64,000 nt of DNA. It comes from Phreatobacter stygius. Its GTDB lineage: Bacteria > Pseudomonadota > Alphaproteobacteria > Rhizobiales > Phreatobacteraceae. Position numbers and translations under genes: made by a program. Where the stretch lies: contig NZ_CP039690.1 of assembly GCF_005144885.1 (NCBI RefSeq), forward strand, positions 4,911,001 through 4,975,000, read 5' to 3'. Positions 1-64,000 of this stretch are shown one piece after another (positions within the stretch are counted from its first letter, which is position 1; the number at the start of each line of letters is the position of its first letter). The notes beneath the pieces are model-generated. The model did no database searches. It was given only the letters and a program-made list of their open reading frames with translations, and was not told the origin of the DNA.

Positions 1-97
1 AGGGTTGCGCCAGGACCGTCGTGCTGGCCGCGGCGGCGACCGCCACGATGGCCGCAAATCGCCGAAGCTGTTGCCCCCGATACCGGCTGATCGCCAT
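1..97 (-). CDS. N-terminus of an exported protein (partial, runs off the window)
   Basis: Read on the minus strand from the ATG at 97-95, the first 32 codons give a classical signal peptide: a basic start (MAISRYRGQQLRR) followed by an Ala/Val-rich hydrophobic stretch ending near VLAQP. A GGGAGG-like ribosome site lies about 8 bases upstream of the ATG. The mature protein is outside the window, so the function cannot be given. It was probably divergent from the LysR gene at 1207 before the insertion sequence separated them; exported binding proteins are common partners of LysR genes, but that is inference. Confidence 0.55.
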   Translation of the reverse strand, partial: MAISRYRGQQLRRFAAIVAVAAAASTTVLAQP

Positions 98-143
98 TGC
101 CTGCGCCTCCCGACGGGGCCACTTCCCGTTCGACGAAGCGCAA

Positions 144-149
144 GCTAGG
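144..149. repeat. Target-site duplication of the IS481-type element (second copy at 1167-1172)
   Basis: GCTAGG stands directly before the left end (TGTTT...) of the element and again directly after its right end (...AAACA) at 1167-1172. This is a 6-bp direct duplication of the form NCTAGN, which I recall as the target preference of IS481 itself. It shows that both ends are intact and that the insertion has not been scrambled since. Confidence 0.9.
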
Positions 150-1166
150 TGTTTGATCCCGGGCTTTGATGGTGCAATCTCGATGCAGGAATCGAGGGAC
201 GCGCTATGGGCCAGGTTCTCCACGGGAGCGCCACGACGACTGAGGCGGTCCGTCGAGCGATACAACATAGTCAAGAGAGCCTGAGGGCTCTGTCTAAGCG
301 CTACGGGATTAACCAGAAGACGGTCGCGAAGTGGAAGAAGCGGACCTCGGTGACCGATGTGCCGACCGGGCCGAAGAACCCGACTTCGACAGTGCTGACG
401 ATTGAGGAAGAGGCCGTGATCGTCGCCTTCCGGAAGCATACTTTGCTGCCGCTCGACGACTGCCTCTATGCGCTACAGCCGACGATCCCGACGCTGACGC
501 GGTCATCCCTGCACCGCTGCCTGCAGCGTCACGGGATCAGCCGCCTGCCCGAGGTCGAAGGCGAGAAGCCGGCGAAGACGAAGTTCAAATCCTATCCGAT
601 CGGCTTCTTCCACATCGATATCGCCGAGGTGCAGACCGCTGAGGGCAAGCTGTACCTCTATGTCGCCATCGATCGCACGAGCAAATTCGCCGTCGTACAG
701 ATCGTCAGGAAGACGGGGCGGACCTCCGCGTCAGCCTTCCTCTCGGCCTTGATCGAGGCCGTCCCCTACAAGATCCATACCGTTCTCACCGACAACGGCA
801 TCCAGTTCACCTTCCCGCCACGGTATGCCGATGGTCCGACGGCGCGCTACGTGACGCACATGTTCGGCATGCGCTGCCAGGAGAACGGCATCGAGCACCG
901 CCTCACCAAGGTGAAGCACCCTTGGACTAACGGCCAGGTCGAGCGCATGAACCGCACCATCAAAGAAGCCACCGTCAAGCGTTACCACTACGACAGCCAC
1001 CGGCAGTTCGAAGCGCATCTCGCCGACTTCGTCAGCGCCTACAATTTCGGGCGGAGGCTGAAGACCCTCAAGGGCCTCACACCCTACGAATTCATCTGCA
1101 AACTCTGGACAACAGAGCCTCAACGATTCAGGCTCGATCCACTCCATCAAATGCCGGGACTAAACA
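150..1166 (+). mobile_element. Complete IS481-family insertion sequence, 1017 bp
   Basis: The ends are imperfect inverted repeats at 150-172 and 1144-1166: 23 bp, 19 of 23 matching by eye, both starting TGTTT and ending TTTGATGG when read inward. A single transposase gene fills the element and a GCTAGG target duplication flanks it. Size, single ORF and CTAG target all fit the IS481 family. The element sits between the exported-protein gene (start at 97) and the LysR gene (start at 1207), so it has very likely cut their shared control region. Confidence 0.9.
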
Positions 1167-1171
1167 GCTAG
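206..1171 (+). CDS. IS481-family transposase
   Basis: The 321-residue DDE transposase has an N-terminal helix-turn-helix (residues about 10-50, with LSKRYGINQKTVAKWKKR). An rve/integrase catalytic core follows with candidate acidic residues D138 (FFHIDIAEV), D196 (LTDNG) and E246 (NGQVERMNRT). The spacing between D196 and E246 is enlarged by a FTFPPRYADG insertion. GAGGG lies ahead of the chosen ATG. The final Ser codon spans the right end of the element, and the TAG stop at 1169-1171 lies wholly in the duplicated CTAG target, so the element supplies no stop of its own. No frameshift is seen, so it may be active. Confidence 0.93.
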   Translation: MGQVLHGSATTTEAVRRAIQHSQESLRALSKRYGINQKTVAKWKKRTSVTDVPTGPKNPTSTVLTIEEEAVIVAFRKHTLLPLDDCLYALQPTIPTLTRSSLHRCLQRHGISRLPEVEGEKPAKTKFKSYPIGFFHIDIAEVQTAEGKLYLYVAIDRTSKFAVVQIVRKTGRTSASAFLSALIEAVPYKIHTVLTDNGIQFTFPPRYADGPTARYVTHMFGMRCQENGIEHRLTKVKHPWTNGQVERMNRTIKEATVKRYHYDSHRQFEAHLADFVSAYNFGRRLKTLKGLTPYEFICKLWTTEPQRFRLDPLHQMPGLNS

Positions 1172-1206
1172 GGTGGCCACGATCTCAATGAAAATGAAAA
1201 CGCTGC

Positions 1207-2121
1207 ATGAAGGATCGTGATCTCATCGATATCAGGCGGCTCGACCTGACCGTGCTGCTGGTCTTCGCCGAACTGGTCCGGCGTCGCAAGACGACCGACG
1301 TCGCCGCCCGCATGGGCTTGAGCCAATCGGCAATCAGCCACGCCCTGTCGCGCCTGCGCGTCGTCTTTGCCGATCCCCTGTTCACGCGCCGGTCCGACGG
1401 CCTCGATCCGACGCCGCGCGCACTCGAACTCGCGCCACGCATCGAGGGCGTGATCGAAGTGCTGCGGGCCGCCATCAGCGAAGGCGGCACGTTCGATGCC
1501 GGCGGCGCGCAGCGGCTGTTTCGGCTCGCCGCCAACGACCATGTGATGAGCCTGTTGACCACGGCGCTGACCGGCCGGCTTGCCGCCGCGGCGCCGGGGT
1601 GCCGGGCCACCTGGCAATTCGGCGGTGGCGCCGATCGTTTCGAAGCCTTGCGGCGCAACACCATCGATCTCGCGATTGGCCGCGTCTTCAGGCTGCCCGA
1701 GGGCATCGTCGCCGAGCCGCTGTTCGAAGAGAGTTTTGCGGTGGTGGCGCGCAAGGGCCATCCGGCGCTGGGCCAGGGCCTGACGCTCGAGATCTATTGC
1801 GCGCTCGACCATGTGCTGGTGTCGTTCCGCGGCAATGTCCGCGGTTCCGTCGACATGGCGCTGCAGCGGATCGGGCGCGAGCGGCGGGTGCGGACCAGCG
1901 TGCCGCTGTTCTCGACCTCGCTCGCCATCATCGCGGCCAGCGATTGCATCGCGACCGTGCCGGCACGGCTTGCCGCACGCCTCGGGCCGTTCTTCGATCT
2001 CGACAGCTTCGCGCCGCCGATGCCGATCGACAACTATACCGTGTCGCTGCTGCGCCACCAGCGAACCGTCGGCGACCATGGCCTGGACTGGCTCATCGGC
2101 TGTATTCGCGAGAGCCTGTAG
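1207..2121 (+). CDS. LysR-family transcriptional regulator
   Basis: This 304-residue protein has a LysR winged helix-turn-helix at about residues 14-73 (AARMGLSQSAISHALSRLR, then DPLFTRRSDGLDPTPRA) and a periplasmic-binding-like effector domain after about residue 95. The DPLF..R..G..PT..A pattern resembles the NodD/NahR/LinR side of the family. Its start is only 40 bp from the right end of the insertion sequence, with a weak ribosome site, so its native promoter has probably been displaced. Its original target may be the divergent exported-protein gene at 97. The effector is unknown. Confidence 0.88.
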   Translation: MKDRDLIDIRRLDLTVLLVFAELVRRRKTTDVAARMGLSQSAISHALSRLRVVFADPLFTRRSDGLDPTPRALELAPRIEGVIEVLRAAISEGGTFDAGGAQRLFRLAANDHVMSLLTTALTGRLAAAAPGCRATWQFGGGADRFEALRRNTIDLAIGRVFRLPEGIVAEPLFEESFAVVARKGHPALGQGLTLEIYCALDHVLVSFRGNVRGSVDMALQRIGRERRVRTSVPLFSTSLAIIAASDCIATVPARLAARLGPFFDLDSFAPPMPIDNYTVSLLRHQRTVGDHGLDWLIGCIRESL

Positions 2122-2151
2122 CGGGCGCTCGCCAGTCGTATCGGCCTGGGT

Positions 2152-2514
2152 TCACTGCACGAAGGCGGGCGCGCCGGGCAGGGGCCTGAGGAACAGGTAA
2201 TGCGCCATCAGGCGCTGGCCGATCGAGGTGGCGACCAGCACCTGGTCCTCGTCCTTGAGCGGGTCGAGCGCCGCCTCGCAATCGACCGACCATTCGAACG
2301 GATATTCCAGGCCGAAGACGGTCATCACATGGGCCGGAAAGGTCACTTTCAGGTGCAGCAGCACCAGTTTCGTCGCGGCATCGATCTCATAGCTGCCGTC
2401 ATAACGTGCCGTGCCGCGATCGGCGCCATAGACCCGGCCGCCCTCGAAAATGAACATCCCCATGCCGGCGTCGCCGCCAGTGGTGAAGTCGATGCCGTAC
2501 ATGCCTTCGCGCAT
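2152..2514 (-). CDS. GrlR-like small regulatory protein
   Basis: From the ATG at 2514 the protein has 120 residues and begins MREGMYGIDFTTGGDAGMGM, then FIFEGGRVYGADRG and YDGSYEI. This opening is typical of the GrlR/'negative regulator GrlR' beta-barrel family found widely in alphaproteobacteria outside type III secretion loci. The open frame extends further upstream, but those codons look non-coding and the 2514 start matches the family N-terminus. It is a single gene convergent with the LysR gene. The molecular role in this group is not known. Confidence 0.75.
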   Translation of the reverse strand: MREGMYGIDFTTGGDAGMGMFIFEGGRVYGADRGTARYDGSYEIDAATKLVLLHLKVTFPAHVMTVFGLEYPFEWSVDCEAALDPLKDEDQVLVATSIGQRLMAHYLFLRPLPGAPAFVQ

Positions 2515-3033
2515 GAAAGTCTCACCCCATCGGTCCGCCCGTGTCGGTCGACCGGCACGGGCCGATTGTCGAGCTAGGCAAGGATTCAGACGGTTTCGTG
2601 GACGAGATGCGGGTAGAATAAGGTCACGTGGGCAGGTCAATCCTTGGCTTCACCTGGTCCGGGTTCGGATCGACTGACGGCACCGGAGCGAGACGGTCTT
2701 CCTCGCCGATCGCCAGGCGTGACGGGGCTCTGCTCCGGGCCTTCACCGAGGCCGCGTCACGGACATGGTTCACCAGGCCAGGGGAGGAACTGAACATCAC
2801 CGGCGTCAACTGGGGGATCATGCCGAATTCGCCGCCATGCTGGCATCGGACCGGAAGGCAAAGGAGGCAAGGTATCCGGTGCTTGCCTGACGATCTGGTG
2901 GCGCAAGTGCAACGGCATTTCACATTGTCGCCAGGTGTTTATGGCTGTAATCTGAAGCTTCGGCCCCGAGGGTCGATGGACCCTTTCTTGTCGAACTAAA
3001 GCAGGAGGCCGACTTCACTTGAGGAGGCATCCG
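2515..3033. other. Intergenic stretch without a convincing gene
   Basis: About 520 bp separate the GrlR-like gene from the DUF1326 gene. Open frames on both strands here have no recognisable domain, no good ribosome sites and compositions like frame shadows. The only structure I can point to is a possible promoter near the right edge, listed separately. Confidence 0.5.
2925..2953 (+). promoter_or_regulatory. Possible sigma-70-type promoter for the DUF1326 gene
   Basis: TTGTCG at 2925-2930 and TAATCT at 2948-2953 are separated by 17 bp, about 80 bp ahead of the DUF1326 start. This is a pattern match only. Confidence 0.3.
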
Positions 3034-3666
3034 ATGGCTCAGGCAAATTGGCGTCTCGAAGGCGAGTGGATCAAGAACTGCATCTGTGCGTTCGGGTGCC
3101 CCTGCGACTTCAACGCGTTGCCGACCAACGGCAACTGCGAGGGCATGGTCGGCCTGCGCATCACCAAGGGCCATTTCAACGACGTCACCCTGGACGAGCT
3201 GAGCTTCTTCGTCACCGTGTCCTTTCCCGGCGCCCTGCATCTGGGCAACGGCCAGGCCCAGCCGATCATCGACGAACGGGCAACCCCGGCGCAGCGTGAA
3301 GCGCTGTTCGCCATCATGTCAGGGCAGAATTCGGCGGAAGGCACGCTCTTCCATATTGTCAGCCTGATCGTCACCAAGATGCACGACCCGATCTTCGCCC
3401 CCGTCACGTTCCAGTTCGACAAGGGCGCGCGGACCGCGCGTGTCAGCATCCCCGGCGTGCTCGAAACCGATGTCGAACCGATCAAGAACCCGGTCACCGG
3501 CGCGCCGCACCGCATCCAGGTGGTCATGCCGGAGGGCTTCGAGCACCGCGAGGCCGAGATCGCATCGGCCAATATCAGCAGCACCGGCGCCATCAAGTTC
3601 GAGAGCAAGGGCACGCATAGTTCGCTCGCCCATGTGGTGCAGACGCCTGAGGGGGTCGCAGCTTAA
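3034..3666 (+). CDS. DUF1326 domain protein
   Basis: A 210-residue protein of the DUF1326 family. The hallmark is a cysteine cluster at the N-terminus (NCICAFGCPCDFNA: Cys16, Cys18, Cys22, Cys24), which looks able to bind metal. GAGGAGG precedes the ATG at 3034; an in-frame TTG fifteen bases earlier would include the ribosome site in the coding region and is rejected. The gene is followed within 40 bp by a DUF2182 membrane protein, a pairing I know from other proteobacteria. A joint role in metal handling is plausible but unproven. Confidence 0.88.
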   Translation: MAQANWRLEGEWIKNCICAFGCPCDFNALPTNGNCEGMVGLRITKGHFNDVTLDELSFFVTVSFPGALHLGNGQAQPIIDERATPAQREALFAIMSGQNSAEGTLFHIVSLIVTKMHDPIFAPVTFQFDKGARTARVSIPGVLETDVEPIKNPVTGAPHRIQVVMPEGFEHREAEIASANISSTGAIKFESKGTHSSLAHVVQTPEGVAA

Positions 3667-3702
3667 GGGTCGCATGACGGCGGGGCGGTCCAGGCTCGAG
3701 CG

Positions 3703-4485
3703 ATGGGTGACCCGATGATCGAGGCTCTGCTGCGGCGGGATCGGATTCTTGTCGTCGGCGCCATGCTGACCGTCACGGTGCTGGCATGGGCCTACCTGAT
3801 CGCTGGCGCCGGCATGGGCGTGCACGAGATGGACGGCATGCTGATGCCGATGCATATGGGCGCGTGGACGCCCGCATATGCCGGCCTGCTGTTCGCCATG
3901 TGGGCGGTCATGATGGCGGCGATGATGCTGCCGAGCGCAGCTCCGATGATCCTGTTCTATGGCTCCATCGCGCGGCGGCGTCGGGACAAGGGCGATCCGG
4001 TGACGGCCACCGGCGTGTTCGCATCAGGTTACATCGCCGTTTGGGCCGCCTTCAGCCTGGCGGCCGTCGCGCTGCAATTCGCTCTGGAACAGGCCGCCCT
4101 GCTCTCGCCGATGATGGAAACGACGAGCATCGCTGTCGCCGGAAGCGTGCTGATCGCCGCGGGGATTTATCAATGGACGCCCTTCAAACAGGCCTGCCTC
4201 CGGCAATGTCGGTCGCCGCTCGATTTCGTCATGACGCATTGGCGCGAGGGAACGCGCGGCGCCCTGGCCATGGGGATCGTCCACGGCAGCTATTGCCTCG
4301 GCTGCTGCTGGATGCTCATGCTGCTGCTCTTTGTCGGCGGCGTCATGAACCTGTTGTGGATCGCCGGTCTCGCCGTCTTCGTGATGATCGAGAAACTGGC
4401 TCCCGCGGGGCATTGGATCGGGCGTGCGGCAGGCATCCTGCTCATCGCCTGGGGCGGCGCAACCCTCGGCGGGCTGATGCGATGA
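3703..4485 (+). CDS. DUF2182 integral membrane protein
   Basis: A 260-residue, multi-span membrane protein with about six hydrophobic segments. It has Met/His-rich stretches suited to soft-metal binding (HEMDGMLMPMHMG near residues 40-52, WAVMMAAMMLPSAAPM near 67-82) and a Cys-rich membrane motif SYCLGCCWM near residue 200. The MMLPS and GCCW blocks are typical of DUF2182. It lies just downstream of the DUF1326 gene and is probably co-transcribed. The start may be 3703 or the ATG at 3715. The substrate is unknown; copper or another soft metal would fit the residues. Confidence 0.87.
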   Translation: MGDPMIEALLRRDRILVVGAMLTVTVLAWAYLIAGAGMGVHEMDGMLMPMHMGAWTPAYAGLLFAMWAVMMAAMMLPSAAPMILFYGSIARRRRDKGDPVTATGVFASGYIAVWAAFSLAAVALQFALEQAALLSPMMETTSIAVAGSVLIAAGIYQWTPFKQACLRQCRSPLDFVMTHWREGTRGALAMGIVHGSYCLGCCWMLMLLLFVGGVMNLLWIAGLAVFVMIEKLAPAGHWIGRAAGILLIAWGGATLGGLMR

Positions 4486-4499
4486 CGGAGCGGCTTTTC

Positions 4500-4813
4500 C
4501 GGAGCCTGGCTCGCGTCGGCACATTGCCGCGGACGCGCGGCATGCGTCCAGGATCCAAGGAGGCGACGGCACGACGGGACGCCCAGGCCTTGCCGATCTC
4601 GCGGAGCGCCCTCGGCTTCGGTGTTTCGTCGAGCGATTTGAGCGCCCGATAGCCCTCCCTGGCGCCGAAATCGTCGACCGGCAGCACGTCCGGGCGTTCC
4701 AGCGAAAACATGAGTCGCATCTCGACCGTCCGGCGGCCGATGCCTTTCAGTGTCACCAACCCCGCGATCAGCCTTTCGCCATCCGTCCCGGCAGCCACTG
4801 GATTTGAAAGCAA
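4500..4813 (-). pseudogene. Decayed C-terminal fragment of a DNA-3-methyladenine glycosylase (AlkA-like)
   Basis: On the minus strand the frame carries LKGIGRRTVEM (helix-hairpin-helix), then FSLERPDVLPVDDFGAREGY and KPRALREIGKAW. These align with the HhH-GPD core of AlkA-type glycosylases, including the Asp pair in LPVDDFG. The usual Trp of GIGRWT is Arg here. After RRAVAS (about 4561) the expected W-x-L-W block appears in a neighbouring frame (WILDA), which indicates a frameshift. The whole N-terminal half is absent between 4813 and the alkB start. This looks like a dead remnant of an alkylation-repair gene beside two working ones. Confidence 0.7.
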
Positions 4814-4927
4814 GAGACGGAGTGTCTTGACGCTTGACGCTGTCTACTTGCGGCCCCGGCAAAGCTCGCGCGGCCGTGCCCTATCTCAAGAGGCGGCCGA
4901 TCGACGCAACAGGCGGGATCGACTGAC

Positions 4928-5578
4928 ATGAACGACCTTTTCGGCAACGAAGCTCCTGAAGCGCCAGAGCGCGAGCCATTGGCGCCTGGCGCGGTCATCC
5001 TGCGCGGTTGGGCGCTGCCGCTCGAAACGGCGCTGCTGACAGCACTCGACGGCATTGTCGCCGAGGCGCCGTTCCGCCACATGGTGACGCCGGGCGGCTT
5101 CGAAATGTCGGTCGCCATGACCAATTGCGGCGCGGCCGGCTGGGTCACCGACCGCCGGGGCTATCGTTACGATGGCAAGGATCCGGAGAGCGGCAAGCCT
5201 TGGCCGCCCATGCCCGCGGTGTTCCTGACGCTGGCGCGTGAGGCGGCTGACGAGGCCGGTTATCCCGGTTTCGTTCCGGATGCCTGCCTGATCAACCGTT
5301 ACCAACCGGGCGCCCGCCTGTCGCTACACCAGGACCGGAACGAGCGCGACTTCGACAACCCGATCGTCTCCGTCTCGCTTGGGCTTGCCGCGACCTTCCA
5401 GTTCGGCGGCCTCAGCCGGACCGACACGGTGCGCAAGATCCCGCTCCGGCACGGCGACGTCGTGGTCTGGGGCGGGCCGTCGCGGCTGTTCTATCACGGC
5501 GTCCCCGCGCTCAAGGACGGTGAGCATCTGACGGTTGGCCGGGTCAGGCTGAACCTGACGTTCCGCAAGGCGCTTTGA
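4928..5578 (+). CDS. alkB: Alpha-ketoglutarate-dependent DNA dealkylase AlkB
   Basis: This 216-residue protein has the AlkB signature. It would oxidatively remove methyl groups such as 1-methyladenine and 3-methylcytosine from DNA, using Fe(II), oxygen and 2-oxoglutarate. Iron ligands are visible as H134 and D136 (LHQDRNE) and H190 (FYHGVP), and the oxoglutarate-binding arginines as R207 and R213 (RVRLNLTFR). NRYQPGARL before the HxD is also typical. Length is that of E. coli AlkB. It is followed by a methyltransferase repair gene and preceded by an AlkA-like remnant, which makes an alkylation-repair group. Confidence 0.95.
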   Translation: MNDLFGNEAPEAPEREPLAPGAVILRGWALPLETALLTALDGIVAEAPFRHMVTPGGFEMSVAMTNCGAAGWVTDRRGYRYDGKDPESGKPWPPMPAVFLTLAREAADEAGYPGFVPDACLINRYQPGARLSLHQDRNERDFDNPIVSVSLGLAATFQFGGLSRTDTVRKIPLRHGDVVVWGGPSRLFYHGVPALKDGEHLTVGRVRLNLTFRKAL

Positions 5579-5598
5579 GGCCGCCGGTCGTCGCGGCC
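5579..5598. terminator. Short hairpin after alkB
   Basis: GGCCGC at 5579-5584 pairs exactly with GCGGCC at 5593-5598 around an 8-base loop, starting right after the alkB stop. There is no run of T, so it is at most a weak terminator. Confidence 0.3.
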
Positions 5599-5710
5599 AA
5601 AGCGCCGCCGGTGTGAAATCCAGTTTGAAAGCAAGGACCGGAGCGCAAGTCGGCCCCCTACGACCTACCTTCGATCGCAGTTCAAGTGGACTGACAAGGA
5701 GGAGATGAAA

Positions 5711-6232
5711 ATGACCGAAACCATTCGTTATGCCTTCGGGCAAAGCTCGCTCGGCGCGTTCATCGCCGCCTCGTCCGATCGTGGCCTGGTCGCCTTCGAA
5801 TTCGCCGAGCAGGGCCCGTCTTTGGTCAAGGCGCTGGGCGAGCGTTTCGCCGACGCCCAGGTGGTCGAGGACGTGGCTGGGCTCGCCGGGACCGTCGGCA
5901 AGCTCATCGACATCGTCGATCACCCGGATCGTGATCCGGACCTGGCGCTCGATCCGCGCGGCACGGATTACGAGATGCGGGTGTGGGACGCGCTGCGCCG
6001 GATCCCGGCCGGCCGGACTGTCAGCTATGGCGAGATCGCCGCCGGGCTCGGTGCGCCGCGCGAGGCCCGCGAGGTGGCGGAAGCCTGCGCCGCCAATGCC
6101 ATCGCCATCTTGATTCCGTGCCATCGCGTGGTGAAGAAAGACGGCGCGCTGGCGGGCTATCGCTGGGGCTTCAAGCGCAAGCGCGAACTGGTCGCGCGCG
6201 AGCAGGCGGCCTCGGCGTTTCAGCTCGCCTGA
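5711..6232 (+). CDS. ogt: Methylated-DNA-[protein]-cysteine S-methyltransferase
   Basis: The protein carries the DNA repair methyltransferase active site IPCHRVV (acceptor Cys at about residue 137) and the DNA-binding block RIPAGRTVSYGEIA. It directly reverses O6-alkylguanine by moving the alkyl group to its own cysteine. At 173 residues it has the Ogt-type length and lacks the N-terminal Ada regulatory domain. AAGGAGGAG ends one base before a first ATG at 5705 but sits at ideal spacing for the ATG at 5711, so the latter is chosen. It is probably part of an alkylation-repair group with alkB. Confidence 0.93.
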   Translation: MTETIRYAFGQSSLGAFIAASSDRGLVAFEFAEQGPSLVKALGERFADAQVVEDVAGLAGTVGKLIDIVDHPDRDPDLALDPRGTDYEMRVWDALRRIPAGRTVSYGEIAAGLGAPREAREVAEACAANAIAILIPCHRVVKKDGALAGYRWGFKRKRELVAREQAASAFQLA

Positions 6233-6263
6233 GCAGGAGCCGGTACACACGGCATGGACAAAG

Positions 6264-6293
6264 CGCCGCGCCACTGCTCAAGGTGGCGCGGCG
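6264..6293. terminator. Strong GC hairpin between ogt and the LysE gene
   Basis: CGCCGCGCCAC at 6264-6274 pairs perfectly with GTGGCGCGGCG at 6283-6293 around an 8-base loop. An 11-bp perfect stem just past the ogt stop suggests a terminator or an attenuator for the next gene, although no T-run follows. Confidence 0.45.
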
Positions 6294-6320
6294 GGCATGC
6301 CGCGCGGAGGAGGACGGTCC

Positions 6321-6944
6321 ATGGATCATGTCGGGACATTGGTGGCCATCGGCGGCGTGTTTCTCTTGGCCTGCCTCAGTCCCGGTCCGGTCTTTGTGGT
6401 GATTTCCTCGACCGCCATCGCCGTGTCGCGCAAGGCGGGCGTCCTGGTCGGCCTGGGCGTCGCCGGCGCGACCTTCACCTGGGCCCTGGTCACCATGCTC
6501 GGCCTCGGCGTCGTGATGACCCGGCTTGCCTGGCTCCATACCGGCATCAGGCTTGCCGGCGCCGCCTATCTCGTCTGGATCGGGCTCTCGATGATCCTTG
6601 GCGCGGCCAAGCCAGGCCGGGCGGTCGATGTGCCGCCGGTCGATCGGGCCGGCACCTGGGCGGCATTCCGGCGCGGTTACCTCACCAGCATCACCAATCC
6701 GAAGGCGGCGGCCTTTTTCGGCAGTATCTTCGCGGTCATGCTGCCGGCCCATGCGCCGTCATGGGTCTATGGCGCGGCCGTTGCCCTGGTCGCGGCGCTG
6801 TCGGCGTTCTGGCATTGCGGCCTGGCCCTGGTCTTCTCGGTGCCCGCGATCCAGGCCGGCTACCGGAAGGCCAAATCCAGGATCGACCGTGCCGTCGGCG
6901 TGCTGCTGATCCTGCTGGGCGTCAGGCTGGCGGTCGCGCGCTGA
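6321..6944 (+). CDS. LysE/RhtB-family amino-acid or metabolite exporter
   Basis: A 207-residue membrane protein with the LysE pattern: the first helix ends in LACLSPGPVFVVISS, and a second block reads YLTSITNPKAAAFFGSIF. About six transmembrane helices are visible. Such proteins export amino acids or related compounds by proton exchange. The ATG at 6321 follows GGAGGAGG at good spacing; the longer frame from 6297 would bury that site. It stands alone with no adjacent regulator, so the substrate cannot be guessed. Confidence 0.9.
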   Translation: MDHVGTLVAIGGVFLLACLSPGPVFVVISSTAIAVSRKAGVLVGLGVAGATFTWALVTMLGLGVVMTRLAWLHTGIRLAGAAYLVWIGLSMILGAAKPGRAVDVPPVDRAGTWAAFRRGYLTSITNPKAAAFFGSIFAVMLPAHAPSWVYGAAVALVAALSAFWHCGLALVFSVPAIQAGYRKAKSRIDRAVGVLLILLGVRLAVAR

Positions 6945-7044
6945 CAGCTGACCTCGCCGGCGAGCGGTCGACATCCGCTCAAAAGTCGAGACGTCCGCGC
7001 AGATCGCCGAACGGGATCATGACGTGCTCGCGATAGCCTGGCCG

Positions 7045-8757
7045 CTATCTTGGCGCGGGCGTGGCGTCGGTCAATGTCGCCACCGCCTCCTGGACGCTGC
7101 GGAACAGCTTGTCCGGGCCGAGATCGGCGAGAATGCCGAACCGGTCGAGCGCCTGCCGGGCGCGTACCGACTCCAGCCGGGCAATGGCGAAATCGGCGCC
7201 GGAGGCCTTGCAGGTGGCGATCAGCGCCCGCAAGGCCATCGCCGCGGTATAGTCGACATTGGCTATGCCGCCGGCCTCGAGCACGACCAGTGCCAGCGGC
7301 CGCCCCGAGGCCGAGACGAGCCCGGCCGCGCCATTCTGGAAGGTCCGCGCATTGGCGAACAGCAGCGGCGCCTGGAAGCCGATGACCATGACGCCCGGCT
7401 GCAACTCGCCTGGCGCATGCGGATCGGGCGGCCACCAGACGGTGGTGCCGGGGATCCGCCGGTATTCGACCGGCCGGGTCTGGGTGGTCATCCAGACGCC
7501 GTGCAGCAGCGACAGGCCAATACCGATGGCCACCCCGGCCTGGATCGGCAGGACGATGATGGCCGCAGCCGTCAGCGCGATCAGCGCAAATTCGGCCGGC
7601 GCTTGCCGGGCGATCGTGACCATGGTGCCGAGCCGGAAGATGCGCTGGGCGACGAACAGCAGGACGCCGGCGAGCGCCGCCTCCGGCACATGGGCGAGCA
7701 GCTGGCCGCCAAACAGGACGAGGGCGAGCACGAGGGCCGCCGCGACCAGCGGGCCCGCCTGTGATACGCCGCCGGTCTCGGCCACCACGGCGGTGCGCGG
7801 CGGGCTGGCATTGACCGGCATGGCGCCGAGTGCCCCGGCGACCAAATTGGCCGCGCCGGCGCCGACGAAGTCGCGGTCGATGTCGGGCGGTCGTCCGCCC
7901 GGGTCGGGGAAGGAATGGCTGACCGCCGCGGTCTGCATCATGATGACCAGCGCAACCGTCAGCGCCAGCGGCAGAAGCTGGCGCAGATCCTCCAGGCCGA
8001 GATCGGGCATGACCGGATGGGGCAGGCCGCCGGGCAAGGTGCCGAGCACGGCGACACCGCGCCGCTGAAGATCGAAAGCGACCACGGCAAGCGTTGCCAG
8101 AACGAGGGCGATGAGCGCGCCGGGGATGCGGCCGCTGATCCGCTCCGAGACGAGCATGATCGCGAGAACGCCAAGCCCGATGCCGGTCGAGAAGGGATTG
8201 ATCGCGGCGAGCTGGGTTGCGATGGCGGAGAGCTTGCCGAACATGTCGCCCGGGCCGACGGCCAGTCCGAACAGGCCAGGCAATTGCGAGACGACGATAT
8301 GAACCGAAATGCCGGCGAGGAAGCCGGTGACCACCGGCTCGGACAGGAGATCGGCGATCCAGCCGAGCCTGAGCGTTCCGCCGATGATCAGCAGGGCGCC
8401 GACGATGAGCGCGAGCGTGACGGCCGCAGACGCGAGCGTCGTGGTGCCTGAGGCGGCCAGGGCCGCGAGAGCGCCGGCGAAGATCGGGGTGATGGTCGAG
8501 TCGGCCCCAACGGTGAGGATGCGGCTCGCCCCGGCCAGTGCGAAACCGATCGTTGCTCCGACAAAGGCATAGAAGCCGATCTGCGGTTCGAAGCCGCCGA
8601 GCCTGGCGGTCGCCATCTGTTCGGGAATGGTGATGGCGGCGAGCGTCAGGCCGGTCAGGACGTCGCGCCCGAAGGCCGCGTAACCGGGCAATGCCGGCCC
8701 CGGCTGGGAGCCGGCCGGAGGCAACCGGGCATGAGATCCGGAAGCTTGGTCATTCAT
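7045..8757 (-). CDS. SulP (SLC26) family anion transporter with STAS domain
   Basis: The 570-residue protein has an N-terminal SulP transport domain (GRDVLTGLTLAAITIPEQMATARLGG..., about 11-14 membrane segments to residue 430). A C-terminal STAS domain follows (LLFANARTF... LVVLEAGGIANVDYTAAMAL..., residues about 450-560). These proteins move sulfate, bicarbonate, dicarboxylates or other anions across the inner membrane, often with sodium or protons. There is no carbonic anhydrase or other partner beside it. The start at 8757 has only a weak ribosome site. Confidence 0.92.
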   Translation of the reverse strand: MNDQASGSHARLPPAGSQPGPALPGYAAFGRDVLTGLTLAAITIPEQMATARLGGFEPQIGFYAFVGATIGFALAGASRILTVGADSTITPIFAGALAALAASGTTTLASAAVTLALIVGALLIIGGTLRLGWIADLLSEPVVTGFLAGISVHIVVSQLPGLFGLAVGPGDMFGKLSAIATQLAAINPFSTGIGLGVLAIMLVSERISGRIPGALIALVLATLAVVAFDLQRRGVAVLGTLPGGLPHPVMPDLGLEDLRQLLPLALTVALVIMMQTAAVSHSFPDPGGRPPDIDRDFVGAGAANLVAGALGAMPVNASPPRTAVVAETGGVSQAGPLVAAALVLALVLFGGQLLAHVPEAALAGVLLFVAQRIFRLGTMVTIARQAPAEFALIALTAAAIIVLPIQAGVAIGIGLSLLHGVWMTTQTRPVEYRRIPGTTVWWPPDPHAPGELQPGVMVIGFQAPLLFANARTFQNGAAGLVSASGRPLALVVLEAGGIANVDYTAAMALRALIATCKASGADFAIARLESVRARQALDRFGILADLGPDKLFRSVQEAVATLTDATPAPR

Positions 8758-8933
8758 CCGGCGACCATAGGCCGAAATGGCCGATGCGCTACAGCGCTAA
8801 GTCACCACCCGAGCGCCGAGTGCAGTCGATGCGACGTCGTGTTGTCGCAAGGGTAACGCGTGCGACTATCGGGGGAGGAATGGATCGCAGGTCAACACAG
8901 GCGGTCGGCGTCGCCGCCGACTGAACGATCCGG

Positions 8934-8948
8934 TTATAGCACTTATAG
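8934..8948 (+). promoter_or_regulatory. LysR-type box, copy 1, ahead of the monooxygenase gene
   Basis: TTATAGCACTTATAG contains a T-N11-A core (TATA...TATA) and lies 72 bp before the luciferase-like gene. The same 15-mer, with one or two changes, recurs at 14636-14650 and 15936-15950. Each copy can be read in the same orientation relative to a neighbouring gene. Confidence 0.7.
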
Positions 8949-9020
8949 GATCTCTCTCTTAGACCTGCGTGCCGCTGCATCGTAGCAATCATCGGGCTGC
9001 CACCGTTTGAGGAAAGCGCG

Positions 9021-10106
9021 ATGAAATTCGGTCTGATGACGCAGATCCAGATGCCTCGCCCCTGGACCGAGACGACCGAGCGCAACGCCTATTGGGATGG
9101 CCTTGCCCAGGGTGTTGCGGCCGAGGCCGCCGGCTTCGAATATTTCTGGATCACCGAGCAGCACTTCCTGATCGAGATCGGCCATGCGCCGGCCTCCGAC
9201 ATGTTCCTGGCCGCGCTCAGCCAACGCACCAGGACATTGCGCATGGGGCTCGGCGTCGTGCTTCTGCCGCTGCACAATCCCTTCAGCGTCGCCGAGCGTG
9301 TCGCAACCCTCGATATCCTCAGCAATGGCCGGGTCGAGTTCGGCACCGGCCGCGGCACCACCTCCTACATCCTGAAAGGCATGGGAGTGGATCCGGCCAA
9401 GGGGCGCGAACTCGGCAAGGAATCGCTCGAGGCGATCCTGAAAATGTACGAGGGCGAGTTCTTCACCGGTTACAAGGGCCAGCATTTCGACCTGCCGGCC
9501 CGCCATGTCACGCCGCGCCCGATCCAGCGTCCGCATCCGCCCCTGTGGATCGCCGCGACCAACCTGGAGACCTATGAATTCGCCGGGCGCCAGGGTTTCG
9601 GTGTCATCGGGGTGACCCGCAACAGCCAGGACGACACCAAGGCGGCGGTCCAGCGCTATCGGGCGGCAGCCACCGGCAGCGACCGGTCGAGCCAGATCGG
9701 CAAGGTGGTCAACAACCAGGTGGCGGTGTTCGGCATTGCTTGCTGCCACGACAACGACCGGGTCGGGCGCGAACTCGCCTGCGCCGCGGCGCGCTGGTAC
9801 TACGGCGACAACGATGCCGAACTCAATCACATGCGTTTCACCACGGCCGGCGGCGTCGCCAAGGTGCGCGAGCGCATTTCAGGCTTAAGCAATGACGACC
9901 TGATCGAGAACGGCATGGCGCTCGGCGGCGATGCCGACACCTTGTCGCGCCAGGTCGAGAAATGGGCCAATTGCGGCCTCGACCAGATGATCTTCATGAT
10001 CCAGGCCGGCAATACCAATCATGACCAGGTGATGCGCTCGATCGAGCTGATCGGCGAGAAGGTGATCCCGCGCTTTGCCGACAAGGACTATGCCATCGCG
10101 GTCTGA
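9021..10106 (+). CDS. Luciferase-like (LLM class) flavin-dependent monooxygenase
   Basis: A 361-residue TIM-barrel flavoenzyme of the bacterial luciferase family. It shows WITEQHF, the GLGVVLLPLHNPFSVAERVATLDILSNGRVEFGTGRG block and PRPIQRPHPPLWIA, all typical of LLM monooxygenases that use reduced FMN from a separate reductase. An FMN reductase gene sits 4 kb downstream in the same cluster. GAGGAAAG precedes the ATG. It leads a two-gene unit with an M24 protein and is preceded by LysR box copy 1. The substrate is unknown; cleavage of a C-N or C-S bond or ring oxidation would fit the hydrolases nearby. Confidence 0.92.
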   Translation: MKFGLMTQIQMPRPWTETTERNAYWDGLAQGVAAEAAGFEYFWITEQHFLIEIGHAPASDMFLAALSQRTRTLRMGLGVVLLPLHNPFSVAERVATLDILSNGRVEFGTGRGTTSYILKGMGVDPAKGRELGKESLEAILKMYEGEFFTGYKGQHFDLPARHVTPRPIQRPHPPLWIAATNLETYEFAGRQGFGVIGVTRNSQDDTKAAVQRYRAAATGSDRSSQIGKVVNNQVAVFGIACCHDNDRVGRELACAAARWYYGDNDAELNHMRFTTAGGVAKVRERISGLSNDDLIENGMALGGDADTLSRQVEKWANCGLDQMIFMIQAGNTNHDQVMRSIELIGEKVIPRFADKDYAIAV

Positions 10107-10140
10107 GCCACCCGTTCGCCACGCCAGAGGCTGTCCGCGC

Positions 10141-11295
10141 ATGTCGAAATCCGACTTTCCGCCCGAGGAGTTCGACGACCGGCTGGTGCGTGTCCGTCAG
10201 GCGATGGCGAATGCCGGCCTCGACTGGCTTTTGCTCTTCCATCCCGTCTCGATCCATTGGCTGACCGGCTCGGACGCCAAGGGTTACCAGGCCTTCCAGT
10301 GCCTGCTGGTGCCGGCGGCCGGGGTCGCCCCGATCATGTTCACCAGGCTGTCCGAACAGGCGGAAATCCTTGACGACGCGCTGACCGGCGAGCTGGTCTG
10401 TTGGGGGGGCCCGGAGCCGGAAGACCCGCTGGCGGCCTTCGCGATTCTGGCGCGTCGGCTGGGGCTGCCGGCCGCCCGCGTTGGCATGGAAGTGCCGGCC
10501 TTCTATCTGCATCCGCACCATTATCTCGCGATCAAGGCACTGCTGGGCGATGCCCTGGTCGCCGAGCCGAGCAGCCTCGTCCACGACCTGAAGCTCAGGA
10601 AGTCGGCGCGCGAGCTTGTCCTCATCCGCAAGGCCGCGGCCATCGCCGACCTGACCGTCGAGGCCTTGGTCGGCGCACTTCGCCCCGGCCACAGCGAACT
10701 TGAGGTGACTGCTGCAATCTATCAGGCGCTGCTTGCCGCCGGCGGCGGCCAGCCGGTGACACCGGTCAATCTGGTGTCCGGCCCGCGCGCCGGCTTCAGT
10801 CATGGCGCGCCGACTGAAAGGCGGCTTGAGCCGGGCGACTTCGGCAATGCCGAATATTGCGTGCCCTATCGGCGCTATTCGGTGTCGATCGGCCGGCAGT
10901 TCGCGATCGGCCGGCCCTCAGCACGCATGCTGCAGCTCTACGATGTGGCGCGCCGGGCAAGCGACGCCGCTATTGCGGCGATCCGCGCCGGCGTGCCGGC
11001 CACCGTGCCCCACGAGGCGGCCAAGCGCGTGATCGCGGAAGCCGGGCTTGATCATGCCCGTGTCCACATCTCGGGTTATGGGGTGGCGCCAGGCTTCCCG
11101 CCGGCATCGGGCGAGCCGATCCATCTCTTCGGCGGCAGCCCATACCGGCTGGAGGCGGGCATGGTGCTATCCGTCTGTCCGCCCGTCTTTCTTGGCGAAG
11201 AACGTCTCGGTGCGCGTCTGGTCGACAATGTCCTGGTCACCGAGACCGGTGCCGAACGGTTGTGCCGCGCGTCGCGCGATCTGATCGTCGTGTGA
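10141..11295 (+). CDS. M24-family pita-bread protein, metal ligands lost (paralog A)
   Basis: The 384-residue protein has a creatinase N-terminal domain and a C-terminal pita-bread fold, like Xaa-Pro dipeptidases, creatinase and ectoine hydrolase. The M24 metal ligands are mostly replaced: Glu238 in GDFGNAEYC for the first Asp, Ser249 in RYSVSIGRQF for the second, Tyr313 in SGYG for the His and Cys346 in LSVCPP for a Glu. The conserved SHGAPTERRL block (His221) remains. It is probably a metal-free C-N hydrolase or a diverged enzyme. It follows the monooxygenase by 34 bp and has a close paralog at 14676-15833. Confidence 0.88.
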   Translation: MSKSDFPPEEFDDRLVRVRQAMANAGLDWLLLFHPVSIHWLTGSDAKGYQAFQCLLVPAAGVAPIMFTRLSEQAEILDDALTGELVCWGGPEPEDPLAAFAILARRLGLPAARVGMEVPAFYLHPHHYLAIKALLGDALVAEPSSLVHDLKLRKSARELVLIRKAAAIADLTVEALVGALRPGHSELEVTAAIYQALLAAGGGQPVTPVNLVSGPRAGFSHGAPTERRLEPGDFGNAEYCVPYRRYSVSIGRQFAIGRPSARMLQLYDVARRASDAAIAAIRAGVPATVPHEAAKRVIAEAGLDHARVHISGYGVAPGFPPASGEPIHLFGGSPYRLEAGMVLSVCPPVFLGEERLGARLVDNVLVTETGAERLCRASRDLIVV

Positions 11296-11299
11296 CCCG

Positions 11300-12238
11300 T
11301 CACTCGGGCGGCAATTCGCCCGACCAGACACCGGACTGGACGAGATCACGCACCACCTCCTTGACCGTCTCGGCGAGCTTGCCGATCAGCGTGTGCTGAA
11401 TGTCGGTGCGCGGCACGTTCTGGCAGGTGAGCATGGCGAAGGGCCAATAGGCCGGCGGCTCGAACGAGTGGATCTCCAGTTCGCCGCGGCTCAACTCGCC
11501 TTCGATGGCGCCACGGGTGAGCAGGCTGAAGCCGACGCCCTGGCGCAGCATGGCGCGGGTGATGGTGGTGTCGTCGACCTCCACCTTGGCCGACAGCGAA
11601 ATGCCGCGCGCCGCGGTCCACTTGTCGAGCAGCCGGCGCGAGGCATTGGGCCGGCTCGGCAGGATCAGCGGCAGCTTGGCGAGATCCTCGGTGCGGATGC
11701 GGCCGACGGAAGCACCCAGGCTGCCGGCGCGGCCGACCAGGTAAACCTCTTCGTTGAGCAGCGGCGTCACCTCGAAGCCGCGTTGCGGCACCGGATCGTG
11801 CAGGCAGGCGAGATCGACCTGGCCGCGCACCAGCCATTCGTGGATATAGCCGCTGAAGCCGCCGACGATCTTCAGGAAGACGTGCGGATAGGCTTCACCG
11901 AACCGCTCGACCAGCGGCGGCGCGATGAAATGGCCGGCGGCCGGTGGCACCGCGAAGGAAATCACGCCGGAAAGGCCGGCATGGCCACTGCGGATATCGG
12001 CCTTGGTCTGTTCCAGTTGGCGCAGCAGCAACTGGCTGCGCTCGAGCAGCAGCTTGCCGGCCTCGGTCAGCGTGACGCCATGGCCGTGGCGTTTGAACAC
12101 CGGACGGCCGAGTTCGTCTTCCAGATTGCGGATGGTGCGGCTGACCGCCGGCTGCGAGATACGCAGCAGCTCCGAGCCGCGGCTGTAGCTGCCGCTCTCG
12201 GCGACCGTCTGGAAATAGCGGAGCGCTCTGATATCCAA
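11300..12238 (-). CDS. LysR-family regulator of the 9-19 kb cluster
   Basis: A 312-residue LysR protein with an N-terminal helix-turn-helix (LLRISQPAVSRTIRNLEDELGRPVFKR) and an effector domain. It resembles the Nac/Cbl-like LysR group in opening MDIRALRYFQTVAESGSYSRGSE, split here only for brevity. The start is TTG at 12238: GAGGGG lies about ten bases upstream, and an upstream ATG is followed at once by a stop. It is the only regulator inside the cluster and the likely binder of the three T-N11-A boxes. It ends 5 bp from the convergent M24 gene. Confidence 0.88.
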   Translation of the reverse strand: MDIRALRYFQTVAESGSYSRGSELLRISQPAVSRTIRNLEDELGRPVFKRHGHGVTLTEAGKLLLERSQLLLRQLEQTKADIRSGHAGLSGVISFAVPPAAGHFIAPPLVERFGEAYPHVFLKIVGGFSGYIHEWLVRGQVDLACLHDPVPQRGFEVTPLLNEEVYLVGRAGSLGASVGRIRTEDLAKLPLILPSRPNASRRLLDKWTAARGISLSAKVEVDDTTITRAMLRQGVGFSLLTRGAIEGELSRGELEIHSFEPPAYWPFAMLTCQNVPRTDIQHTLIGKLAETVKEVVRDLVQSGVWSGELPPE

Positions 12239-12311
12239 GTCTTGCGTCCCCTCAGGTCATTTCAGGCATAGCACGACGCAGGACCATGCCGGAACGCAAG
12301 GGGACAGGGCC

Positions 12312-13481
12312 TCATGCCGAGCAATCCTCGATCAGTCGCGCCAGGAAACGTTCGCCCGCCTCGAATTCGGCAATCTCGACGAACTCGTCGGCCTGGTGCG
12401 CCTGGGCAATGTCGCCGGGGCCGCAGACCACCGTCGACCAGCCGGGCTCCTGGAACTGGCCGGCCTCGGTGCCGTAGGACACGACATGCACGCCATTGTC
12501 GCCGGTCAGGCGGCGCGCCATGCGCTCGGCAGCGCCGTCGATCTCGGGTTTCAGGCCGGGCACGAAGGCGCGCGGCACCAGTTCGACCCCCGAATGCGGC
12601 GCGATGCGCTTCATCTCGGGCTCGATGACGTCGCGGATATAGGCGAGGTAGCGGTCGCGAAAATCCGCTGGATCCTCGCTTGGAATGGCCCTGATATCGG
12701 TGACGAAGACGCAGTCGGATGCGACCACATTGCCCGCCGTTCCGCCATGGATCGTGCCGCAATGAAGTGTCGTATAGGGCGGCTCGAACGGATTGGCCGG
12801 ATCGGCCCGACGGGCATTCTCGGCCATGGTGTCGGCAAGCCAGGTGATCAGCCTCGCCGCCACCATGACGGCGCTGACGCCCTGGTCGATGCGGCTCGAA
12901 TGGACGGTATGGCCGGTCACCTGCGTGCGGAACGACAGCGAGCCCTTGTGGCCGGTCACCACCTGCATGCGGGTCGGCTCGCCGACGATGACGGCGGCCG
13001 GCGTCGGCACGGTCTTGACCATCTCGGCCACCATGAAGGGCGCGCCGATACAGCCGACCTCCTCGTCATAGGACAGGGCGATATGGATCGGCCGGGTCAG
13101 CTTGGCGCGGACCATGGCGGGGACGGCCGCCAGGACCAGTGCGTCGAAGCCCTTCATGTCGCAGGTGCCACGGCCGTAAAGCCGGCCGTTGCGTTCGGTC
13201 ACCGTCCAGGGATCGCTGGTCCAGGCCTGGCCCTCCACCGGCACCACGTCGGTATGGCCTGACAGCACCACGCCGCCTGCCACCTCAGGCCCGATGGTCG
13301 CGTAGAGATTGGCCTTGGTGCCGTCAGGGCTCGGCACCAGCCGGCTCGCGATGCCGTGGCTTGCCAGGTAGTCCTTGATGAAGCCGATACAGTCGAGATT
13401 GGAGACGCTCGACACCGTCGGGAAGCCGACCAGCCGGTCGAGCATGGCGCGCGCGGTCAAGGTGACGGGGGCAGGGGACAT
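12312..13481 (-). CDS. M20-family deacylase, ArgE/acetylornithine deacetylase-like
   Basis: A 389-residue zinc-dependent amidohydrolase of the M20 family. It shows the metal motifs SGHTDVVPVEGQ, LYGRGTCDMKG (Asp bridging the two zincs), YDEEVGCIGA (catalytic Glu pair) and a dimerisation-domain HTVHSSRIDQG. ArgE-type enzymes remove an N-acyl group from amino acids. In this setting the substrate is more likely a catabolic intermediate than N-acetylornithine. The start at 13481 (MSPAPVT) is preferred over an in-frame ATG at 13520. It is the last gene of a unit with the FMN reductase and ABM-domain genes. Confidence 0.88.
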   Translation of the reverse strand: MSPAPVTLTARAMLDRLVGFPTVSSVSNLDCIGFIKDYLASHGIASRLVPSPDGTKANLYATIGPEVAGGVVLSGHTDVVPVEGQAWTSDPWTVTERNGRLYGRGTCDMKGFDALVLAAVPAMVRAKLTRPIHIALSYDEEVGCIGAPFMVAEMVKTVPTPAAVIVGEPTRMQVVTGHKGSLSFRTQVTGHTVHSSRIDQGVSAVMVAARLITWLADTMAENARRADPANPFEPPYTTLHCGTIHGGTAGNVVASDCVFVTDIRAIPSEDPADFRDRYLAYIRDVIEPEMKRIAPHSGVELVPRAFVPGLKPEIDGAAERMARRLTGDNGVHVVSYGTEAGQFQEPGWSTVVCGPGDIAQAHQADEFVEIAEFEAGERFLARLIEDCSA

Positions 13482-13548
13482 AAGGGCATCCGAGAGGTCA
13501 AAGGCATGGTCGGGACGCACCCCGAGCCAAGGCTCCGGCGATGCAGGC

Positions 13549-13875
13549 TCATGTCGCCGGGCGGAACGATTCCAGCAGGCCTTGAATATTCGCCACTTTG
13601 ACCTCGCAAAGCGAGACCGATTGCGAGCCGACGATGAATGGCTTCAATGCAGCGGAGAAGGTCTCGGCATAGACCGGCGACGCCTCCCAGGCCTGCACGC
13701 TCGCCATGTCGCGCCACAGCGTGATGGTGAACATGCTCTCGGCGTCGTTGACGTCCTGGCTGACCAGGCGGCCGAGCAGGCCCGGCGTTTCGACAGCCAT
13801 CAGATCCCGATATTTCTGCTCGATCGAGCTCCAGGCGCCGGGATAGATCTTGCCCCAATAGATGCGAACGAACAT
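13549..13875 (-). CDS. ABM (antibiotic biosynthesis monooxygenase)-fold small protein
   Basis: A 108-residue ferredoxin-like barrel protein starting MFVRIYWGKIYPGAWSSIEQ. It has internal ESMFTITLWRDMASVQAWEASPVY, the pattern of ABM/YgiN-type dimeric proteins that act as cofactor-free monooxygenases, isomerases or ring-modifying helpers. GAGAGG is well spaced for the ATG at 13875. An alternative ATG at 13884 forms an ATGA overlap with the upstream reductase gene and adds three residues. It lies between the FMN reductase and the M20 gene, so it probably acts in the same pathway. Confidence 0.78.
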   Translation of the reverse strand: MFVRIYWGKIYPGAWSSIEQKYRDLMAVETPGLLGRLVSQDVNDAESMFTITLWRDMASVQAWEASPVYAETFSAALKPFIVGSQSVSLCEVKVANIQGLLESFRPAT

Positions 13876-13880
13876 CGGCG

Positions 13881-14534
13881 TCATCCTCTCGACAGCGACA
13901 GGCGGGACGGCCCGTCCGGGCCGGCGATCGGCGCATGCGGCGGCGCTGCCGATGTGACGCGGGCGCCGATCTTCATCCGTGCGAACTCGACGACCTGCAG
14001 GCCCACCGCCTGCAACTGGAACTTGGATGAGAGGTCCAGGCACTCCCCCGCATCGTCGAAGAGGCGGGTCGAGGTATTGAGCATGGCCGCGAGCGGCGTC
14101 GGCCAGCCGCGTAGCGCGTGGGCGATGCCGCGCAGGGTCGCCAGGGTCTGGCCGCCGGCCTGCCAGCCGCCGGCGCAGACGATCAGTCCGACGGCCAGCC
14201 CATCGAAATAGACCCGGTCGTCGGTGCGCAGGTCTTCGGTATAGTCCAGCGCGTTCTTGACCAGGCCGGACAAGGTGCCGTGATAGGCCGGTGAGGCGAC
14301 GATCACGCCGTGGCAACGGCGGAAGGCATCGACCAGGCGGGCCGCTTCGGGGGAGCGGTCCGTTTCGCCCGGATTGTACATGGGCAGCATCAGCTCGGGG
14401 CCGCCGATCAGCAGCGTGTCGGCGCCGGCTTCGGCGGCCGCCCTGAGACTCAAGGCCAGGGCACGCTCGGTCGACGAGCCGGCGCGCGGCGTGCCGCCGA
14501 TGCCGAGGATGAGGGGGCGTGGGGCCTGGCGCAT
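13881..14534 (-). CDS. NAD(P)H-dependent FMN reductase
   Basis: The 217-residue flavodoxin-fold protein has the FMN phosphate loop GIGGTPRAGSSTERAL and the family motif VIVASPAYHGTLSGLVKNALDY, as in SsuE/MsuE-type reductases. These supply reduced FMN to luciferase-like monooxygenases, so it is the natural partner of the 9021 gene. The ATG at 14534 follows GAGGACG. It heads a minus-strand unit (reductase, ABM protein, M20 deacylase) with LysR box copy 2 about 100 bp upstream. Confidence 0.92.
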   Translation of the reverse strand: MRQAPRPLILGIGGTPRAGSSTERALALSLRAAAEAGADTLLIGGPELMLPMYNPGETDRSPEAARLVDAFRRCHGVIVASPAYHGTLSGLVKNALDYTEDLRTDDRVYFDGLAVGLIVCAGGWQAGGQTLATLRGIAHALRGWPTPLAAMLNTSTRLFDDAGECLDLSSKFQLQAVGLQVVEFARMKIGARVTSAAPPHAPIAGPDGPSRLSLSRG

Positions 14535-14635
14535 GGACGTCCTCGCACGGGCTTCGGTTGCTCTGCGGCAGTGCCGAGGGCAGCTGCATCGCCCCACTGT
14601 GCGGTCGGCTCACCTATACGTCCAAGGCAAAGCAC

Positions 14636-14650
14636 CTATAGCTGTTATAA
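14636..14650 (-). promoter_or_regulatory. LysR-type box, copy 2, ahead of the FMN reductase unit
   Basis: On the minus strand this reads TTATAACAGCTATAG, whose 13-bp core TATAACAGCTATA has T-N11-A form. It is 101 bp upstream of the FMN reductase start and just beyond the stop of the second M24 gene. Confidence 0.7.
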
Positions 14651-14675
14651 TTGAAATGGTGAAAGCGCGCGCCGT

Positions 14676-15833
14676 TCAGCCGGCCATGATCAGCCCGCGC
14701 GGCTGACGCGACAGCAGTTCGGCGCCGGTCGCGGTCACCAGGACGTTGTCGATCAGGCGGACCCCGAGCCCTTCCTCGCCGATGAAGATCGGCGGCTCGA
14801 CCGAGACCACCATGCCGGCCCGAAGCGTGTAGGTGGCGCCGCCGAACATATTGACCGGCTCGCCCCAGGACGGCGGAAATCCCGGAGCCAGACCATAACC
14901 CGACGTGTGGATCCGGTAGCGGTCCAGGCCCTCGCGGCCGATCACCCGCTTGGCTGCCTCGTGCGGCGCCAGCGCCGGCACGCCGTCGCGGATCTCGCCG
15001 ATCATGGCGTCGGCCGCTTCCAGCGCGATGGCGTGCAATTCGTTCATCCGCGGCGTCGGCATGCCCATGCAGAATTGCCGCCCGATGGTCGCGGTGTAGC
15101 GCTTGAAGGCGGCGCCATATTCGACATTGCCGAAATCGCCCTGCCGGAGCCGGCGTTCCGTCGGCGCGCCATGGCTGAAGCACGAGCGCTCGCCGGAGAC
15201 CAGGTTCAGCGTGCTCGCCGGCAGGCCGCTGCCGCGCTTGAGCAGCGCCGCATAGACTTCCCCCGCAATGGCGAGTTCGGCCGTTCCCTCGTTCAGATGC
15301 GCGACGAAGACCTCGAGGGCCTCGTCGGCGATCCGCGCCGACTGCCTGACATAGGCGAGCTCAGCCGGCGACTTCACCATCTTGAGGTCATGGACCAGAT
15401 TGCTCGGCTCCGCCTTGAGCGCCGCGCCGAGGAAAGTCTTCACGCGCATATAGTGGTGAGGATGCAGGTAATAGGCGGGCACTTCCATGCCGACGCGGCC
15501 GCGTTTCAGCCCGAGCCGGCCGGCGATCCGCTCGAACACATCGATCGGGTCCTCCGGCTCCGCGCCACCCCAGGTCTCGAGCTGGTCGATCAGGGCGTCC
15601 TGCTCGAATTCATAACGCTCGGACTCGCGCGTCAGCATGACGCCCGGCCGGTCCTCGGCCGAAACGATCAGACATTGGAAGGCCTGATAACTCTTGGCAT
15701 CCGAGCCGGTCAGCCAGTGGATCGAGACCGGATGAAACAATACCATCCAATCGAGCTCGGCCGCGGCGATCGCCTGGCGCACCCGCTGCAGGCGCGCGGC
15801 GAATTCGGCGCTGGAGAAATCGGCTTTCGACAT
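14676..15833 (-). CDS. M24-family pita-bread protein, metal ligands lost (paralog B)
   Basis: The 385-residue paralog of the 10141 gene is nearly collinear: shared blocks include DWxxLFHPVSIHWLTGSDAK, RVGMEVPA, YLHPHHY and SHGAPTERRL. Metal-ligand positions are again altered: Glu238 in GDFGNVEYG, Thr249 in RYTATIGRQF and Tyr313 in SGYG. Here the Glu of the SVEPP motif (residue 346) is kept. The pattern resembles creatinase and ectoine-hydrolase-like enzymes that work without metal. It is divergent from the ABC importer, with LysR box copy 3 between them. Two paralogs in one cluster suggest successive or alternative hydrolysis steps, or a heteromer. Confidence 0.88.
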   Translation of the reverse strand: MSKADFSSAEFAARLQRVRQAIAAAELDWMVLFHPVSIHWLTGSDAKSYQAFQCLIVSAEDRPGVMLTRESERYEFEQDALIDQLETWGGAEPEDPIDVFERIAGRLGLKRGRVGMEVPAYYLHPHHYMRVKTFLGAALKAEPSNLVHDLKMVKSPAELAYVRQSARIADEALEVFVAHLNEGTAELAIAGEVYAALLKRGSGLPASTLNLVSGERSCFSHGAPTERRLRQGDFGNVEYGAAFKRYTATIGRQFCMGMPTPRMNELHAIALEAADAMIGEIRDGVPALAPHEAAKRVIGREGLDRYRIHTSGYGLAPGFPPSWGEPVNMFGGATYTLRAGMVVSVEPPIFIGEEGLGVRLIDNVLVTATGAELLSRQPRGLIMAG

Positions 15834-15935
15834 GGTGGCGCGGTCCTCGGGTCAGGCGCGCATCCAGCGCCGCGGGCATCTCGGGATCACGCCGACCCTA
15901 GCGACCCGCCGGGCGGGCCGTCTAAAGCCTTTAGA

Positions 15936-15950
15936 TTATAGCAGTTATAG
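15936..15950 (+). promoter_or_regulatory. LysR-type box, copy 3, between the M24 gene and the ABC importer
   Basis: TTATAGCAGTTATAG with T-N11-A core lies 102 bp from the start of the minus-strand M24 gene and 156 bp from the plus-strand binding-protein gene, so it could serve both divergent units. Confidence 0.7.
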
Positions 15951-16106
15951 CCCCTTGGCATTATGCGGGCGCCGCCTGTTGATCCAATCTCGCCATCGCG
16001 CCTCACGAGATCGTCTCGCGACACGGCGCACCGCCGGCAGGCCGACAGGCCGGCTGGCTCGCGACAGGCCGAAGGCCGCTCGGGGAAGACGATTAGGGGA
16101 TGTTCG

Positions 16107-17225
16107 ATGTCGGGAAAAACACGCGCTGCCGATAACGCGGTCGATCGCTGCATGCAGGCCGAGGCGAGCCTCACCCGGCGCAGCCTGGCGCTCGGGGCCG
16201 CTTCGCTCTCGATGATGCTGGCGGCTCCCGCCTCGCACGCGCAGGGGCGGCCGAAGGTGCGGCTGTGGGGCGCTTCCGCAACGGTTGAGGCCTATCACGG
16301 CTTCCTGTTCCTCGGGAACCCGCTCGGCTTCTTCAAGGACGACGGTGTCGACGTCGAATTCGGTACGGCCGCAGGCTCGGCTGCGACGCTCCAGCTGATC
16401 GCCGCTGGCCAGGTGCAGATGGGTTATATCGGCATGGATGTGCTGATCCTCGCCAAGGCGCGCAACCCGCAATTGCCCATCACGGCCGTCTATCTGCAGG
16501 ATCGCGGCAACATCTATGAGATCGTGGTTCCCGAGGACAGCGCGATCAAGACGGTGGCCGATCTCAAGGACAAGACCATCGGTGTCGCCAATCTGGCCTC
16601 CGGCGCCATTCCCTCGCTGCGGGCGACGCTGACCGATGCCGGCCTCGATCCGAATGCATCGGTCGGCCTGATCCCGGTCGGTAACGGCGCCCAGGCCGCC
16701 GCTGCGCTGCGGGCCGGGCGCATCCAGGCGCTCTCGTTGTTCCGCGCCCAGCACGCCCTGATCGAGACGCTCGGCTTCAAGTTTCGTCGCTTCACCCGCA
16801 ACGCGCCCAGCGCCGTCATCGCGGTCAATACCGCCTTTCTGAAGGACCACCGCGAGGCGGTCATCAAGACCCTGCGCGGCATCGCCAAATCCTCGATCTT
16901 CGCCGAGGTCAATCCGGCCGCGACCGTGCGCCAGTTCTGGGCCATGTTCGGCAAGCCGCAGGGGTTGACCGAGGACGAGGCGATGAAGCGCTCGGCCTAT
17001 ATCCTGAGCTCCACCGCCGAACTGTGGAAGGACTACAAGGACAAGTCCGTGCCTTGGGGCGACATGACCGCCCGGCAGTGGGAGGAGATGCAGAAATTCC
17101 TGATCGACCAGAAGCTGCAGGACAGGCCTGTCGCGATCGAGGCGCTGTTCACCAACGAGCTCACCGCCGAGGTCAACAGGTTCGACCAGGATGCGGTGGT
17201 CGCCGTGGCCAGGGCCGCGCGCTGA
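16107..17225 (+). CDS. ABC transporter substrate-binding protein (taurine/nitrate/sulfonate type)
   Basis: A 372-residue periplasmic binding protein of the NMT1/SsuA-like family. A twin-arginine-like leader (LTRRSLALGAASLSMML, cut near SHAQG) precedes the mature domain, which shows FKDDGVDVEF, GQVQMGYIGMDVL and DLKDKTIGVANL. AGGGGA precedes the ATG at 16107; the longer frame from 15963 is not credible. It delivers a small organic compound to the permease encoded downstream. The substrate is unknown, but placement points to the compound degraded by the cluster. Confidence 0.92.
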   Translation: MSGKTRAADNAVDRCMQAEASLTRRSLALGAASLSMMLAAPASHAQGRPKVRLWGASATVEAYHGFLFLGNPLGFFKDDGVDVEFGTAAGSAATLQLIAAGQVQMGYIGMDVLILAKARNPQLPITAVYLQDRGNIYEIVVPEDSAIKTVADLKDKTIGVANLASGAIPSLRATLTDAGLDPNASVGLIPVGNGAQAAAALRAGRIQALSLFRAQHALIETLGFKFRRFTRNAPSAVIAVNTAFLKDHREAVIKTLRGIAKSSIFAEVNPAATVRQFWAMFGKPQGLTEDEAMKRSAYILSSTAELWKDYKDKSVPWGDMTARQWEEMQKFLIDQKLQDRPVAIEALFTNELTAEVNRFDQDAVVAVARAAR

Positions 17226-17292
17226 ACCCCAGGGATTGTCGGCGGGGCCGGCGCGAAACGGTTCCCGGCCGGACGTGAAGGAGAGGGCGTGA

Positions 17293-18150
17293 ATGGCAAG
17301 CGTGATCGCAAGTGAGCTGGTGACGCGGGCGACGGCGGCCCAGGCGGCCGGGCCGCCGGTCAGCGCGCTCTCGGTGCAGAACGTCAGCATGGTGTTCAAC
17401 CGCGGCGCGGCCGCCGTCCATGCCCTCGATCAGGTGTCGATGGAGGTGCGCGACGGCGAATTCATCGCCATTGTCGGTCCCTCCGGCTGCGGCAAGTCGA
17501 CCCTCATCAAGCTCGTCTCGGGCCTGCGTCCGCCGACCGCCGGGCGGCTCGCCGTCCATGGCCGGCAGGTGATGAAGCCGCGCGGCGACGTCGGCATCGT
17601 GTTCCAGAGCCCGGTCCTGCTGCCGTGGCGGACCATTCTCGACAATGTCATGCTGCCGATCGACGTGTTGAAACAGGATCAGGCCGCCGGTCGCGAGCGG
17701 GCGCTCGACCTGCTCAAGCTCGTCGGCCTCGGCGGCTTCGAGAAGGCCTATCCGAACGAGTTGTCGGGCGGCATGCAGCAGCGCGCGGCGATCGCGCGGG
17801 CGCTCGTCTACGATGCGCCGCTGCTGTTGATGGACGAGCCTTTCGGGGCGCTCGACGCGCTCACCCGCGAACAGATGAATTCCGAGCTGCAGCGGATCTG
17901 GAGCGCCAGCGGCAAGACGGTGATCTTCATCACCCATTCGATCCCCGAGGCCGTGTTCCTGGCCGACCGGATCGTCGTCATGTCGCCGCGGCCCGGCCGG
18001 GTCCTCAAGGTCATCGACAATCCCATCCCACGCATGCGCACGTTGGACGACATGCTGCGGCCGGAGTTCGGCACGCTGGTGCGCGAAATTCGCGGGCTCT
18101 TGGGAAGCTATGTTGCCGGGGAGAGCAATGGATCAAGTTCTGACTGGTGA
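17293..18150 (+). CDS. ABC transporter ATP-binding protein (SsuB/TauB-like)
   Basis: The 285-residue ATPase has Walker A GPSGCGKST, signature LSGGMQQRAAIARAL, Walker B LLLMDEPFGALD and the H-loop in IFITHSIPEA. Sequence type matches importers of nitrate, taurine and alkanesulfonates. GGAGAGG lies ahead of the ATG. The end overlaps the permease start by 23 bp, so the genes are translationally linked. It energises uptake together with the 16107 and 18128 products. Confidence 0.95.
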   Translation: MASVIASELVTRATAAQAAGPPVSALSVQNVSMVFNRGAAAVHALDQVSMEVRDGEFIAIVGPSGCGKSTLIKLVSGLRPPTAGRLAVHGRQVMKPRGDVGIVFQSPVLLPWRTILDNVMLPIDVLKQDQAAGRERALDLLKLVGLGGFEKAYPNELSGGMQQRAAIARALVYDAPLLLMDEPFGALDALTREQMNSELQRIWSASGKTVIFITHSIPEAVFLADRIVVMSPRPGRVLKVIDNPIPRMRTLDDMLRPEFGTLVREIRGLLGSYVAGESNGSSSDW

Positions 18151-18970
18151 CAAAGCCGCCGAAGCCGGCGCCCTGGTCACGGCCGAGCAGCCCAATCGGC
18201 GCCTGTGGGCGCGTTTCGGCATGCCGTTGACGGTCTTCGTGTGCCTCATGGGCTCCTGGGAGGCCCTGATCTGGCTGCTCGACGTCCCGGGCTTTCTCGT
18301 GCCGGCGCCATCGGCCATTGTCCAGGCGCTTTGGTCCGGGCTCGTGACGGGCCTGTATTTCTCCCACGCCGCGGTCACCATGTTCGAGGCTGTCGTCGGC
18401 TTTGCCATTGGCAGCCTGCTCGGCCTGGCGCTCGGCACCGTCATCGTGGTGTTCCCGACCATGGAGCGCATCGTCTATCCCTATGTGGTGGCGTTGCAGA
18501 CCGTGCCGAAGGTCGCCATCGCGCCGCTCATGGTGGTCTGGTTCGGCTTTGGCATAACCTCGAAGATCCTGGTGGTTGCCCTGGTCTCGCTGTTCCCGGT
18601 GCTGGTCAATGTCATGGCGGGCCTTCGCTCGATCGACCAGGACCGGCTGGACCTGCTCGGCGCGCTCGCCGCGTCCCGGTGGCAGATCTTTCGCTATGTC
18701 CGCTTTCCCAATGCCCTGCCGTTCATTTTCGCCGGTCTCAACACCGCGATCGTGCTGGCGGTGATCGGCGCTATCGTCGCCGAATTCGTCGGCTCCAATT
18801 ATGGCCTCGGCTTCCTGATCCTGCAGGCCAACTATCAACTCGACATCGCCGGCGCTTTCTCGCTCTTTGTCGTGCTTTCGGTTATGGGGGTGGCGCTGCA
18901 CGGCTCGTTGAAATGGCTGGAGCGACGCTGCGTATTCTGGATCAACATCGAGGCGCGCAACGGCCTGTGA
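18128..18970 (+). CDS. ABC transporter permease (SsuC/TauC-like)
   Basis: A 280-residue inner-membrane permease with about six helices and the EAA-type cytoplasmic loop (DLLGALAASRWQIFRYVRFPNALPFIFAGL). FLVPAPSAIVQALW near the N-terminus is typical of the BPD permeases for sulfonates and nitrate. The chosen ATG at 18128 follows GGGAGAGC inside the end of the ATPase gene. It completes a three-gene importer. Confidence 0.93.
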   Translation: MDQVLTGDKAAEAGALVTAEQPNRRLWARFGMPLTVFVCLMGSWEALIWLLDVPGFLVPAPSAIVQALWSGLVTGLYFSHAAVTMFEAVVGFAIGSLLGLALGTVIVVFPTMERIVYPYVVALQTVPKVAIAPLMVVWFGFGITSKILVVALVSLFPVLVNVMAGLRSIDQDRLDLLGALAASRWQIFRYVRFPNALPFIFAGLNTAIVLAVIGAIVAEFVGSNYGLGFLILQANYQLDIAGAFSLFVVLSVMGVALHGSLKWLERRCVFWINIEARNGL

Positions 18971-18978
18971 GCGTGGGG

Positions 18979-19008
18979 CCGCAGACGCCGGCGATCCACA
19001 GTCTGCGG
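18979..19008. terminator. Hairpin after the ABC importer operon
   Basis: CCGCAGAC at 18979-18986 pairs exactly with GTCTGCGG at 19001-19008 around a 14-base loop, 9 bp after the permease stop. There is no T-run, so it may be a factor-dependent or weak terminator. Confidence 0.45.
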
Positions 19009-19259
19009 CAAGTCATTGATCGAGCAACGATTTTGCGCCGACGCGGAATCTGAATCGAAACATCAGAAGCGGCGGGGAATGCTCGCCGTCGCTGATGTGG
19101 AACGTCAAGGTCCCGGGTGAACATCGCCGCCGGTTGGTCGATCTGCCCGCGCTCGCGGCCAAGACACAGGCTTGTGGGCGAGCGCCCGGCCGGCTCTTGC
19201 GGCGGTCGGCAAACTAGAACATAAAGAGAACTTATTCATCGGATGAGCGCGGAAAGACC

Positions 19260-19481
19260 ATGGCGAAGCTGCGTGGGCAGGGTGATCAGGTCGACGGCGA
19301 AGACCGGATCAAGGCGGAAGTGGCAGCCGTGCTGGACGAGTTCGGCGGCGACGCCCGCGCCGCGATCCTGGCGCTTCTGCGCTATCTCGCGGCTCTGTCC
19401 AGGGAGACCGATAGCCAAGGCCTGTCGGGGCGCGTTTTGCTCGGCGCCTTGCGCAGCGACCGGCGCCGGCGTTTGCAGTAA
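19260..19481 (+). CDS. Small hypothetical protein
   Basis: A 73-residue charged protein predicted to be largely helical (IKAEVAAVLDEFGGDARAAILALLRYLAALSRE, in parts). GGAAAG stands before the ATG. It resembles small uncharacterised cytosolic proteins of Hyphomicrobiales that end in a short basic tail, but I cannot name a family. It stands alone after the ABC operon. Confidence 0.55.
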   Translation: MAKLRGQGDQVDGEDRIKAEVAAVLDEFGGDARAAILALLRYLAALSRETDSQGLSGRVLLGALRSDRRRRLQ

Positions 19482-19484
19482 CCG

Positions 19485-19505
19485 CGGCGACCGGCGACCG
19501 GCGAC
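19485..19505. repeat. Three tandem copies of a 7-bp unit
   Basis: CGGCGAC is repeated three times in perfect tandem just after the stop of the small gene, followed by a partial fourth unit. It is most likely slippage-generated. Confidence 0.8.
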
Positions 19506-19763
19506 CGGCGGTCAAGCGCGTCGAGACGGCGCCATGACGCCGCAAAGGTCGGTGCCGTCTTGTCTTGAGGGCCGTTGAGAGGGGTGGTCGGCGGGGGGCG
19601 ACCTGCGTCCGGGCTGGTTCAGCCAATCGGGCCATGTCCCATCGCTGCCGGCCAATGATGATTTGACCGGCGCGCCGAACCGGTCATTCTCGGCGCCGCC
19701 ATAAGCGACCGGGCGCGGGCCAAACACGCTTCGACAATCATCCGCGGCCCGAGGGAGACGCAT

Positions 19764-20084
19764 ATGAAAGGTCAGGATGCCATTGCCGATGCGCTCGACG
19801 ACATGGCGGCGCAATTGCTGGAGTTCCGTGCCGACGTCCTGGCAGCCCGGGTGGTCTCGGGCGTCCTTGCCGATCATCTGATCAAGGCCTCGCCGCAACG
19901 GGCCCATCTGATCAACGACCTGCGCGCGACCTGCGTCACGGCCATCGCCGCCACCAAGGTCGAGGATGGCCGCGACAGCAATTCCCAAAGGGCCTTGATC
20001 GACAAGGCGACCGGCCGGATCAATCTCCTGTTCGGCACGCTGGCGCGCCGCCACGGCGTGGCCCTCGACGAAGGCAAACGGTAG
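19764..20084 (+). CDS. Hypothetical helical protein
   Basis: A 106-residue soluble protein with no Cys-rich, membrane or enzymatic motif; it is Leu/Ala-rich with alternating charges and likely a helical bundle (MAAQLLEFRADVLAARVVSG, LIDKATGRINLLFGTLARRHG). GAGGGAGACG precedes the ATG, which supports expression. I do not recognise the family. It is flanked by another small gene and by the dmeR operator. Confidence 0.6.
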   Translation: MKGQDAIADALDDMAAQLLEFRADVLAARVVSGVLADHLIKASPQRAHLINDLRATCVTAIAATKVEDGRDSNSQRALIDKATGRINLLFGTLARRHGVALDEGKR

Positions 20085-20288
20085 ACGCCGCTGCCGGCGC
20101 GGCAGCAGGCGGCACCAGCCGGACAAGCGCGACCGGGCATGGCGGTATTGCCATCACCGTGTTCGATCCCTTGGGGTTCGGCCGGCGTGGCGGCGAACGA
20201 TCGGGCCGATGCCCTTGCGCATGCCTGCAGGCGCCGGCGATGCGGCTGCGGCAACAGACCTTTGCCAGTCGACGTGGTCCGCGAGATG

Positions 20289-20317
20289 GATAATATAGGG
20301 TACCCTCCTATATTATC
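20289..20317. promoter_or_regulatory. FrmR/RcnR-type operator of dmeR-dmeF
   Basis: GATAATATAGG (20289-20299) and CCTATATTATC (20307-20317) are a perfect 11-bp inverted repeat around a GC-rich centre that itself contains AGGGTACCCT. AT-rich arms around a short G/C tract are the known form of RcnR/FrmR/DmeR operators. It ends 14 bp before the dmeR start, consistent with autoregulation. Confidence 0.85.
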
Positions 20318-20331
20318 TGAGGTTGTCGACC

Positions 20332-20613
20332 ATGGGCCACACGACCAAGGACAAGGACAAGCTGCTCGCCCGCGTCAGGCGCATTCGCGGCCAGGTCGAA
20401 GCGGTCGAGCGGGCGCTTGAAGCGGAAACCGGCTGTGCCGAGGTGCTGCAACTGGTCGCCTCGATCCGCGGCGCGGTGAACGGCCTGACCGCCGAACTGA
20501 TCGAGGACCACATTCGCTTCCACGTGGTCGATCCCGCGCGCGAGCCGGATGCGGGCAAGGCGCAGGGCGCCGAGGAACTGATCGGCGTGGTGCGCACCTA
20601 TTTTCGTCACTGA
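20332..20613 (+). CDS. dmeR: Metal-sensing repressor of the FrmR/RcnR family, DmeR-like
   Basis: A 93-residue all-helical regulator with the CsoR/RcnR-family pattern: KDKLLARVRRIRGQVEAVERALE, a conserved Cys in TGCAEVLQLVASIRGAVNGL, and downstream His in EDHIRFHVVD. In this fold the metal is bound by the Cys and His side chains and release from DNA follows. The gene is followed by a DmeF-type exporter, the arrangement described for Ni/Co resistance in rhizobia. MGHTTKDKDK at 20332 matches the family N-terminus better than the TTG at 20323. Confidence 0.88.
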   Translation: MGHTTKDKDKLLARVRRIRGQVEAVERALEAETGCAEVLQLVASIRGAVNGLTAELIEDHIRFHVVDPAREPDAGKAQGAEELIGVVRTYFRH

Positions 20614-20658
20614 CCCGCCGGGCCGCCCGCCAAGACGACCAGCCGAGAGCCAGATGCC

Positions 20659-21561
20659 ATGAGCAACACGGAACTCCCGCCAGCCGGCCACGACCATGTC
20701 TTCCTCGGCCGCGACCACGCGCGCAACGAGCGGCGCACCTGGGCAGTCATTGTCCTGACCATGACGATGATGGTGGTGGAGATCGTCGCCGGCACGATCT
20801 TCGGCTCCATGGCCCTGGTTGCCGACGGCTGGCACATGTCGACCCATGCCGCGGCCATGCTGATCAGCGTCTCGGCCTATGTCTATGCGCGCCGGCACGC
20901 CCGCAATCCGCGGTTCACTTTCGGCACCGGCAAGCTCGGCGATCTCGCGGCCTTTGCCAGCGCCATCGTGCTGGCCCTGGTCGCGCTGCTGGTCGGTTGG
21001 GAAAGCCTCGTCCGCCTGGCCAACCCGGTGCCGATCAGCTTCGGCCAGGCGATTGGCGTGGCCGCGATCGGCCTGGCGGTCAATCTCGCCAGCGCCTGGC
21101 TGCTGCGCGGCGATCATCACCATGACCGCGGTCATCACCATGACGACACCAATCTGCGCGCGGCCTATCTGCATGTGCTGGCCGATGCGCTGACCTCGGT
21201 GCTGGCGATTGCGGCGCTCATCGCCGGCAGCCTCTATGGCTGGCTCTGGCTCGATCCGCTGACCGGTCTTGTCGGGGCTTTGGTCATCGCGCGCTGGTCT
21301 TTCGGCCTGATCCGCGATTCAGGCGGCGTCCTGGTCGATCTGATCCCGGAGGATGAGGATCTTCCCGACGAAATCCGCCGGGCGATCGAACGGGACGGCG
21401 AGCGGATCTCCGACCTGCATGTCTGGCAGGTCGGGCCGGGGCATCACGCCGCCATCGTCGCCCTGGTCGCGCCGAAGCCCGAGCCGCCCTCGACCTATCG
21501 GGCGAGGCTCGCCCATCTGACCGAGCTCTCGCACGTCACCATCGAGGTGGAGCCGGCCTGA
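20659..21561 (+). CDS. dmeF: Cation diffusion facilitator, DmeF-like Co/Ni exporter
   Basis: The 300-residue CDF protein has six transmembrane helices. The metal site in helix 2 reads SMALVADGWHMSTHA (HxxxD-like variant) and helix 5 has HVLADALTSV. A His-rich loop (DHHHDRGHHHDD, about residues 152-163) lies between helices 4 and 5. The N-terminal FLGRDHARNERRTW and RFTFGTGKLGDLAAF blocks are typical of DmeF. It should export Co(II), Ni(II) or similar ions out of the cytoplasm by proton exchange. It is co-transcribed with dmeR 45 bp upstream. Confidence 0.93.
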   Translation: MSNTELPPAGHDHVFLGRDHARNERRTWAVIVLTMTMMVVEIVAGTIFGSMALVADGWHMSTHAAAMLISVSAYVYARRHARNPRFTFGTGKLGDLAAFASAIVLALVALLVGWESLVRLANPVPISFGQAIGVAAIGLAVNLASAWLLRGDHHHDRGHHHDDTNLRAAYLHVLADALTSVLAIAALIAGSLYGWLWLDPLTGLVGALVIARWSFGLIRDSGGVLVDLIPEDEDLPDEIRRAIERDGERISDLHVWQVGPGHHAAIVALVAPKPEPPSTYRARLAHLTELSHVTIEVEPA

Positions 21562-21567
21562 GAGGGC

Positions 21568-22308
21568 TCAGAATGGCTCCTTGAACGGCCTCAGGTCGAT
21601 CTCCTGGGTCCAGGCCGAGCGGTGCTGGCGATGGATCTGCCAATAGGCCTCGGCGATCGGCTCGACACCGAGCAAGCCGTCTTCGCCGCGCGCGGCGACC
21701 GCATCGGGGGCGGATCTGCGCAACCGGTCGCCGTCAATGCCGCCATCGATGATGACATGGGCGACATGGATGCCGAGCGGGCCATAGTCACGGGCCATGC
21801 TCTGCGCCACCATGCGCAAGCCCGCCTTGGCCGCGGCGAACTGGGCATAGCCGGGCTTGCCGCGCAGGCTGGCCGAGGCGCCGGTGAAGATCACCGTGCC
21901 GCGGCCGAGCGGCACCAGCCGGCGCGCTGCCTCGCGGCCGGCGAGGAAGCCGGCGAAACAGGCGACGCGCCAGAAATCCTCGAACAGCTGCGCCTCGAGC
22001 TCGCGGAAATCGATGCGCTTGTTGTTGGCCGCATTGAACACCACGACGTCGGCCGGCGCCCGGCCGGCGCCGGGCTGCATGGCGCGGTCGAACAGGCGGA
22101 TGACCTGGTCTTCCTGGGAGGCGTCGGTGAGGACCGCCTCGGCGCTGCCGCCGGATGTTTCGATGGTGCCTGCGACCTGGTCGATTTTCGCCTGCGTCCG
22201 GCCGGCGACCAGAAGGTGACAGCCCTCGCGTGCAAAGCGCCGGCAGACGGCTGCCCCGACACCCCGTTCGGCGCCGACGCCGATCACCACTGCTGTTGGT
22301 TTATCCAC
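21568..22308 (-). CDS. SDR-family oxidoreductase with Phe at the catalytic Tyr position
   Basis: A 246-residue Rossmann-fold protein with GVGAERGVGAAVCRRFA (glycine motif) and VFNAANN (NAG-like). The region where YxxxK is expected reads FAAAK in GYAQFAAAKAGLRM, so Phe replaces the catalytic Tyr. IHVAHVIIDGGID marks a known side branch of the SDR superfamily. It may be a poor or altered dehydrogenase. The start is GTG at 22308, with CGGAGG well spaced. The start overlaps the end of the HxlR gene by 8 bp, so the two form one unit. Confidence 0.83.
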   Translation of the reverse strand: MDKPTAVVIGVGAERGVGAAVCRRFAREGCHLLVAGRTQAKIDQVAGTIETSGGSAEAVLTDASQEDQVIRLFDRAMQPGAGRAPADVVVFNAANNKRIDFRELEAQLFEDFWRVACFAGFLAGREAARRLVPLGRGTVIFTGASASLRGKPGYAQFAAAKAGLRMVAQSMARDYGPLGIHVAHVIIDGGIDGDRLRRSAPDAVAARGEDGLLGVEPIAEAYWQIHRQHRSAWTQEIDLRPFKEPF

Positions 22309-22822
22309 GGCTCGCCTCCGGCTCGGTTGGTTCGCGCCGGCGCCTGGCAAAGGCCATGCGCCTGCGTACGGTGTCATCGGCGGCAGGACCTGCCGCGAAG
22401 ACGAAATCCGGTTCGTCCAGCCGGCGGCCGCTCAGGCCGTCGACCATGACGGGATCGGCCACCGCGCCGGTGGTCGCGTCGACAACCTGGCTCGCAATGC
22501 CCTCATCGGCAAAATGACGATTGCCCCAGGCGGTCAGCGCGATCAGCACCGGCCGGAAGTCGCGGCCACGCGCGGTCAGGACATAATCGTCGCGCGGCGG
22601 ATGGTCGTTGTAGCGCCGCCGTTTCAGAAGGCCAGCCTCGACCAGGGCGTTGAGCCTGCGGGTCAACATGTTGGGAGCGATGTCCAGGCTGCGCTGGAAC
22701 TGGTCGAAGCGGGTCAGCCCGTGGAAGGCGTCGCGCAGGATCATCATGCTCCACCACTCGCCGACCCGTTCCAGGCTGCGGGCGATCGGGCAGAGCGATC
22801 CTTCGAACGACTTGCGTTGCAT
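22301..22822 (-). CDS. HxlR-family transcriptional regulator
   Basis: A 173-residue winged-helix regulator with the HxlR signature: CPIARSLERVGEWWSMMILRDAFHGLTRFDQFQ, then LDIAPNMLTRRLNALVEAGLLKRR and YVLTARGRDF. HxlR proteins are dimeric DNA-binding sensors of reactive electrophiles and other signals. It is divergent from a MaoC gene with an AGTTACT inverted repeat between them and co-transcribed with the SDR gene. A TTGCAT-N17-TAGACT promoter can be read on the minus strand across the operator. Confidence 0.9.
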   Translation of the reverse strand: MQRKSFEGSLCPIARSLERVGEWWSMMILRDAFHGLTRFDQFQRSLDIAPNMLTRRLNALVEAGLLKRRRYNDHPPRDDYVLTARGRDFRPVLIALTAWGNRHFADEGIASQVVDATTGAVADPVMVDGLSGRRLDEPDFVFAAGPAADDTVRRRMAFARRRREPTEPEASRG

Positions 22823-22838
22823 GGCGAGAGTCTAGACA

Positions 22839-22863
22839 AGTTACTATCATCATGCAAGTAACT
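22839..22863. promoter_or_regulatory. Inverted-repeat operator between hxlR-like and MaoC genes
   Basis: AGTTACT (22839-22845) and AGTAACT (22857-22863) form perfect 7-bp arms around an 11-bp spacer, midway between the divergent starts at 22822 and 22889. A related GTAACT repeat occurs at 59335-59351. Confidence 0.65.
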
Positions 22864-22888
22864 GGGCGGACCAGCTTCGAGGTGTTCC

Positions 22889-23338
22889 ATGACGGCGCTC
22901 TATCTCGACGACCTGCATGTCGGCCAGACCTTCACCAGCGGTTCGCTCGCTGTCGACGAAGCCGCCATCAAGGCCTTTGCCGGCCAATTCGACCCGCAGC
23001 CCTTCCATCTCGATGACGACGCTGCCAAGGCCACGCTCTTCGGCGGGCTTGCGGCGAGCGGCTGGCACACGGCGGCGCTCACCATGCGGCTCCTGGTTGG
23101 CGGCGGCGCGCCGATCGCCGGCGGGGTCATCGGTGGCGGCGGCGAAATCGCCTGGCCGCGGCCAACCCGGCCGGGTGATGTCCTGACCGTGGTCAGCGAG
23201 GTGCTGGAGGTGACGCCGTCCAGGTCGAAACCCGATCGCGGCATGGTGACGCTGCGCAGCGAGACCCGCAATCAGCGGGGCGAGCCCGTGCAGATCATCA
23301 CCATGAAGCTGGTGGTGCCGAAAAAGCCTGTCGGCTGA
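22889..23338 (+). CDS. MaoC-like hydratase
   Basis: The 149-residue hot-dog-fold protein carries the MaoC/(R)-hydratase pattern: FAGQFDPQPFHLDDDAAKATLFGGLAASGWHTAA, with Asp (FDPQP) and His (FHLDD) as the likely catalytic pair. Members add water to enoyl-CoA thioesters. It is transcribed away from the HxlR-SDR unit and shares its operator, so the MaoC and SDR products may act on the same acyl-CoA. The exact substrate is unknown. Confidence 0.9.
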   Translation: MTALYLDDLHVGQTFTSGSLAVDEAAIKAFAGQFDPQPFHLDDDAAKATLFGGLAASGWHTAALTMRLLVGGGAPIAGGVIGGGGEIAWPRPTRPGDVLTVVSEVLEVTPSRSKPDRGMVTLRSETRNQRGEPVQIITMKLVVPKKPVG

Positions 23339-23346
23339 CGCGTCGC

Positions 23347-24690
23347 TCAGCCCTGGTGGCCGGATCCGCCGACCGGCGTTTCGCGCCCCGCTGCAAGCGT
23401 GATCGCAACCTCGAGGCCACCGAGCCGGCCACGGCTCAGGACAAGCGTGCCGCCGAGATCGGCGACGAGGTCGTGCACGATGGCAAGCCCGAGGCCTGCG
23501 CCCGGCACGGTCTCGTCCAGCTGCGTGCCGCGTTCGCCGGCCGCGGCGAGGGCGTCTTCGGCAATGCCGGGCCCGTCATCCTCGATCGTGATGGTCACCA
23601 GGCGATCCCGGCGGATGGCCTCGACGGTCACCTTGCTCGCCGCCCATTTGAAGGCATTGTCGACGAGATTGCCGACGATCTCCTCCAGGTCCTCGCGGCT
23701 TGCCTCGACGGTGAGCGACAGGTCGATGACCGCCTCGGCCCTGATGCCACGCGCGCCATGCACGCGGCCGGCGGCAAAGGTCGCGTCGTCGACCACCGGC
23801 GCGATCGGAGTATTCGTCGGTGCCAGGCCGGCTTTGATGCCGCGTCCGCGCTTCAGCCGGCGGTCGACCTGGCGCTGGATCTGCTCGGCGCTGCCGAGCA
23901 CACCGGGGTCGGCTGCGGCTCCGCCTTGGCCGGCGCGCAGGATGATGACACTGAGCGGCGTCTTGATCGCATGGGCGAGATTGGCGGCGTCCTGGCGCGA
24001 CCGTTCGGCAGTCGCGGCGAGTTGTGTGATCAGCCGGTTTACTGCTTCCGCGACCTCCCGGAGATTGGCGATATCGGGCCGCGCGACGGTCTCTTTTTCG
24101 CCGGCGCGGACCAGTTCGATGTCGCTCGCCAACTGACGGACCGGCCGAAGACCCCAGCGGATCTGCGCCGTGATGCCGGCGATCAGCGCCAGTGCCAGAC
24201 CCAGCATGACCCAGAGGATGGTGGCCCTGATGCCGGCAACCTCGGCCTCGATTTCGGCAAGCGGTGCGGTCACCATCAGCCGCGCCGGGATCGTCTCGTC
24301 GGGAATGCGCCTTTCGATGAAGGCGACATGCTCGCCGAGCGTGCCGGCGCCGGTCTCGCCTCTGGCGCTTGCCAGGAACGCTGCGGGCTCGCGGCCGGCG
24401 AACGAGCGCGACTGGGCGATCGCCTTGCCGTCGGCGACCACCAGCCAATACCAGCCCGACCGCGACCGGGTGAAACCGGCCTCGTCGGGCAGGCGGCCGA
24501 GCGTCACCGTGCCGTCGCTGCCGATATCCATATTGCTGGCCAGTTGATCGGCTGCCGTGGCGAGCCGGAGCTCCAGTGCGCGGCGGGCGGAGCGCTCGGC
24601 GAAACCGCCGAGCAGGGCGGTGACGAGCGCGATCGCCGCGACGGTCCAGACCGCTGTGATCAGGATCAACCGGCCTTCAAGCGAGCGCAT
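23347..24690 (-). CDS. Two-component sensor histidine kinase
   Basis: A 447-residue membrane kinase with an N-terminal helix (residues about 8-30), a periplasmic region of about 120 residues and a second helix near 160-180. A HAMP-like linker follows (LRPVRQLASDIELVRAG), then an H-box NLAHAIKTPLSVI, N-box EEIVGNLVDNAFKWA, and ATP lids DDGPGIAEDAL and GAGLGLAIVHDL. The layout resembles PhoQ-type sensors. It starts inside the end of the response-regulator gene (14-bp overlap). The ligand is unknown, but the divergent OB/PepSY-like exported genes are likely targets. Confidence 0.9.
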   Translation of the reverse strand: MRSLEGRLILITAVWTVAAIALVTALLGGFAERSARRALELRLATAADQLASNMDIGSDGTVTLGRLPDEAGFTRSRSGWYWLVVADGKAIAQSRSFAGREPAAFLASARGETGAGTLGEHVAFIERRIPDETIPARLMVTAPLAEIEAEVAGIRATILWVMLGLALALIAGITAQIRWGLRPVRQLASDIELVRAGEKETVARPDIANLREVAEAVNRLITQLAATAERSRQDAANLAHAIKTPLSVIILRAGQGGAAADPGVLGSAEQIQRQVDRRLKRGRGIKAGLAPTNTPIAPVVDDATFAAGRVHGARGIRAEAVIDLSLTVEASREDLEEIVGNLVDNAFKWAASKVTVEAIRRDRLVTITIEDDGPGIAEDALAAAGERGTQLDETVPGAGLGLAIVHDLVADLGGTLVLSRGRLGGLEVAITLAAGRETPVGGSGHQG

Positions 24691-25369
24691 TCCCGGCTCC
24701 CCCACGCCTCAGCCGATAGCCCGCACCCCTGACGGTTTCGATCAGCTCGGCGCCGAGCTTGCGGCGCAAGCGGCTGACGATGACCTCGAGCGAGTTGAAG
24801 TCGCGATCACTGTCATGGTCATAGACGTGATCGGTCAGTTCCGACCGGGAGACGACCTGGCCGGGCCGATGGACCAGGAAGCTCAGCACGCGTGTTTCGA
24901 GCGCGGTGAGCCGGACCGGCACGCCTTCCAGCTCCACCGTGCCGGTCACCGTATCGACCGTGACAGCGCCGAGGCTGACCCGCGGCGAGGCATGTCCCGC
25001 GGTGCGTCTGATCAGCGCGTCGAGGCGCAGCAGCAACTCCTCGATGCGGAACGGCTTGGTGACATAGTCGTCGGCGCCGGCTCGGAAGGCTGCGGCCTTG
25101 TCGGCCAGCCGGTCGCGCGCGGTCAGCACCAGCACCGGGGTTGCGATGCCGCCCGAACGCATGCGCGACAGCACGCTGACACCGTCGAGTTTCGGCAGGC
25201 CGAGATCCAGGATGACCGCGCCATAGGAGCCGGTCGTCGCCTGATGCAGCGCGTCCTCGCCGTCGCGGCTGACGTCGACGACATAACGCTCGGCACACAG
25301 CCGGGCGACGATCTCGGTTGCGAGAGGCACATCGTCTTCGACCAGCAGCAGGCGCATCGGCACGGACAT
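24677..25369 (-). CDS. OmpR/PhoP-type response regulator
   Basis: The 230-residue protein has a receiver domain with acidic pocket EDD, phospho-acceptor Asp in VILDLGLPKLDG and the signalling Lys in DDYVTKPF. A winged-helix DNA-binding domain follows (LTALETRVLSFLVHRPGQVVSRSELTDHVYDHD... VIVSRLRRKLG). The start may be the ATG at 25369 or 25357. It forms an operon with the kinase and is divergent from an exported protein gene, with an AACC-repeat site between them. Confidence 0.92.
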   Translation of the reverse strand: MSVPMRLLLVEDDVPLATEIVARLCAERYVVDVSRDGEDALHQATTGSYGAVILDLGLPKLDGVSVLSRMRSGGIATPVLVLTARDRLADKAAAFRAGADDYVTKPFRIEELLLRLDALIRRTAGHASPRVSLGAVTVDTVTGTVELEGVPVRLTALETRVLSFLVHRPGQVVSRSELTDHVYDHDSDRDFNSLEVIVSRLRRKLGAELIETVRGAGYRLRRGGAGNALA

Positions 25370-25429
25370 CCGAACCAGAGTGACAGGACCATCGGCGCGC
25401 GGCCGACGCGGCCCCGGGGTAGGTCCTGC

Positions 25430-25450
25430 AACCTTAACCCTGGTTGAACC
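25430..25450. promoter_or_regulatory. Repeated AACC/GGTT half-sites between the two-component genes and the exported protein gene
   Basis: AACC occurs at 25430, 25436 and 25447 and its complement GGTT at 25442, giving GGTTGAACC as a near-palindrome. Closely spaced half-sites in a divergent intergenic region fit an OmpR-family binding site. Confidence 0.4.
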
Positions 25451-25521
25451 GCCGGCGACAAGCTGGGTTGGGGCGGCGGGCGCTAGCAACACCCTCCTCA
25501 ACCCATGACGAGGAGGATCCC

Positions 25522-26355
25522 ATGGCTCGAAACCTGTTTCCCCGACCACGCCGCAACATCGCCCTGTCAGCGCCGTTGGCCGCTGTCGTTTCGGCGGTCA
25601 TTGCCGGCGGCGCGCTGGCCGGCTCCACGCCGGCCGTCGCTCAGCCGGCCTCGATCGAAACGGCGAGCGAGACCGTCATCCAGGGCCGCATCCTGGACCG
25701 GTTCGGCGATCGCCTGCTGGTCGATGGCCCGGCCGGACGGATCCTGGTCGATCTGCAGGCCGTGCCGGCACAGGCCGGTGCCCTCGCAACCGGCCAGGCC
25801 GTCCGTGCCGAGGGCGTGCTGAGCGGCAAGGTATTGCAGGCGCGCCGCATTGCCGCCGCCGAGGCGGGGCCGGCGATATCGGGTCCGCCGAACGCGGCGT
25901 CGCTCGCCCCGCCCGTGGCGATGGCACCGGTGCTGCCGCTATCCGAGACCGAAATGCGCCTCGCCGCGGGCATGCCGCTCGACGCCGGTGCGATCGGCCA
26001 GACCCTGGAGGCCGCCGGCTTTGCCATCGTCGGCGCGCCGATCCGTGACGGCAAGGATACGGAAGTCGCGGTTCGCGACGGCCAGGGCCGGCGCTGGATC
26101 GCCTCGCTCGACCGTTTCGGCCGGCTCGACGAGGTTGAACTCGAAGACTATGACGACGATCGTGTGCCTCGGCGGCCTGGTTTCGCCGGGCCGGAGCTGG
26201 TGCAGATGGTCGCCCGGCTAGGCTTCCAGGCGCGCGGCCCCGCCGAGCCTCACGACGATCATTTCGAGATCCTGGTGCTGAACGGCCGGTCGGAACTGAT
26301 CGAACTGCATGTCGATTTCGCCGGCCAGATCTACAAGCAGGTCTGGGTTCGCTGA
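25522..26355 (+). CDS. Exported protein with OB-like and PepSY-like regions (copy 1)
   Basis: A 277-residue protein with a long signal peptide cut after PAVAQ. Residues about 45-110 form an OB-fold-like beta domain (IQGRILDRFGDRLLVDGPAGRILVDL... RAEGVLSGKVLQARRI). After a Pro/Ala linker, two alpha-beta modules resemble PepSY repeats (AIGQTLEAAGFAIVG... RRWIASLDRFGRLDEVELEDYDDD and LVQMVARLGFQARG... ELIELHVDFAGQIYKQVWVR). GAGGAGGATCC precedes the ATG at 25522. It is divergent from the two-component operon and has a relative at 26846. Likely periplasmic; function unknown. Confidence 0.8.
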   Translation: MARNLFPRPRRNIALSAPLAAVVSAVIAGGALAGSTPAVAQPASIETASETVIQGRILDRFGDRLLVDGPAGRILVDLQAVPAQAGALATGQAVRAEGVLSGKVLQARRIAAAEAGPAISGPPNAASLAPPVAMAPVLPLSETEMRLAAGMPLDAGAIGQTLEAAGFAIVGAPIRDGKDTEVAVRDGQGRRWIASLDRFGRLDEVELEDYDDDRVPRRPGFAGPELVQMVARLGFQARGPAEPHDDHFEILVLNGRSELIELHVDFAGQIYKQVWVR

Positions 26356-26447
26356 GCCGACCTGCTTTATGCTTTGCCGGGGCTGCGCCGGTGCGCCGCC
26401 CCGGCACGGGCCATCAGGCTCGCGCCGCCCCCCGACACGAGGATCGC

Positions 26448-26798
26448 ATGTCCGTCCAGCAGCTCATGCCGATCGGATTTCTGATCATTTCCAATGTCTT
26501 CATGACTTTTGCCTGGTACGGGCATCTGAAATTCCAGAACCAGCCGTTGACCATCGTCATCGTGGCGAGCTGGGCCATCGCCTTTGTCGAATATTGCTTC
26601 GCGGTGCCAGCCAACCGCTTCGGCCATTCCGTCTATAGCGCGGCCGAACTGAAGACCATGCAGGAGGTGATCACGCTGGTCGTCTTCTCCATATTCTCGG
26701 TTTTTTATCTCGGCGAAAGCATCACCGCCAACCATCTTGTCGGCTTCGCACTGATCTGCCTCGGAGCCTTCTTCATCTTCAAGGGCCCGATCGGTTGA
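26448..26798 (+). CDS. DUF486 (DMT-like) four-helix membrane protein
   Basis: A 116-residue inner-membrane protein with four hydrophobic helices, starting MSVQQLMPIGFLIISNVFMT and ending GAFFIFKGPIG. FAWYGHLKF, EYCFAVPANRFGH and KTMQEVITLVVF are hallmarks of the DUF486 family, relatives of small multidrug transporters. GAGGATCGC precedes the ATG. It lies between two related exported proteins and was perhaps trapped during their duplication. Confidence 0.88.
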   Translation: MSVQQLMPIGFLIISNVFMTFAWYGHLKFQNQPLTIVIVASWAIAFVEYCFAVPANRFGHSVYSAAELKTMQEVITLVVFSIFSVFYLGESITANHLVGFALICLGAFFIFKGPIG

Positions 26799-26845
26799 GA
26801 TCCTGTCGCGCCCTGTTCCTGCCCCGGATCGATGAGGAGATCGTC

Positions 26846-27661
26846 ATGTTTCGAAACCGGACGGACAACACAGATCCGGGCGTCAACCCCTGGCGCTCGG
26901 CGGCCTGGCTCGGCGCCCTGCTGCTGGCCGGTGTGCCGATGATCCAGGCGCGTCCGGCGTTCGGCCAGGTGACCATCGAGGAGGCGCTCGCCGGCAGCGT
27001 CATGGTGCGCGCGCGGGTGGCTGACGTTTTCGGCGACCGCATCCTGGTCGAGGACGGCACCGGCCGCATCCTGGTGGAGCTGGCCGCCGCCGCGGACAGG
27101 CCGGCCGCCGTCGAGGCCGGTCAGATATTGGTGATCGAAGGCCGGCTGCGTGGCCGCGTGCTCGAAGCGCGGCGCGTAACCTTGGCCGGCAGCGAAGCGC
27201 CGGGCCGCGACGCCCCGGCCGCAGCCGCGGTCCCGGCAATCCAGCCCGGCACCGACGCCCTGACGGAAGCGCTGACCCGGCCGGCCGATATCGCGACCAT
27301 GCGTGCCGCGCTGGAGGCGATCGGCTTTCGGACGGCCGGCAGCCCCGTCCGCCACGAGAAGTCGACCGAGATTCCCGTGCGCGACGCACGCGGGCGGGCC
27401 TGGGTCGCCTCGCTCGACCGGTTCGGCCGGCTGGAGGAGATCGAGATCGCCGATTACGATGACGACAATGCGCCGGACCGGCCGAGCTTCACGGTCGCCG
27501 ACGTCGGCAGGATGGTCGAGCGTGAGGGCTTCCGGCCGCGGGCATCGGCCGAGCGGCGGTCTCACCATTTCGAGATCCTGGTGCTGAACAGCCGGTCCGA
27601 ACTCATCGAACTGCACATCGATTTCGCCGGCCTGATCTACAAGCTGGTCTGGGTGCGCTGA
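26846..27661 (+). CDS. Exported protein with OB-like and PepSY-like regions (copy 2)
   Basis: A 271-residue relative of the 25522 product with the same order of parts: a signal region ending near AFGQ, an OB-like domain (VMVRARVADVFGDRILVEDGTGRILVEL), a linker, and PepSY-like modules (RAWVASLDRFGRLEEIEIADYDDD and HHFEILVLNSRSELIELHIDFAGLIYKLVWVR). The last 30 residues are almost identical between copies, while the linkers differ. GAGGAGATC precedes the ATG at 26846. Likely periplasmic; perhaps regulated with copy 1 by the adjacent two-component system. Confidence 0.8.
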   Translation: MFRNRTDNTDPGVNPWRSAAWLGALLLAGVPMIQARPAFGQVTIEEALAGSVMVRARVADVFGDRILVEDGTGRILVELAAAADRPAAVEAGQILVIEGRLRGRVLEARRVTLAGSEAPGRDAPAAAAVPAIQPGTDALTEALTRPADIATMRAALEAIGFRTAGSPVRHEKSTEIPVRDARGRAWVASLDRFGRLEEIEIADYDDDNAPDRPSFTVADVGRMVEREGFRPRASAERRSHHFEILVLNSRSELIELHIDFAGLIYKLVWVR

Positions 27662-27980
27662 TCACGCCGGCACCAGCGCCGGCTCGCCGCCGACATCACT
27701 CCATTTTTAGGTGATTCGCCAACAAAGTGGTGATGGTCTGAAGATGGGTCCAAGTGTATTGGCGGTATCATAGTGATTTATGATCAGATCAAACCGAGGT
27801 AGCCACAGCATTCGAAGATTATCGCCGGAGGCCTGTTGACGGCCGGTCTTGTCGCGGCAATGCTGTCATGAGAGCTGTATGGGTCAATTCGGCGCATGAC
27901 GACCGATTTGCTTTCCGTAACGGAATAAACGGCGGAGCGCATTCGAAAACGACCGACCGGCGGCATCGGGAGAACAGTGC
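27662..27980. other. AT-richer leader region of the autotransporter gene
   Basis: About 320 bp without a gene, visibly richer in A and T than its surroundings. It contains an inverted repeat ATCATA (27767-27772) / TATGAT (27779-27784), of which TATGAT could also serve as a -10 element, leaving a leader of nearly 200 bases. I see no small ORF with a good start. Confidence 0.45.
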
Positions 27981-30848
27981 ATGGGGCGATCGCAGGCTAA
28001 GGTTTCACTGGCCGTTTCGGTGTTGTCGGGAACGGTCTTGCTGTCTGGCGGCAGCCCCTTTCCATTCGTCCGGACGGCACTCGCCGCCTGTGACAACCTT
28101 ACACCCGGCTCCAACCAGACCGCGACCTGCGCCTCGCCCGGCGCAGATCCGGTTGTTGCCCAGCCGGGCAGCACCAATGTGACGGTCACCATAACGCCAA
28201 CCGGCGGCCTGACCGTGCCGGGCAATCACGGCGTGCAGATCCGCGGCCAGAGCCAGGTGATCAATTCCGGTGCGATCACGGTGAGCGGCGTCGGCTTTCA
28301 TGGCATCGTGACCACCGGCAACGCCAATACCCTGACCAACAACGGAACCGTCACGGCCAGCGGTGCCGGTGGCTTCGGCGTTCTGATGGGCGGTTCGGGC
28401 ACGCTGACCAACAATGCCGGGGCGACCATCTCGAGCCAGTTGGCCACGGGCGTGGTGATCAATGGCATCGGCACTGTCGTCAACAACGGCACCATCACCG
28501 GCAGCGGCGGCCCGGGCATCACTTTCAACAATAATCTCAACGGCAACAGCCTGACCAATTCGGGCACGATCAACGGCAATGGCGTGCTGTTCGCCGGCGT
28601 GCCGACCGCCGTGCAGTTCGGGGCCGGCAGGGACCGCGTCACCATGTTGTCCGGCGACATCAATGGCCATGTCGACCAGGGCGATGGCATCGACGATTTC
28701 ACCATGAGCGGCGGCACCGTGCGCTCGCTCGACCAGAGCGGTGAGCTCGACACCTTCACCATGTCGGGCGGACGTATCATCGGCGGTTTTTACAATGGCG
28801 ACTTCGTCACCATGACCGGCGGCCGCATCGGCTTCGTCGAGCTCAACCAGGCGAACAACGTCATGACCATGTCCGGCGGCACGGTCGACGGCGATGTCAC
28901 GGCGACATCGGGCAACGACACGCTCCGGCTATCCGGCGGCGCGATCGGCGGTCAGGTCCGGTTCGGCAGTGGCAACAATGTCTTCGAGATCACCGGCGGA
29001 TCAATCGGCAACGGCATCCTGACGACGTTCGGCGCGGACACGCTGACCTGGGACGGCGGCGGCACGGTGACCGGAGCGATCGCGCTCGGCCTGGGCAACG
29101 ATACCGCGACGCTGCGCAACCTGACGCCCGCGCTGCTGGCCCCGACCACACTTTTCGACGGCGGCGCCGGCACGGACACCCTGACCTTCGACAGGACCGA
29201 GGCGACCGGCGTCGGCCGCTTCCAGAACTGGGAAGCGGTGAACCTCACCAACGGGTCGCGCGTGACCCTCGACACCAATCTGCGCCTCGGCGACGCTGGC
29301 ACGCTCACCGGCACGGCCGCGATCGACGCGACGAGCACCCTGTTCGCGGGCAATGGGGTCAACCCGCAGATCCAGTCGTTCAGCCCCGGCCAATTGGTAA
29401 CCGTCACCAATGCCGGCACCATCGATCTCACCAATGGCGGAGCCGGTGCCGCCAACAGCCTGACGGTCGTTGGCAATTATGTCGGCAATGGCGGCCGGCT
29501 GAACCTCAGGACCGTGCTTGGCGCCGACGGATCGGCGTCCGACAAGCTGGTCATTTCCGGCGGCGCGGCGACCGGCAATACCGGCATCGGTATCACCAAT
29601 CTCGGCGGCTCGGGCGCGCTGACGCTGGTCGACGGCATCATGGTCGTCCAGGCGGTCAACGGCGGCAGCACGGCGAGCGGCGCCTTCGGGCTGGCCGGCC
29701 CGGTGGCGGCCGGCGCCTTCGAATATTTCCTGTTCAAGAGCGGCGTCACGGCAGGCACGACGGAGAACTGGTACCTGCGCTCGACCCTGGTCGCGCCGCC
29801 GCCGGTGCCGCCGGGCGACCCGGTCCCTCCGCCGCCGGAACCGGCGCCCGGCACCCCGCCATTGCCGCCCGCGCCGCCGCCCGGCGCCGCGCCGATCGTG
29901 CTGTACCGGCCGGAGGTGGCGCTTCAGTCGGCGGTGCCGCCCATGGCGCTGCATATGGGCCTCGCCGCCCTCGGCACCTTCCACGAGCGCCAGGGCGAAC
30001 AGGCCATCCTGACCGGCAATGGCCAGGCCACCGCCATGTGGGGCCGGGTCTATGGCCAGCAGCAGAGCCAGAGCTGGCAAGGTACGGTTTCGCCCTCGTT
30101 CAGCGGCAGCATTACCGGCATCCAGGCTGGCTTCGACCTCTATGCCATCGAGCGTGACAACGGCCATCGCGATCGCTTCGGCGTGTTCGCGGGCTACACC
30201 CGCGCCGAAGGCCGTATCCGCGGTTATGCCATCGGTTTTGCCGATGCGTCGGTCGGACGGCTGGGCCTCGACGGTTACAGCCTCGGCGCCTATTGGACCC
30301 ATCTCGGGCCGACCAACTGGTATATCGACAGCGTGCTGATGGCGACGCTGCTCAATGGCCGGCCGGCGTCCGACCGGGGCATCGGGGCCGATGTCTCGGG
30401 CCGGCTGTTCACCGCGTCGGTCGAGGCCGGCTACCCCATCCCGCTCGGCGCCGGGATCACGCTCGAACCGCAAGCCCAGCTGATCTGGCAGCACCTGTCG
30501 TTCGACCGCACGCGCGATGCCTTCTCGACGATCAATTTCGGCGAGGGCTCGTCGTTCACCGGCCGGATCGGCGGGCGGCTGACCAGCCAGTTCCAGATGA
30601 ACGGCATCCAATGGATGCCCTATCTGAGGGCCAATCTCTGGCACGACTTCAGTCGCAACCAGAACGTCGCCTTCGACGCCGATCTGATCTCGACGACGCT
30701 CGGCGGCACTTCGCTGGAACTCGGCGGCGGCCTTGTCGCCCGGGTCAATACGATGACCAGCCTCTATGCCTCGGCGGACTACACCACTGGCCTCGGCTCA
30801 CGCCGCCAGGCGGTCAAGGGGCGCCTCGGCCTGCGCATCACCTGGTAG
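27981..30848 (+). CDS. Autotransporter (type V secretion) with beta-helix passenger
   Basis: A 955-residue surface protein. After a signal region ending near ALAACD, the passenger (about residues 37-600) is rich in Gly, Asn and Thr. It has repeated units such as TMSGGTVDGD, LSGGAIGGQ and ITGGSIGNG, each near 20 residues, as in a right-handed beta-helix. A Pro-rich linker follows (PPPVPPGDPVPPPPEPAPG, residues about 604-640), then a C-terminal translocator barrel (from about residue 680) ending LGLRITW with the final aromatic residue. GGGAGAAC precedes the ATG. Adhesion or autoaggregation is a reasonable guess; no protease triad is seen. Confidence 0.92.
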   Translation: MGRSQAKVSLAVSVLSGTVLLSGGSPFPFVRTALAACDNLTPGSNQTATCASPGADPVVAQPGSTNVTVTITPTGGLTVPGNHGVQIRGQSQVINSGAITVSGVGFHGIVTTGNANTLTNNGTVTASGAGGFGVLMGGSGTLTNNAGATISSQLATGVVINGIGTVVNNGTITGSGGPGITFNNNLNGNSLTNSGTINGNGVLFAGVPTAVQFGAGRDRVTMLSGDINGHVDQGDGIDDFTMSGGTVRSLDQSGELDTFTMSGGRIIGGFYNGDFVTMTGGRIGFVELNQANNVMTMSGGTVDGDVTATSGNDTLRLSGGAIGGQVRFGSGNNVFEITGGSIGNGILTTFGADTLTWDGGGTVTGAIALGLGNDTATLRNLTPALLAPTTLFDGGAGTDTLTFDRTEATGVGRFQNWEAVNLTNGSRVTLDTNLRLGDAGTLTGTAAIDATSTLFAGNGVNPQIQSFSPGQLVTVTNAGTIDLTNGGAGAANSLTVVGNYVGNGGRLNLRTVLGADGSASDKLVISGGAATGNTGIGITNLGGSGALTLVDGIMVVQAVNGGSTASGAFGLAGPVAAGAFEYFLFKSGVTAGTTENWYLRSTLVAPPPVPPGDPVPPPPEPAPGTPPLPPAPPPGAAPIVLYRPEVALQSAVPPMALHMGLAALGTFHERQGEQAILTGNGQATAMWGRVYGQQQSQSWQGTVSPSFSGSITGIQAGFDLYAIERDNGHRDRFGVFAGYTRAEGRIRGYAIGFADASVGRLGLDGYSLGAYWTHLGPTNWYIDSVLMATLLNGRPASDRGIGADVSGRLFTASVEAGYPIPLGAGITLEPQAQLIWQHLSFDRTRDAFSTINFGEGSSFTGRIGGRLTSQFQMNGIQWMPYLRANLWHDFSRNQNVAFDADLISTTLGGTSLELGGGLVARVNTMTSLYASADYTTGLGSRRQAVKGRLGLRITW

Positions 30849-30855
30849 GGGGCAG

Positions 30856-30874
30856 CCCGGCTATTCCAGCCGGG
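30856..30874. terminator. Hairpin between convergent genes
   Basis: CCCGGCT (30856-30862) pairs exactly with AGCCGGG (30868-30874) around a 5-base loop, 8 bp after the autotransporter stop and just before the end of the convergent VasI-like gene. It may act in both directions; no T-run. Confidence 0.5.
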
Positions 30875-30880
30875 TGCGAT

Positions 30881-31516
30881 CTATCGTCCGGCGGGCGGCC
30901 GGCTGGCGCTCGGTGGCGGCCACCGGCAGGCTTCGCCGACAGTACGGCGGATCTCGTTCACGCCCTCCAACCGGAAGGTGCCTTCGAAGCGCAGGTTGCG
31001 CACGCCCTCGACCCGGATGAACAGCCGCCCGGTGCTTGGCAGCGCCCGGAGAAAGCCGATGGCGTTTTCGGGCAGGATGGCCTCCTGCGACGTGGTCGCG
31101 ATGGTCCACTGGCCTTCGGTGGCCGGTTGGCGGTCGATCCGGACGATCACCTTGGCGGTACGTCCGACCGCCAGCAGCGAGTCGCGCGACACCGACAGGC
31201 TCGTCTGGCCCTCGAAACAGCGGATAGTCAGGGCGACGCGCTGCTCGCCCCAGGGCTCGACCGGCTTCTGTGTGACATTGACGATGCGGCTGTCGTCGAC
31301 CGGCGATATCTCGGTCTGAACCTCCCAGATCGGAGCGCTGCCGGATGCCGGCGGCACCGGCCGCGCGAGCTGGTCGAAACATTTGAGCCGATCCGCATCC
31401 GCGGCGATGGCGGCGCAACGGCCGAGCGCCGCGCGGGTCTCGTCCTGCGCCGCGCCAATCGTGTTGCTTCCAAGGAGTGCCGCGGCGGCGAGAGCAATGA
31501 TCCCGGACTTTGCCAT
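30881..31516 (-). CDS. VasI/TagO-family exported protein
   Basis: A 211-residue protein with a signal peptide (ALLGSNTIGAAQ) followed by CAAIAADADRLKCFDQLA, WEVQTEISPVDDSRIV, LTIRCFEGQTSLSV and GEACRWP. This is the layout of the VasI family (type VI secretion-associated) with its paired cysteines. No other type VI secretion gene is in the window, and such stand-alone copies are common in alphaproteobacteria, so a role in type VI secretion here is doubtful. Confidence 0.75.
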   Translation of the reverse strand: MAKSGIIALAAAALLGSNTIGAAQDETRAALGRCAAIAADADRLKCFDQLARPVPPASGSAPIWEVQTEISPVDDSRIVNVTQKPVEPWGEQRVALTIRCFEGQTSLSVSRDSLLAVGRTAKVIVRIDRQPATEGQWTIATTSQEAILPENAIGFLRALPSTGRLFIRVEGVRNLRFEGTFRLEGVNEIRRTVGEACRWPPPSASRPPAGR

Positions 31517-31565
31517 GGCTCAAAGAGTTAGGGGCTTTGCCGCGAGCCGGCAAGGCTTCCGGCTC

Positions 31566-32861
31566 CTAGGACGAGAAACCTTCGTTGGGCAGCCGGGCGG
31601 CCAGGATCTTGTCGATCCGGCGGCCGTCGAGGTCGACCACTTCAAAGCGGAACCCCAGCGTCTCCACCGCCTCGCCGGTTTCCGGCAGGTGGTGCAGTTC
31701 GGCGATCACCAGCCCCGCCGCCGTCTCGTAGCTGCGCTTTCGCGGCAGCACGATGCCGAGGCGGTCGGCCATTTCATCCGCCGGCATCGAGCCGGCGATC
31801 AGCCAGGAACCATCGGCGCGTTCGACGGCCTCCGGGTCGTGCGAATGGGTGTCGGACTGGAAGGCGCCGGCAATGGCATCCAGGATATCGGCCGGCGTCA
31901 CGATGCCTTCGAAATGGCCATATTCGTCATGGACGAGAGCCATTGGCACGGGGGCCTCGCGCAAGACGTTCAGCACGTCGAGCGCGTCGATCGTATCTGG
32001 AATGACCGGCGCCACCCGCACATGCGCGCGAATGTTCAGCGGCTGGTCCGCCAGCGCGCTGGCGAGCAGGTCGCGCGCCTGGATCACGCCGATCATGTTG
32101 TCGGGATCGCCGTCGGCGACCGGCAACCGGGACCGCCGTGTGTTCATCAGCGCGGCTTTGATCGCGCCATCGGTGTCGGCGAGGTTGATCCAGTCGACAT
32201 CGGTCCTGGGTGTCATGATGGCGCGCACGGCGCGGTCGCCAAGCCTGAGCACGCCGGAAATCATCGTGCGCTCGTCGGTCTCGATCACGCCGGCGGTTTC
32301 CGCCTCGGCGACGATCATGCGGATTTCCTCGTGCGTCACCGTATGGGCCGAATCGCCGGAACTGCCGAGGGCGCGGAAGATCAGCTTGGTCGAGGCGTCG
32401 AGCAGCCAGACCACCGGTGCGCCGACGCGCGAGACGAGCGACATCAACGGCGCCACCAGGCAGGCGAGCCGCTCCGAATTGCGCAGCGCCAGGTTCTTCG
32501 GCACCAATTCGCCAATGACCACAGAGAGATAGGTGATGACGGCGATGACCAGGCCGTAGCCCAGCGGCTCGGCGACCGTCTGCGGCACGCCGTAGCCGCC
32601 GAGGATATCGGTCAGCCGCCGGCCGAGCGCGGCGCCTGAAAAGGCGCCAGCCAGGATGCCGATCAGGGTGATGCCGATCTGTACGGTGGAGAGGAAGCGC
32701 CCCGGGTCTTCGGCCAGCGCCAGCGCCGTCGCGGCACCGCGGCGACCGGATTCGGCCAGGCTCTTCAGGCGGGATTTACGGGCCGAGACAATGGCCAGTT
32801 CAGACAGCGAAAACACGCCGTTGAGGGCGATAAGTCCAATCGCGACAAGAAGTTCGATCAC
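31566..32861 (-). CDS. CNNM/CorC-type (HlyC/CorC family) membrane protein
   Basis: The 431-residue protein has an N-terminal DUF21 transmembrane domain (MIELLVAIGLIALNGVFSLSE, SARKSRLKSL, IGITLIGILAGAFSGAALG), two CBS domains (MTPRTDVDWINLADT..., VIPDTIDALDVLNVLREAPVPMALVHDEYGHFEGIVTPADIL) and a C-terminal CorC/HlyC domain (YETAAGLVIAELHHLPETGEAVETLGFRFEV). Members are linked with Mg/Co efflux and regulated by nucleotide binding to CBS domains. The 'hemolysin' name is historical. It is a single gene. Confidence 0.92.
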   Translation of the reverse strand: MIELLVAIGLIALNGVFSLSELAIVSARKSRLKSLAESGRRGAATALALAEDPGRFLSTVQIGITLIGILAGAFSGAALGRRLTDILGGYGVPQTVAEPLGYGLVIAVITYLSVVIGELVPKNLALRNSERLACLVAPLMSLVSRVGAPVVWLLDASTKLIFRALGSSGDSAHTVTHEEIRMIVAEAETAGVIETDERTMISGVLRLGDRAVRAIMTPRTDVDWINLADTDGAIKAALMNTRRSRLPVADGDPDNMIGVIQARDLLASALADQPLNIRAHVRVAPVIPDTIDALDVLNVLREAPVPMALVHDEYGHFEGIVTPADILDAIAGAFQSDTHSHDPEAVERADGSWLIAGSMPADEMADRLGIVLPRKRSYETAAGLVIAELHHLPETGEAVETLGFRFEVVDLDGRRIDKILAARLPNEGFSS

Positions 32862-33114
32862 TGATCCAGAGGACCCGTTCGCGAACGGCGACCGGACCTA
32901 TCCTTGGTTGTTGCAGAGGCGGCGAAAGTCGCATTCCGGACGCGGCGCGTCAACCGAGCGCGATGCGCGACCAAGCGTCGCCGAAGGCATCTCCCTTGGT
33001 TCTGCCGCCGTGCCGCTCGCACGCCGCCGCCCGACAGGCATCTGCGACCCGGGAACGGCGAGTTCCGGCGCGCCGAGCCACGCGACGGCCTTCCGGCTTT
33101 TAGGAATCTTCGGC

Positions 33115-33804
33115 TCAGTAGCACATCGGCTGACCGTAGCGGCCGCAGCCTGTCGGCGCGAAGGGGTAGGCGGGCGAGGCCGCCGCCGCCGCGGCGACGC
33201 CGCCATCGACGGCGGCGCCGGCATACCAGGCGCTGCCGCGATAGGCGCTGCGGGTATTGGCGCCCGGATAGGGTTCAGGCGGCATCTGCAAGCCGACAGT
33301 GTCGATGAAGATCGAAGCGGGTCCATCACCACCGGAAAGATCCCCTTCCAGGACGTCGACGTCGAAGGTCACCCGATCGCCTTCGATTTTTGGGGTCTTC
33401 AGCACGACGACGGCATCGCGCACGGCGGAGCCGTCGCGGCTGAACACCGAGACGGTCGCGTTGGGCGGGGTCCTGGTGAAACTGCCCGGACTGGTGTTGG
33501 CCGGTGCCCATTGCTCCATGAGGCGCGACGTCAGGTCGTGGCCGGCTGCCCGAACCGGCCGGTCGGCAAAGACGATTGAATTGGACGACAGCCCGACCAG
33601 GATCAGCTTGCCGGACTGAAGGGTGGCGCCGCGGGCGTTCATCACGATCAGCGACGGCACGACATGCGGCCTGGATTGGCCGATGGTCTTCTGCAGGGGC
33701 ACGTGCTGCGGCGCCGGCGTTGCGACGGGCGCGCTCTGGGCAAGCCCAGGTGCGGCCGTCGATATCAGCAGCACAAGGGCCAGGATTGAGCTCTTCGCGA
33801 TCAT
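33115..33804 (-). CDS. Exported protein of unknown function
   Basis: A 229-residue protein with a clear signal peptide (MIAKSSILALVLLISTAAPGLAQ). The mature part begins Pro/Gln-rich and then has a beta-rich region (SLIVMNARGATLQSGKLILVGLSSNSIVFADRPVRAAGH, TVSVFSRDGSAVRDAVVVLKTPKIEGDRVTFDVDVLEGDL). It ends with an Ala/Gly/Tyr-rich tail PTGCGRYGQPMCY. GAGGCCCGAC precedes the ATG at 33804. I recognise no named domain with certainty. It is probably periplasmic or outer-membrane associated. Confidence 0.7.
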   Translation of the reverse strand: MIAKSSILALVLLISTAAPGLAQSAPVATPAPQHVPLQKTIGQSRPHVVPSLIVMNARGATLQSGKLILVGLSSNSIVFADRPVRAAGHDLTSRLMEQWAPANTSPGSFTRTPPNATVSVFSRDGSAVRDAVVVLKTPKIEGDRVTFDVDVLEGDLSGGDGPASIFIDTVGLQMPPEPYPGANTRSAYRGSAWYAGAAVDGGVAAAAAASPAYPFAPTGCGRYGQPMCY

Positions 33805-34036
33805 GTCGGGCCTCGGTTTCCACGGGTTCACGCCGCGACGCCGGCCGATGAGGTTCCGGCTGTCGGCTGTCGCGACGCTGCAGCGTTCAGGCGCCGAGCC
33901 GAACACGCGCAGGGGTCTTGAACCATCGGGTGATCACCTGGCCTGCCGAGGCATTTTCCCCGCCTTGTCCTTGCACCGGTCCGGGTGTGGGTCTCTTGCG
34001 TCATATGTCCTGGCGCAGCCCTCGGCACGCCAGTTC

Positions 34037-35026
34037 TCACATTCGCAGGAAACGCTTGCCGCGCTCCGGCCGGTGCAGGGTTTCATCGATCGCGGTTCTG
34101 AAATCGTCCAGGTCGTGCGCGCCGGCCGACAGGACCTTGAAATCGGCCGGGGCCGTCAGAGCGATGATGGCCTGAAGCGTTTCCCTGTCTTGCGGCTTGG
34201 GTGGCTCGAAGAAGTAGCGATAGACGTAGCTTGATATCGCCGAGCCTTTCATCAGCAGGTCGAAATTATGCAACGCGAAAGGATCGGCGCCGAACCCGCC
34301 ATAGATGATCGCCTTGCCGCCGGGACTGAGCGATCGTGCCAGATCGGCCAACAGTGGTCCGCCGACGCTGTCGATGACGGCGTTCACCCCCTTGCCACCG
34401 GTCATCGCGTCGATCTGTTCGCTGATCGGCTTGGACGGCTGCGACAGCTCGATGACCAGCTCGGCGCCGAGACCGGTCAGATCGCGCTGTGCCGAGATGC
34501 GCCTGACGATGGCGGCGACCCGGACGCCGCGACGCCTGGCCATTTGCGCCACCATGGTCGCGACGGCGGAATTGCCGGCGGTCAGCGCCAGCCATTGCCC
34601 AGGCTCGACCCCGGACTGTTCCAGGAGGTCCCAGGCGGTGATCAGGTTCATGAACTGGGCGGCCTTTTCGATCGGATAATCGGCCGGCAGGGGGATCAAC
34701 CACTCCGCCGGCACCGCGGCATATTCGGCCCAGGAATTGTAGTAGCTGAAGGCGACCAGGGTTCCTGGCGGCAATGAAACCTCGGGGCTGGCCTCGGCGA
34801 TGATGCCGGTGCCGTGGTTGCCGCCGATCTGCGGATATTGCGGCCTCTTGGGGGCCGGATAGAGCTCCTGGATGAACAGGAAGTCGCCGGGGTTGATCGA
34901 GGCCGATCGCATCCGGATCAACGCTTCGCCGGCGCCGGCGAAAGGCAGGGGTTGCTCGCGCAGGTGCAGGACCGCGAAATCATCCAGCGGCGACCCGATC
35001 CGGTCGAAGACAATGGCTTTCATCAT
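34037..35026 (-). CDS. Zinc-less MDR-family quinone/enoyl reductase-like protein
   Basis: The 329-residue medium-chain reductase has a GroES-like N-terminal domain (SINPGDFLFIQELYPAPKRPQYPQIGGNHGTGII) and a Rossmann domain (LALTAGNSAVATMVAQMARRRGVRVAAIVRR; GGKGVNAVIDSVGG). It lacks the zinc cysteine cluster of alcohol dehydrogenases, as in quinone oxidoreductases and mitochondrial-type enoyl reductases. NADPH is the likely cofactor. GAGGACGAC supports the ATG at 35026. It is divergent from the LysR gene at 35193, its probable regulator. Confidence 0.9.
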   Translation of the reverse strand: MMKAIVFDRIGSPLDDFAVLHLREQPLPFAGAGEALIRMRSASINPGDFLFIQELYPAPKRPQYPQIGGNHGTGIIAEASPEVSLPPGTLVAFSYYNSWAEYAAVPAEWLIPLPADYPIEKAAQFMNLITAWDLLEQSGVEPGQWLALTAGNSAVATMVAQMARRRGVRVAAIVRRISAQRDLTGLGAELVIELSQPSKPISEQIDAMTGGKGVNAVIDSVGGPLLADLARSLSPGGKAIIYGGFGADPFALHNFDLLMKGSAISSYVYRYFFEPPKPQDRETLQAIIALTAPADFKVLSAGAHDLDDFRTAIDETLHRPERGKRFLRM

Positions 35027-35136
35027 GTCGTCCTCATCAAGAATTGGGCCCCGCTCCGGGAGGCGGCCCGGGCGGGGCGTCAATCGGTCCGGCGGCATCG
35101 GGTGCCGCGGCATCGATGCGGAAAACAGTGTGAGGA

Positions 35137-35154
35137 ATTGCTTTGTGGAACAAT
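35137..35154. promoter_or_regulatory. Possible LysR operator in the reductase/LysR divergent region
   Basis: ATTG (35137-35140) and CAAT (35151-35154) flank a nested TTGT-GGA-ACAA repeat (35143-35153) between the divergent starts at 35026 and 35193. It is a pattern match only. Confidence 0.35.
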
Positions 35155-35192
35155 CCTGGCAAAATGAGACGGTCATTTGCACAGGTGGGACA

Positions 35193-36092
35193 ATGCCGCT
35201 GAGTTATGATGATGTCGCGGTCTTCGTCGGCGTTGCCCGCGAGGGCAGTTTTGTCGGCGCCGCGCGGGTGCTCGGCATGCCGGTCAGCACCGTCAGCCGC
35301 CGCGTCGCCGCTCTCGAGGCGCGCCTTAAGGTGCAACTCCTCAGGCGGACCACGCGGGCGGTGAACCTGACCGAGGACGGCCGCGCCTTCGCCAGCCGTT
35401 GCGGGACCGCTTTCGATGAGATCGCGTCGGCCGCCGAGGCGCTGGCGGCAACGGCCGAGAGCCTGCGCGGCACATTGCGGGTGACCGCACCGTTTTTCGT
35501 TTGCCCCGACACTTTCGGGCCGTCGCTGCTGGAATTTGCCGCCGGCCATCCCGATCTCGTCATGGACCTGCGCTTTACCAATGCGGAGCCCGATCTGGTC
35601 GAGGAGGGCATTGATCTGGCCTTCCAGCTCGGGCCGCTGCGCGACGGCCGGCACGTCGCGCGCAAGCTCTGGCCGGTGCCTTACCGGCTGTGCGCGAGCC
35701 ACGATTTTATCGCCGGCCGGCCGGACCTTGCCGGCCTCAAGCATCCGCGCGAGCTCGCCGGCCATCCGGCGGTGCTGACGCCGCCGATGCTGGCCTGGAG
35801 CTTCGACCATGGCGACGGCCGCGAATTCGCGCTGACGCCGAAGATCTCAGGCGCAACCGTCGACGATCTGGTAATCGCCACGGCGGCGGTCCGGCGCGGC
35901 CTTGGGCTGGGGTTCCTGCCGGAGGCGCTGGTTGCCGGCGATCTCGGCCATGCGCTGGTCGAGATCGAGATTGGCGACTGGCGGCCGACCACGCGCGAAT
36001 TCTTCGCGGTCTACCCGGCCTCGCGGCAGCTGTCGCCCAAGGTACGCGCGGCGATCGACCACGCCCTGACCGGCCGCGGCATCCACGGCTAG
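35193..36092 (+). CDS. LysR-family regulator
   Basis: The 299-residue protein has the LysR helix-turn-helix ARVLGMPVSTVSRRVAALEARLKVQLLRRTTRAVNLTEDG and an effector domain with PFFVCPDTFGPSLLEFAAGHPDLVMDLRF. The RRTTR..LTEDG form is typical of the large AaeR/DsdC-like group that often controls a divergent oxidoreductase. Here the divergent neighbour is the MDR reductase at 34037-35026. The ATG at 35193 begins MPLSYDDVAVFVGVA. Confidence 0.9.
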   Translation: MPLSYDDVAVFVGVAREGSFVGAARVLGMPVSTVSRRVAALEARLKVQLLRRTTRAVNLTEDGRAFASRCGTAFDEIASAAEALAATAESLRGTLRVTAPFFVCPDTFGPSLLEFAAGHPDLVMDLRFTNAEPDLVEEGIDLAFQLGPLRDGRHVARKLWPVPYRLCASHDFIAGRPDLAGLKHPRELAGHPAVLTPPMLAWSFDHGDGREFALTPKISGATVDDLVIATAAVRRGLGLGFLPEALVAGDLGHALVEIEIGDWRPTTREFFAVYPASRQLSPKVRAAIDHALTGRGIHG

Positions 36093-36304
36093 GCATGCCT
36101 GGAACCTCCCAGAGATCAGCCTGCCGAACGCCCGCGCGGGGATCAGCACTTCTCCGGCCTTTCCGGGTGAAAGGCCTGATGGCAATGGTTCGCCGTCGGT
36201 CGCACTCTGCCAAGCGATGAGTTGATATCGGCGTTTGGCGCGGACGATCGACGCCACGCAGGCGTCGTCACTTCCAACCGGGCCTGAACGATTCCAGGTG
36301 GCCC

Positions 36305-36772
36305 ATGGCAGATGACCACGTCGCCGGCCGGCCGTCGTCGGATTCAATCTCGACCGAATTGGCGGCGCGCCGCACGGGCATGGCGTTCCAGCGTACGCGC
36401 ATGGGCGCCGATCGCACGCTGATGTCGGTGATCCGGACATCGCTGTCGCTGATCGGTTTCGGCTTCACCATCTTCCAGTTCTTCGACCGGCTTCGCGATT
36501 CCCATGTGCTGGCGGCCGGCAGTGCCGCACCGCGCAATTTCGGCCTGGCGTTGGTCTTGCTCGGGGTCGGGATGCAGGCGATCGGCATCATCTATCACTT
36601 GAATTTCATGCGCGAACTGCGCGCCGAGCGCAGCGCGCTGGCGGCCGACGGGCTCATTCACGGGACGAGCCGGTATCCGGTTTCGCTCACACTGATCGTC
36701 GCCGTCCTGCTCTTCATGATCGGCCTCCTGGCGATCACCAGCATGATCTTCAACATCGGACCGTTTGGCTGA
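36305..36772 (+). CDS. DUF202 (YidH-like) membrane protein
   Basis: A 155-residue protein with a soluble start and three membrane helices. The DUF202 block is clear: TELAARRTGMAFQRTRMGADRTLMSVIRTSLSLIGFGFTIFQFF. Two later helices are near residues 80-98 and 128-150. The family is membrane-located and of unknown function. It is a single gene, convergent with the RND operon. Confidence 0.85.
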   Translation: MADDHVAGRPSSDSISTELAARRTGMAFQRTRMGADRTLMSVIRTSLSLIGFGFTIFQFFDRLRDSHVLAAGSAAPRNFGLALVLLGVGMQAIGIIYHLNFMRELRAERSALAADGLIHGTSRYPVSLTLIVAVLLFMIGLLAITSMIFNIGPFG

Positions 36773-36857
36773 AACGCCCGCCTGACGCTTGCGTTGCCCA
36801 TGCGGTCACACGGGCGCGGCCATCAGGCCAGGCTCGATCGAAGGCCGGCATTCGGTC

Positions 36858-39800
36858 CTACACCGTCTCTCGTGCGACGACCTCCACCGGCCGCGGCGCG
36901 GTCTCCGGCTCCTTGATACGGAACCAGGCGACATAAAGCGCCGGCAGGAACAACAGCGTCAGCACGGTGCCGACGATGATGCCACCCATCATCGCATAGG
37001 CCATCGGTCCCCAGAACACTTCCCGCGCGATCGGGATCAGCGCCAGGCTCGCCGCCGCCGCCGTCAGCAGGATCGGCCGCATGCGATGTTCGGTCGCCTC
37101 CATCACCGCCTCCCAGGGCGGCCGGCCCTCCGTCCGCAATTCCTCGATCTGGACGATCAGGATCACCGAATTGCGGATCAGGATGCCGATCAGCGCGAGC
37201 ACGCCGAGGATGGCGACGAAGCCGAGCGGCGCCCCGCTCGGCAACAAGGCGCCGACCACGCCGATGAGGGCGAGCGGCGCCACCGCGACGACCAGGAACA
37301 GCCGGTGGAAGCTCTGCAACTGGATCATCAGAATGGTCAGCATGATGAACAGCATCATCGGCACGACCGCGGCGATCGGAGCCTGGCTCTCGGCGCTTGC
37401 TTCCACACTGCCGCCGACCACCACCTTGTAGCCGGCCGGCAGCTTCGCCCGGAACGTCTCGATGGTGCGGTCGAGCTCCTTGACCACCGTGTCCGGCTGA
37501 GCATCGCCGACGATGCCGGCCTTGATGGTGATGGTCGGTTGGCGGGCGCGGCGCCAGACCACGGGTTGCTCCAGGGTGTAGCGGAACGAAGCGACCGCCG
37601 CGAGCGGCACCGACTGGCCGTTGGCGCCGGGCAATTGCAGGTTCTGCAGCGTGTCGATCGAGCCGCGCTCGTCGGCCCGGGCACGCGCCACCACGTCGAT
37701 CAGGTAGACGTCGTCACGAACCTGGGTCACCGACGTGCCGCCGACAATGCCGGACAGTGCGCCCGCGATGTCCTGCGAGGTCACGCCGAGCTGGCGCGCC
37801 TTGTCCTGCAGCACCTCGACCTTGACCACGCGCGACGGCTCGTTCCAGTCGAAGGTGATATCGCCGAGATGCCGGTTGGCGCTCATGGCGCTGGCCAGGC
37901 TGGTGGCGAGCGTGCGGACCGTCTGGATGTCCGGGCCGCTGAGCCGATATTGCACGGGACGGCCGACCGGCGGGCCGATATCGAGCAGTTTCACGAAGGC
38001 GTCGGTGCCGACGAAGGTCTTCTTCAGGTAGTCCTGCAGCTTGCCGCGCAGCCGGTCGCGTGCCGCCAGACTCTTGGTCACGATGATGGTCTGGCCGAAG
38101 GACGGATCGGCCGGCTGCACGTCGAAGGACAGCACGAAGCGCAATGCGCCCTGGCCGACATAGGTCGACCAGCGCTCGATATCGGCATTGCCGACCAGCA
38201 TATCCTGTTCGAACCTGGCCATCTGGGCATCGGTCTCGGCGATCGAGGCGTTCTGCGGCAGGTTCCAGTCGACGATCAGTTCGAGCCGGTCGGAGGCCGG
38301 GAAGAACTGCTGCTGGACGAAGCGCATGCCGAAGACCGACAGCGCGAAGACCAGCACGGTGATGGCGATGGTGGCCCAGCGGAACCGCATGCAGGCCAAA
38401 AGCACGCTGGCGAAGACGGTGGCGAACCGGCTCTTCTGCTCATGATGCTGCTTCATGGTGGCCGGCAGGATGGCGACGCCGAGCAGCGGCGCGAACAAGA
38501 CCGCGACGACCCAGGAGACGACCAGCGAGACCGCGATCACCACGAACAGGGTGAAGGTGAATTCGCCGGCATTGGAATTGTTGAGCCCGATCGGGATGAA
38601 GCCGGCGACGGTCACCAGCGTGCCGGTGAGCATGGGGAAGGCGGTCGAGGTATAGACGAAGGTCGCGGCTTTTCGGAGCGTGTCGCCGGCCTCCAGCCGG
38701 GCGACCATCATCTCCACCGCGATCATGGCGTCATCGACAAGGAGGCCAAGCGCGATGATCAGCGCGCCGAGCGAGATGCGCTGCAGCGAGATGCCGAGAT
38801 AGGCCATGACCAGGAAGGTGATGGCCAGCACCAGCGGGATCGACAGCGCCACCACGAAGCCGGCACGAAAGCCCAGGCTGATGAAGCTCACCGCCAGCAC
38901 GATGGCGACCGCCTCGAACAGCGCGCGGGTGAAGCCGGACACCGCCTCGTCGACCACCTTGGGCTGGTCGGAGACCAGGTGGACGCCGACGCCGATCGGC
39001 AGGTCGGCCAGCACCCGGTGCATCTCGACCTCCAGCGCCTTGCCGAATTCGAGCAGGTTCGAACCGGGTTTCATGCCGATGGCGAGGGCAATGGCCGGTT
39101 TGCCGTCGAAGCGGAACAGCGAGGTTGGTGGATCCTGATAGCCACGGGTGATGGTGGCGACGTCGCTCAGGCGAAAGAACTTGCCGTTCACCTGCAGGTT
39201 GATGGCGCGCAGGCTCTCTTCCGAGGAGAACTGGCCGCCGACCCGGATGCTGACGCGCTCGGGGCCTGCCTGGATCACGCCCGACGGCGTGATGGCGTTC
39301 TGGGCCCGTAGCGTCGCCAGGATCGCCTGCTGGTCGAGGCCGAGCGCCGCGATCTGGCGGGTCGAGAATTCGAGATAGATCACCTCGTTCTGGGCGCCGA
39401 CAATGTCGACCCGGCCGACATTGGGCACGGTCAACACGGCGGTGCGGGCATTCTCGACATAGTCGCGCAACTGGCGCTGGGTCAGCCCGTCGGAGGTGAA
39501 GGCGTAGATATTGCCATAGACGTCACCGAACCGGTCGTTGAACGCGGGACCAACGACGCCCTGCGGGAACTGGCCGCGGATGTCGCCGATCATGTTGCGC
39601 ACCTGCAGCCAGATGCCCGCGACGTCGCGCCCCTTGGTGGTCGCTTTCAGGTTGACGAAGATCAGCGTCTGGCCGGGCGTGGTGACCGAGCGGGTATAAT
39701 CGAGCGAATCCAGCTCCTCGAGCTTCTTCTCGATCCGCTCGGTGACCTGGCGGGTGGTTTCTTCCACCGAAGCACCGGGCCATTGCGCCGAAATCGTCAT

Positions 39801-39941
39801 GGTCTTGATGGTGAAGGACGGGTCCTCCTCGCGGCCGAGGCTCAGATAGGAGAACAGGCCGGCGATCATGAAGACCGCCATGAAATACCAGACCAGCGAG
39901 GAATGGTTCAGCGCCCAGTCGGAGAGGTTGAACTTTTTCAC
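36858..39941 (-). CDS. RND-family efflux pump, inner-membrane permease
   Basis: The 1027-residue AcrB-like transporter has twelve membrane helices and two large periplasmic loops. It begins MKKFNLSDWALNHSSLVWYFM and holds ISAQWPGASVEETTRQVTERIEKKLEEL. The proton-relay Asp pair is visible in helix 4 (LGLLVDDAMIAVEMMVA). It exports drugs or lipophilic compounds by proton exchange. Its start overlaps the end of the adaptor gene by four bases (ATGA). No outer-membrane channel gene is present, so a TolC-like partner must be encoded elsewhere. Confidence 0.95.
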   Translation of the reverse strand: MKKFNLSDWALNHSSLVWYFMAVFMIAGLFSYLSLGREEDPSFTIKTMTISAQWPGASVEETTRQVTERIEKKLEELDSLDYTRSVTTPGQTLIFVNLKATTKGRDVAGIWLQVRNMIGDIRGQFPQGVVGPAFNDRFGDVYGNIYAFTSDGLTQRQLRDYVENARTAVLTVPNVGRVDIVGAQNEVIYLEFSTRQIAALGLDQQAILATLRAQNAITPSGVIQAGPERVSIRVGGQFSSEESLRAINLQVNGKFFRLSDVATITRGYQDPPTSLFRFDGKPAIALAIGMKPGSNLLEFGKALEVEMHRVLADLPIGVGVHLVSDQPKVVDEAVSGFTRALFEAVAIVLAVSFISLGFRAGFVVALSIPLVLAITFLVMAYLGISLQRISLGALIIALGLLVDDAMIAVEMMVARLEAGDTLRKAATFVYTSTAFPMLTGTLVTVAGFIPIGLNNSNAGEFTFTLFVVIAVSLVVSWVVAVLFAPLLGVAILPATMKQHHEQKSRFATVFASVLLACMRFRWATIAITVLVFALSVFGMRFVQQQFFPASDRLELIVDWNLPQNASIAETDAQMARFEQDMLVGNADIERWSTYVGQGALRFVLSFDVQPADPSFGQTIIVTKSLAARDRLRGKLQDYLKKTFVGTDAFVKLLDIGPPVGRPVQYRLSGPDIQTVRTLATSLASAMSANRHLGDITFDWNEPSRVVKVEVLQDKARQLGVTSQDIAGALSGIVGGTSVTQVRDDVYLIDVVARARADERGSIDTLQNLQLPGANGQSVPLAAVASFRYTLEQPVVWRRARQPTITIKAGIVGDAQPDTVVKELDRTIETFRAKLPAGYKVVVGGSVEASAESQAPIAAVVPMMLFIMLTILMIQLQSFHRLFLVVAVAPLALIGVVGALLPSGAPLGFVAILGVLALIGILIRNSVILIVQIEELRTEGRPPWEAVMEATEHRMRPILLTAAAASLALIPIAREVFWGPMAYAMMGGIIVGTVLTLLFLPALYVAWFRIKEPETAPRPVEVVARETV

Positions 39942-41029
39942 GCGCGCGGCCCTTCTTCGATTCGCACCTTCTGGCCGGCCGACAGACTGTTGACGCCGGC
40001 CGTGACCACCCGGGCGCCAGCCTCCAGCCCGCTCAGCACCGCGATCGTCTGCTCGCTCCGCGGGCCGATCGTCACCTCACGCAGCGCCACGGTGCTGGTC
40101 GCGGGATCGATGATCCAGACCATGGTCTTGCCGTCCCGCTCGAGCAGCGCCGAGCGGGGCAGTTCGATGCGGGCCTGGGCCTTGGCCGTCACCGTGGCGG
40201 TGACCGTGGTGCCGAGCCGGAACGGCACCGGCGGATCCTGCAGCGCAATGCGGACCCGCAGCGTTCGTGTCGCCTGGTCGGCTTGCGGCGCGATCTCGCG
40301 GATCGCGCCCTTTACTTTGAGGTCGGGATTGACCTGCAATGTCACATCGAAGGGCGTGCCGATCCTCAACTGGTCGCCGACCCATTCAGGGATATCGACG
40401 ACTGCATCGCGCAGGTCCGGCCGCGCCACCGTCACCACCGGGACGCCAGGTGACACCACCTGGCCGACCTCGGCGCCGGTCGCCGTGACCACGCCGTCAT
40501 ATTCGGCCTTGATCTGCGCATAACCGAGCTGCTCCTGCGCCTTGGCCAGGCTTGCCTCGGCGCGCGTCACCGAGGCCTGGGCCGCCTCGCGCGCCTGCTC
40601 GGCGCTTTCAAACGTCGCTTCGCTCGCCGTGCGCGATTCCAGCAGGCTGCGCTGCCTCGCCTCGGTCGACAGGGCATTGGCGAACTGCGCCTGGGCGCTG
40701 GCGAGATTGGCTCTTGCCGCGCGCACCGCCAGTTCGAGCTGGGTCGGATCGAGGGCGGCCATCAATTGATCCTTGGCGACCAGGTCGCCGACCCGGACGT
40801 CCCTGGCGATGATCCGGCCGAGCACCCGGAAGCTGAGGTCGGTGCGGACCTGCGGCTGGACCGTGCCGGCGACGCTCAGGCTCTGCTCCGAGCGGGCTTC
40901 GGCGATGACGGAAAGCACCGGACGGACCGGCGCCGGCGCGGCCGCCTCCTGGCTGTTGCAGGCAGCAAGGACAAGGGCGAGGGCTGGCAGGGCCGCCCGG
41001 GCGAAGGTCAGGGGGGAACGCGGTGTCAT
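39938..41029 (-). CDS. RND periplasmic adaptor lipoprotein (second adaptor)
   Basis: The 363-residue membrane-fusion protein has a lipoprotein signal (LALVLAACNS, lipid Cys near residue 24). A lipoyl-like half motif follows (LSFRVLGRIIARDVRVGDLVAKDQLMAALDP), then a coiled-coil hairpin with LASAQAQFANALSTEARQRSL, then AEYDGVVTATGAEVGQVV, and beta-barrel domains. It bridges the RND permease to an outer-membrane channel. Both ends overlap neighbours by ATGA, so it is tightly coupled with the permease and the first adaptor. Confidence 0.93.
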   Translation of the reverse strand: MTPRSPLTFARAALPALALVLAACNSQEAAAPAPVRPVLSVIAEARSEQSLSVAGTVQPQVRTDLSFRVLGRIIARDVRVGDLVAKDQLMAALDPTQLELAVRAARANLASAQAQFANALSTEARQRSLLESRTASEATFESAEQAREAAQASVTRAEASLAKAQEQLGYAQIKAEYDGVVTATGAEVGQVVSPGVPVVTVARPDLRDAVVDIPEWVGDQLRIGTPFDVTLQVNPDLKVKGAIREIAPQADQATRTLRVRIALQDPPVPFRLGTTVTATVTAKAQARIELPRSALLERDGKTMVWIIDPATSTVALREVTIGPRSEQTIAVLSGLEAGARVVTAGVNSLSAGQKVRIEEGPRA

Positions 41030-42126
41030 CGGGTGGCTCCGCTTGTATTGCTCGGGACCATGGCGACCACTTCGTCGGGACGGAGCAGCTTGGTGCCATC
41101 CGTCACCGCCAGTTCACCGGCGGTCAGCCCGGCCGAAATGATCACCTTGCCGGTTTCGTAAGCGAGCACCGTGACCGGCCGCAGCGCGGCGACCTTCGAA
41201 GCCGGGTCGACGACAAAGACTGCGGTACGCCCGCTGTCGGAGGCCAGCGCGCTCCAGGGCAGGATCACCACGCGTCGGGGCCTGAGCCGGGCGGTACCCG
41301 AGACGGCGGCGCCGAGCGCCATGGCGTCCGGCGTGCGGTCGACGGTGATGGTCACCCTGACCGTGCCGGTGCGGGCATCGACCGTCGGCGAAATCTCACG
41401 CACCGTGCCGGTGGTCCTGACCGTGGGATCGCTGACCAGGGCAAGGCTGACCGGGGCGTCCTCCGGCTGCTGGAAGAAGGCCGATTCATGGACCTGGAAC
41501 ACCGCGTCGCGCGGGCCGTCATGGGCGAGCGTGAACATGGCCTGGGCGGCCTGCGCCACCTGACCGACCTCGGCATTGCGGGCGGTGATGATCCCGGCAG
41601 CGCCCGCCTTCAGGGCCGTGTAGGACAGGGCCTCCTGCGCCGTGGCGAGCTGGGCGCGCGCCGCATCCAGCGAGCCCTGCGCGGTCCTGAGCGCGGCTTC
41701 AGCCTGATCGTGCTCCCGTCGCGTGGTGAAACCCTGGCCGAGCAGGGTCTTTTGCCGGTCGAAGGCGGAGGACGCCTGGCGGACCTGGGCTTCCGCCGCG
41801 CGGACGCTCGCCTGCGCCGCATCGACATCGGCCTGCTGCTCCTGCGGATCGAGCCGCGCCAGCACCTGGTCGGCGGTGACATGGGCACCGACATCGACGC
41901 TGCGTTCGGTGATGCGGCCGGAGACCCGGAACGACAGGTCGGCCTGGAAGCGCGCCTTGATCTCGCCGGTCAGGCTGACCACGGGCGCATAGTCGGTGAG
42001 CGCGACGGTTTCGACCTTGACCTGAGCGGCCGGCCTTGCCGGCTCCGCCGCCCGATCCTGGCAGGCCGCCACGACCGAGGCGAGGCCGAGAACGACGGCA
42101 AGTCTGCCTGACGCCACACGCTTCAT
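41026..42126 (-). CDS. RND periplasmic adaptor lipoprotein (first adaptor)
   Basis: A 366-residue membrane-fusion protein with a lipobox (LASVVAACQD). It shows LSFRVSGRITERSVDVGAHVTADQVLARLDP, a coiled-coil hairpin (AAQASVRAAEAQVRQASSAF...), and LKAGAAGIITARNAEVGQVAQAAQ. GGAGGAG lies seven bases ahead of the ATG at 42126. It is related to but clearly different from the next adaptor gene. Two adaptors before one RND permease suggest a heteromeric adaptor ring, as in a few RND systems. Confidence 0.92.
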   Translation of the reverse strand: MKRVASGRLAVVLGLASVVAACQDRAAEPARPAAQVKVETVALTDYAPVVSLTGEIKARFQADLSFRVSGRITERSVDVGAHVTADQVLARLDPQEQQADVDAAQASVRAAEAQVRQASSAFDRQKTLLGQGFTTRREHDQAEAALRTAQGSLDAARAQLATAQEALSYTALKAGAAGIITARNAEVGQVAQAAQAMFTLAHDGPRDAVFQVHESAFFQQPEDAPVSLALVSDPTVRTTGTVREISPTVDARTGTVRVTITVDRTPDAMALGAAVSGTARLRPRRVVILPWSALASDSGRTAVFVVDPASKVAALRPVTVLAYETGKVIISAGLTAGELAVTDGTKLLRPDEVVAMVPSNTSGATR

Positions 42127-42401
42127 CGCCATCTCCTCCGAACTCACCCGGCACGGCCGACGCCAAGGCCTCCGCTCCAAGGCATGATCGATGATCCATG
42201 GTCCATGGGGCATGAAGACTTCGTGTCGGCGAGGGGCGCCACGGACCAATCGGGGCGGGCCGCGGCGTCCCACGTGTGATGCTCATGCTAGAGCGTGCAC
42301 GCATCGGTCGGAAGGGGGCGTGAGGTCGGGCAAATCACGATGGCCGGCAGATGGGTGGAGCGGCGCCGGGTCGGTGTCATGGCCATGAGCGGCCGGATGC
42401 G

Positions 42402-43169
42402 TCAGGCCGATGCTGGAAGTGATCTTTCAGCAAAATGCGCCATGGCTTTTGCCAGGAACTGAGCCATGGCGGGATGTTGCGCCTCGTAACGGGCGCGGAA
42501 ATCCGGGTGATCGAGGTAGAGGCGTCCGAGCCCGGCATAGGATGCCCGGTCGGCTGTCCAGTGCCGGTCGACCCAGGCGTGGTGCCGGCCGATGATGTCC
42601 TGCACCGCGGCGGCTTCGGCATCGAGCTTGGCTTTCATGGCGGTGACGATCTCGGCTTCCAAGTCCGCCAGTTCGGCCAGATGACGCTCGAAAGCCTGCT
42701 TGGACCCACCTTTCAGACGCTGCTTGCTTTCGTCGAGCGCCGTGGCGCCATAGCGCTCCGTCAGATAAGTCTCGTATTCGGCCTGCCGGGGTGGCGCGAA
42801 GCCCTGGTAGAGATCCTGGTCGGGCATGGCTTCGCCGCCCTCGAGATCGGCAATGGTGCGATCGAGCGTTGCGATCAGCGCGTGATAGCGCTCGATGTCG
42901 GCAATGAGGCGCTCGCGATGGCGGCGTAGCGCCTGCCGCCGGTCGGCGCTGCCGGCGGCGAGCGCCGCCGCGATCCGGTCGAGCGGCAGGCGCATGTCGC
43001 GCATCAGCAGAATGTCCTGCAGCCGCAGAAGCTCGTCGCGACCGTAATAACGATAGCCATTGGGGCCCACGCTCGCCGGCTTCAACAGGCCGATGGCGTC
43101 GTAATGATGCAGGGTTCGCACCGTCACGCCGGAGAGCCTGCCGAGTTGTTTGACCGTATAAAGTTTCAT
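42402..43169 (-). CDS. MerR-family regulator with TipAS domain
   Basis: The 255-residue protein has a MerR DNA-binding domain (MKLYTVKQLGRLSGVTVRTLHHYDAIGLLKPASVGPNGYRYYG), a dimerisation helix (LRLQDILLMRDMRLPLDRIAAAL) and a C-terminal TipAS-like helical domain (LERHLAELADLEAEIV-like region to HPAMAQFLAKAMAHF). TipAS domains bind bulky drugs and switch on resistance genes. It lies 276 bp upstream of the RND operon on the same strand and is a likely activator of it. A MerR-type palindrome precedes the gene. Confidence 0.9.
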   Translation of the reverse strand: MKLYTVKQLGRLSGVTVRTLHHYDAIGLLKPASVGPNGYRYYGRDELLRLQDILLMRDMRLPLDRIAAALAAGSADRRQALRRHRERLIADIERYHALIATLDRTIADLEGGEAMPDQDLYQGFAPPRQAEYETYLTERYGATALDESKQRLKGGSKQAFERHLAELADLEAEIVTAMKAKLDAEAAAVQDIIGRHHAWVDRHWTADRASYAGLGRLYLDHPDFRARYEAQHPAMAQFLAKAMAHFAERSLPASA

Positions 43170-43201
43170 GACGCGACCCCTTGTCCGGCGGGTCTTGTGG
43201 G

Positions 43202-43220
43202 CCCTCACGCAAGGTGAAGG
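43202..43220 (-). promoter_or_regulatory. MerR-type palindromic promoter of the TipAS regulator
   Basis: On the minus strand CCTTCAC (43220-43214) and GTGAGGG (43208-43202) form near-perfect 7-bp arms with a 5-bp centre. TTGACC, a good -35 element, overlaps the first arm at 43224-43219. Palindromes inside the promoter spacer are the known MerR-family target, so autoregulation is likely. Confidence 0.6.
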
Positions 43221-43268
43221 TCAAGGGGGAATTGGGCTCTTTCAGACGCGCCACGGTCGTCGCACAGG

Positions 43269-44057
43269 TCAATTCGCGGCACCGGCGCGGAAGCGCTGGA
43301 CGAAACGGTCGAGCTCGGGCCGTTGCAGGTCCGACACGGCCCAATAGGCATAGGCGCCCTCGGTCCAGCGGGCCATGATCAGGCCGCCGGCGGCCAGCGG
43401 CTGGGCTGCAGCGGTCGCCGTCTCGCCGGGCGCGCGCGGCATGGCCACCAGCGAGATCAGGTGTTCGCCGCGGCGATAGACCAGCGAGGGAACCGGCTGA
43501 TCGGCGATGACGTCGACGCGGCCGCCGACCAGGGGGAAGCCGTCGCCGGCAAGATCGGCGGTCGGCGGCGAAATGCCGAGCTTGGCATCGAGCCAGGGCT
43601 TCACCCGGTGACGATCGGCGGAGGCAATATCCACCGGGCTTGCCGCCAGCAGGGCGCGCCGGTGGCTCATGGCGACAGCCTCGGCCACGCCGGGCCGGGC
43701 CTCGGGCTTGAGCGCCAGATAGGTCGCGCCGCTGGCGATCGCCGCCGTGACGATGATCGAGGCGGCAAGCGCGCGCCAGTCGAACGACCTCGACGGCCGG
43801 GTCGAAGGCGCTGCGCCGGCCCCGGCGAGCGTTTCCATACGGGTCGCAAAGCCCTCCGTCACGGCCGGGCGCGGCAGGCCGCCGACCCGCCGCTTCAGGG
43901 CGATGATCCGCTCATATTCGGCCTTCAGCGCCGGCGCGGCCGCGAGCCGCCGTTCCAGCGCCAGCGCGGCGGCGGCATCGAGCTCGCCGTCGGCGAGCGC
44001 CTGGAGCATCAGGCGGTCGTCGGCCGGGTCGGGCAGCATGGGGTCGGGTTCGGTCAT
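43269..44057 (-). CDS. Anti-sigma factor
   Basis: The 262-residue protein has an N-terminal cytoplasmic anti-sigma region (DDRLMLQALADGELDAAAALALERRLAAAPALKAEYERI), a single membrane helix near residues 95-115 (WRALAASIIVTAAIASGATYLAL) and a periplasmic domain that begins ALKPEARPG. It should hold the upstream ECF sigma factor at the membrane. It lacks the HxxxCxxC zinc motif of the ZAS class. Its start overlaps the sigma gene stop by ATGA. Confidence 0.9.
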   Translation of the reverse strand: MTEPDPMLPDPADDRLMLQALADGELDAAAALALERRLAAAPALKAEYERIIALKRRVGGLPRPAVTEGFATRMETLAGAGAAPSTRPSRSFDWRALAASIIVTAAIASGATYLALKPEARPGVAEAVAMSHRRALLAASPVDIASADRHRVKPWLDAKLGISPPTADLAGDGFPLVGGRVDVIADQPVPSLVYRRGEHLISLVAMPRAPGETATAAAQPLAAGGLIMARWTEGAYAYWAVSDLQRPELDRFVQRFRAGAAN

Positions 44058-44593
44058 CGCGACCGCTCGAGTTCGGCAAGCACCAGGCCGCGCGCCCGCG
44101 ACAGGCGCGACATGACGGTGCCGATGGGAATGGACAGCATGGCGGCGATCTCCCGGTAGCTCAGGTCGTTGATGTCGCGCAGCACCAGCACTTCGCGAAA
44201 CGGCTGCGGCAGGCCGGCGATCGCGGCCTCGACCGTCGCAGCTTCGGCTTTGGCGATCAGGCTCGCTTCCGGGCCTTCGGCCAGGGCGTCGCGCGTGGCG
44301 TCCGCCTGAAACGTGGTCTGTTCGAGCATTTCGGCCTCACCGACAAGGACCAGGCTCTTCGGCCGGTTTCTGGCAAGCCAAGTGAAGGCTGAATTGCGCA
44401 CGATGGCGAGCAGCCAGGCCTTGGGATTGCCGCCGGCATAGCTCTCGATGCCGGCAAGCGCCTTGAGGCAGGCCTCCTGCACCACGTCTTCGGCGTCATG
44501 GCGGTTGCCGGTCAGCCAGCGGGCAAGCGCCAGTGCGTCGCCGAGGTGGGGCATGACCACTTCGCGAAATCGCGCGCGCGACGGCTCCCTCAT
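44054..44593 (-). CDS. ECF-type RNA polymerase sigma factor
   Basis: A 179-residue extracytoplasmic-function sigma factor. Region 2 shows LARWLTGNRHDAEDVVQEACLKAL and PKAWLLAIVRNSAFTWL. Region 4 shows LPQPFREVLVLRDINDLSYREIAAMLSIPIGTVMSRLSRARGLV. The ATG at 44593 follows GGGAGCG. It is followed by its anti-sigma factor and preceded 51 bp upstream by a cupredoxin gene, so the unit probably responds to copper or redox stress in the envelope. Confidence 0.93.
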   Translation of the reverse strand: MREPSRARFREVVMPHLGDALALARWLTGNRHDAEDVVQEACLKALAGIESYAGGNPKAWLLAIVRNSAFTWLARNRPKSLVLVGEAEMLEQTTFQADATRDALAEGPEASLIAKAEAATVEAAIAGLPQPFREVLVLRDINDLSYREIAAMLSIPIGTVMSRLSRARGLVLAELERSR

Positions 44594-44643
44594 CACGCTC
44601 CCGTCACCATTGGCTTGCCGCCATCCTGGTTCGCGGCGGCAAT

Positions 44644-44979
44644 TCACGGCTCAACAACGATCACGCCCTGCATATGCGGATGGAGGCCGCAATAATAGGC
44701 GAAACGTCCCGCGGTCGTGAATGTGAAGCTGAATTTATCGCCGGTATCGAGCGCAGGTGACTGGAAGGTCCCGCCCTCGGCGACCACCGTGTGGGGGCTG
44801 TCGTCGGCATTGTCGAAGATGACGATGGTGCCCGCCTTGATGGTGAGCCGGCTGGGCGCGAAGACGAAGCCGTCAATCGCCACGCGGGCCTCCGCCGCGC
44901 CGGCCGGAAGCCGGCCGGCGGTCATGGTCAGGCCAAGGCCAATGACGGCCATGGCGGCATGCAAGGCGGCACGGGTCAT
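44644..44979 (-). CDS. Periplasmic cupredoxin (plastocyanin/amicyanin-like)
   Basis: The 111-residue exported blue-copper protein has a signal peptide (AVIGLGLTMTAGRLPAGAAEA). Copper ligands are visible as His in DDSPHTVVAEGG and Cys-x2-His-x2-Met in YYCGLHPHMQG. GTIVIFDNADDSPH is typical of the family. It carries electrons or copper in the periplasm. It lies between a metallophosphoesterase gene (21 bp upstream) and the ECF sigma gene (51 bp downstream) on one strand. Confidence 0.92.
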   Translation of the reverse strand: MTRAALHAAMAVIGLGLTMTAGRLPAGAAEARVAIDGFVFAPSRLTIKAGTIVIFDNADDSPHTVVAEGGTFQSPALDTGDKFSFTFTTAGRFAYYCGLHPHMQGVIVVEP

Positions 44980-44999
44980 GGTTGGGGCTCCTCGACCGC

Positions 45000-45947
45000 T
45001 CAACCGCCGGCAAGCGGCGCATCGACAATGGCCAGCCGCTCCTGGCCACTGACGACCGCGACCTGGGTGATGCCGAGCAGGTTGCGCAATTGACCCGGCG
45101 GCACGGTCAGCGGCCCTGGCGACGATGCGGTGCCCGGAGCGGGTTGCGGGAAGGCGGTCGAGCGCGCGGCGTGAAAGGTCACATTGCCTTCCACCTTCTG
45201 CATGAGCTGGTGGATGTGGCCGTTGAGCACGGTGACCGAGCCGAACCGTCTGAGCAGCGCCAGGGCCTGGGCCGCGTCGTCGGTGCCCCAGCCCCAGGCA
45301 GCATGCACCGTCCAGAGCGGGATATGGGCGAACACGACAACCGGAGTGGATGCGCTCAACCCCCTCAGGTCGTCGGCGAGCCAGGCGAGCTGCTCGGGTC
45401 CGAGAATGCCGAGGCCGCCGGCCCGCAGGTTGACGACATTGACCAGGCCGACGAAATGCACGCCGTTCTGGTCGAAAGAATACCAGCCGGCGCCGCGTGT
45501 GTCCTTGCCGTAGCGGTCGAGATAGGCCTTGCCATTGGTCTCATCGATGACATCGTGCTCGCCCGGCACATAGTGCACGTCGAGCCGGGCGCCGCCGATG
45601 ATCCTGGCGGCATCGTCGAACTCCCCAGGTTTCGACAAATGGGTGATGTCGCCGGTATGGATCATGAAGGCCGGCCTGGTCGGCAGGCCACGGATCTTGT
45701 CGATGGCCTCCTGCAACGTGTCGCTGGTATGCGGATTGGCCGTCTTGTCGAAGCCGATATGGCTGTCGGAGATCTGCAGGAAGGTGAAGCCGGTCTTGAC
45801 CGCCTCCGCCGCTTCGGCGCGGTCGAGCAGGCCGAGCGATGTCGGCACCCCGCCCGCCACCGTCCAGACAATGCCGGTCCCCGCCCAGATCATGCATTCC
45901 AGTGCGTGGCGGCGCGTCGCGCCGTCGCCGTCATCAGGCTCGGTCAT
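45000..45947 (-). CDS. Exported calcineurin-like metallophosphoesterase
   Basis: The 315-residue protein has an Arg-Arg containing leader (ATRRHALECMIWAGTGIVWTV) and a metallophosphoesterase domain with metal-binding blocks ISDSHIGF, IHTGDITH, VPGEHDVI (usual GNHD altered to GEHD), FAHIPLW and NGHIHQ. It would hydrolyse phosphoesters outside the cytoplasm. The ATG at 45947 follows GGGGGAGAGCC. It is the first gene of a run with cupredoxin, ECF sigma and anti-sigma genes. Confidence 0.9.
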   Translation of the reverse strand: MTEPDDGDGATRRHALECMIWAGTGIVWTVAGGVPTSLGLLDRAEAAEAVKTGFTFLQISDSHIGFDKTANPHTSDTLQEAIDKIRGLPTRPAFMIHTGDITHLSKPGEFDDAARIIGGARLDVHYVPGEHDVIDETNGKAYLDRYGKDTRGAGWYSFDQNGVHFVGLVNVVNLRAGGLGILGPEQLAWLADDLRGLSASTPVVVFAHIPLWTVHAAWGWGTDDAAQALALLRRFGSVTVLNGHIHQLMQKVEGNVTFHAARSTAFPQPAPGTASSPGPLTVPPGQLRNLLGITQVAVVSGQERLAIVDAPLAGG

Positions 45948-46072
45948 CTGGCTCTCCCCCGGCGCCATTGGGTGGCGCACGAGGTGAAGACCGGGGGGCG
46001 GGTCGATTTATTCCCGTGCGCGGGCCGCCTCGGCGTCACACCGGCGTGATCGGGCGCGCGATGTCTCCCGTT

Positions 46073-46969
46073 TCACGCGGCTCTTGCGGCGACCGCCCTG
46101 GCGCGCGTGAGCAGGGCCTCCGCCCGTTGCACGATCGGGATGTCGATCATCTTGCCGTCGATGGCAAAGGAGCCGCGGCCTTCCGCCGCCGCTTGCCGGT
46201 CGAGTGTCACGATGCGCTCGGCCTCGGCGATCTCCCTGGCCGACGGGCTGAAGCCGGCATTGAGGATCGGCACCAGGGACGGGTGGATGCAGGCCGAGCC
46301 GACAAAGCCGAAATCGGCGGAGCGGCGGACGATCCGCGCATAGCCTTCGATGTCGGCGAAATCGGCGACCGAACCGATGGTCCCGAGCGGCAGGATGCCG
46401 GCGGCGGTTGCGGCCTGCACGATCTGCTGTTTGGGCATCAGCATGGTCTCCTCTGACGGCTTGGCGCCGATGGCGGTGGCATAGTCCTCGGCACCGAGCG
46501 AGATGCCGGCGAGCCGTGGTGTCGAGCGGGCGATCTCATGGGCCCGGGCCAGGGGGCCTGGCGCCTCGATCAGGCCGATGAACCAGATCTTGCCGACGGG
46601 GAGACCACGGGCCTGTTCGAGCCGGGTGACCATCTCGTCGAGCAGTCTGAGGTGCTCCGGGCCCTCGACCTTGGTGATCTTGATGGCGTCGACACCGGCG
46701 ATGACGGCGGCCTCGAGGTCGCGCACCGCGAGCTCGAGCGGTTGGTTGATGCGCACCATGACGTCCGAACGGCCCTGGGCCCGGAAGCGCTGGACAATGC
46801 CCGGCACCAGCCCCCGCGCGGCCTCCTTCTGCGCCAGTGGAATGCTGTCTTCGAGGTCGATGATCAGCGCGTCGGCGCCGCGTTCGGTCGCCTTGGCGAC
46901 GAAACGTTCGACATTGGCCGGTACGAACAGCGCCGAGCGCCAGACCGGGAACTTGCCTGTCGTGATCAT
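46073..46969 (-). CDS. CitE-like CoA-ester lyase (HpcH/HpaI family)
   Basis: The 298-residue TIM-barrel enzyme has SALFVPANVERFVAKATERGADALIIDLEDSIP (Asp/Glu for Mg), VMVRINQP, AIKITKVEGPEHL, IGLIEAPGPL and ISLGAEDYATAIGA, with SACIHPSLVPILNAGF near the end. Relatives cleave malyl-CoA, citramalyl-CoA or related hydroxyacyl-CoA by a retro-Claisen step. It overlaps the CoA-transferase gene by ATGA. The two would activate and split an imported acid. Confidence 0.92.
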   Translation of the reverse strand: MITTGKFPVWRSALFVPANVERFVAKATERGADALIIDLEDSIPLAQKEAARGLVPGIVQRFRAQGRSDVMVRINQPLELAVRDLEAAVIAGVDAIKITKVEGPEHLRLLDEMVTRLEQARGLPVGKIWFIGLIEAPGPLARAHEIARSTPRLAGISLGAEDYATAIGAKPSEETMLMPKQQIVQAATAAGILPLGTIGSVADFADIEGYARIVRRSADFGFVGSACIHPSLVPILNAGFSPSAREIAEAERIVTLDRQAAAEGRGSFAIDGKMIDIPIVQRAEALLTRARAVAARAA

Positions 46970-48222
46970 GCTTTCTTCTCCCTGGCGAGCCCTGAGGTGA
47001 GCGCCGCCTCGATCTCGGCCGGGCTGAGCCCGGCCTCTTTCAGGATGTCGCGGGTGTGCTGGCCGAGCCTCGGCGCCGCCGTGCGGATGCTGCCGGGTGT
47101 CGCCGAGAGCCGTGCCGGCACCGCATGCATCGGGAAGCTGCCCATGTCTTCGTCCGGATAGTCGGCGAGCAGCGCGCGCGCCTGGACGTGACGATCCTGC
47201 ATGAAGCGGGCGATGTCGTTGACCGGGCCTATGGTCACCTCCTCGGCCTCGAAGAAGGCGACGTTCTCGTCGACCGTGCGGGCGCCGACGAATTCGCCAA
47301 TGATCCGGTCGAGCTCCTCGACATGGACCAGCCGCTGCTCGTTGGTCTTGAAGCGCGGATCCTCGCAGAGCTCCGGTCTGCCGATCGAGCGCAGCACGCG
47401 CATGGCCATGCCCTGGGTCGAGGCGGAGAGACAGACCCAGCCGCCGTCGCCGGCGCGATAGACATTGCGCGGCACGGACCCGCTGGAGCGGCTGCCGCTG
47501 CGCGGCTTGATCTTGCCGGTGAGCCGGTAATTGGCGGCCTGCGGCCCGAGCGAATTGAAGATCGGGTCGAGCAGCGGCAGGTCGATCACCTGGCCGCGCC
47601 CGCCATTGACCTCGACCTCGCGCAGCGCCGCCATGGCGGCGAAGGCGCCGGTGAGGCCGGATAGCGCATCGGCGAGATACATCGGCGGCAGCACCGGCTC
47701 GCGATCGGCAAAACCGTTCATTTCGGCAAAGCCGGAAAACCCCTCGACCAGGGTGCCGAAGCCCGGCCGGCGGTGATAGGGCCCGGTCTGGCCCCAGCCG
47801 GAAATGCGCACGATCACCAGTTTCGGTTCGAGCTTCAGAAGCTCCTCCGGCGCCAGGCCCATCTGTTCGAGCGTGCCCGGTCGGAAGCTTTCGATCAGCA
47901 TGGCCGCGCCCGGCACCAGCCGGCGGATCAGCGGCACCGCCTCGTCGTGACGAAACTCGACACAGAGGCTGCGCTTGTTGCGCGAATGGATCTTCCAGGT
48001 GGTCTCGACATCGTTGATGCGCCAGCCGCGCAAGGTGTCGCCCTCGCGCGGTTCGACCTTGACCACGTCGGCGCCGAAATCGGCGAGGTGCTGGGTCAGG
48101 AGATTGCCTGCGACCAGCCGCGACAGGTCGACGACACGCAGGCCGGTCAGCGGGCCGCGCGCACCGGGCGTGTAATCGGCTTGCGGCAGGCCTGACGCGG
48201 CCCTTTCAGAGGGATTTGGCAT
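46966..48222 (-). CDS. Family III CoA-transferase (CaiB/BaiF)
   Basis: The 418-residue enzyme starts its domain at LTGLRVVDLSRLVAGNLLTQHLADFGADVVKVEP. It has WKIHSRNKRSLCVEF, ISGWGQTGPY and the catalytic Asp at about residue 185 (PPMYLADALSGLTGAF). Family III enzymes move CoA between carboxylic acids. It overlaps the ABC ATPase gene by 17 bp and the lyase gene by 4 bp, so production with the importer is enforced. The likely acceptor is the imported acid. Confidence 0.93.
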   Translation of the reverse strand: MPNPSERAASGLPQADYTPGARGPLTGLRVVDLSRLVAGNLLTQHLADFGADVVKVEPREGDTLRGWRINDVETTWKIHSRNKRSLCVEFRHDEAVPLIRRLVPGAAMLIESFRPGTLEQMGLAPEELLKLEPKLVIVRISGWGQTGPYHRRPGFGTLVEGFSGFAEMNGFADREPVLPPMYLADALSGLTGAFAAMAALREVEVNGGRGQVIDLPLLDPIFNSLGPQAANYRLTGKIKPRSGSRSSGSVPRNVYRAGDGGWVCLSASTQGMAMRVLRSIGRPELCEDPRFKTNEQRLVHVEELDRIIGEFVGARTVDENVAFFEAEEVTIGPVNDIARFMQDRHVQARALLADYPDEDMGSFPMHAVPARLSATPGSIRTAAPRLGQHTRDILKEAGLSPAEIEAALTSGLAREKKA

Positions 48223-49309
48223 GCGTTTGTCCTGGAAAAAGAATGCCGCCGGCGACCGGCAGCCAGAGGCTCAGTTCGGCGGCCGAGGTCGCCTCCGATG
48301 TTTCGATGCGCAGCGGGCTGCCGCCGAGATCGAGGCCGATCTGCCAGCGCCCGCCGACATAGGCATGGCTGGTGACGCGGGCCCGGATCACCGAGCCGCC
48401 GGGCTCGGCCGGACCTTCGGGCACGACGCGCATCTGTTCCGGCCGGAAAGCGAGGGTGACCTTGTCGCCCTTGACCGGCCGCCGCTCGGTCGCAATGGCG
48501 ATGCGCTGGCCGCCGGGCAGCGTCACCGTGGTTTCGCCGCCGGCCCCGGGGGCTTCAGCCACTTCGCCGGCGAGGAAATTGGTGGTGCCGATGAAGTCGG
48601 CGACGAAGCCGTCGGCCGGCTTTTGATAGATCTCCTGCGGCGTGCCGATCTGGGCGATGCGGCCACCATTCATCACCACGATGCGGTCGGACAGCGCCAG
48701 CGCCTCGACCTGGTCATGGGTGACATAGATGGTGGTCAGCCCGAGCCGGGTACGCAGTTCGGCCAGCCAGGTGCGGGCCCGGTCGCGCAGCTTGGCGTCG
48801 AGATTGGACAAGGGTTCGTCGAGCAGCAGGATTTCCGGCCGATAGACCAGCGTGCGGGCAAGCGCCACGCGTTGCTGCTGGCCGCCCGACAGCTCGTGCG
48901 GATAGCGGGCCTGAAACCGCTCCATCTCGACGAGCGCGAGTGCCTCTTCGACCCGCCGTTTGCGTTCGGAACGCGAGACTTGGCGCAGGGTCAGCGGGAA
49001 CACGACATTGTCGTGGACGGTCATGTGCGGCCAGAGCGCGTAGCTCTGGAACACAAGGCCGCAATTGCGCGCCTCGGGCGCCAGGAAAATGCCGCGGGCG
49101 CCGTCGAAATAGACCGTCTTGCCCACCGTGATGCGGCCGCCGGTCGGCTGTTCCAGACCGGCGATGGCGCCGAGCGTTGTCGATTTTCCGCAGCCCGAGG
49201 GCCCGAGCAGGGTGACGAACTCGCCGTCCGCGACGGTCAGGTTGATGTCGTCGACGGCCCGGATCGCGCCGAAATGCTTGTCGAGGTTTTCGATCGTCAG
49301 TTCAGCCAT
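48206..49309 (-). CDS. ABC transporter ATP-binding protein (Fbp/Pot type)
   Basis: The 367-residue ATPase shows Walker A GPSGCGKST, signature LSGGQQQRVALARTL, Walker B LLLDEPLSNLD and switch His in YVTHDQVEAL. A C-terminal TOBE-type regulatory domain follows (residues about 285-360). The sequence class serves iron, polyamine, phosphonate and organic-acid importers. It overlaps the permease gene by 8 bp and the CoA-transferase gene by 17 bp. Confidence 0.95.
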   Translation of the reverse strand: MAELTIENLDKHFGAIRAVDDINLTVADGEFVTLLGPSGCGKSTTLGAIAGLEQPTGGRITVGKTVYFDGARGIFLAPEARNCGLVFQSYALWPHMTVHDNVVFPLTLRQVSRSERKRRVEEALALVEMERFQARYPHELSGGQQQRVALARTLVYRPEILLLDEPLSNLDAKLRDRARTWLAELRTRLGLTTIYVTHDQVEALALSDRIVVMNGGRIAQIGTPQEIYQKPADGFVADFIGTTNFLAGEVAEAPGAGGETTVTLPGGQRIAIATERRPVKGDKVTLAFRPEQMRVVPEGPAEPGGSVIRARVTSHAYVGGRWQIGLDLGGSPLRIETSEATSAAELSLWLPVAGGILFPGQTHAKSL

Positions 49310-51050
49310 GGAGCCTCACTCCGAACACCGCGCGCGCCAGGGTGACGCAGGTGCCGATGACCAGGACCTGGATGGTCGCCAGCGCCGACACCAGACCAAC
49401 CTCGCCTTGCGTCCAGGCCTGCAACAGCGTGGTGCCGATCACCTCGCTGCCCGGCGCGAACAGGAAGATCGCCGTGGTGTATTCCTTGAAGAAGGTGATG
49501 AAGAGGATGGTGAAACAGGCGACCAGCGCCGGCCGCATCAAGGGCAGCACGATGCGCCGGCTGGCGGTCCACCAATCGGCGCCCTGGACGCGGGCGGCAC
49601 GGTCGAGATCCGGGCTCATTTGCATCAGCATGGGCGCGACCGCGCCAAGCCCCACCGGAATGTAATGCATGGTGAAGGCGATGATCAGGATCCAGATGGT
49701 ATTGCGCAGGCCGCCGAGCCCCGGCACCAGCGCGAAGGCGTAGAAGAAGCCGATGCCGGCGACGACGCCCGGCACGGCGCGCGGAAACAGCGCGACATAA
49801 TGCAGCGCGCCGCGCCAGCGGAACTCCGAGCGCAGCACGATGACCGCGATCAGCGCGATCAGCGCGGTGGCGATGACGCCGCCGAGCGCGCTGATCAGGA
49901 ACGAGTTCCAGATCGAACGCGGGTAGACCGGGTATTCGGCCATGTTGGTGAAATTGGCCGTCGTCAGCACCTCGGCGAGCGGCACCATCGGCGACAGCAG
50001 GCTGGTGAAGGCGCGCAACAGCAGCGCGCCGATCGGCGCCACCACGGTTGCCGCGATATAGAGCGCGGACACCGCGAACAGCGGCCAGCGCAGCCGGTCG
50101 AGCCGGAACGGCCGCGGCCGCGTCGCCTTGCCGCCGAGCGTGACGAAACGGCGGGTATTGCCGAGCAGCCGGCCCTGCAGCCAGACCAGGACGCAGACGA
50201 CCGCGAGCATCAGCACGGCGGCGGTCGCCACCAGGCCATGGTCGGGCCGCGCCGAGGCGACGCCATTGTTGTAGAGGAAGGTGGTCAGCACGGTGATGCC
50301 GGCGGGATCGCCGAAGACCAGCGGAATGGCCAGGAGCTCGAGCCCGACGGTGAAGTTCAGCACCGCGCTATAGGCGATCGCCGGCATCAGGAGCGGCAGG
50401 GTGATCCGCCGCAGGGTGCGGAACGTGCCGGCGCCGGCCACCCGCGCTGCCTCTTCGAGCGAGGGGTCGGTGATGGTCGCCGACGACATGCAATAGATAT
50501 AGGCGACCGGGGCCTGGGAGACGCCTGCGATCATGGCCATGCCGGGCAGGGAATAGAGATCCCAGGGCGCGCCGCCGAGCCAGTCCTGGGCAATGAGCGT
50601 CAGATAGCCGGCCGGCCCGTAGACCGTGTACCAGCCGAATGACAGGACCAGTGCCGAGAGATAGATCGGCCAGAGGAACAATTCGCCGAACACCCGGGCG
50701 CCGGGCATGTCGGTCCGGCCGAACAGCACGGCCGCCAGCGTGCCCAATGTCTGCGAGATCAGCGTGGTGAGACCGGCGAAGACGAAGGTGTTCCAGATCA
50801 CCAGGCCGAAACCCTCGGCGCGAAACAACCGGCCGAAATTGGCCAGCGTGAACGACTGGCCGGTGTCATAGAGCGCGCGGTCGAGCACCGACTGGTAGAG
50901 CACCGGCACCAGCGGTGCCGCCACCAGGACGACGGTCAGCAGGGCCAGGCCGTACTGGATCGCCGTGTCGCGGCCGGCCCGCGGCCGCGGCAGGGCGTCG
51001 GTCCGTCCGTCCGGCAGGGCCGCCGGCGAGGCGTGAGGCGCAAGGGTCAC
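49302..51050 (-). CDS. ABC transporter permease, fused double-domain (FbpB-like)
   Basis: A 582-residue membrane protein with about twelve helices and two EAA loops (EEAARVAGAGTFRTLRRITLPLLMPA near residue 210 and DRAARVQGADWWTASRRIVLPLMRPA near residue 500). This shows a fusion of two permease domains as in FbpB. It forms the channel for the 51055 binding protein. The ATG at 51050 is close behind the binding-protein stop. Confidence 0.94.
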   Translation of the reverse strand: MTLAPHASPAALPDGRTDALPRPRAGRDTAIQYGLALLTVVLVAAPLVPVLYQSVLDRALYDTGQSFTLANFGRLFRAEGFGLVIWNTFVFAGLTTLISQTLGTLAAVLFGRTDMPGARVFGELFLWPIYLSALVLSFGWYTVYGPAGYLTLIAQDWLGGAPWDLYSLPGMAMIAGVSQAPVAYIYCMSSATITDPSLEEAARVAGAGTFRTLRRITLPLLMPAIAYSAVLNFTVGLELLAIPLVFGDPAGITVLTTFLYNNGVASARPDHGLVATAAVLMLAVVCVLVWLQGRLLGNTRRFVTLGGKATRPRPFRLDRLRWPLFAVSALYIAATVVAPIGALLLRAFTSLLSPMVPLAEVLTTANFTNMAEYPVYPRSIWNSFLISALGGVIATALIALIAVIVLRSEFRWRGALHYVALFPRAVPGVVAGIGFFYAFALVPGLGGLRNTIWILIIAFTMHYIPVGLGAVAPMLMQMSPDLDRAARVQGADWWTASRRIVLPLMRPALVACFTILFITFFKEYTTAIFLFAPGSEVIGTTLLQAWTQGEVGLVSALATIQVLVIGTCVTLARAVFGVRLHG

Positions 51051-51054
51051 GCCG

Positions 51055-52173
51055 TCACCGGATGTTGAAGGTTTGTTTCCAACGCGCCAGGAACGCGTCG
51101 TAGTCCTTCAGGGCATCGGCGTCGTAGCCGACATAGATCATGTTCTGTTCGCCGACGATCTCGGCGATCGAGGAATAGGTGTGGCGGATGCCGTCGCCGG
51201 GCTTGACGCCTGGGCGTGCCGGGGTCAGGCCGCCGCGGCCGAAGGCGCGCTGGCCCTCTTCCGAGATGATGAAGTCGAGCATCAGCTTGGCGGCATTGAG
51301 GTTCTTCGAGCCCTTGGGGATCGCCACCCCACGCAGCACCATGGGCTGGCCGTCGGCGATGAAGCTCCAGCCGAGAATGCGGGCGCGCGCCGGGTCGGCG
51401 AGGCGCGGCCAGAAGGTGATCGCCGAGACGAACCAGCCGGTGGCATATTCGCCGGCGGTGACCTTTTCGGTCATCGGCCCGCCCGAGCGCTCGAACCGCG
51501 GCTGCAGCTTGGCGAGTTCGGCGAACCAGGCCCAGGCCTTCTCGCCGTGCTTCTTCACGAAGGCATAGTTGATGCCGTAGCCGAAGGTCACCTGATGCGC
51601 GCCATAGCTGGTGATCTTGTTGCGCCAGGCCCGCTCGTTGGCAGTGGTGAGCGCGACGAGTTCGGCGAAGCTCTTCGGGCGTTTGCCCTCCGGCACCAGC
51701 GTGTTGTTCCAGATGAAGGCCATCGGGTCCGATGACACCGTGTAGAGGCCGGGGAAGGGTTTCGACCAGTCCGGCCAGGCCTTGGCCTCCGGCGAGACAT
51801 AGTCGAGAATCTCGCCGCGGGCCTGGAAGTCGATCCAGCCGCCCGGATCGGCGGTTGCGATCAGGTCGGCGCTGCGGCTGTTGGTGCTGCGTTCGGCCAG
51901 ATAACGCTCGAAGCTCTCGCGCGAGGCCGGCAGGTCGAGGGTCTCGACCTTGATCTTCGGATAGAGCCTGTTGAAGCTCTCGATCACCGGCCGCCAGTTC
52001 TCCGGCGACATGATCGAATAGATCAGCAGGCTGCCTTCGCGTTCGGCCTGGGCGATGGTGTCGCGGTAGCTGTCGGGATAGCCGGCCGGCAAGCCTTGAG
52101 CACGCGCGGCGGGAATGCCGAGCGCGCCGACCAGGGACAGCGCCAGAACCTCTCTGCGATCGATCGTCGACAT
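51055..52173 (-). CDS. ABC transporter substrate-binding protein (Fbp-like)
   Basis: The 372-residue periplasmic protein begins MSTIDRREVLALSLVGALG, with a cut near ARAQG. It has EREGSLLIYSIMSPENWRPVIESFNRLYPKIKVETLDL, GLYTVSSDPMAFIWNN, and AIPKGSKNLNAAKLMLDFIISEEGQRAF. The class includes ferric, thiamine and organic-acid binders. The typical paired Tyr of iron binders is not evident, and the downstream CoA enzymes favour a carboxylate substrate. It heads a five-gene operon facing a GntR gene. Confidence 0.92.
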   Translation of the reverse strand: MSTIDRREVLALSLVGALGIPAARAQGLPAGYPDSYRDTIAQAEREGSLLIYSIMSPENWRPVIESFNRLYPKIKVETLDLPASRESFERYLAERSTNSRSADLIATADPGGWIDFQARGEILDYVSPEAKAWPDWSKPFPGLYTVSSDPMAFIWNNTLVPEGKRPKSFAELVALTTANERAWRNKITSYGAHQVTFGYGINYAFVKKHGEKAWAWFAELAKLQPRFERSGGPMTEKVTAGEYATGWFVSAITFWPRLADPARARILGWSFIADGQPMVLRGVAIPKGSKNLNAAKLMLDFIISEEGQRAFGRGGLTPARPGVKPGDGIRHTYSSIAEIVGEQNMIYVGYDADALKDYDAFLARWKQTFNIR

Positions 52174-52220
52174 GTCTGCATTTCCTCCGAGACTCGCGCT
52201 CTTGATCTTTTGCGCTTATA

Positions 52221-52240
52221 TTGGCGCCAATTTGGGCGCC
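52221..52240. promoter_or_regulatory. Palindromic site between the ABC operon and the GntR gene
   Basis: TTGGCGCCAA (52221-52230) is a perfect 10-bp palindrome, followed by TTTGGGCGCC (52231-52240), a related half-site. It lies between the divergent starts at 52173 and 52314 and is the best candidate for the GntR operator. Confidence 0.55.
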
Positions 52241-52313
52241 GCATTTTGGAGTGTCAAGCGCCAAGAATCGCTGGCAGATGGGCGCAGGGCCGCTGACGAT
52301 TGCGAGGGGATCC

Positions 52314-52967
52314 ATGACGGCGGGCAGGCCGGAGCAGAAGCGCCACCTGGCGGCGGAGATGGCGGCAGCGATCCGTGACGGTGCCTATCGTCCGGGCGAA
52401 TGGCTGCGTCAGATCGACCTGGAGGAGCGCTTCGGCGCCAAACGTTTCGACGTCCGCAGCGCCTTGAGCGAGCTGGCCGTGCGCGGCACGGTCGAGCATG
52501 TCGTCAATCGTGGCTACAGGATCGCCGTGCCCGACATGGTCGCCATTCGCGAGGTGCTGGCGATCCGCATCCTGGTCGAGGTCGAGGCGGCGCGCCAGGC
52601 GCTGCCCCATATCGGCCCGGCCGAGCTGGCGCGCATCAGGACGCTGCAGCAGGCCTTCGAGACCGCCATCGCCCATGGCAGCCGGGTCGATCAGGCCCAT
52701 ACCAATGCCGCTTTCCACGATGCCATCTATGGCCATGCGCCGAACCGTTCGCTGGCCGAATTGACCACTGAAATGCGCAACCGGTCGATCCGCTGGCCAA
52801 TTGCGCTCTGGCCATCCCATGCGGCGCTGGAGAAGAGCGCCGCCGACCACCGGGCCATTGTCGCGGCGCTCGAGGCGGGCGACGTCGAAGCGCTGGTCGA
52901 AGCGGTGCGTCGTCACATTACCGGGTCGGCGGCAAATTATCCGAGCATCAAGCCGGACCTCGGCTGA
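52314..52967 (+). CDS. GntR-family (FCD) transcriptional regulator
   Basis: The 217-residue protein has a winged helix (LAAEMAAAIRDGAYRPGEWLRQIDLEERFGAKRFDVRSALSELAVRGTVEHVVNRGYRI) and a helical FCD effector domain (IREVLAIRILVEVEAARQALPHI... NAAFHDAIYGHAPN... DHRAIVAALEAGDVEALVEAVRRHI), which usually binds an organic acid through metal-holding His residues. GAGGGGATCC precedes the ATG. It is divergent from the ABC/CoA operon and probably represses it until substrate appears. Confidence 0.92.
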   Translation: MTAGRPEQKRHLAAEMAAAIRDGAYRPGEWLRQIDLEERFGAKRFDVRSALSELAVRGTVEHVVNRGYRIAVPDMVAIREVLAIRILVEVEAARQALPHIGPAELARIRTLQQAFETAIAHGSRVDQAHTNAAFHDAIYGHAPNRSLAELTTEMRNRSIRWPIALWPSHAALEKSAADHRAIVAALEAGDVEALVEAVRRHITGSAANYPSIKPDLG

Positions 52968-53047
52968 CGGCCGGCGCCCGCGACGCCGGAACGTCGGAAC
53001 TCGACCGGCGCTTGTGCGAAACAATCGGACAAAAAACGGGCCGTTCC

Positions 53048-53064
53048 CGGTGCCAAAGGCACCG
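53048..53064. other. Perfect short hairpin downstream of the GntR gene
   Basis: CGGTGCC (53048-53054) pairs with GGCACCG (53058-53064) around AAA. A T-run exists only on the opposite strand and about ten bases away (the AAAAAA at 53034-53039), so a terminator role is unclear. Confidence 0.4.
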
Positions 53065-53121
53065 CAATGCCGCCCCAAACCCTTGTTTGTTAGGAGCACG
53101 ACAGACCTTCATGGAGCCGTC

Positions 53122-53736
53122 ATGGCAAACCTTCTTCACCGCGCGCTGGCCGCCGTCATGGCGAGCGGCGGCAAGTTCGCCGCCCAGCTGGCCATTTCGG
53201 TCGCGGCGACCGTCTGCGCCGCGGTCGTCGTGCCGCAACTGCTGCCGCGTTTCGGCCTGACGATGACGCCGGTGCGGATCGCGCTGGCGCCGCTGGCGCC
53301 ATCCGCCACCGACCTCGACGCGGCCTTTGTCCAACCGATTGCGCCGTCCTTGGCGAATGAGGGCAAGATACCGCTCGAGCCTCCGCAGGCTTCGGTCCGC
53401 CCGGTGAATGCCGTCGCCGACGCGCCGGCAGCGATGGCAGCCGCGCCCGTGCCTGCGGCACGGGCCTGTGGCCAGCGCTGCGAGGTCCGCCGCACCACCG
53501 CCCAGGCGGCACCGGCCTCCGCGCCCGTGGCAGCCACTGTCCCGACGTCGCTGCCACCGTCACGGCCCGCCGCGCCGCTCGAACTCGCCTCGATGATGAC
53601 GCCGCTGCCGGCAGCCGCGGTCGAGGCGCCGCGCCGTCAGCTCTTCGGCCTGCCGCTGCCGCAACTGCCGTTCGAGGACAAGGTTGTCCAGTCGGTGACG
53701 TCGGCCCGCAATGTCGTGGCCCATCTGTTCGACTGA
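53122..53736 (+). CDS. Hypothetical membrane-anchored, Ala/Pro-rich protein
   Basis: A 204-residue protein with one N-terminal hydrophobic segment (AAQLAISVAATVCAAVVVPQLLPRF), a long Ala/Pro-rich linker with a close Cys pair (ACGQRCEVRR), and a short C-terminal LFGLPLPQLPFEDKVVQSV. No named domain is recognised. It may be a periplasm-facing anchored protein. The gene is alone. Confidence 0.6.
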   Translation: MANLLHRALAAVMASGGKFAAQLAISVAATVCAAVVVPQLLPRFGLTMTPVRIALAPLAPSATDLDAAFVQPIAPSLANEGKIPLEPPQASVRPVNAVADAPAAMAAAPVPAARACGQRCEVRRTTAQAAPASAPVAATVPTSLPPSRPAAPLELASMMTPLPAAAVEAPRRQLFGLPLPQLPFEDKVVQSVTSARNVVAHLFD

Positions 53737-53967
53737 AGCCGGTTCTTGTCGTCTGGACCGCCATGCCTGCGTCGCGACATTTTTGCTGAAGACGCAGCGC
53801 TGCTCTTGCGTTACCGATAGCCGCCCCAAAAACCCCGGGTGTGATGGCACCGCGGCTTGGCGGTGGCAATTGCGGGCAGCAACAGCAAGCCGGACGAAAG
53901 ATCCGGCGTCATGGCAAGGCGAGACCGGGCGGAAGACGTCGCCTGGCTCCACAGGAGACGAGACGGC

Positions 53968-55308
53968 ATGACGACGACGGTTTTGGCGAAGCAGGCGACC
54001 AGGATCTCGGCAGCCGAGGCAGCTGCCCTGGTCAGATCGGGCATGTGGCTCGACTACGGCTTCGGCATGGGCCAGCCCGATATGTTCGACCGGGCGCTGG
54101 CCGAGCGTCGTGACGAGCTCAGCGACGTCAAGATCCGCTCGAGCCTGACCATGAAGCCGCGTCCAACCCATGATTGCGACCCGGATGGCGGGCATTTCCA
54201 CTGGTTCAGCTGGCACTTCTCGGCCTATGACCGCCGCCGCCACGATGCCGGGCGGTGCAATTACATTCCGATGAATTTCGGCGAGGCGCCGGACTATTAC
54301 CGCCGCTTCATCGATCCGGTCGATATCGTGGTCTTGAAGACCTGCCCGATGGACGCCGACGGCATGTTCAATTTCGGCGGCGCGGCGACCTATCAGCGCG
54401 CGGTGGTCGAGCGGGCGAAACGGGTGATCGTCGAAGTCTGCGAGGCCATGCCTTATTGCTTCGGGCCGGACAACGGCGTGCATGTCAGCGAGGTCGACCA
54501 CATCATCGATGGCGACGGCGAAGCCATCCCGGAGATCGGCAATCCCGCGCCGACCGAGGTCGACCGGATGGTCGCGGCCCGCATCGTCGCAGAGATCGCC
54601 GACGGCTCCTGCCTGCAGATCGGCATTGGCGGCATGCCCAACGCGGTTTGCACGACGCTGAAGGACAGCGGCGTGCGCGACCTCGGCATCCATACCGAAA
54701 TGATGACCGACGGGATCATCGAGCTCTATGACGCCGGCCTCGTCACCGGGGCGCACAAGAGCCTCGACCGTGGCCGGATGGTGTTCACCTTCGCCGCCGG
54801 ATCCCGCCGGCAATATGAGGCGATCAACCGCAATCCTGACGCCCTGTGCTATCCGGTCGACTACACCAACCTGCCGCACAACATCATGCAGAACGAGCGT
54901 ACCGTCTCGATCAACAACACCACGCAGATCGACCTGCAGGGCCAGGCGGCGTCCGAGTCCGATGGACACCGCCATCTCAGCGGCACCGGCGGCCAGTTGC
55001 AATTCGTCCGCGGCGCCTATGCTTCGCATGGTGGCAAGTCGTTCCTTTGCCTGTCCTCGACCTATGACAAGCGCGGCGACCGCCGCAGCCGCATCGTGCT
55101 CAACCTGACATCCGGCAATGTGGTGACCACGCCGCGCACCGACACCATGTATGTCGTCACCGAATACGGCATGGTCAATCTGAAGGGCAAATCGGTCGCC
55201 GAACGCGCCAAGGCGCTGATTTCCATTGCCCATCCGGATTTCCGCGAAGGGCTGGAGCGCCAGGCACGCGACCATGGCCTGATCCCCAAGGGCCTGTCAT
55301 TGGCCTGA
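53968..55308 (+). CDS. Acetyl-CoA hydrolase/transferase family protein
   Basis: The 446-residue enzyme belongs to the family of butyryl-CoA:acetate and 4-hydroxybutyrate CoA-transferases and acetyl-CoA hydrolases. It shows GDGSCLQIGIGGMPNAV-like oxyanion glycine loop (ADGSCLQIGIGGMPNAV), the catalytic Glu at about residue 244 (LGIHTEMMTDGI), and TEYGMVNLKGKSVAERAKALISIAHPDFR near the end. AGGAGACG supports the ATG at 53968. CoA is transferred through a glutamyl-CoA intermediate. Partner acid unknown. Confidence 0.92.
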   Translation: MTTTVLAKQATRISAAEAAALVRSGMWLDYGFGMGQPDMFDRALAERRDELSDVKIRSSLTMKPRPTHDCDPDGGHFHWFSWHFSAYDRRRHDAGRCNYIPMNFGEAPDYYRRFIDPVDIVVLKTCPMDADGMFNFGGAATYQRAVVERAKRVIVEVCEAMPYCFGPDNGVHVSEVDHIIDGDGEAIPEIGNPAPTEVDRMVAARIVAEIADGSCLQIGIGGMPNAVCTTLKDSGVRDLGIHTEMMTDGIIELYDAGLVTGAHKSLDRGRMVFTFAAGSRRQYEAINRNPDALCYPVDYTNLPHNIMQNERTVSINNTTQIDLQGQAASESDGHRHLSGTGGQLQFVRGAYASHGGKSFLCLSSTYDKRGDRRSRIVLNLTSGNVVTTPRTDTMYVVTEYGMVNLKGKSVAERAKALISIAHPDFREGLERQARDHGLIPKGLSLA

Positions 55309-55341
55309 GCGCCGGTCGCCGGGTGGGGTCTCCCCAGGCTG

Positions 55342-55728
55342 TCAGCGCATCTCGGTTCTGATCTCGATGCCGGGCTTCAGGGCGAGCGTCACCGGCGTCT
55401 TCTCGGCGATCTCGGCCAGGCGCGAGCGCTGCTCGGCGTCGAGATCGCCTTCCGGCGTCAGCACCCGCTCGATATGAACCGCCTCGACCGTCTTGATGTA
55501 ACGCAGCTCGACGCCAAGGCCGTCGAGCGGCCATTGCTTGCGCTCGGCATACATTTTCAACGTGATGGCGGTGCAGGCGCCGAGCGACGACAGCAGCAGG
55601 TCGAAAGGGGCCGGCCCCTTATCGCCGCCGCACAACGCTTCCGGCTCGTCGGAGACGAGGCGGTGGCCGCGCGCCTCGATCGCGACGGCATATTGTTCCT
55701 TGCCGATATGGGCATGCACGTGGGCCAT
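55342..55728 (-). CDS. OsmC-family protein
   Basis: A 128-residue OsmC/YhfA-type protein. It has DEPEALCGGDKGPAPFDLLLSSLGACTAITLKMYAERKQWPLDGLGVEL and EVTLAL-like KTPVTLALKPGIEI. The Cys in GACTAITL is the conserved one; the first Cys (EALCGG) is not at the usual OsmC/Ohr position, so peroxidase activity is uncertain. GGAGATC precedes the ATG at 55728. It is convergent with the CoA-transferase gene. Confidence 0.87.
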   Translation of the reverse strand: MAHVHAHIGKEQYAVAIEARGHRLVSDEPEALCGGDKGPAPFDLLLSSLGACTAITLKMYAERKQWPLDGLGVELRYIKTVEAVHIERVLTPEGDLDAEQRSRLAEIAEKTPVTLALKPGIEIRTEMR

Positions 55729-55823
55729 GGAACGATCTCCCCTCGAGATCCGGGCTTGGCCCGGACAATCATTGTCGCACCTGCGGGCCAAGGTCCGCCA
55801 GGGTGATCCGCCAGGGTGCGTCC

Positions 55824-56408
55824 TCAGGCGGCGACCGCCTGGACGAGCCTGGCGAAGGAGCCGTCCGACAGGCGCATGCGGGTCCAACGTACCCGCCCCG
55901 GCCGGATCGGCACGGCATCCGAGGCATTCGGCCCGGTGGCCAGTTCGATAGCCGGCGCCAGCGGTTCGAACCAGCCGGCTTCGCCGAGCCGCGCCTCCGC
56001 TTGGACGATCTCGGCGCTGGCATAGCGCCAGAGCGATGTGCCGGTGAGCTCGGCCGCCGTGATCCGCCAGCCCTGCGTGCGTGCGGGCGAGGCGGCCAGT
56101 AGCCGGTGGCTGGCGTCGCAGATCAGATGGACCTCGCTCTCCGAATGCCTGACCAGCGCGGCGAGCGCCCGGTCCGAGGCGCTGTCGAGCCGGGCTGCCA
56201 TCAAGGCGCCCAGCCGCTCGGCCTGGGCGCCGGTGGGCTCCTGGCCGGCGCTTTCCCAGCGTGAGACGGTCGCCTGCGACACGCCGATCAGTTCGGCCGC
56301 ATGGCTCTGCTTGATGCGCAGCAGCAGCCGCCAGGTTTTCAAGGCGGGTCCGAGGCGCGCTGCCGGCCGTGGCTCCGGCGCATCGGCGGATGTCACTCGA
56401 TCCATCAT
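55824..56408 (-). CDS. Helix-turn-helix (XRE-type) regulator
   Basis: The 194-residue protein has an N-terminal XRE helix-turn-helix (LKTWRLLLRIKQSHAAELIGVSQATVSRWESAGQEPTGAQAERL) and a C-terminal region without a named domain (HLICDASHRLLAASPARTQGWRI... SLWRYASAEIVQAEARLGEAGWF). That region may be PAS-like, as in regulators that sense a small ligand. It is divergent from the epimerase gene at 56517, its most likely target. Confidence 0.8.
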   Translation of the reverse strand: MMDRVTSADAPEPRPAARLGPALKTWRLLLRIKQSHAAELIGVSQATVSRWESAGQEPTGAQAERLGALMAARLDSASDRALAALVRHSESEVHLICDASHRLLAASPARTQGWRITAAELTGTSLWRYASAEIVQAEARLGEAGWFEPLAPAIELATGPNASDAVPIRPGRVRWTRMRLSDGSFARLVQAVAA

Positions 56409-56516
56409 GGTCAAGGCTCCGGCAGCGGGCCGCGTCGCCCGCACGCATCATTTATACGTCGCCCTGGCCATCCGCCATGGCCACAATGCCGGCATTGGAT
56501 TTGGATTGAGGCGGGC

Positions 56517-57434
56517 ATGCGCATTCTCTTGACCGGGTCGTCCGGCTGGCTCGGCCAGTCCTTGGCGCCGCGGCTGAAGGCTCTCGGCCATCAGGTGACC
56601 GGGCTCGATCCGGTCGCCTCCGAGCACACCACGATCCCCGGCTCGGTCGCCGACCGGGAGACGGTCCGCTCGGTCCTGCGGGACGGCCGGTTCGAAGCGA
56701 TCATCCATGCCGGCGGCCTGCACAAGCCCGACATCGCCAGCCATTCGCGGGCCGATTTCATGGCCGTCAACGTCCAGGGCACTTTCAACCTGCTGGACGA
56801 GGCGGTTGAGCAAGGCATCCAGCGTTTCGTCTTCACCTCGACCACCTCGCTGATGATCTCGTCGGCGATCCGCGCCGGCCGGGCAGGCGGCGCCAGCCGG
56901 GCTGCCTGGCTCACCGAAGAGGTGGCGCCCGAACCGCGCAACATCTACGGCGCGACCAAGTTCGCCGCGGAAAAACTGTGCCGCTTCTACCATGACGCCT
57001 TCGGCCTCGCCGTGGTGGTGCTGCGCACCGCGCGGTTCTTTCCCGAGGCCGACGACATGGCGCATGCCATCAGCCAGTCGGACGAGAACACCAAGGCGAA
57101 CGAATTGTTGTTCCGCCGGCTGACCGTCGCCGATGCCGCGGAGGCCCATGTGAAGGCGCTGGAGCGCGCGCCCGAGCTTGGCTTCGACCTGTTCATCATT
57201 TCCGCACCAACGCCGTTCCGGCCGGCCGACTGCGCCGCATTGATGTCAGATGCGCCGGCGGTCGTGGCGCACTATTTTCCGGACTATCCAAGGCTTTACG
57301 CCCGCCGCGGCTGGACCATGTTCCAGTCCGTCGACCGTGTCTATGATGCCTCGCGCGCTGCCCGCCGGCTCGGCTTCGTCTGTCGCACCGGTTTCGGCGA
57401 GGTGCTGCGGGATCTTGCCGGCGCTACGGCCTGA
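56517..57434 (+). CDS. NAD-dependent epimerase/dehydratase (extended SDR)
   Basis: The 305-residue protein has an N-terminal NAD(P) motif TGSSGWLGQSLAPRL, IHAGGLHKPDIASHS, a Ser/Thr-rich strand FTSTTSLMIS and the catalytic YGATK (Tyr and Lys) in NIYGATKFAAEKLCRFY. GAGGCGGGC supports the ATG at 56517. Substrates are commonly nucleotide sugars or other hydroxy compounds; nothing nearby names one. It is divergent from an XRE regulator. Confidence 0.92.
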   Translation: MRILLTGSSGWLGQSLAPRLKALGHQVTGLDPVASEHTTIPGSVADRETVRSVLRDGRFEAIIHAGGLHKPDIASHSRADFMAVNVQGTFNLLDEAVEQGIQRFVFTSTTSLMISSAIRAGRAGGASRAAWLTEEVAPEPRNIYGATKFAAEKLCRFYHDAFGLAVVVLRTARFFPEADDMAHAISQSDENTKANELLFRRLTVADAAEAHVKALERAPELGFDLFIISAPTPFRPADCAALMSDAPAVVAHYFPDYPRLYARRGWTMFQSVDRVYDASRAARRLGFVCRTGFGEVLRDLAGATA

Positions 57435-57583
57435 GCGCGAGGTCGGAGGCCTGGTATGGCCGTTGCGCGACAGTTCTTGGCCCTGAAGCGGCGGTCATCC
57501 TAGACTGGCCGTGCTATCGGCCGGCGCAGCGGCCGTCGTGCAGGCGGCCTCGCAGCCAGGAATTGTAGCCGGAACGGACGATC

Positions 57584-58195
57584 ATGACCGAGATCAAGGA
57601 CACCACGGAGCTCAGGCAATCTTATGCCGAGCCGGGCGAGCTCGTGCTGAAGAAGGTGATGCCCAGGCTGGACAATCACGCTCGCCGCTTCATCGCGCTG
57701 TCGCCGTTTTTGACCGTCGCCTCGAGCAGCGACAAGGGCACCGACTGTTCGCCGCGCGGCGACGCGCCGGGCTTCGTCCATGTCGTCGATGACACCACTT
57801 TGCTGGTGCCCGACCGGCGCGGCAACAATCTGCTCGACACGCTGCAGAACGTGCTGGCCAAGCCCGAGGTCGGCCTGCTGTTCTTCGTGCCGGGCCTCAA
57901 CGAGACGCTGCGCGTCAATGGCCGGGCACGCATCGTCACCGATCCGGCGCGGCTCGAGCCGATGGCGATCAAGGGCACGATCGTGCCGAGCTCGGCGATG
58001 GAAGTGACCATCGACCAGGTCTATTTCCACTGTGGCCGGTCGCTGCTGCGCGCCGACCTGTGGAACCCGGCCAAGAAGATCGGCCGCGACGACTTCCCGC
58101 TGCTCGGCACCATCATTGCCGACCAGGTGAAGGGCATCGACGCGGACAAGACCAACCAGAGCCTGGCGGTCGCCTATACGACCAATCTCTATTGA
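57584..58195 (+). CDS. PPOX-family flavin-binding protein (MSMEG_1061-like)
   Basis: A 203-residue split-barrel protein of the pyridoxamine-phosphate-oxidase type. It begins with PRLDNHARRFIALSPFLTVASSSDKGTDCSPRGDAPGFV and has LLVPDRRGNNLLDTLQNVLAKPEVGLLFFVPGLNETLRVNGRARI, with VYFHCGRSLLRADLW further on. FMN or F420 binding is expected. It is probably an FMN-dependent reductase or oxidase. It is a single gene, convergent with the thioredoxin-reductase-like gene. Confidence 0.9.
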   Translation: MTEIKDTTELRQSYAEPGELVLKKVMPRLDNHARRFIALSPFLTVASSSDKGTDCSPRGDAPGFVHVVDDTTLLVPDRRGNNLLDTLQNVLAKPEVGLLFFVPGLNETLRVNGRARIVTDPARLEPMAIKGTIVPSSAMEVTIDQVYFHCGRSLLRADLWNPAKKIGRDDFPLLGTIIADQVKGIDADKTNQSLAVAYTTNLY

Positions 58196-58210
58196 CGGCG
58201 GTCGGCGGTC

Positions 58211-59131
58211 TCAGGCCGCCACCTCTTCCGCGATCAGCTGGTGGTGCAGGCCGAGACCGGCCTGGACCCCGTCGGCCGCGGCGAATGTGATATTGGCCAT
58301 GGCCCGCGCCGCGTCGCCGGCGGCATAGACGCCGGGAACGGTGGTGAGCTTGCTGCTGTCGGTGCGGATGATCGCGCCGAGCGGTGTCTGGTCGAAGGCG
58401 CAGCCGAGCGCCGCCGCAAGCCCGCTCGCCATCCGGTTGGGCGCCGCGACGAACAGGGCCTTCACCGCGACGAGCCGGCCATCGCCGAGGCGGATGCCGT
58501 CGATGACGGGGGCAGCCCCTTCGATGGCCACGACCGGCACCGGTTCGATCGCGACGGAGCGTCTTGCCAGCACGGTGCGGGCCGCTTGGTCGAAATCGAC
58601 GCCGTTGGCAAACAGCGTGACCTCGCCCCAGTCGGCGATCAGCGAGGCCTGATGGACCGACAGCGGGCCGGCGGCGGCAAGCACGCCGATCGGGCCGCCG
58701 CCGACCTCATAGCCATGGCAATAGGGGCAATGCAGCACGGTCTTGCCCCAGCGCGGCGTGAGGCCTGGAACATCCGGCAGAATATCGGTGATGCCGGTGG
58801 CGAGTACGAGGCGCCGGCCTTCGGCCCGTTGACCGTCCGACGTCTCCACCCGGAAGCCGCCGTCCCACGCCTCGATTTGCGCGACCTCGCCGGTCAGCAG
58901 GCTGACGGTCGGATAGCGCGCGAGCTGGGTGCGGGTTTCATCGAGGATGTCGCCGCCGGCGCGTCCGTCGAGCGCCAGCACGCCGTGGGAGTGGCTGGCG
59001 AAGCGGTTGCGCGGCTGGCCCGCGTCGATCACCAGCACCGGGCGGCGCGCCCGGGCGAGCTGCATGGCGGCCGACAGGCCGGCAAAGCTGCCGCCGACGA
59101 TGACCGCATCATAGGGCAAGGCATGGTTCAT
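58211..59131 (-). CDS. Thioredoxin-reductase-like FAD/NAD(P) oxidoreductase
   Basis: The 306-residue flavoprotein has the FAD motif VIVGGSFAGLSAAMQLARA, a CPYCHGYE redox motif (CxxC) in the middle, an NADPH-domain block and a C-terminal GVYAAGDAARAMANITFAAADGV. These single-subunit enzymes reduce a disulfide or another small partner. It overlaps the preceding small gene by ATGA (59128-59131). No thioredoxin gene is beside it. Confidence 0.9.
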   Translation of the reverse strand: MNHALPYDAVIVGGSFAGLSAAMQLARARRPVLVIDAGQPRNRFASHSHGVLALDGRAGGDILDETRTQLARYPTVSLLTGEVAQIEAWDGGFRVETSDGQRAEGRRLVLATGITDILPDVPGLTPRWGKTVLHCPYCHGYEVGGGPIGVLAAAGPLSVHQASLIADWGEVTLFANGVDFDQAARTVLARRSVAIEPVPVVAIEGAAPVIDGIRLGDGRLVAVKALFVAAPNRMASGLAAALGCAFDQTPLGAIIRTDSSKLTTVPGVYAAGDAARAMANITFAAADGVQAGLGLHHQLIAEEVAA

Positions 59132-59334
59132 CTGTGTTGTCCTGGGTGGTGCGCGGCGAAACGCCGACGGAAATCGGTGGCGAGGCCGGCGAGCGTGATG
59201 CGCCCGAATCGCGCGGCAATCAGGGCGGCGGTTTCGCGCAAGGCGTCGCCGATCATGCGGTCGACCGCCTGCTCGATCGGGCGGCCGCGCCTTTCGGCGG
59301 GCAGGGCGGTCGATGGTGGTTTGTCGCGTTTCAT
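59128..59334 (-). CDS. Small hypothetical protein coupled to the flavoprotein gene
   Basis: A 68-residue basic protein (MKRDKPPSTALPAERRGRP... IGDALRETAALIAARFGRITLAGL). The stop overlaps the next start as ATGA. The ATG at 59334 lies directly after a GTAACT inverted repeat and about where a -35/-10 pair would start transcription, so the mRNA may be leaderless. A TTG at 59370 gives an alternative start. It may be a remnant of a regulator. Family not recognised. Confidence 0.4.
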   Translation of the reverse strand: MKRDKPPSTALPAERRGRPIEQAVDRMIGDALRETAALIAARFGRITLAGLATDFRRRFAAHHPGQHR

Positions 59335-59370
59335 GTAACTTAGATAGTTACGAGTCTGGGCAGCTGTCAA
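59335..59370 (-). promoter_or_regulatory. Promoter with overlapping GTAACT inverted repeat
   Basis: GTAACTTAGATAGTTAC (59335-59351) has perfect 6-bp arms. On the minus strand TTGACA (59370-59365) is 17 bp from CTATCT (59347-59342), so the repeat covers the -10 element. A repressor bound here would block the flavoprotein unit. The half-site matches the HxlR operator at 22839. Confidence 0.55.
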
Positions 59371-59469
59371 GGCCGGGCAAGGCGGCCCGGCAAACCGATC
59401 TCTATCGGGCGTGGCGGGGGAGCCGCGTCGGCGCGCGGCGCGGTCGTCGAGGTGCTGCGCCTGCGAACC

Positions 59470-59739
59470 TCAATGCAGGCGGAATTCGGCGTCGACCGTC
59501 TTGATCTCGGCGGGGCCGATCAGCGCCTTGTGCGCCACCGTCACCCGGTAGAGCCGCCCCTCCAGCTTGGCTTCCCAGAAGGCCAGGAACTTCTTCAGCT
59601 CGGGAAAGCGCGGCGCCAGATCATAGTCCTGCCAGACATATTCCTGCAGGATCGAGGGATGATCCGGCAGGCGATAGAGGATGTCCGCCGTGGTCAAGCC
59701 ATAGCCTTCGATCTGCCTGGCAAATTCATGCGATGCCAT
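59470..59739 (-). CDS. usg: Usg family protein
   Basis: The 89-residue protein matches the Usg family of alphaproteobacteria end to end: FARQIEGYGLTTADILYRLPDHPSILQEYVWQDYDLAPRFPELKKFLAFWEAKLEGRLYRVTVAHKALIGPAEI. The family is named for its place upstream of trpF in some species; its biochemical role is unknown. Here it is alone. Confidence 0.9.
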   Translation of the reverse strand: MASHEFARQIEGYGLTTADILYRLPDHPSILQEYVWQDYDLAPRFPELKKFLAFWEAKLEGRLYRVTVAHKALIGPAEIKTVDAEFRLH

Positions 59740-59972
59740 GCTGGAATCTCCTTTGCCGGATGACCAGTTGATCGCAGCGCAACATTACGCTTCGTGCAAG
59801 GCAAAAATACGGTTTTCACGAAAGATTTCAGATGTTTGGCACTCATGTCCGGGAATTGCTGCCAGCACGCGCGCCGGCCCATGGCAAGGTAACGTCGACG
59901 CAGACAGGCTGCCTGCAAAGGCATAACCGTGGCGCTCCGATCCCGCTGCCCGAGAGGCGAGAGGCGCGAGCG

Positions 59973-60743
59973 ATGCGAGACAAGGACGAGGCTGTCCTGG
60001 CCGGCGCGGCCGGCGCTTATCGCGAGGCGCTGCCCGCCTTGCCGCTCAAGGACCATTTCCTCTGCGCCTGGAGCCATCAGGTCGCGCCCGATCATTGCGG
60101 TCCGATGGCGATCGTGCCGGACGGTTGTGTCGATATCGTCTGGCTCGCCGGCCGCCTGCATGTCGCCGGCCCCGACATCGAGGTGGCGCTGCCGGAACCA
60201 CCGCCGGGCGCCGGCATCGTGGGCATGCGCTTCGCGCCCGGCGCGGCGGCCCGTTGGCTCGGGCTGCCGATGTCCGAACTGGTCGGTCGCCAGGTCGCTC
60301 TCACCGATCTCTGGGGCGGCCGGGCGCGCGATCTGACCAATCGGGTCGGCGACGCCGAGACGGTCGAACGGCGGCTGACCGCCCTGCAATCGGGCCTTGC
60401 GACGCTTGCGCCGGCGATCGAAGCGCCCGCCCGCGACATGGCTTTTGTCTTCGACCGGCTCAGCCGGGGGCCAGCCTCGCTCGAGGCTCTGCGCGATCGG
60501 CTCGACATCAGCGAGCGGACGCTGCGCCGGCGCAGCCGGGAGGCCTTTGGTTACGGCCCGAAAACGCTCGAGCGCATCCTCAGGTTCCAGCGTTTCCTGA
60601 GGCTTGCGCGGCAAATGCCGGAGACCGGTCTCGCGACGCTGGGCGCCGCGGCGGGTTATTCCGATCAGGCCCATCTCGGCCGCGAGGTGAGGAGCCTGTC
60701 GGGCCTCACGCCGGTGGCGGTGCTGAAACAACTGGAGGGCTGA
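59973..60743 (+). CDS. AraC-family regulator
   Basis: The 256-residue protein has an N-terminal domain of the type with IVPDGCVDIVWL and GMRFAPGAAARWLGLPMSEL, followed by a C-terminal AraC helix-turn-helix (LEALRDRLDISERTLRRRSREAFGYGPKTLERILRFQRFLRLAR; GLATLGAAAGYSDQAHLGREVRSLSGLTPVAVL). The ATG at 59973 follows GAGGCGCGAG; the longer frame from 59832 is unlikely. It precedes SRPBCC and VOC genes on the same strand and probably controls them. Confidence 0.9.
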   Translation: MRDKDEAVLAGAAGAYREALPALPLKDHFLCAWSHQVAPDHCGPMAIVPDGCVDIVWLAGRLHVAGPDIEVALPEPPPGAGIVGMRFAPGAAARWLGLPMSELVGRQVALTDLWGGRARDLTNRVGDAETVERRLTALQSGLATLAPAIEAPARDMAFVFDRLSRGPASLEALRDRLDISERTLRRRSREAFGYGPKTLERILRFQRFLRLARQMPETGLATLGAAAGYSDQAHLGREVRSLSGLTPVAVLKQLEG

Positions 60744-60812
60744 CTGGCCGTTTCGTTCAAGACGAGGGAGGCTGGGCCGTGGCAAGAGCGCGGCAACCGA
60801 TGGAGGCTGACG

Positions 60813-61247
60813 ATGCCGAACCAGCAAGCTGCAACCCAAGCGATCCAGACCCTCGAGACCCGGATCATCCATGTGTCGATCGCGCGCGACTGGCGCGCCG
60901 TCTATGACTTCGCCGCCGAGCCCGCCAACATGCCGCGCTGGGCCGCCGGCCTCGGGCGCAATTTCGCGCGGGCCGGCGAGGTCTGGACCGCCGACGGGCC
61001 AGGGGGCCCGGTGACCATCCGCTTTGCCCCGCGCAACCATTTTGGCGTGCTCGACCATGTCGTCACCTTGAGGTCTGGCGTCGACGTGGCCGTGCCGCTG
61101 CGGGTCGTTCAAAACGGCGGCGGCGCGGAGGTCATCTTCACCCTGTTCCGCCAACCCGGCATGAGCCCGGCTGATCTCGCCCGCGACGCCGAGGCCGTGA
61201 CGCGCGACCTGAACAGCCTCAAGGCGCTCATGGAAACGGCCGCTTGA
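60813..61247 (+). CDS. SRPBCC-family protein
   Basis: A 144-residue START/Bet v1-fold protein (RIIHVSIARDWRAVYDFAAEPANMPRWAAGLGRNFARAG ... VIFTLFRQPGMSPADLARDAEAVTRDLNSLKALME). Such proteins bind hydrophobic ligands and lack a fixed catalytic site. It ends at the start of the reading region of the VOC gene (24 bp gap) and follows the AraC gene. Role unknown. Confidence 0.87.
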   Translation: MPNQQAATQAIQTLETRIIHVSIARDWRAVYDFAAEPANMPRWAAGLGRNFARAGEVWTADGPGGPVTIRFAPRNHFGVLDHVVTLRSGVDVAVPLRVVQNGGGAEVIFTLFRQPGMSPADLARDAEAVTRDLNSLKALMETAA

Positions 61248-61270
61248 TCAATCACGAGGAAGACAAGACC

Positions 61271-61627
61271 ATGGCGCAGTCAGGCCACGACCGACGCATC
61301 GACAATATCGAATTCAACGTCAGCGACATTGCCCGCTCGCGTGCCTTCTACGGCGCGGCCTTCGGCTGGAGCTTTACCGATTACGGCCCGACCTATTGCG
61401 AATTCACCGATGGCAGGCTGACCGGTGGGCTGACGACGGGCGGGCCGGTCCGGCCCGGTGGTCCGCTGGTCATCCTCTACGCCGACGACCTCGCCGAAAC
61501 ACAAGCCCGCCTGGAAGCGCTCGATGCGCCGATCGTCAAGCCGGTTTTCAGCTTTCCCGGTGGCCGGCGCTTCCACTTCCAGGACCCGGACGGTTACGAA
61601 CTGGCGGTCTGGTCGGACAAGCCGTGA
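61271..61627 (+). CDS. VOC-family (glyoxalase-like) protein
   Basis: A 118-residue vicinal-oxygen-chelate protein with paired beta-alpha-beta-beta-beta modules (IDNIEFNVSDIARSRAFYGAAFGWSFTDYGPTYCEF; LVILYADDLAETQARLEALDAPIVKPVFSFPGGRRFHFQDPDGYELAVWS). Candidate metal ligands include the His in RRFHFQDPDG and Glu in YELAVW. GAGGAAGAC supports the ATG at 61271. It may be a detoxification or resistance enzyme, made with the SRPBCC protein. Confidence 0.9.
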   Translation: MAQSGHDRRIDNIEFNVSDIARSRAFYGAAFGWSFTDYGPTYCEFTDGRLTGGLTTGGPVRPGGPLVILYADDLAETQARLEALDAPIVKPVFSFPGGRRFHFQDPDGYELAVWSDKP

Positions 61628-62077
61628 GGTCTGGTTCCAGCTTGCCGAGCTGGCCCGGGGCGTCATCGCGAGCATTGCGGTGATCGCCACGCTTCTGCGG
61701 ATGTTTGCTTGCGGTGCCGCGCGCGCCGCATGTCTGGCCCGCGTGGGAGGGCGGGGCCTGCCGGCGTGACTTCTGGCTTTCGCGGTTCGAGAAAATAGTC
61801 CTATTTTTCTTGACAGGGCGGCACGAGTCGCGCTTAATGCAAGAAATGGATCGTCGGAGTTCTTGCGTCGAGCGGCGCAAGGTGGACTTGATGATCTAGC
61901 GCCCTGAAAATTCGGATCTTGCCTCGGCCACGTTCGTCTGGGCATCGACGCCTGTGTTTGCAGGTGCCGGTGCTTCGGAGCAAACAGGCGGCGATGTCCG
62001 TCGGCGATTCCGCCGTCCGGCTCATGGGCGGGGCCCGATCGACGCGCCTCCAACCCCTGACCTGACCCACTCCTCCC
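61628..62077. other. Intergenic region upstream of the lysis cassette
   Basis: About 450 bp with no convincing gene. The middle, around 61790-61845, is notably AT-rich for this chromosome and holds the inverted repeat and promoter listed next; the rest shows no structure I can support. Confidence 0.5.
61790..61838 (+). promoter_or_regulatory. Candidate promoter with an AT-rich inverted repeat
   Basis: TTGACA (61810-61815) and CTTAAT (61833-61838) are 17 bp apart. Just upstream, and touching the -35, AGAAAATAG (61790-61798) is mirrored by CTATTTTTCT (61801-61810) with one extra base. This may be the regulated start of the lysis cassette, giving a leader of about 230 bases. Confidence 0.5.
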
Positions 62078-62194
62078 ATGCCTGACATTCCTGACCTTGC
62101 CGTGACCGCGGCGGGGCTTTTCGTGTTGGTCGCGCTGCTGGTCTTCACGGTCGACACGTCCCGACAAATCGACAATCGCGAGAATGACACATGA
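62078..62194 (+). CDS. Thirty-eight-residue single-span membrane peptide of the lysis cassette
   Basis: The peptide MPDIPDLAVTAAGLFVLVAL-type helix (residues about 7-25) is followed by the charged tail DTSRQIDNRENDT. The stop overlaps the endolysin start as ATGA (62191-62194). No clear ribosome site is seen upstream, but position and overlap support a real gene. It could be a small holin, an antiholin or a spanin-like helper. It has no homology that I can name. Confidence 0.55.
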   Translation: MPDIPDLAVTAAGLFVLVALLVFTVDTSRQIDNRENDT

Positions 62195-63024
62195 CGATCA
62201 CGGTGACCGCCGCGACGTTGCGCCGGATCGCGCCCGGTGCGCGCTCCGAGATCATCCTCAACCTGGCGCCGGCTTTGACCGCCGGCTTTCCCGCCGGCGG
62301 CATCACGTCGCCGGCGCGCGCCGCCCATTTCCTGGCTCAGGCGGCCCATGAGACCGACGGTTTCCGCACCCTGGTCGAATATGGCGACGCGGCCTATTTC
62401 CGGCGTTATGACGGCCGGCGCGACCTCGGCAATGTCCAGGCCGGCGACGGCGCGCGCTATCGTGGCCGCGGCATCTTCCAGCTCACCGGCCGGGCGAATT
62501 ACCGCAGCTTCGGCGCCAGGATCGGCGTCAACCTGGAGGGCTTGCCGGAGGCGGCGGCGCTGCCGGCCAATTCGACGGCGACCGCGCTGGCCTATTGGAA
62601 CGACCGGGCTTTGAGCGCCCATGCCGACCGCGACGACCTGCGCTGCATCACCCGGCGGATCAATGGCGGTTTCAACGGCCTGGCCGATCGTGAGGCCAGG
62701 CTGATCCGCGCCAAGGCGGCGCTATCAGGCCAGCCGGCGAGCGCGGCGGTCAACGAGATCACCACCCGCGCGACGCAGGCGAAGCGCGCGGCCACCCGGG
62801 CGGCCGCCGGGGCAGGGGGCGCGGCAACCGCCGGCACGGCCGGCACGGCCACGACCGTCGCGCCGAAAGCCGAGACATCGGCCGATGGCTCGCCCATCGC
62901 GGCCGGCATCGTCCTCGCCCTGGTCTTCGGCGCGGCCTTCGTTGTCCTCGCCGGACGCGCCTGGTCGAAAGGCCGGCAGGCCCGGGCCTTCAGGGCCAAT
63001 GCAGCACAGGGGGCGGGGGCATGA
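62191..63024 (+). CDS. GH19-family endolysin with C-terminal membrane helix
   Basis: The 277-residue protein has an N-terminal lysozyme/chitinase-like GH19 domain (residues about 1-180): HFLAQAAHETDGFRTLVEYGDAAYF with candidate catalytic Glu54 and Glu63, YRGRGIFQLTGRANYRSFG, and ITRRINGGFNGLADREARL. An Ala/Thr-rich linker leads to a C-terminal membrane helix (IAAGIVLALVFGAAFVVLAG, about 235-254). It should cut peptidoglycan. A membrane anchor at the C-terminus is unusual for an endolysin. Coupled by ATGA overlaps on both sides. Confidence 0.9.
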   Translation: MTITVTAATLRRIAPGARSEIILNLAPALTAGFPAGGITSPARAAHFLAQAAHETDGFRTLVEYGDAAYFRRYDGRRDLGNVQAGDGARYRGRGIFQLTGRANYRSFGARIGVNLEGLPEAAALPANSTATALAYWNDRALSAHADRDDLRCITRRINGGFNGLADREARLIRAKAALSGQPASAAVNEITTRATQAKRAATRAAAGAGGAATAGTAGTATTVAPKAETSADGSPIAAGIVLALVFGAAFVVLAGRAWSKGRQARAFRANAAQGAGA

Positions 63025-63569
63025 GCGCTTTCGACGACATCGCGCGAAAGATCGCCGCCGCCGGCGCACCGGTCATTGGCGGCTTCATCGGCACCGCCAT
63101 TGGCGGCCCGGCCGGCGCCATCGCCGGGTCGCTGGCCGGCAAGGCGCTCGAGGCGGTGGCCGAAAGCCTCGGCACGGATGCCACGCCGGAAGCCGTCGGC
63201 ATGGCCATCGACAGGGATCCGGGCGCTGCGGCCAAGCTCGCCGCGACGGAAGCCCGCGCCGGCGAGATCGTGAAGCTCTGGCAGGCCGAGGCGCAGCGGG
63301 CGAGTGATGCTCAGGCCGCCGAGATCGCCCGGGGCTTCACCGCCTGGCAGGCCATGCGCATCGCCATCCAGGTGATCGTCTGGGGCGGCTGGTCGGTGAT
63401 CGGGCTGACCGGCATCTTCGGCGGCAATTGGGGCGTCAGGCCGCTGGTGCCGTTGACCGAACTGATCGGCGCCTGGGGCACCGTCACCACGGTCTGGCTG
63501 ATCGTCTTCCACGGCGGCCATACGGTGAAGGAGGTCCTGCCGGCACTGAAATTCGGCAAGGCCCGATGA
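63021..63569 (+). CDS. Holin of the GTA three-TM type
   Basis: A 182-residue protein with a Gly/Ala-rich first segment (GAPVIGGFIGTAIGGPAGAIAGSLAGKAL), a charged middle helix (TEARAGEIVKLWQAEAQRASDAQAAEIARG) and two strong C-terminal membrane helices (IQVIVWGGWSVIGLTGIFGG; IGAWGTVTTVWLIVFHGG). The pattern is that of the 3TM holin of gene transfer agents. It would open the inner membrane for the endolysin. Overlaps neighbours by ATGA at both ends. Confidence 0.85.
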   Translation: MSAFDDIARKIAAAGAPVIGGFIGTAIGGPAGAIAGSLAGKALEAVAESLGTDATPEAVGMAIDRDPGAAAKLAATEARAGEIVKLWQAEAQRASDAQAAEIARGFTAWQAMRIAIQVIVWGGWSVIGLTGIFGGNWGVRPLVPLTELIGAWGTVTTVWLIVFHGGHTVKEVLPALKFGKAR

Positions 63570-63817
63570 GGCCGGTGCGGATCAACCCGGAGATCAACAT
63601 CTGGTCGATCCTGGCGACGCTCTGCATGGTCGGCGCCGCCGGGTTGTGGCTGCAGGCCGACGTCCGCGACCTGAAGGCCGAGGACGCCAGGATCATCGAG
63701 CGGGTCAAACGCATCGAGGACCGAACCGAGCGCGACCGCGACACCATCGCCACCATCCAGGGCGACATCCGGGTGATCAGGCAGATCCTGGAGGGCAGCC
63801 GGCCCCGGCCGCCATGA
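63566..63817 (+). CDS. Membrane-anchored coiled-coil protein of the lysis cassette (possible spanin-like)
   Basis: An 83-residue protein with one N-terminal membrane helix (INIWSILATLCMVGAAGLWLQA) and a charged coiled coil (DVRDLKAEDARIIERVKRIEDRTERDRDTIATIQGDIRVIRQILEG). Type II single-span proteins with such a coil resemble inner-membrane spanins of the Rz kind, but no Rz1-like lipoprotein is seen. It overlaps the holin stop as ATGA and is the last gene before a strong terminator. Confidence 0.75.
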   Translation: MRPVRINPEINIWSILATLCMVGAAGLWLQADVRDLKAEDARIIERVKRIEDRTERDRDTIATIQGDIRVIRQILEGSRPRPP

Positions 63818-63855
63818 CAGCATCGGTGCAGTGCATGCGTTTCCTCCCCTGACCT

Positions 63856-63895
63856 GGCGCCGCGTGTCCTTCGGGATGCGCGGCGCCTTTCTTTC
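63856..63895 (+). terminator. Rho-independent terminator of the lysis cassette
   Basis: GGCGCCGCG (63856-63864) pairs perfectly with CGCGGCGCC (63879-63887). The stem continues past a TG/TG mismatch with TCC/GGA and closes with a TTCG loop. TTTCTTTCG follows at once. It is the clearest terminator in the window. Confidence 0.88.
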
Positions 63896-63911
63896 GTTGG
63901 CGCACCGGTGA

Positions 63912-64000
63912 TCACGACCCTCGTGCTGATCGCGTCGCGCGCAGACTGTCGCCCAGGAGGCTCGAGAAGATCCTGGCCCCTTCGGAATTGAGGTGACATC
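63912..64000 (-). CDS. C-terminus of a minus-strand gene, SGNH/GDSL-hydrolase-like (partial)
   Basis: Reading leftward from 63998 the frame gives CHLNSEGARIFSSLLGDSL, ending RATRSARGS and TGA at 63914-63912. H-L-N-x-x-G-x-x-x-(hydrophobic) is the last conserved block (DxxHLN..G) of SGNH/GDSL esterases and carries the catalytic His. Only 28 codons are inside the window, so the assignment rests on this one block. Confidence 0.5.
   Translation of the reverse strand, partial: CHLNSEGARIFSSLLGDSLRATRSARGS

Follow-up and report, generated by a model that had tools for sequence, protein, structure and literature searches.

The window examined here is a 64,000-nucleotide stretch of the Phreatobacter stygius genome (GCF_005144885.1, contig NZ_CP039690.1, positions 4,911,001 to 4,975,000, forward strand), and genome scans covered 7,354,671 bases (7.35 Mb). 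By Pfam and NCBIfam, ten genes in the window encode a luciferase-like monooxygenase (LLM), two M24 proteins (M24a and M24b), a LysR-type regulator, an M20 protein, an ABM-fold protein, an FMN reductase (FMNr), an NMT1-type binding protein (SBP), an ABC ATPase and a permease, which bears out the gene set named in the original prediction. These genes and their promoter elements are as follows.

8934..8948, plus strand: LysR-type box TTATAGCACTTATAG, before LLM-M24a
8935..8964, plus strand: composite promoter unit box-N10-CTTAGAC, before LLM; 0 mismatches
9021..10106, plus strand: LLM, luciferase-like (FMN-type) monooxygenase, 361 aa; Pfam Bac_luciferase, 174 bits
10141..11295, plus strand: M24a, immediately after LLM; M24/creatinase-fold hydrolase that lacks the metal ligands and has Cys where Glu is otherwise retained (Pfam/NCBIfam, alignment)
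11300..12238, minus strand: LysR-type regulator, which ends the FMNr-ABM-M20-LysR unit (Pfam/NCBIfam)
12312..13520, minus strand: M20 deacylase, start codon uncertain; NF005710, 514 bits (cut-off 412), and TIGR01892, 428 bits (cut-off 297.7)
13549..13878, minus strand: small ABM-fold protein; PF03992, 32 bits (cut-off 23.1)
13881..14534, minus strand: NAD(P)H:FMN reductase (FMNr), start codon chosen by us; PF03358, 81 bits
14620..14649, minus strand: composite promoter unit box-N10-CTTGGAC, before FMNr; 0 mismatches
14636..14650, minus strand: LysR-type box TTATAACAGCTATAG, before FMNr
14676..15833, minus strand: M24b, M24/creatinase-fold hydrolase, most metal ligands missing (Pfam/NCBIfam, alignment)
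15920..15949, minus strand: composite promoter unit box-N10-TTTAGAC, before M24b; 1 mismatch
15936..15950, plus strand: LysR-type box TTATAGCAGTTATAG, between the divergent M24b and importer genes
16107..17225, plus strand: NMT1/THI5-type periplasmic binding protein (SBP); PF09084, 87 bits
17293..18150, plus strand: ABC ATPase, NitT/TauT type (Pfam/NCBIfam)
18128..18970, plus strand: ABC permease (Pfam/NCBIfam)

The boxes predicted at 8934 (plus), 14636 (minus) and 15936 (plus) are exact at all three places. With up to three mismatches allowed, the window holds six box matches, each of which coincides or overlaps with one of these sites, where 0.21 would be expected, and none of 100 shuffles gave six. 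Across the genome, the 13-base core, TATARCASYTATA, occurs exactly only at the three window sites; one mismatch adds six further places, compared with 61 matches for the reversed pattern, searched in the same way as a control. Two of the six were inspected (L006 and L007; L004, L005, L008 and L009 were left out). L006 probably lies within a gene, because long open reading frames of 447 and 482 aa run through it, one on each strand, and L007 is in an open reading frame, near its end, with no suitably placed gene after it. LysR-type promoters follow a T-N11-A rule, and a dyad of this form is present near the genes that would be regulated.

The boxes are part of a longer promoter unit, box-N10-YTTNGAC, present at three window promoters (LLM, FMNr and M24b); this composite unit is new here. 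In the direction of the importer, the box at 15936 does not have the N10-YTTNGAC spacing. A wider regulon was considered and rejected, as a whole-genome search with two mismatches gave one further composite match, at 4372594-4372623, within an open reading frame near its end and with no suitably placed gene after it. With up to three mismatches, the genome has 11 composite matches in all against 26 for the reversed control, so that matches with three mismatches carry no meaning.

To follow the promoter unit in relatives, we built a profile derived only from the three window sites and scored it on the relatives' loci against 1000 shuffles, with LLM-free M24 loci, among them L039, L041 and L046, as controls. 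The unit is found 79-119 bp before the LLM gene in five of nine relatives' clusters (L098, L026, L043, L028 and L023), with no shuffle reaching the score in any of them, and before FMNr in L022, where 4 of 1000 shuffles do. It was undetected before LLM in the other four clusters, L024, L025, L027 and L040 (129, 279, 390 and 104 shuffles of 1000, respectively). An LLM gene without an adjoining M24 gene, in L062, is also preceded by the unit, which the same profile does not find at LLM homologues L063-L066.

All ten genes occur together in L019, at 94-98% identity (M24a, 90%), and on one contig of a Salinarimonadaceae metagenome-assembled genome (L022 and L098), at 55-75% identity; recurrence of all ten genes in a distant relative is new here. 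A core of five to six genes is present in six further loci. LLM, M24, LysR and importer are found together in L023, L026 and L028, and LLM, M24 and importer without LysR in L025, L027 and L040. An M24a-type copy lies directly behind LLM in three lineages, M20 and ABM were seen only in L019 and L022/L098, and FMNr was seen in these and in L024. For nine of the ten loci found through M24b, LLM is present in the genome, and in a class sample of 385 genomes M24b occurs in 8, LLM in 7 and both in 5, where 0.15 would be expected. Away from M24, the neighbors of LLM homologues L065 and L066 are unrelated and those of L062 include TctA/TctC transporter genes; neighbors of L063 and L064 were left out of the annotation. 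With box and genes conserved together in relatives and the box infrequent elsewhere in the genome, the proposal that the genes form one set behind a rare shared box holds.

Homologues of the M24 proteins are publicly annotated as 'Xaa-Pro peptidase', and peptide or dipeptide utilization by true Xaa-Pro metallopeptidases, with the other genes as unrelated neighbors, would agree with the closeness of M24b to prolidases in sequence and fold. M24b scores higher with metal dipeptidases (112 bits) than with ectoine hydrolase (92 bits), and Foldseek places Xaa-Pro peptidases at ranks 1-9 and ectoine hydrolase at 10, a fold comparison that leaves EutD and prolidases unseparated. At the five metal positions (D, D, H, E, E), however, M24b has E238, T249, Y313, E346 and I361 and M24a has E, S, Y, C and V, while ectoine hydrolase 6twk has E, P, Y, M and T, as read from the alignment. 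Of the five metallopeptidase ligands, M24b keeps one Glu (E346) and M24a none as such, and Glu for the first Asp and Tyr for the metal His are found in 29 of 29 aligned M24 relatives. M24b and 6twk also have in common a GY...PPxWGE stretch; M24a, in which a further Glu-to-Cys change is present, is without its Trp, leaving M24b alone with the full set of Asp-to-Glu, His-to-Tyr and PPxWGE. Because most metal ligands are lost, and Asp-to-Glu and His-to-Tyr are as in ectoine hydrolase, M24a and M24b are probably metal-free C-N hydrolases and unlikely to be metallopeptidases. For this M24 clade the public 'Xaa-Pro peptidase' annotation is thus probably an error. As the promoter element is shared and the neighborhood with LLM and importer is conserved, we consider peptide utilization very improbable.

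Creatinase (creatine amidinohydrolase) carries out metal-free C-N hydrolysis. It belongs to the same fold family (1kp0, Foldseek rank 26), but identity is 18%, and the comparison covered the protein alone. The His that is creatinase's base (H221) has Ile in its place in L025 and L027, two of the 29 relatives, which counts against the reading favored below.

For both M24 proteins the best-scoring NCBIfam models are ectoine hydrolase, which raises the possibility of an alternative route for ectoine- or hydroxyectoine-like compounds, with M24a/b in place of EutD and M20 in place of EutE. The scores are nevertheless far below cut-off (M24a 143 and M24b 128 bits against 575 for NF038259; 107 and 127.5 bits against 613 for TIGR02993). 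An ectoine-synthase-like gene directly precedes LLM in a single locus, L024, and in the four other genomes that have such a protein, it and the M24b match are on different contigs. In LLM-free L050/L051, an M24b homologue is accompanied by an amino-acid importer, an AstE/AspA-type deacylase, a Thr/Ser dehydratase and RidA, also in keeping with ectoine-like utilization. The excerpted text of PMC5924519 gives the ectoine catabolic cluster as eutABC, eutE, EnuR and the Ehu/Ueh transporter, and the pathway there is without an oxygenase. Judged by best family, our ten genes include no eutABC, eutE, EnuR or Ehu/Ueh transporter gene, and the host genome has no PF06339 match. Compared with EutDE/DoeAB, the genes appear to share an M24-fold, ring-opening-type hydrolase with replaced metal ligands, an N-deacylase, and an importer and regulator in the cluster, but differ in having a flavin monooxygenase with FMN reductase, two divergent M24 copies, an M20 rather than AstE/AspA-type deacylase, an NMT1-type importer, and LysR rather than EnuR. 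We regard ectoine-like utilization in this form as unlikely.

Two-component LLM systems in catabolism include SsuDE, NtaA/EmoA, RutAF and TgnAB. Like them, the set has an importer and an FMN reductase alongside its luciferase-like oxygenase; unlike them, its LLM is below the cut-off of each of 25 NCBIfam models listed, of 29, and is coupled to M24 proteins resembling EutD. One could imagine a system for organosulfur compounds or sulfonates in which LLM with its FMN reductase carries out desulfonation or C-S cleavage, an SsuABC-like importer brings in the substrate, and M20 deacylates N-acetyl-S-alkylcysteine, for which the Bacillus snaA/yxe systems are a model. The NitT/TauT-type importer, SsuE as the nearest, weak model for the FMN reductase (25 bits, cut-off 164) and a 72-bit SsuA_fam score for the SBP fit such a system. 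Yet LLM reaches 41 bits with the alkanesulfonate monooxygenase (SsuD) model TIGR03565, whose cut-off is 518, the SsuA_fam score is below its cut-off of 163.5, the ten genes include no sulfur genes, and two EutD-like M24 proteins would be left unexplained. This makes the organosulfur alternative doubtful.

The predicted model of the SBP matches thiamin-bound 4nmy first and formylaminopyrimidine-binding 3ix1 second among PDB entries, followed by 3qsl (Bordetella, no ligand named) at ranks 3-4, the HMP synthase Thi5 from rank 5 and SsuA from rank 12. A profile search also places 4nmy first, then 3qsl and 3ix1, and a C-terminal WGxM...W...FL stretch is common to the SBP and 4nmy. Degradation of a 2-methylpyrimidine, such as the pyrimidine moiety of thiamin or products of its breakdown, would join ThiY-like import to oxygenation by LLM, opening of a 2-methyl amidine by M24 and removal of acetyl by M20; the related EutD acts on ectoine, itself a 2-methyl-tetrahydropyrimidine. 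Against this, the SBP model is only of moderate quality (pLDDT 77.6, compared with 47-56 for the four others), with ~22% identity to the best match, and in L062 it is the TctA/TctC genes that adjoin LLM instead. At the gathering threshold, Rfam has no match in the window, so there is no TPP riboswitch, in which the set also differs from ThiXYZ/ThiY formylaminopyrimidine import; in seven relatives' loci it matches only tRNA. A TPP riboswitch or, tRNA apart, another known RNA was therefore rejected for these regions. Overall, 2-methylpyrimidine degradation is a tentative and rather unlikely reading.

Taken together, we favor, at a probability of about 0.55, a self-contained, oxygen-dependent catabolic regulon under LysR control that would take up an N-heterocycle or cyclic amidine, oxygenate it with flavin, hydrolyze C-N bonds and deacylate the product, with 2-methylpyrimidine-like and ectoine-like compounds as the leading guesses. 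SBP, ATPase and permease would import the compound, and the FMN reductase, judging by family, would supply reduced FMN to LLM for its oxygenation. M24a and M24b, as metal-free pita-bread hydrolases of the creatinase/ectoine-hydrolase type, a role suggested by their active-site residues, would open C-N bonds of the product. M20, whose scores exceed both acetylornithine deacetylase cut-offs and suggest a deacylase, may then take off an N-acyl group, much as the deacetylase does in ectoine catabolism. LysR would bind the TTATA-N5-TATAG box, whose motif and fixed spacing of 10 bases before the -35-like YTTNGAC are observed, and would switch three promoters together, its own included, as it is at the end of one controlled unit. 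Weighing against this reading are the closeness of M24b to peptidases in sequence and fold, the few loci with M20, ABM and FMNr, the four clusters in which the promoter unit went undetected before LLM, and its presence at the L062 LLM gene. The earlier proposal that this gene set matches no described pathway is upheld, in that none was found in open-licence PMC literature, where some searches were aimed at ectoine, thiamin or trigonelline and not at the full gene set. A riboflavin/lumichrome pathway (PMC12746152) was set aside; its main text has no words beginning luciferase, creatinase or peptidase.

Read in this way, ten genes with vague annotations become one unit that carries a promoter signature and can be tested, and its regulator and binding protein are handles for a direct substrate search. 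A more speculative, and improbable, version is an undescribed aerobic pathway in which LLM converts an N-heterocycle, aromatic or 2-methyl (thiamin pyrimidine or similar), to the substrate of paired metal-free M24 hydrolases, one of a new Cys-bearing type, so that a single conserved LysR promoter code would govern both flavin oxygenation and the ectoine-type opening of an amidine. For the regulon as favored, an aminotransferase and an HpcH/HpaI-type aldolase that adjoin M24 in two relatives, L022 and L024, suggest that the end product may be an amino acid on its way to pyruvate or a similar compound. Against this, the homologues of these two enzymes in the host genome are only distant (aminotransferase, best 47%; aldolase, best 40%).

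The window (G000:C1:4911001-4975000, in a genome that is one contig of 7.35 Mb) carries a catabolic regulon that is real and conserved and, as far as literature searches reach, undescribed, and whose presumed mechanism is read from protein families. Sequence matching and family annotation found every box and gene where the original prediction had placed it. The genes form three units: luciferase-like monooxygenase (LLM)-M24a (+); FMN reductase (FMNr)-ABM-M20-LysR (-); and M24b (-), divergent from SBP-ATPase-permease (+). The box was expected to be rare outside the locus, and exact matches to its core, TATARCASYTATA, are confined genome-wide to the three box sites; with one mismatch the core occurs at six more places, the reversed control giving 61 matches at the same setting. 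A composite unit, box-N10-YTTNGAC, is common to three sites.

Composite units in the window, by position of the box
8934, plus strand, before LLM: TATAGCACTTATA-N10-CTTAGAC
14636, minus strand, before FMNr: TATAACAGCTATA-N10-CTTGGAC
15936, read towards M24b: TATAACTGCTATA-N10-TTTAGAC

Facing the importer genes, the 15936 box lacks this spacing (3 mismatches). By inference, YTTNGAC looks like a -35 element.

Relatives were found with M24b as query, our own genome being counted in every sample. M24b occurs in 5/397 genomes of the order sample (E<=1e-70), in 8/385 of the class sample (E<=1e-90) and, among 398 genomes of the phylum sample (E<=1e-90), in our own genome only; a search of genome contigs gave 10 loci. 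As predicted, the genes co-occur: all ten lie together in L019, on a contig of G006 from the same genus, and on one Salinarimonadaceae MAG contig of 46,159 bases, which L022 and L098 span with no difference in the part they share. Identities on the latter contig are LLM 75%, M24a-type 55%, M24b 66%, LysR 57%, M20 61%, ABM 58%, FMNr 69%, SBP 64%, ATPase 68% and permease 67%, and an aminotransferase, an HpaI-type aldolase and a CoA-transferase stand among the ten genes. LLM, M24, LysR and importer are together in L023, L026 and L028; LLM, M24 and importer, without LysR, in L025, L027 and L040; LLM and M24 in L043; and LLM with two M24 genes in L024, FMNr lying ~9 kb off. LLM is present in L019 and in eight of the nine genomes of L020-L028 (L020 is the exception), on a different contig in that of L021. 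In the class sample LLM occurs in 7/385 genomes (E<=1e-100), and five genomes hold both LLM and M24b against 7 x 8 / 385 = 0.15 expected (P 1.7e-8; without our own genome, 4 against 0.11, P 5.8e-7), statistics that ignore genome kinship, use E-value limits of our own setting and take the two 385-genome samples as the same genomes, their handles agreeing. Two of the five, G517 and G611, have the two genes on different contigs. At E<=1e-60, G048, G365, G122, G482, G685 and G449 lack LLM; in G048, G365, G482 and G685, an IclR regulator and a binding protein of amino-acid type lie close to the M24b homologue. The supposition that no known pathway has this gene set agrees with searches of the open-licence PMC literature, which showed none. 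Unlike the other named M24b matches from the contig search, labelled Proteobacteria or subgroups thereof, the L020 homologue (64%) lies in a MAG labelled Fuerstiella, presumably Planctomycetes, through mis-binning or transfer.

A profile built from the three window sites only served to scan the 250 bases upstream of genes in the relatives, with gene starts from BLAST or ORF ends and 1000 shuffles each. Nine clusters, not counting the close copy L019, have LLM near M24; in five of these (L098, L026, L043, L028 from Plastoroseomonas and L023 from an Acetobacteraceae MAG; 0/1000 shuffles each) the composite unit precedes LLM, 79-119 bp upstream on the same strand. It was undetected before LLM in the other four (L024 129, L025 279, L027 390 and L040 104 of 1000 shuffles); in L024 and L040 LLM follows closely on the end of another gene. 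A further five upstream regions from LLM-M24 loci gave 4/1000 (L022 FMNr), 31/1000 (L022 LysR), 285 (L024 EctC), 583 (L040 SBP) and 427 (L045 LysR). All six LLM-free M24 loci (L050, L038, L039, L041, L044, L046) were unremarkable for the unit (126-833 of 1000 shuffles), as were four of five control LLM genes without adjoining M24 (117-768). The fifth control, L062, has the unit (0/1000 shuffles); M24 was not found in the 19.7 kb of this locus, and its genome, G517, has an M24b homologue on a different contig. In L062:5545-9974 the unit and LLM lie together with the transporter genes TctC and TctA. The plain 13-mer with two mismatches matches 4/12 upstream regions (shuffle mean 0.037; 0/300 shuffles reach 4), two of the four being one divergent site.

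Public records name the M24 homologues "Xaa-Pro peptidase", a naming against which their residues speak. At the D,D,H,E,E positions of Bacillus PepQ (3q6d), which we take to be the metal ligands, we read from the alignment E238,T249,Y313,E346,I361 in M24b, E,S,Y,C,V in M24a and E,P,Y,M,T in ectoine hydrolase (EutD, 6twk). The first-position Glu and third-position Tyr occur in 29/29 aligned M24 sequences, and the position of H221, presumably creatinase's base, is Ile in two of the 29 (L025, L027). EutD and creatinase function without metal. M24b scores higher with prolidases (112 bits) than with EutD (92 bits), and Foldseek places EutD at rank ten. A FastTree tree groups M24a with L019_a, L098_a and L024_2 in a single clade (support 0.956). 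Each of the four has Cys at the E346 position, lacks the Trp of PPxWGE and is encoded immediately 3' of LLM, which makes the M24a/M24b pair an old, differentiated one.

An N-heterocyclic or cyclic-amidine carboxylate is weakly favoured as the candidate substrate class by several clues together: the nearest structures to SBP (a moderate predicted model) are thiamin and formylaminopyrimidine binders; the M24 active-site changes are common to the ectoine-opening enzyme; M20 lies above acetylornithine deacetylase cut-offs; an aminotransferase and an HpcH/HpaI aldolase adjoin M24 in L022 and L024; TctA/TctC-type transporter genes adjoin LLM in L062; and an ectoine-synthase-like gene (L024:13348-13758; 149.9 bits, NCBIfam cut-off 128) directly precedes LLM in L024 and is itself preceded by LysR and an epimerase-like gene.

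Two Mesorhizobium plasmids carry an LLM-free relative (L050:12802-20946, L051:2610-10754) with an M24b homologue (59-60%), a two-RidA-domain protein, IclR, an amino-acid ABC importer, an AstE/AspA-type deacylase and a Thr/Ser dehydratase; the set resembles an operon for ectoine-type utilisation whose M24 is non-canonical. In G048, ectoine-synthase-like domains stand in tandem inside single open frames (C5:2120-2908, C336:5044-5832). PMC13188858 reports putative ectoine clusters in further phyla, additional Thermodesulfobacteriota clusters usually having two eutD homologues, and its main text has no word starting luciferase, M24 or creatinase. Within the window, 46076-52173 may be a second catabolic cluster: at a guess, from the ORFs' first residues only, it would encode an ABC importer beside proteins like HpcH/HpaI and CaiB.
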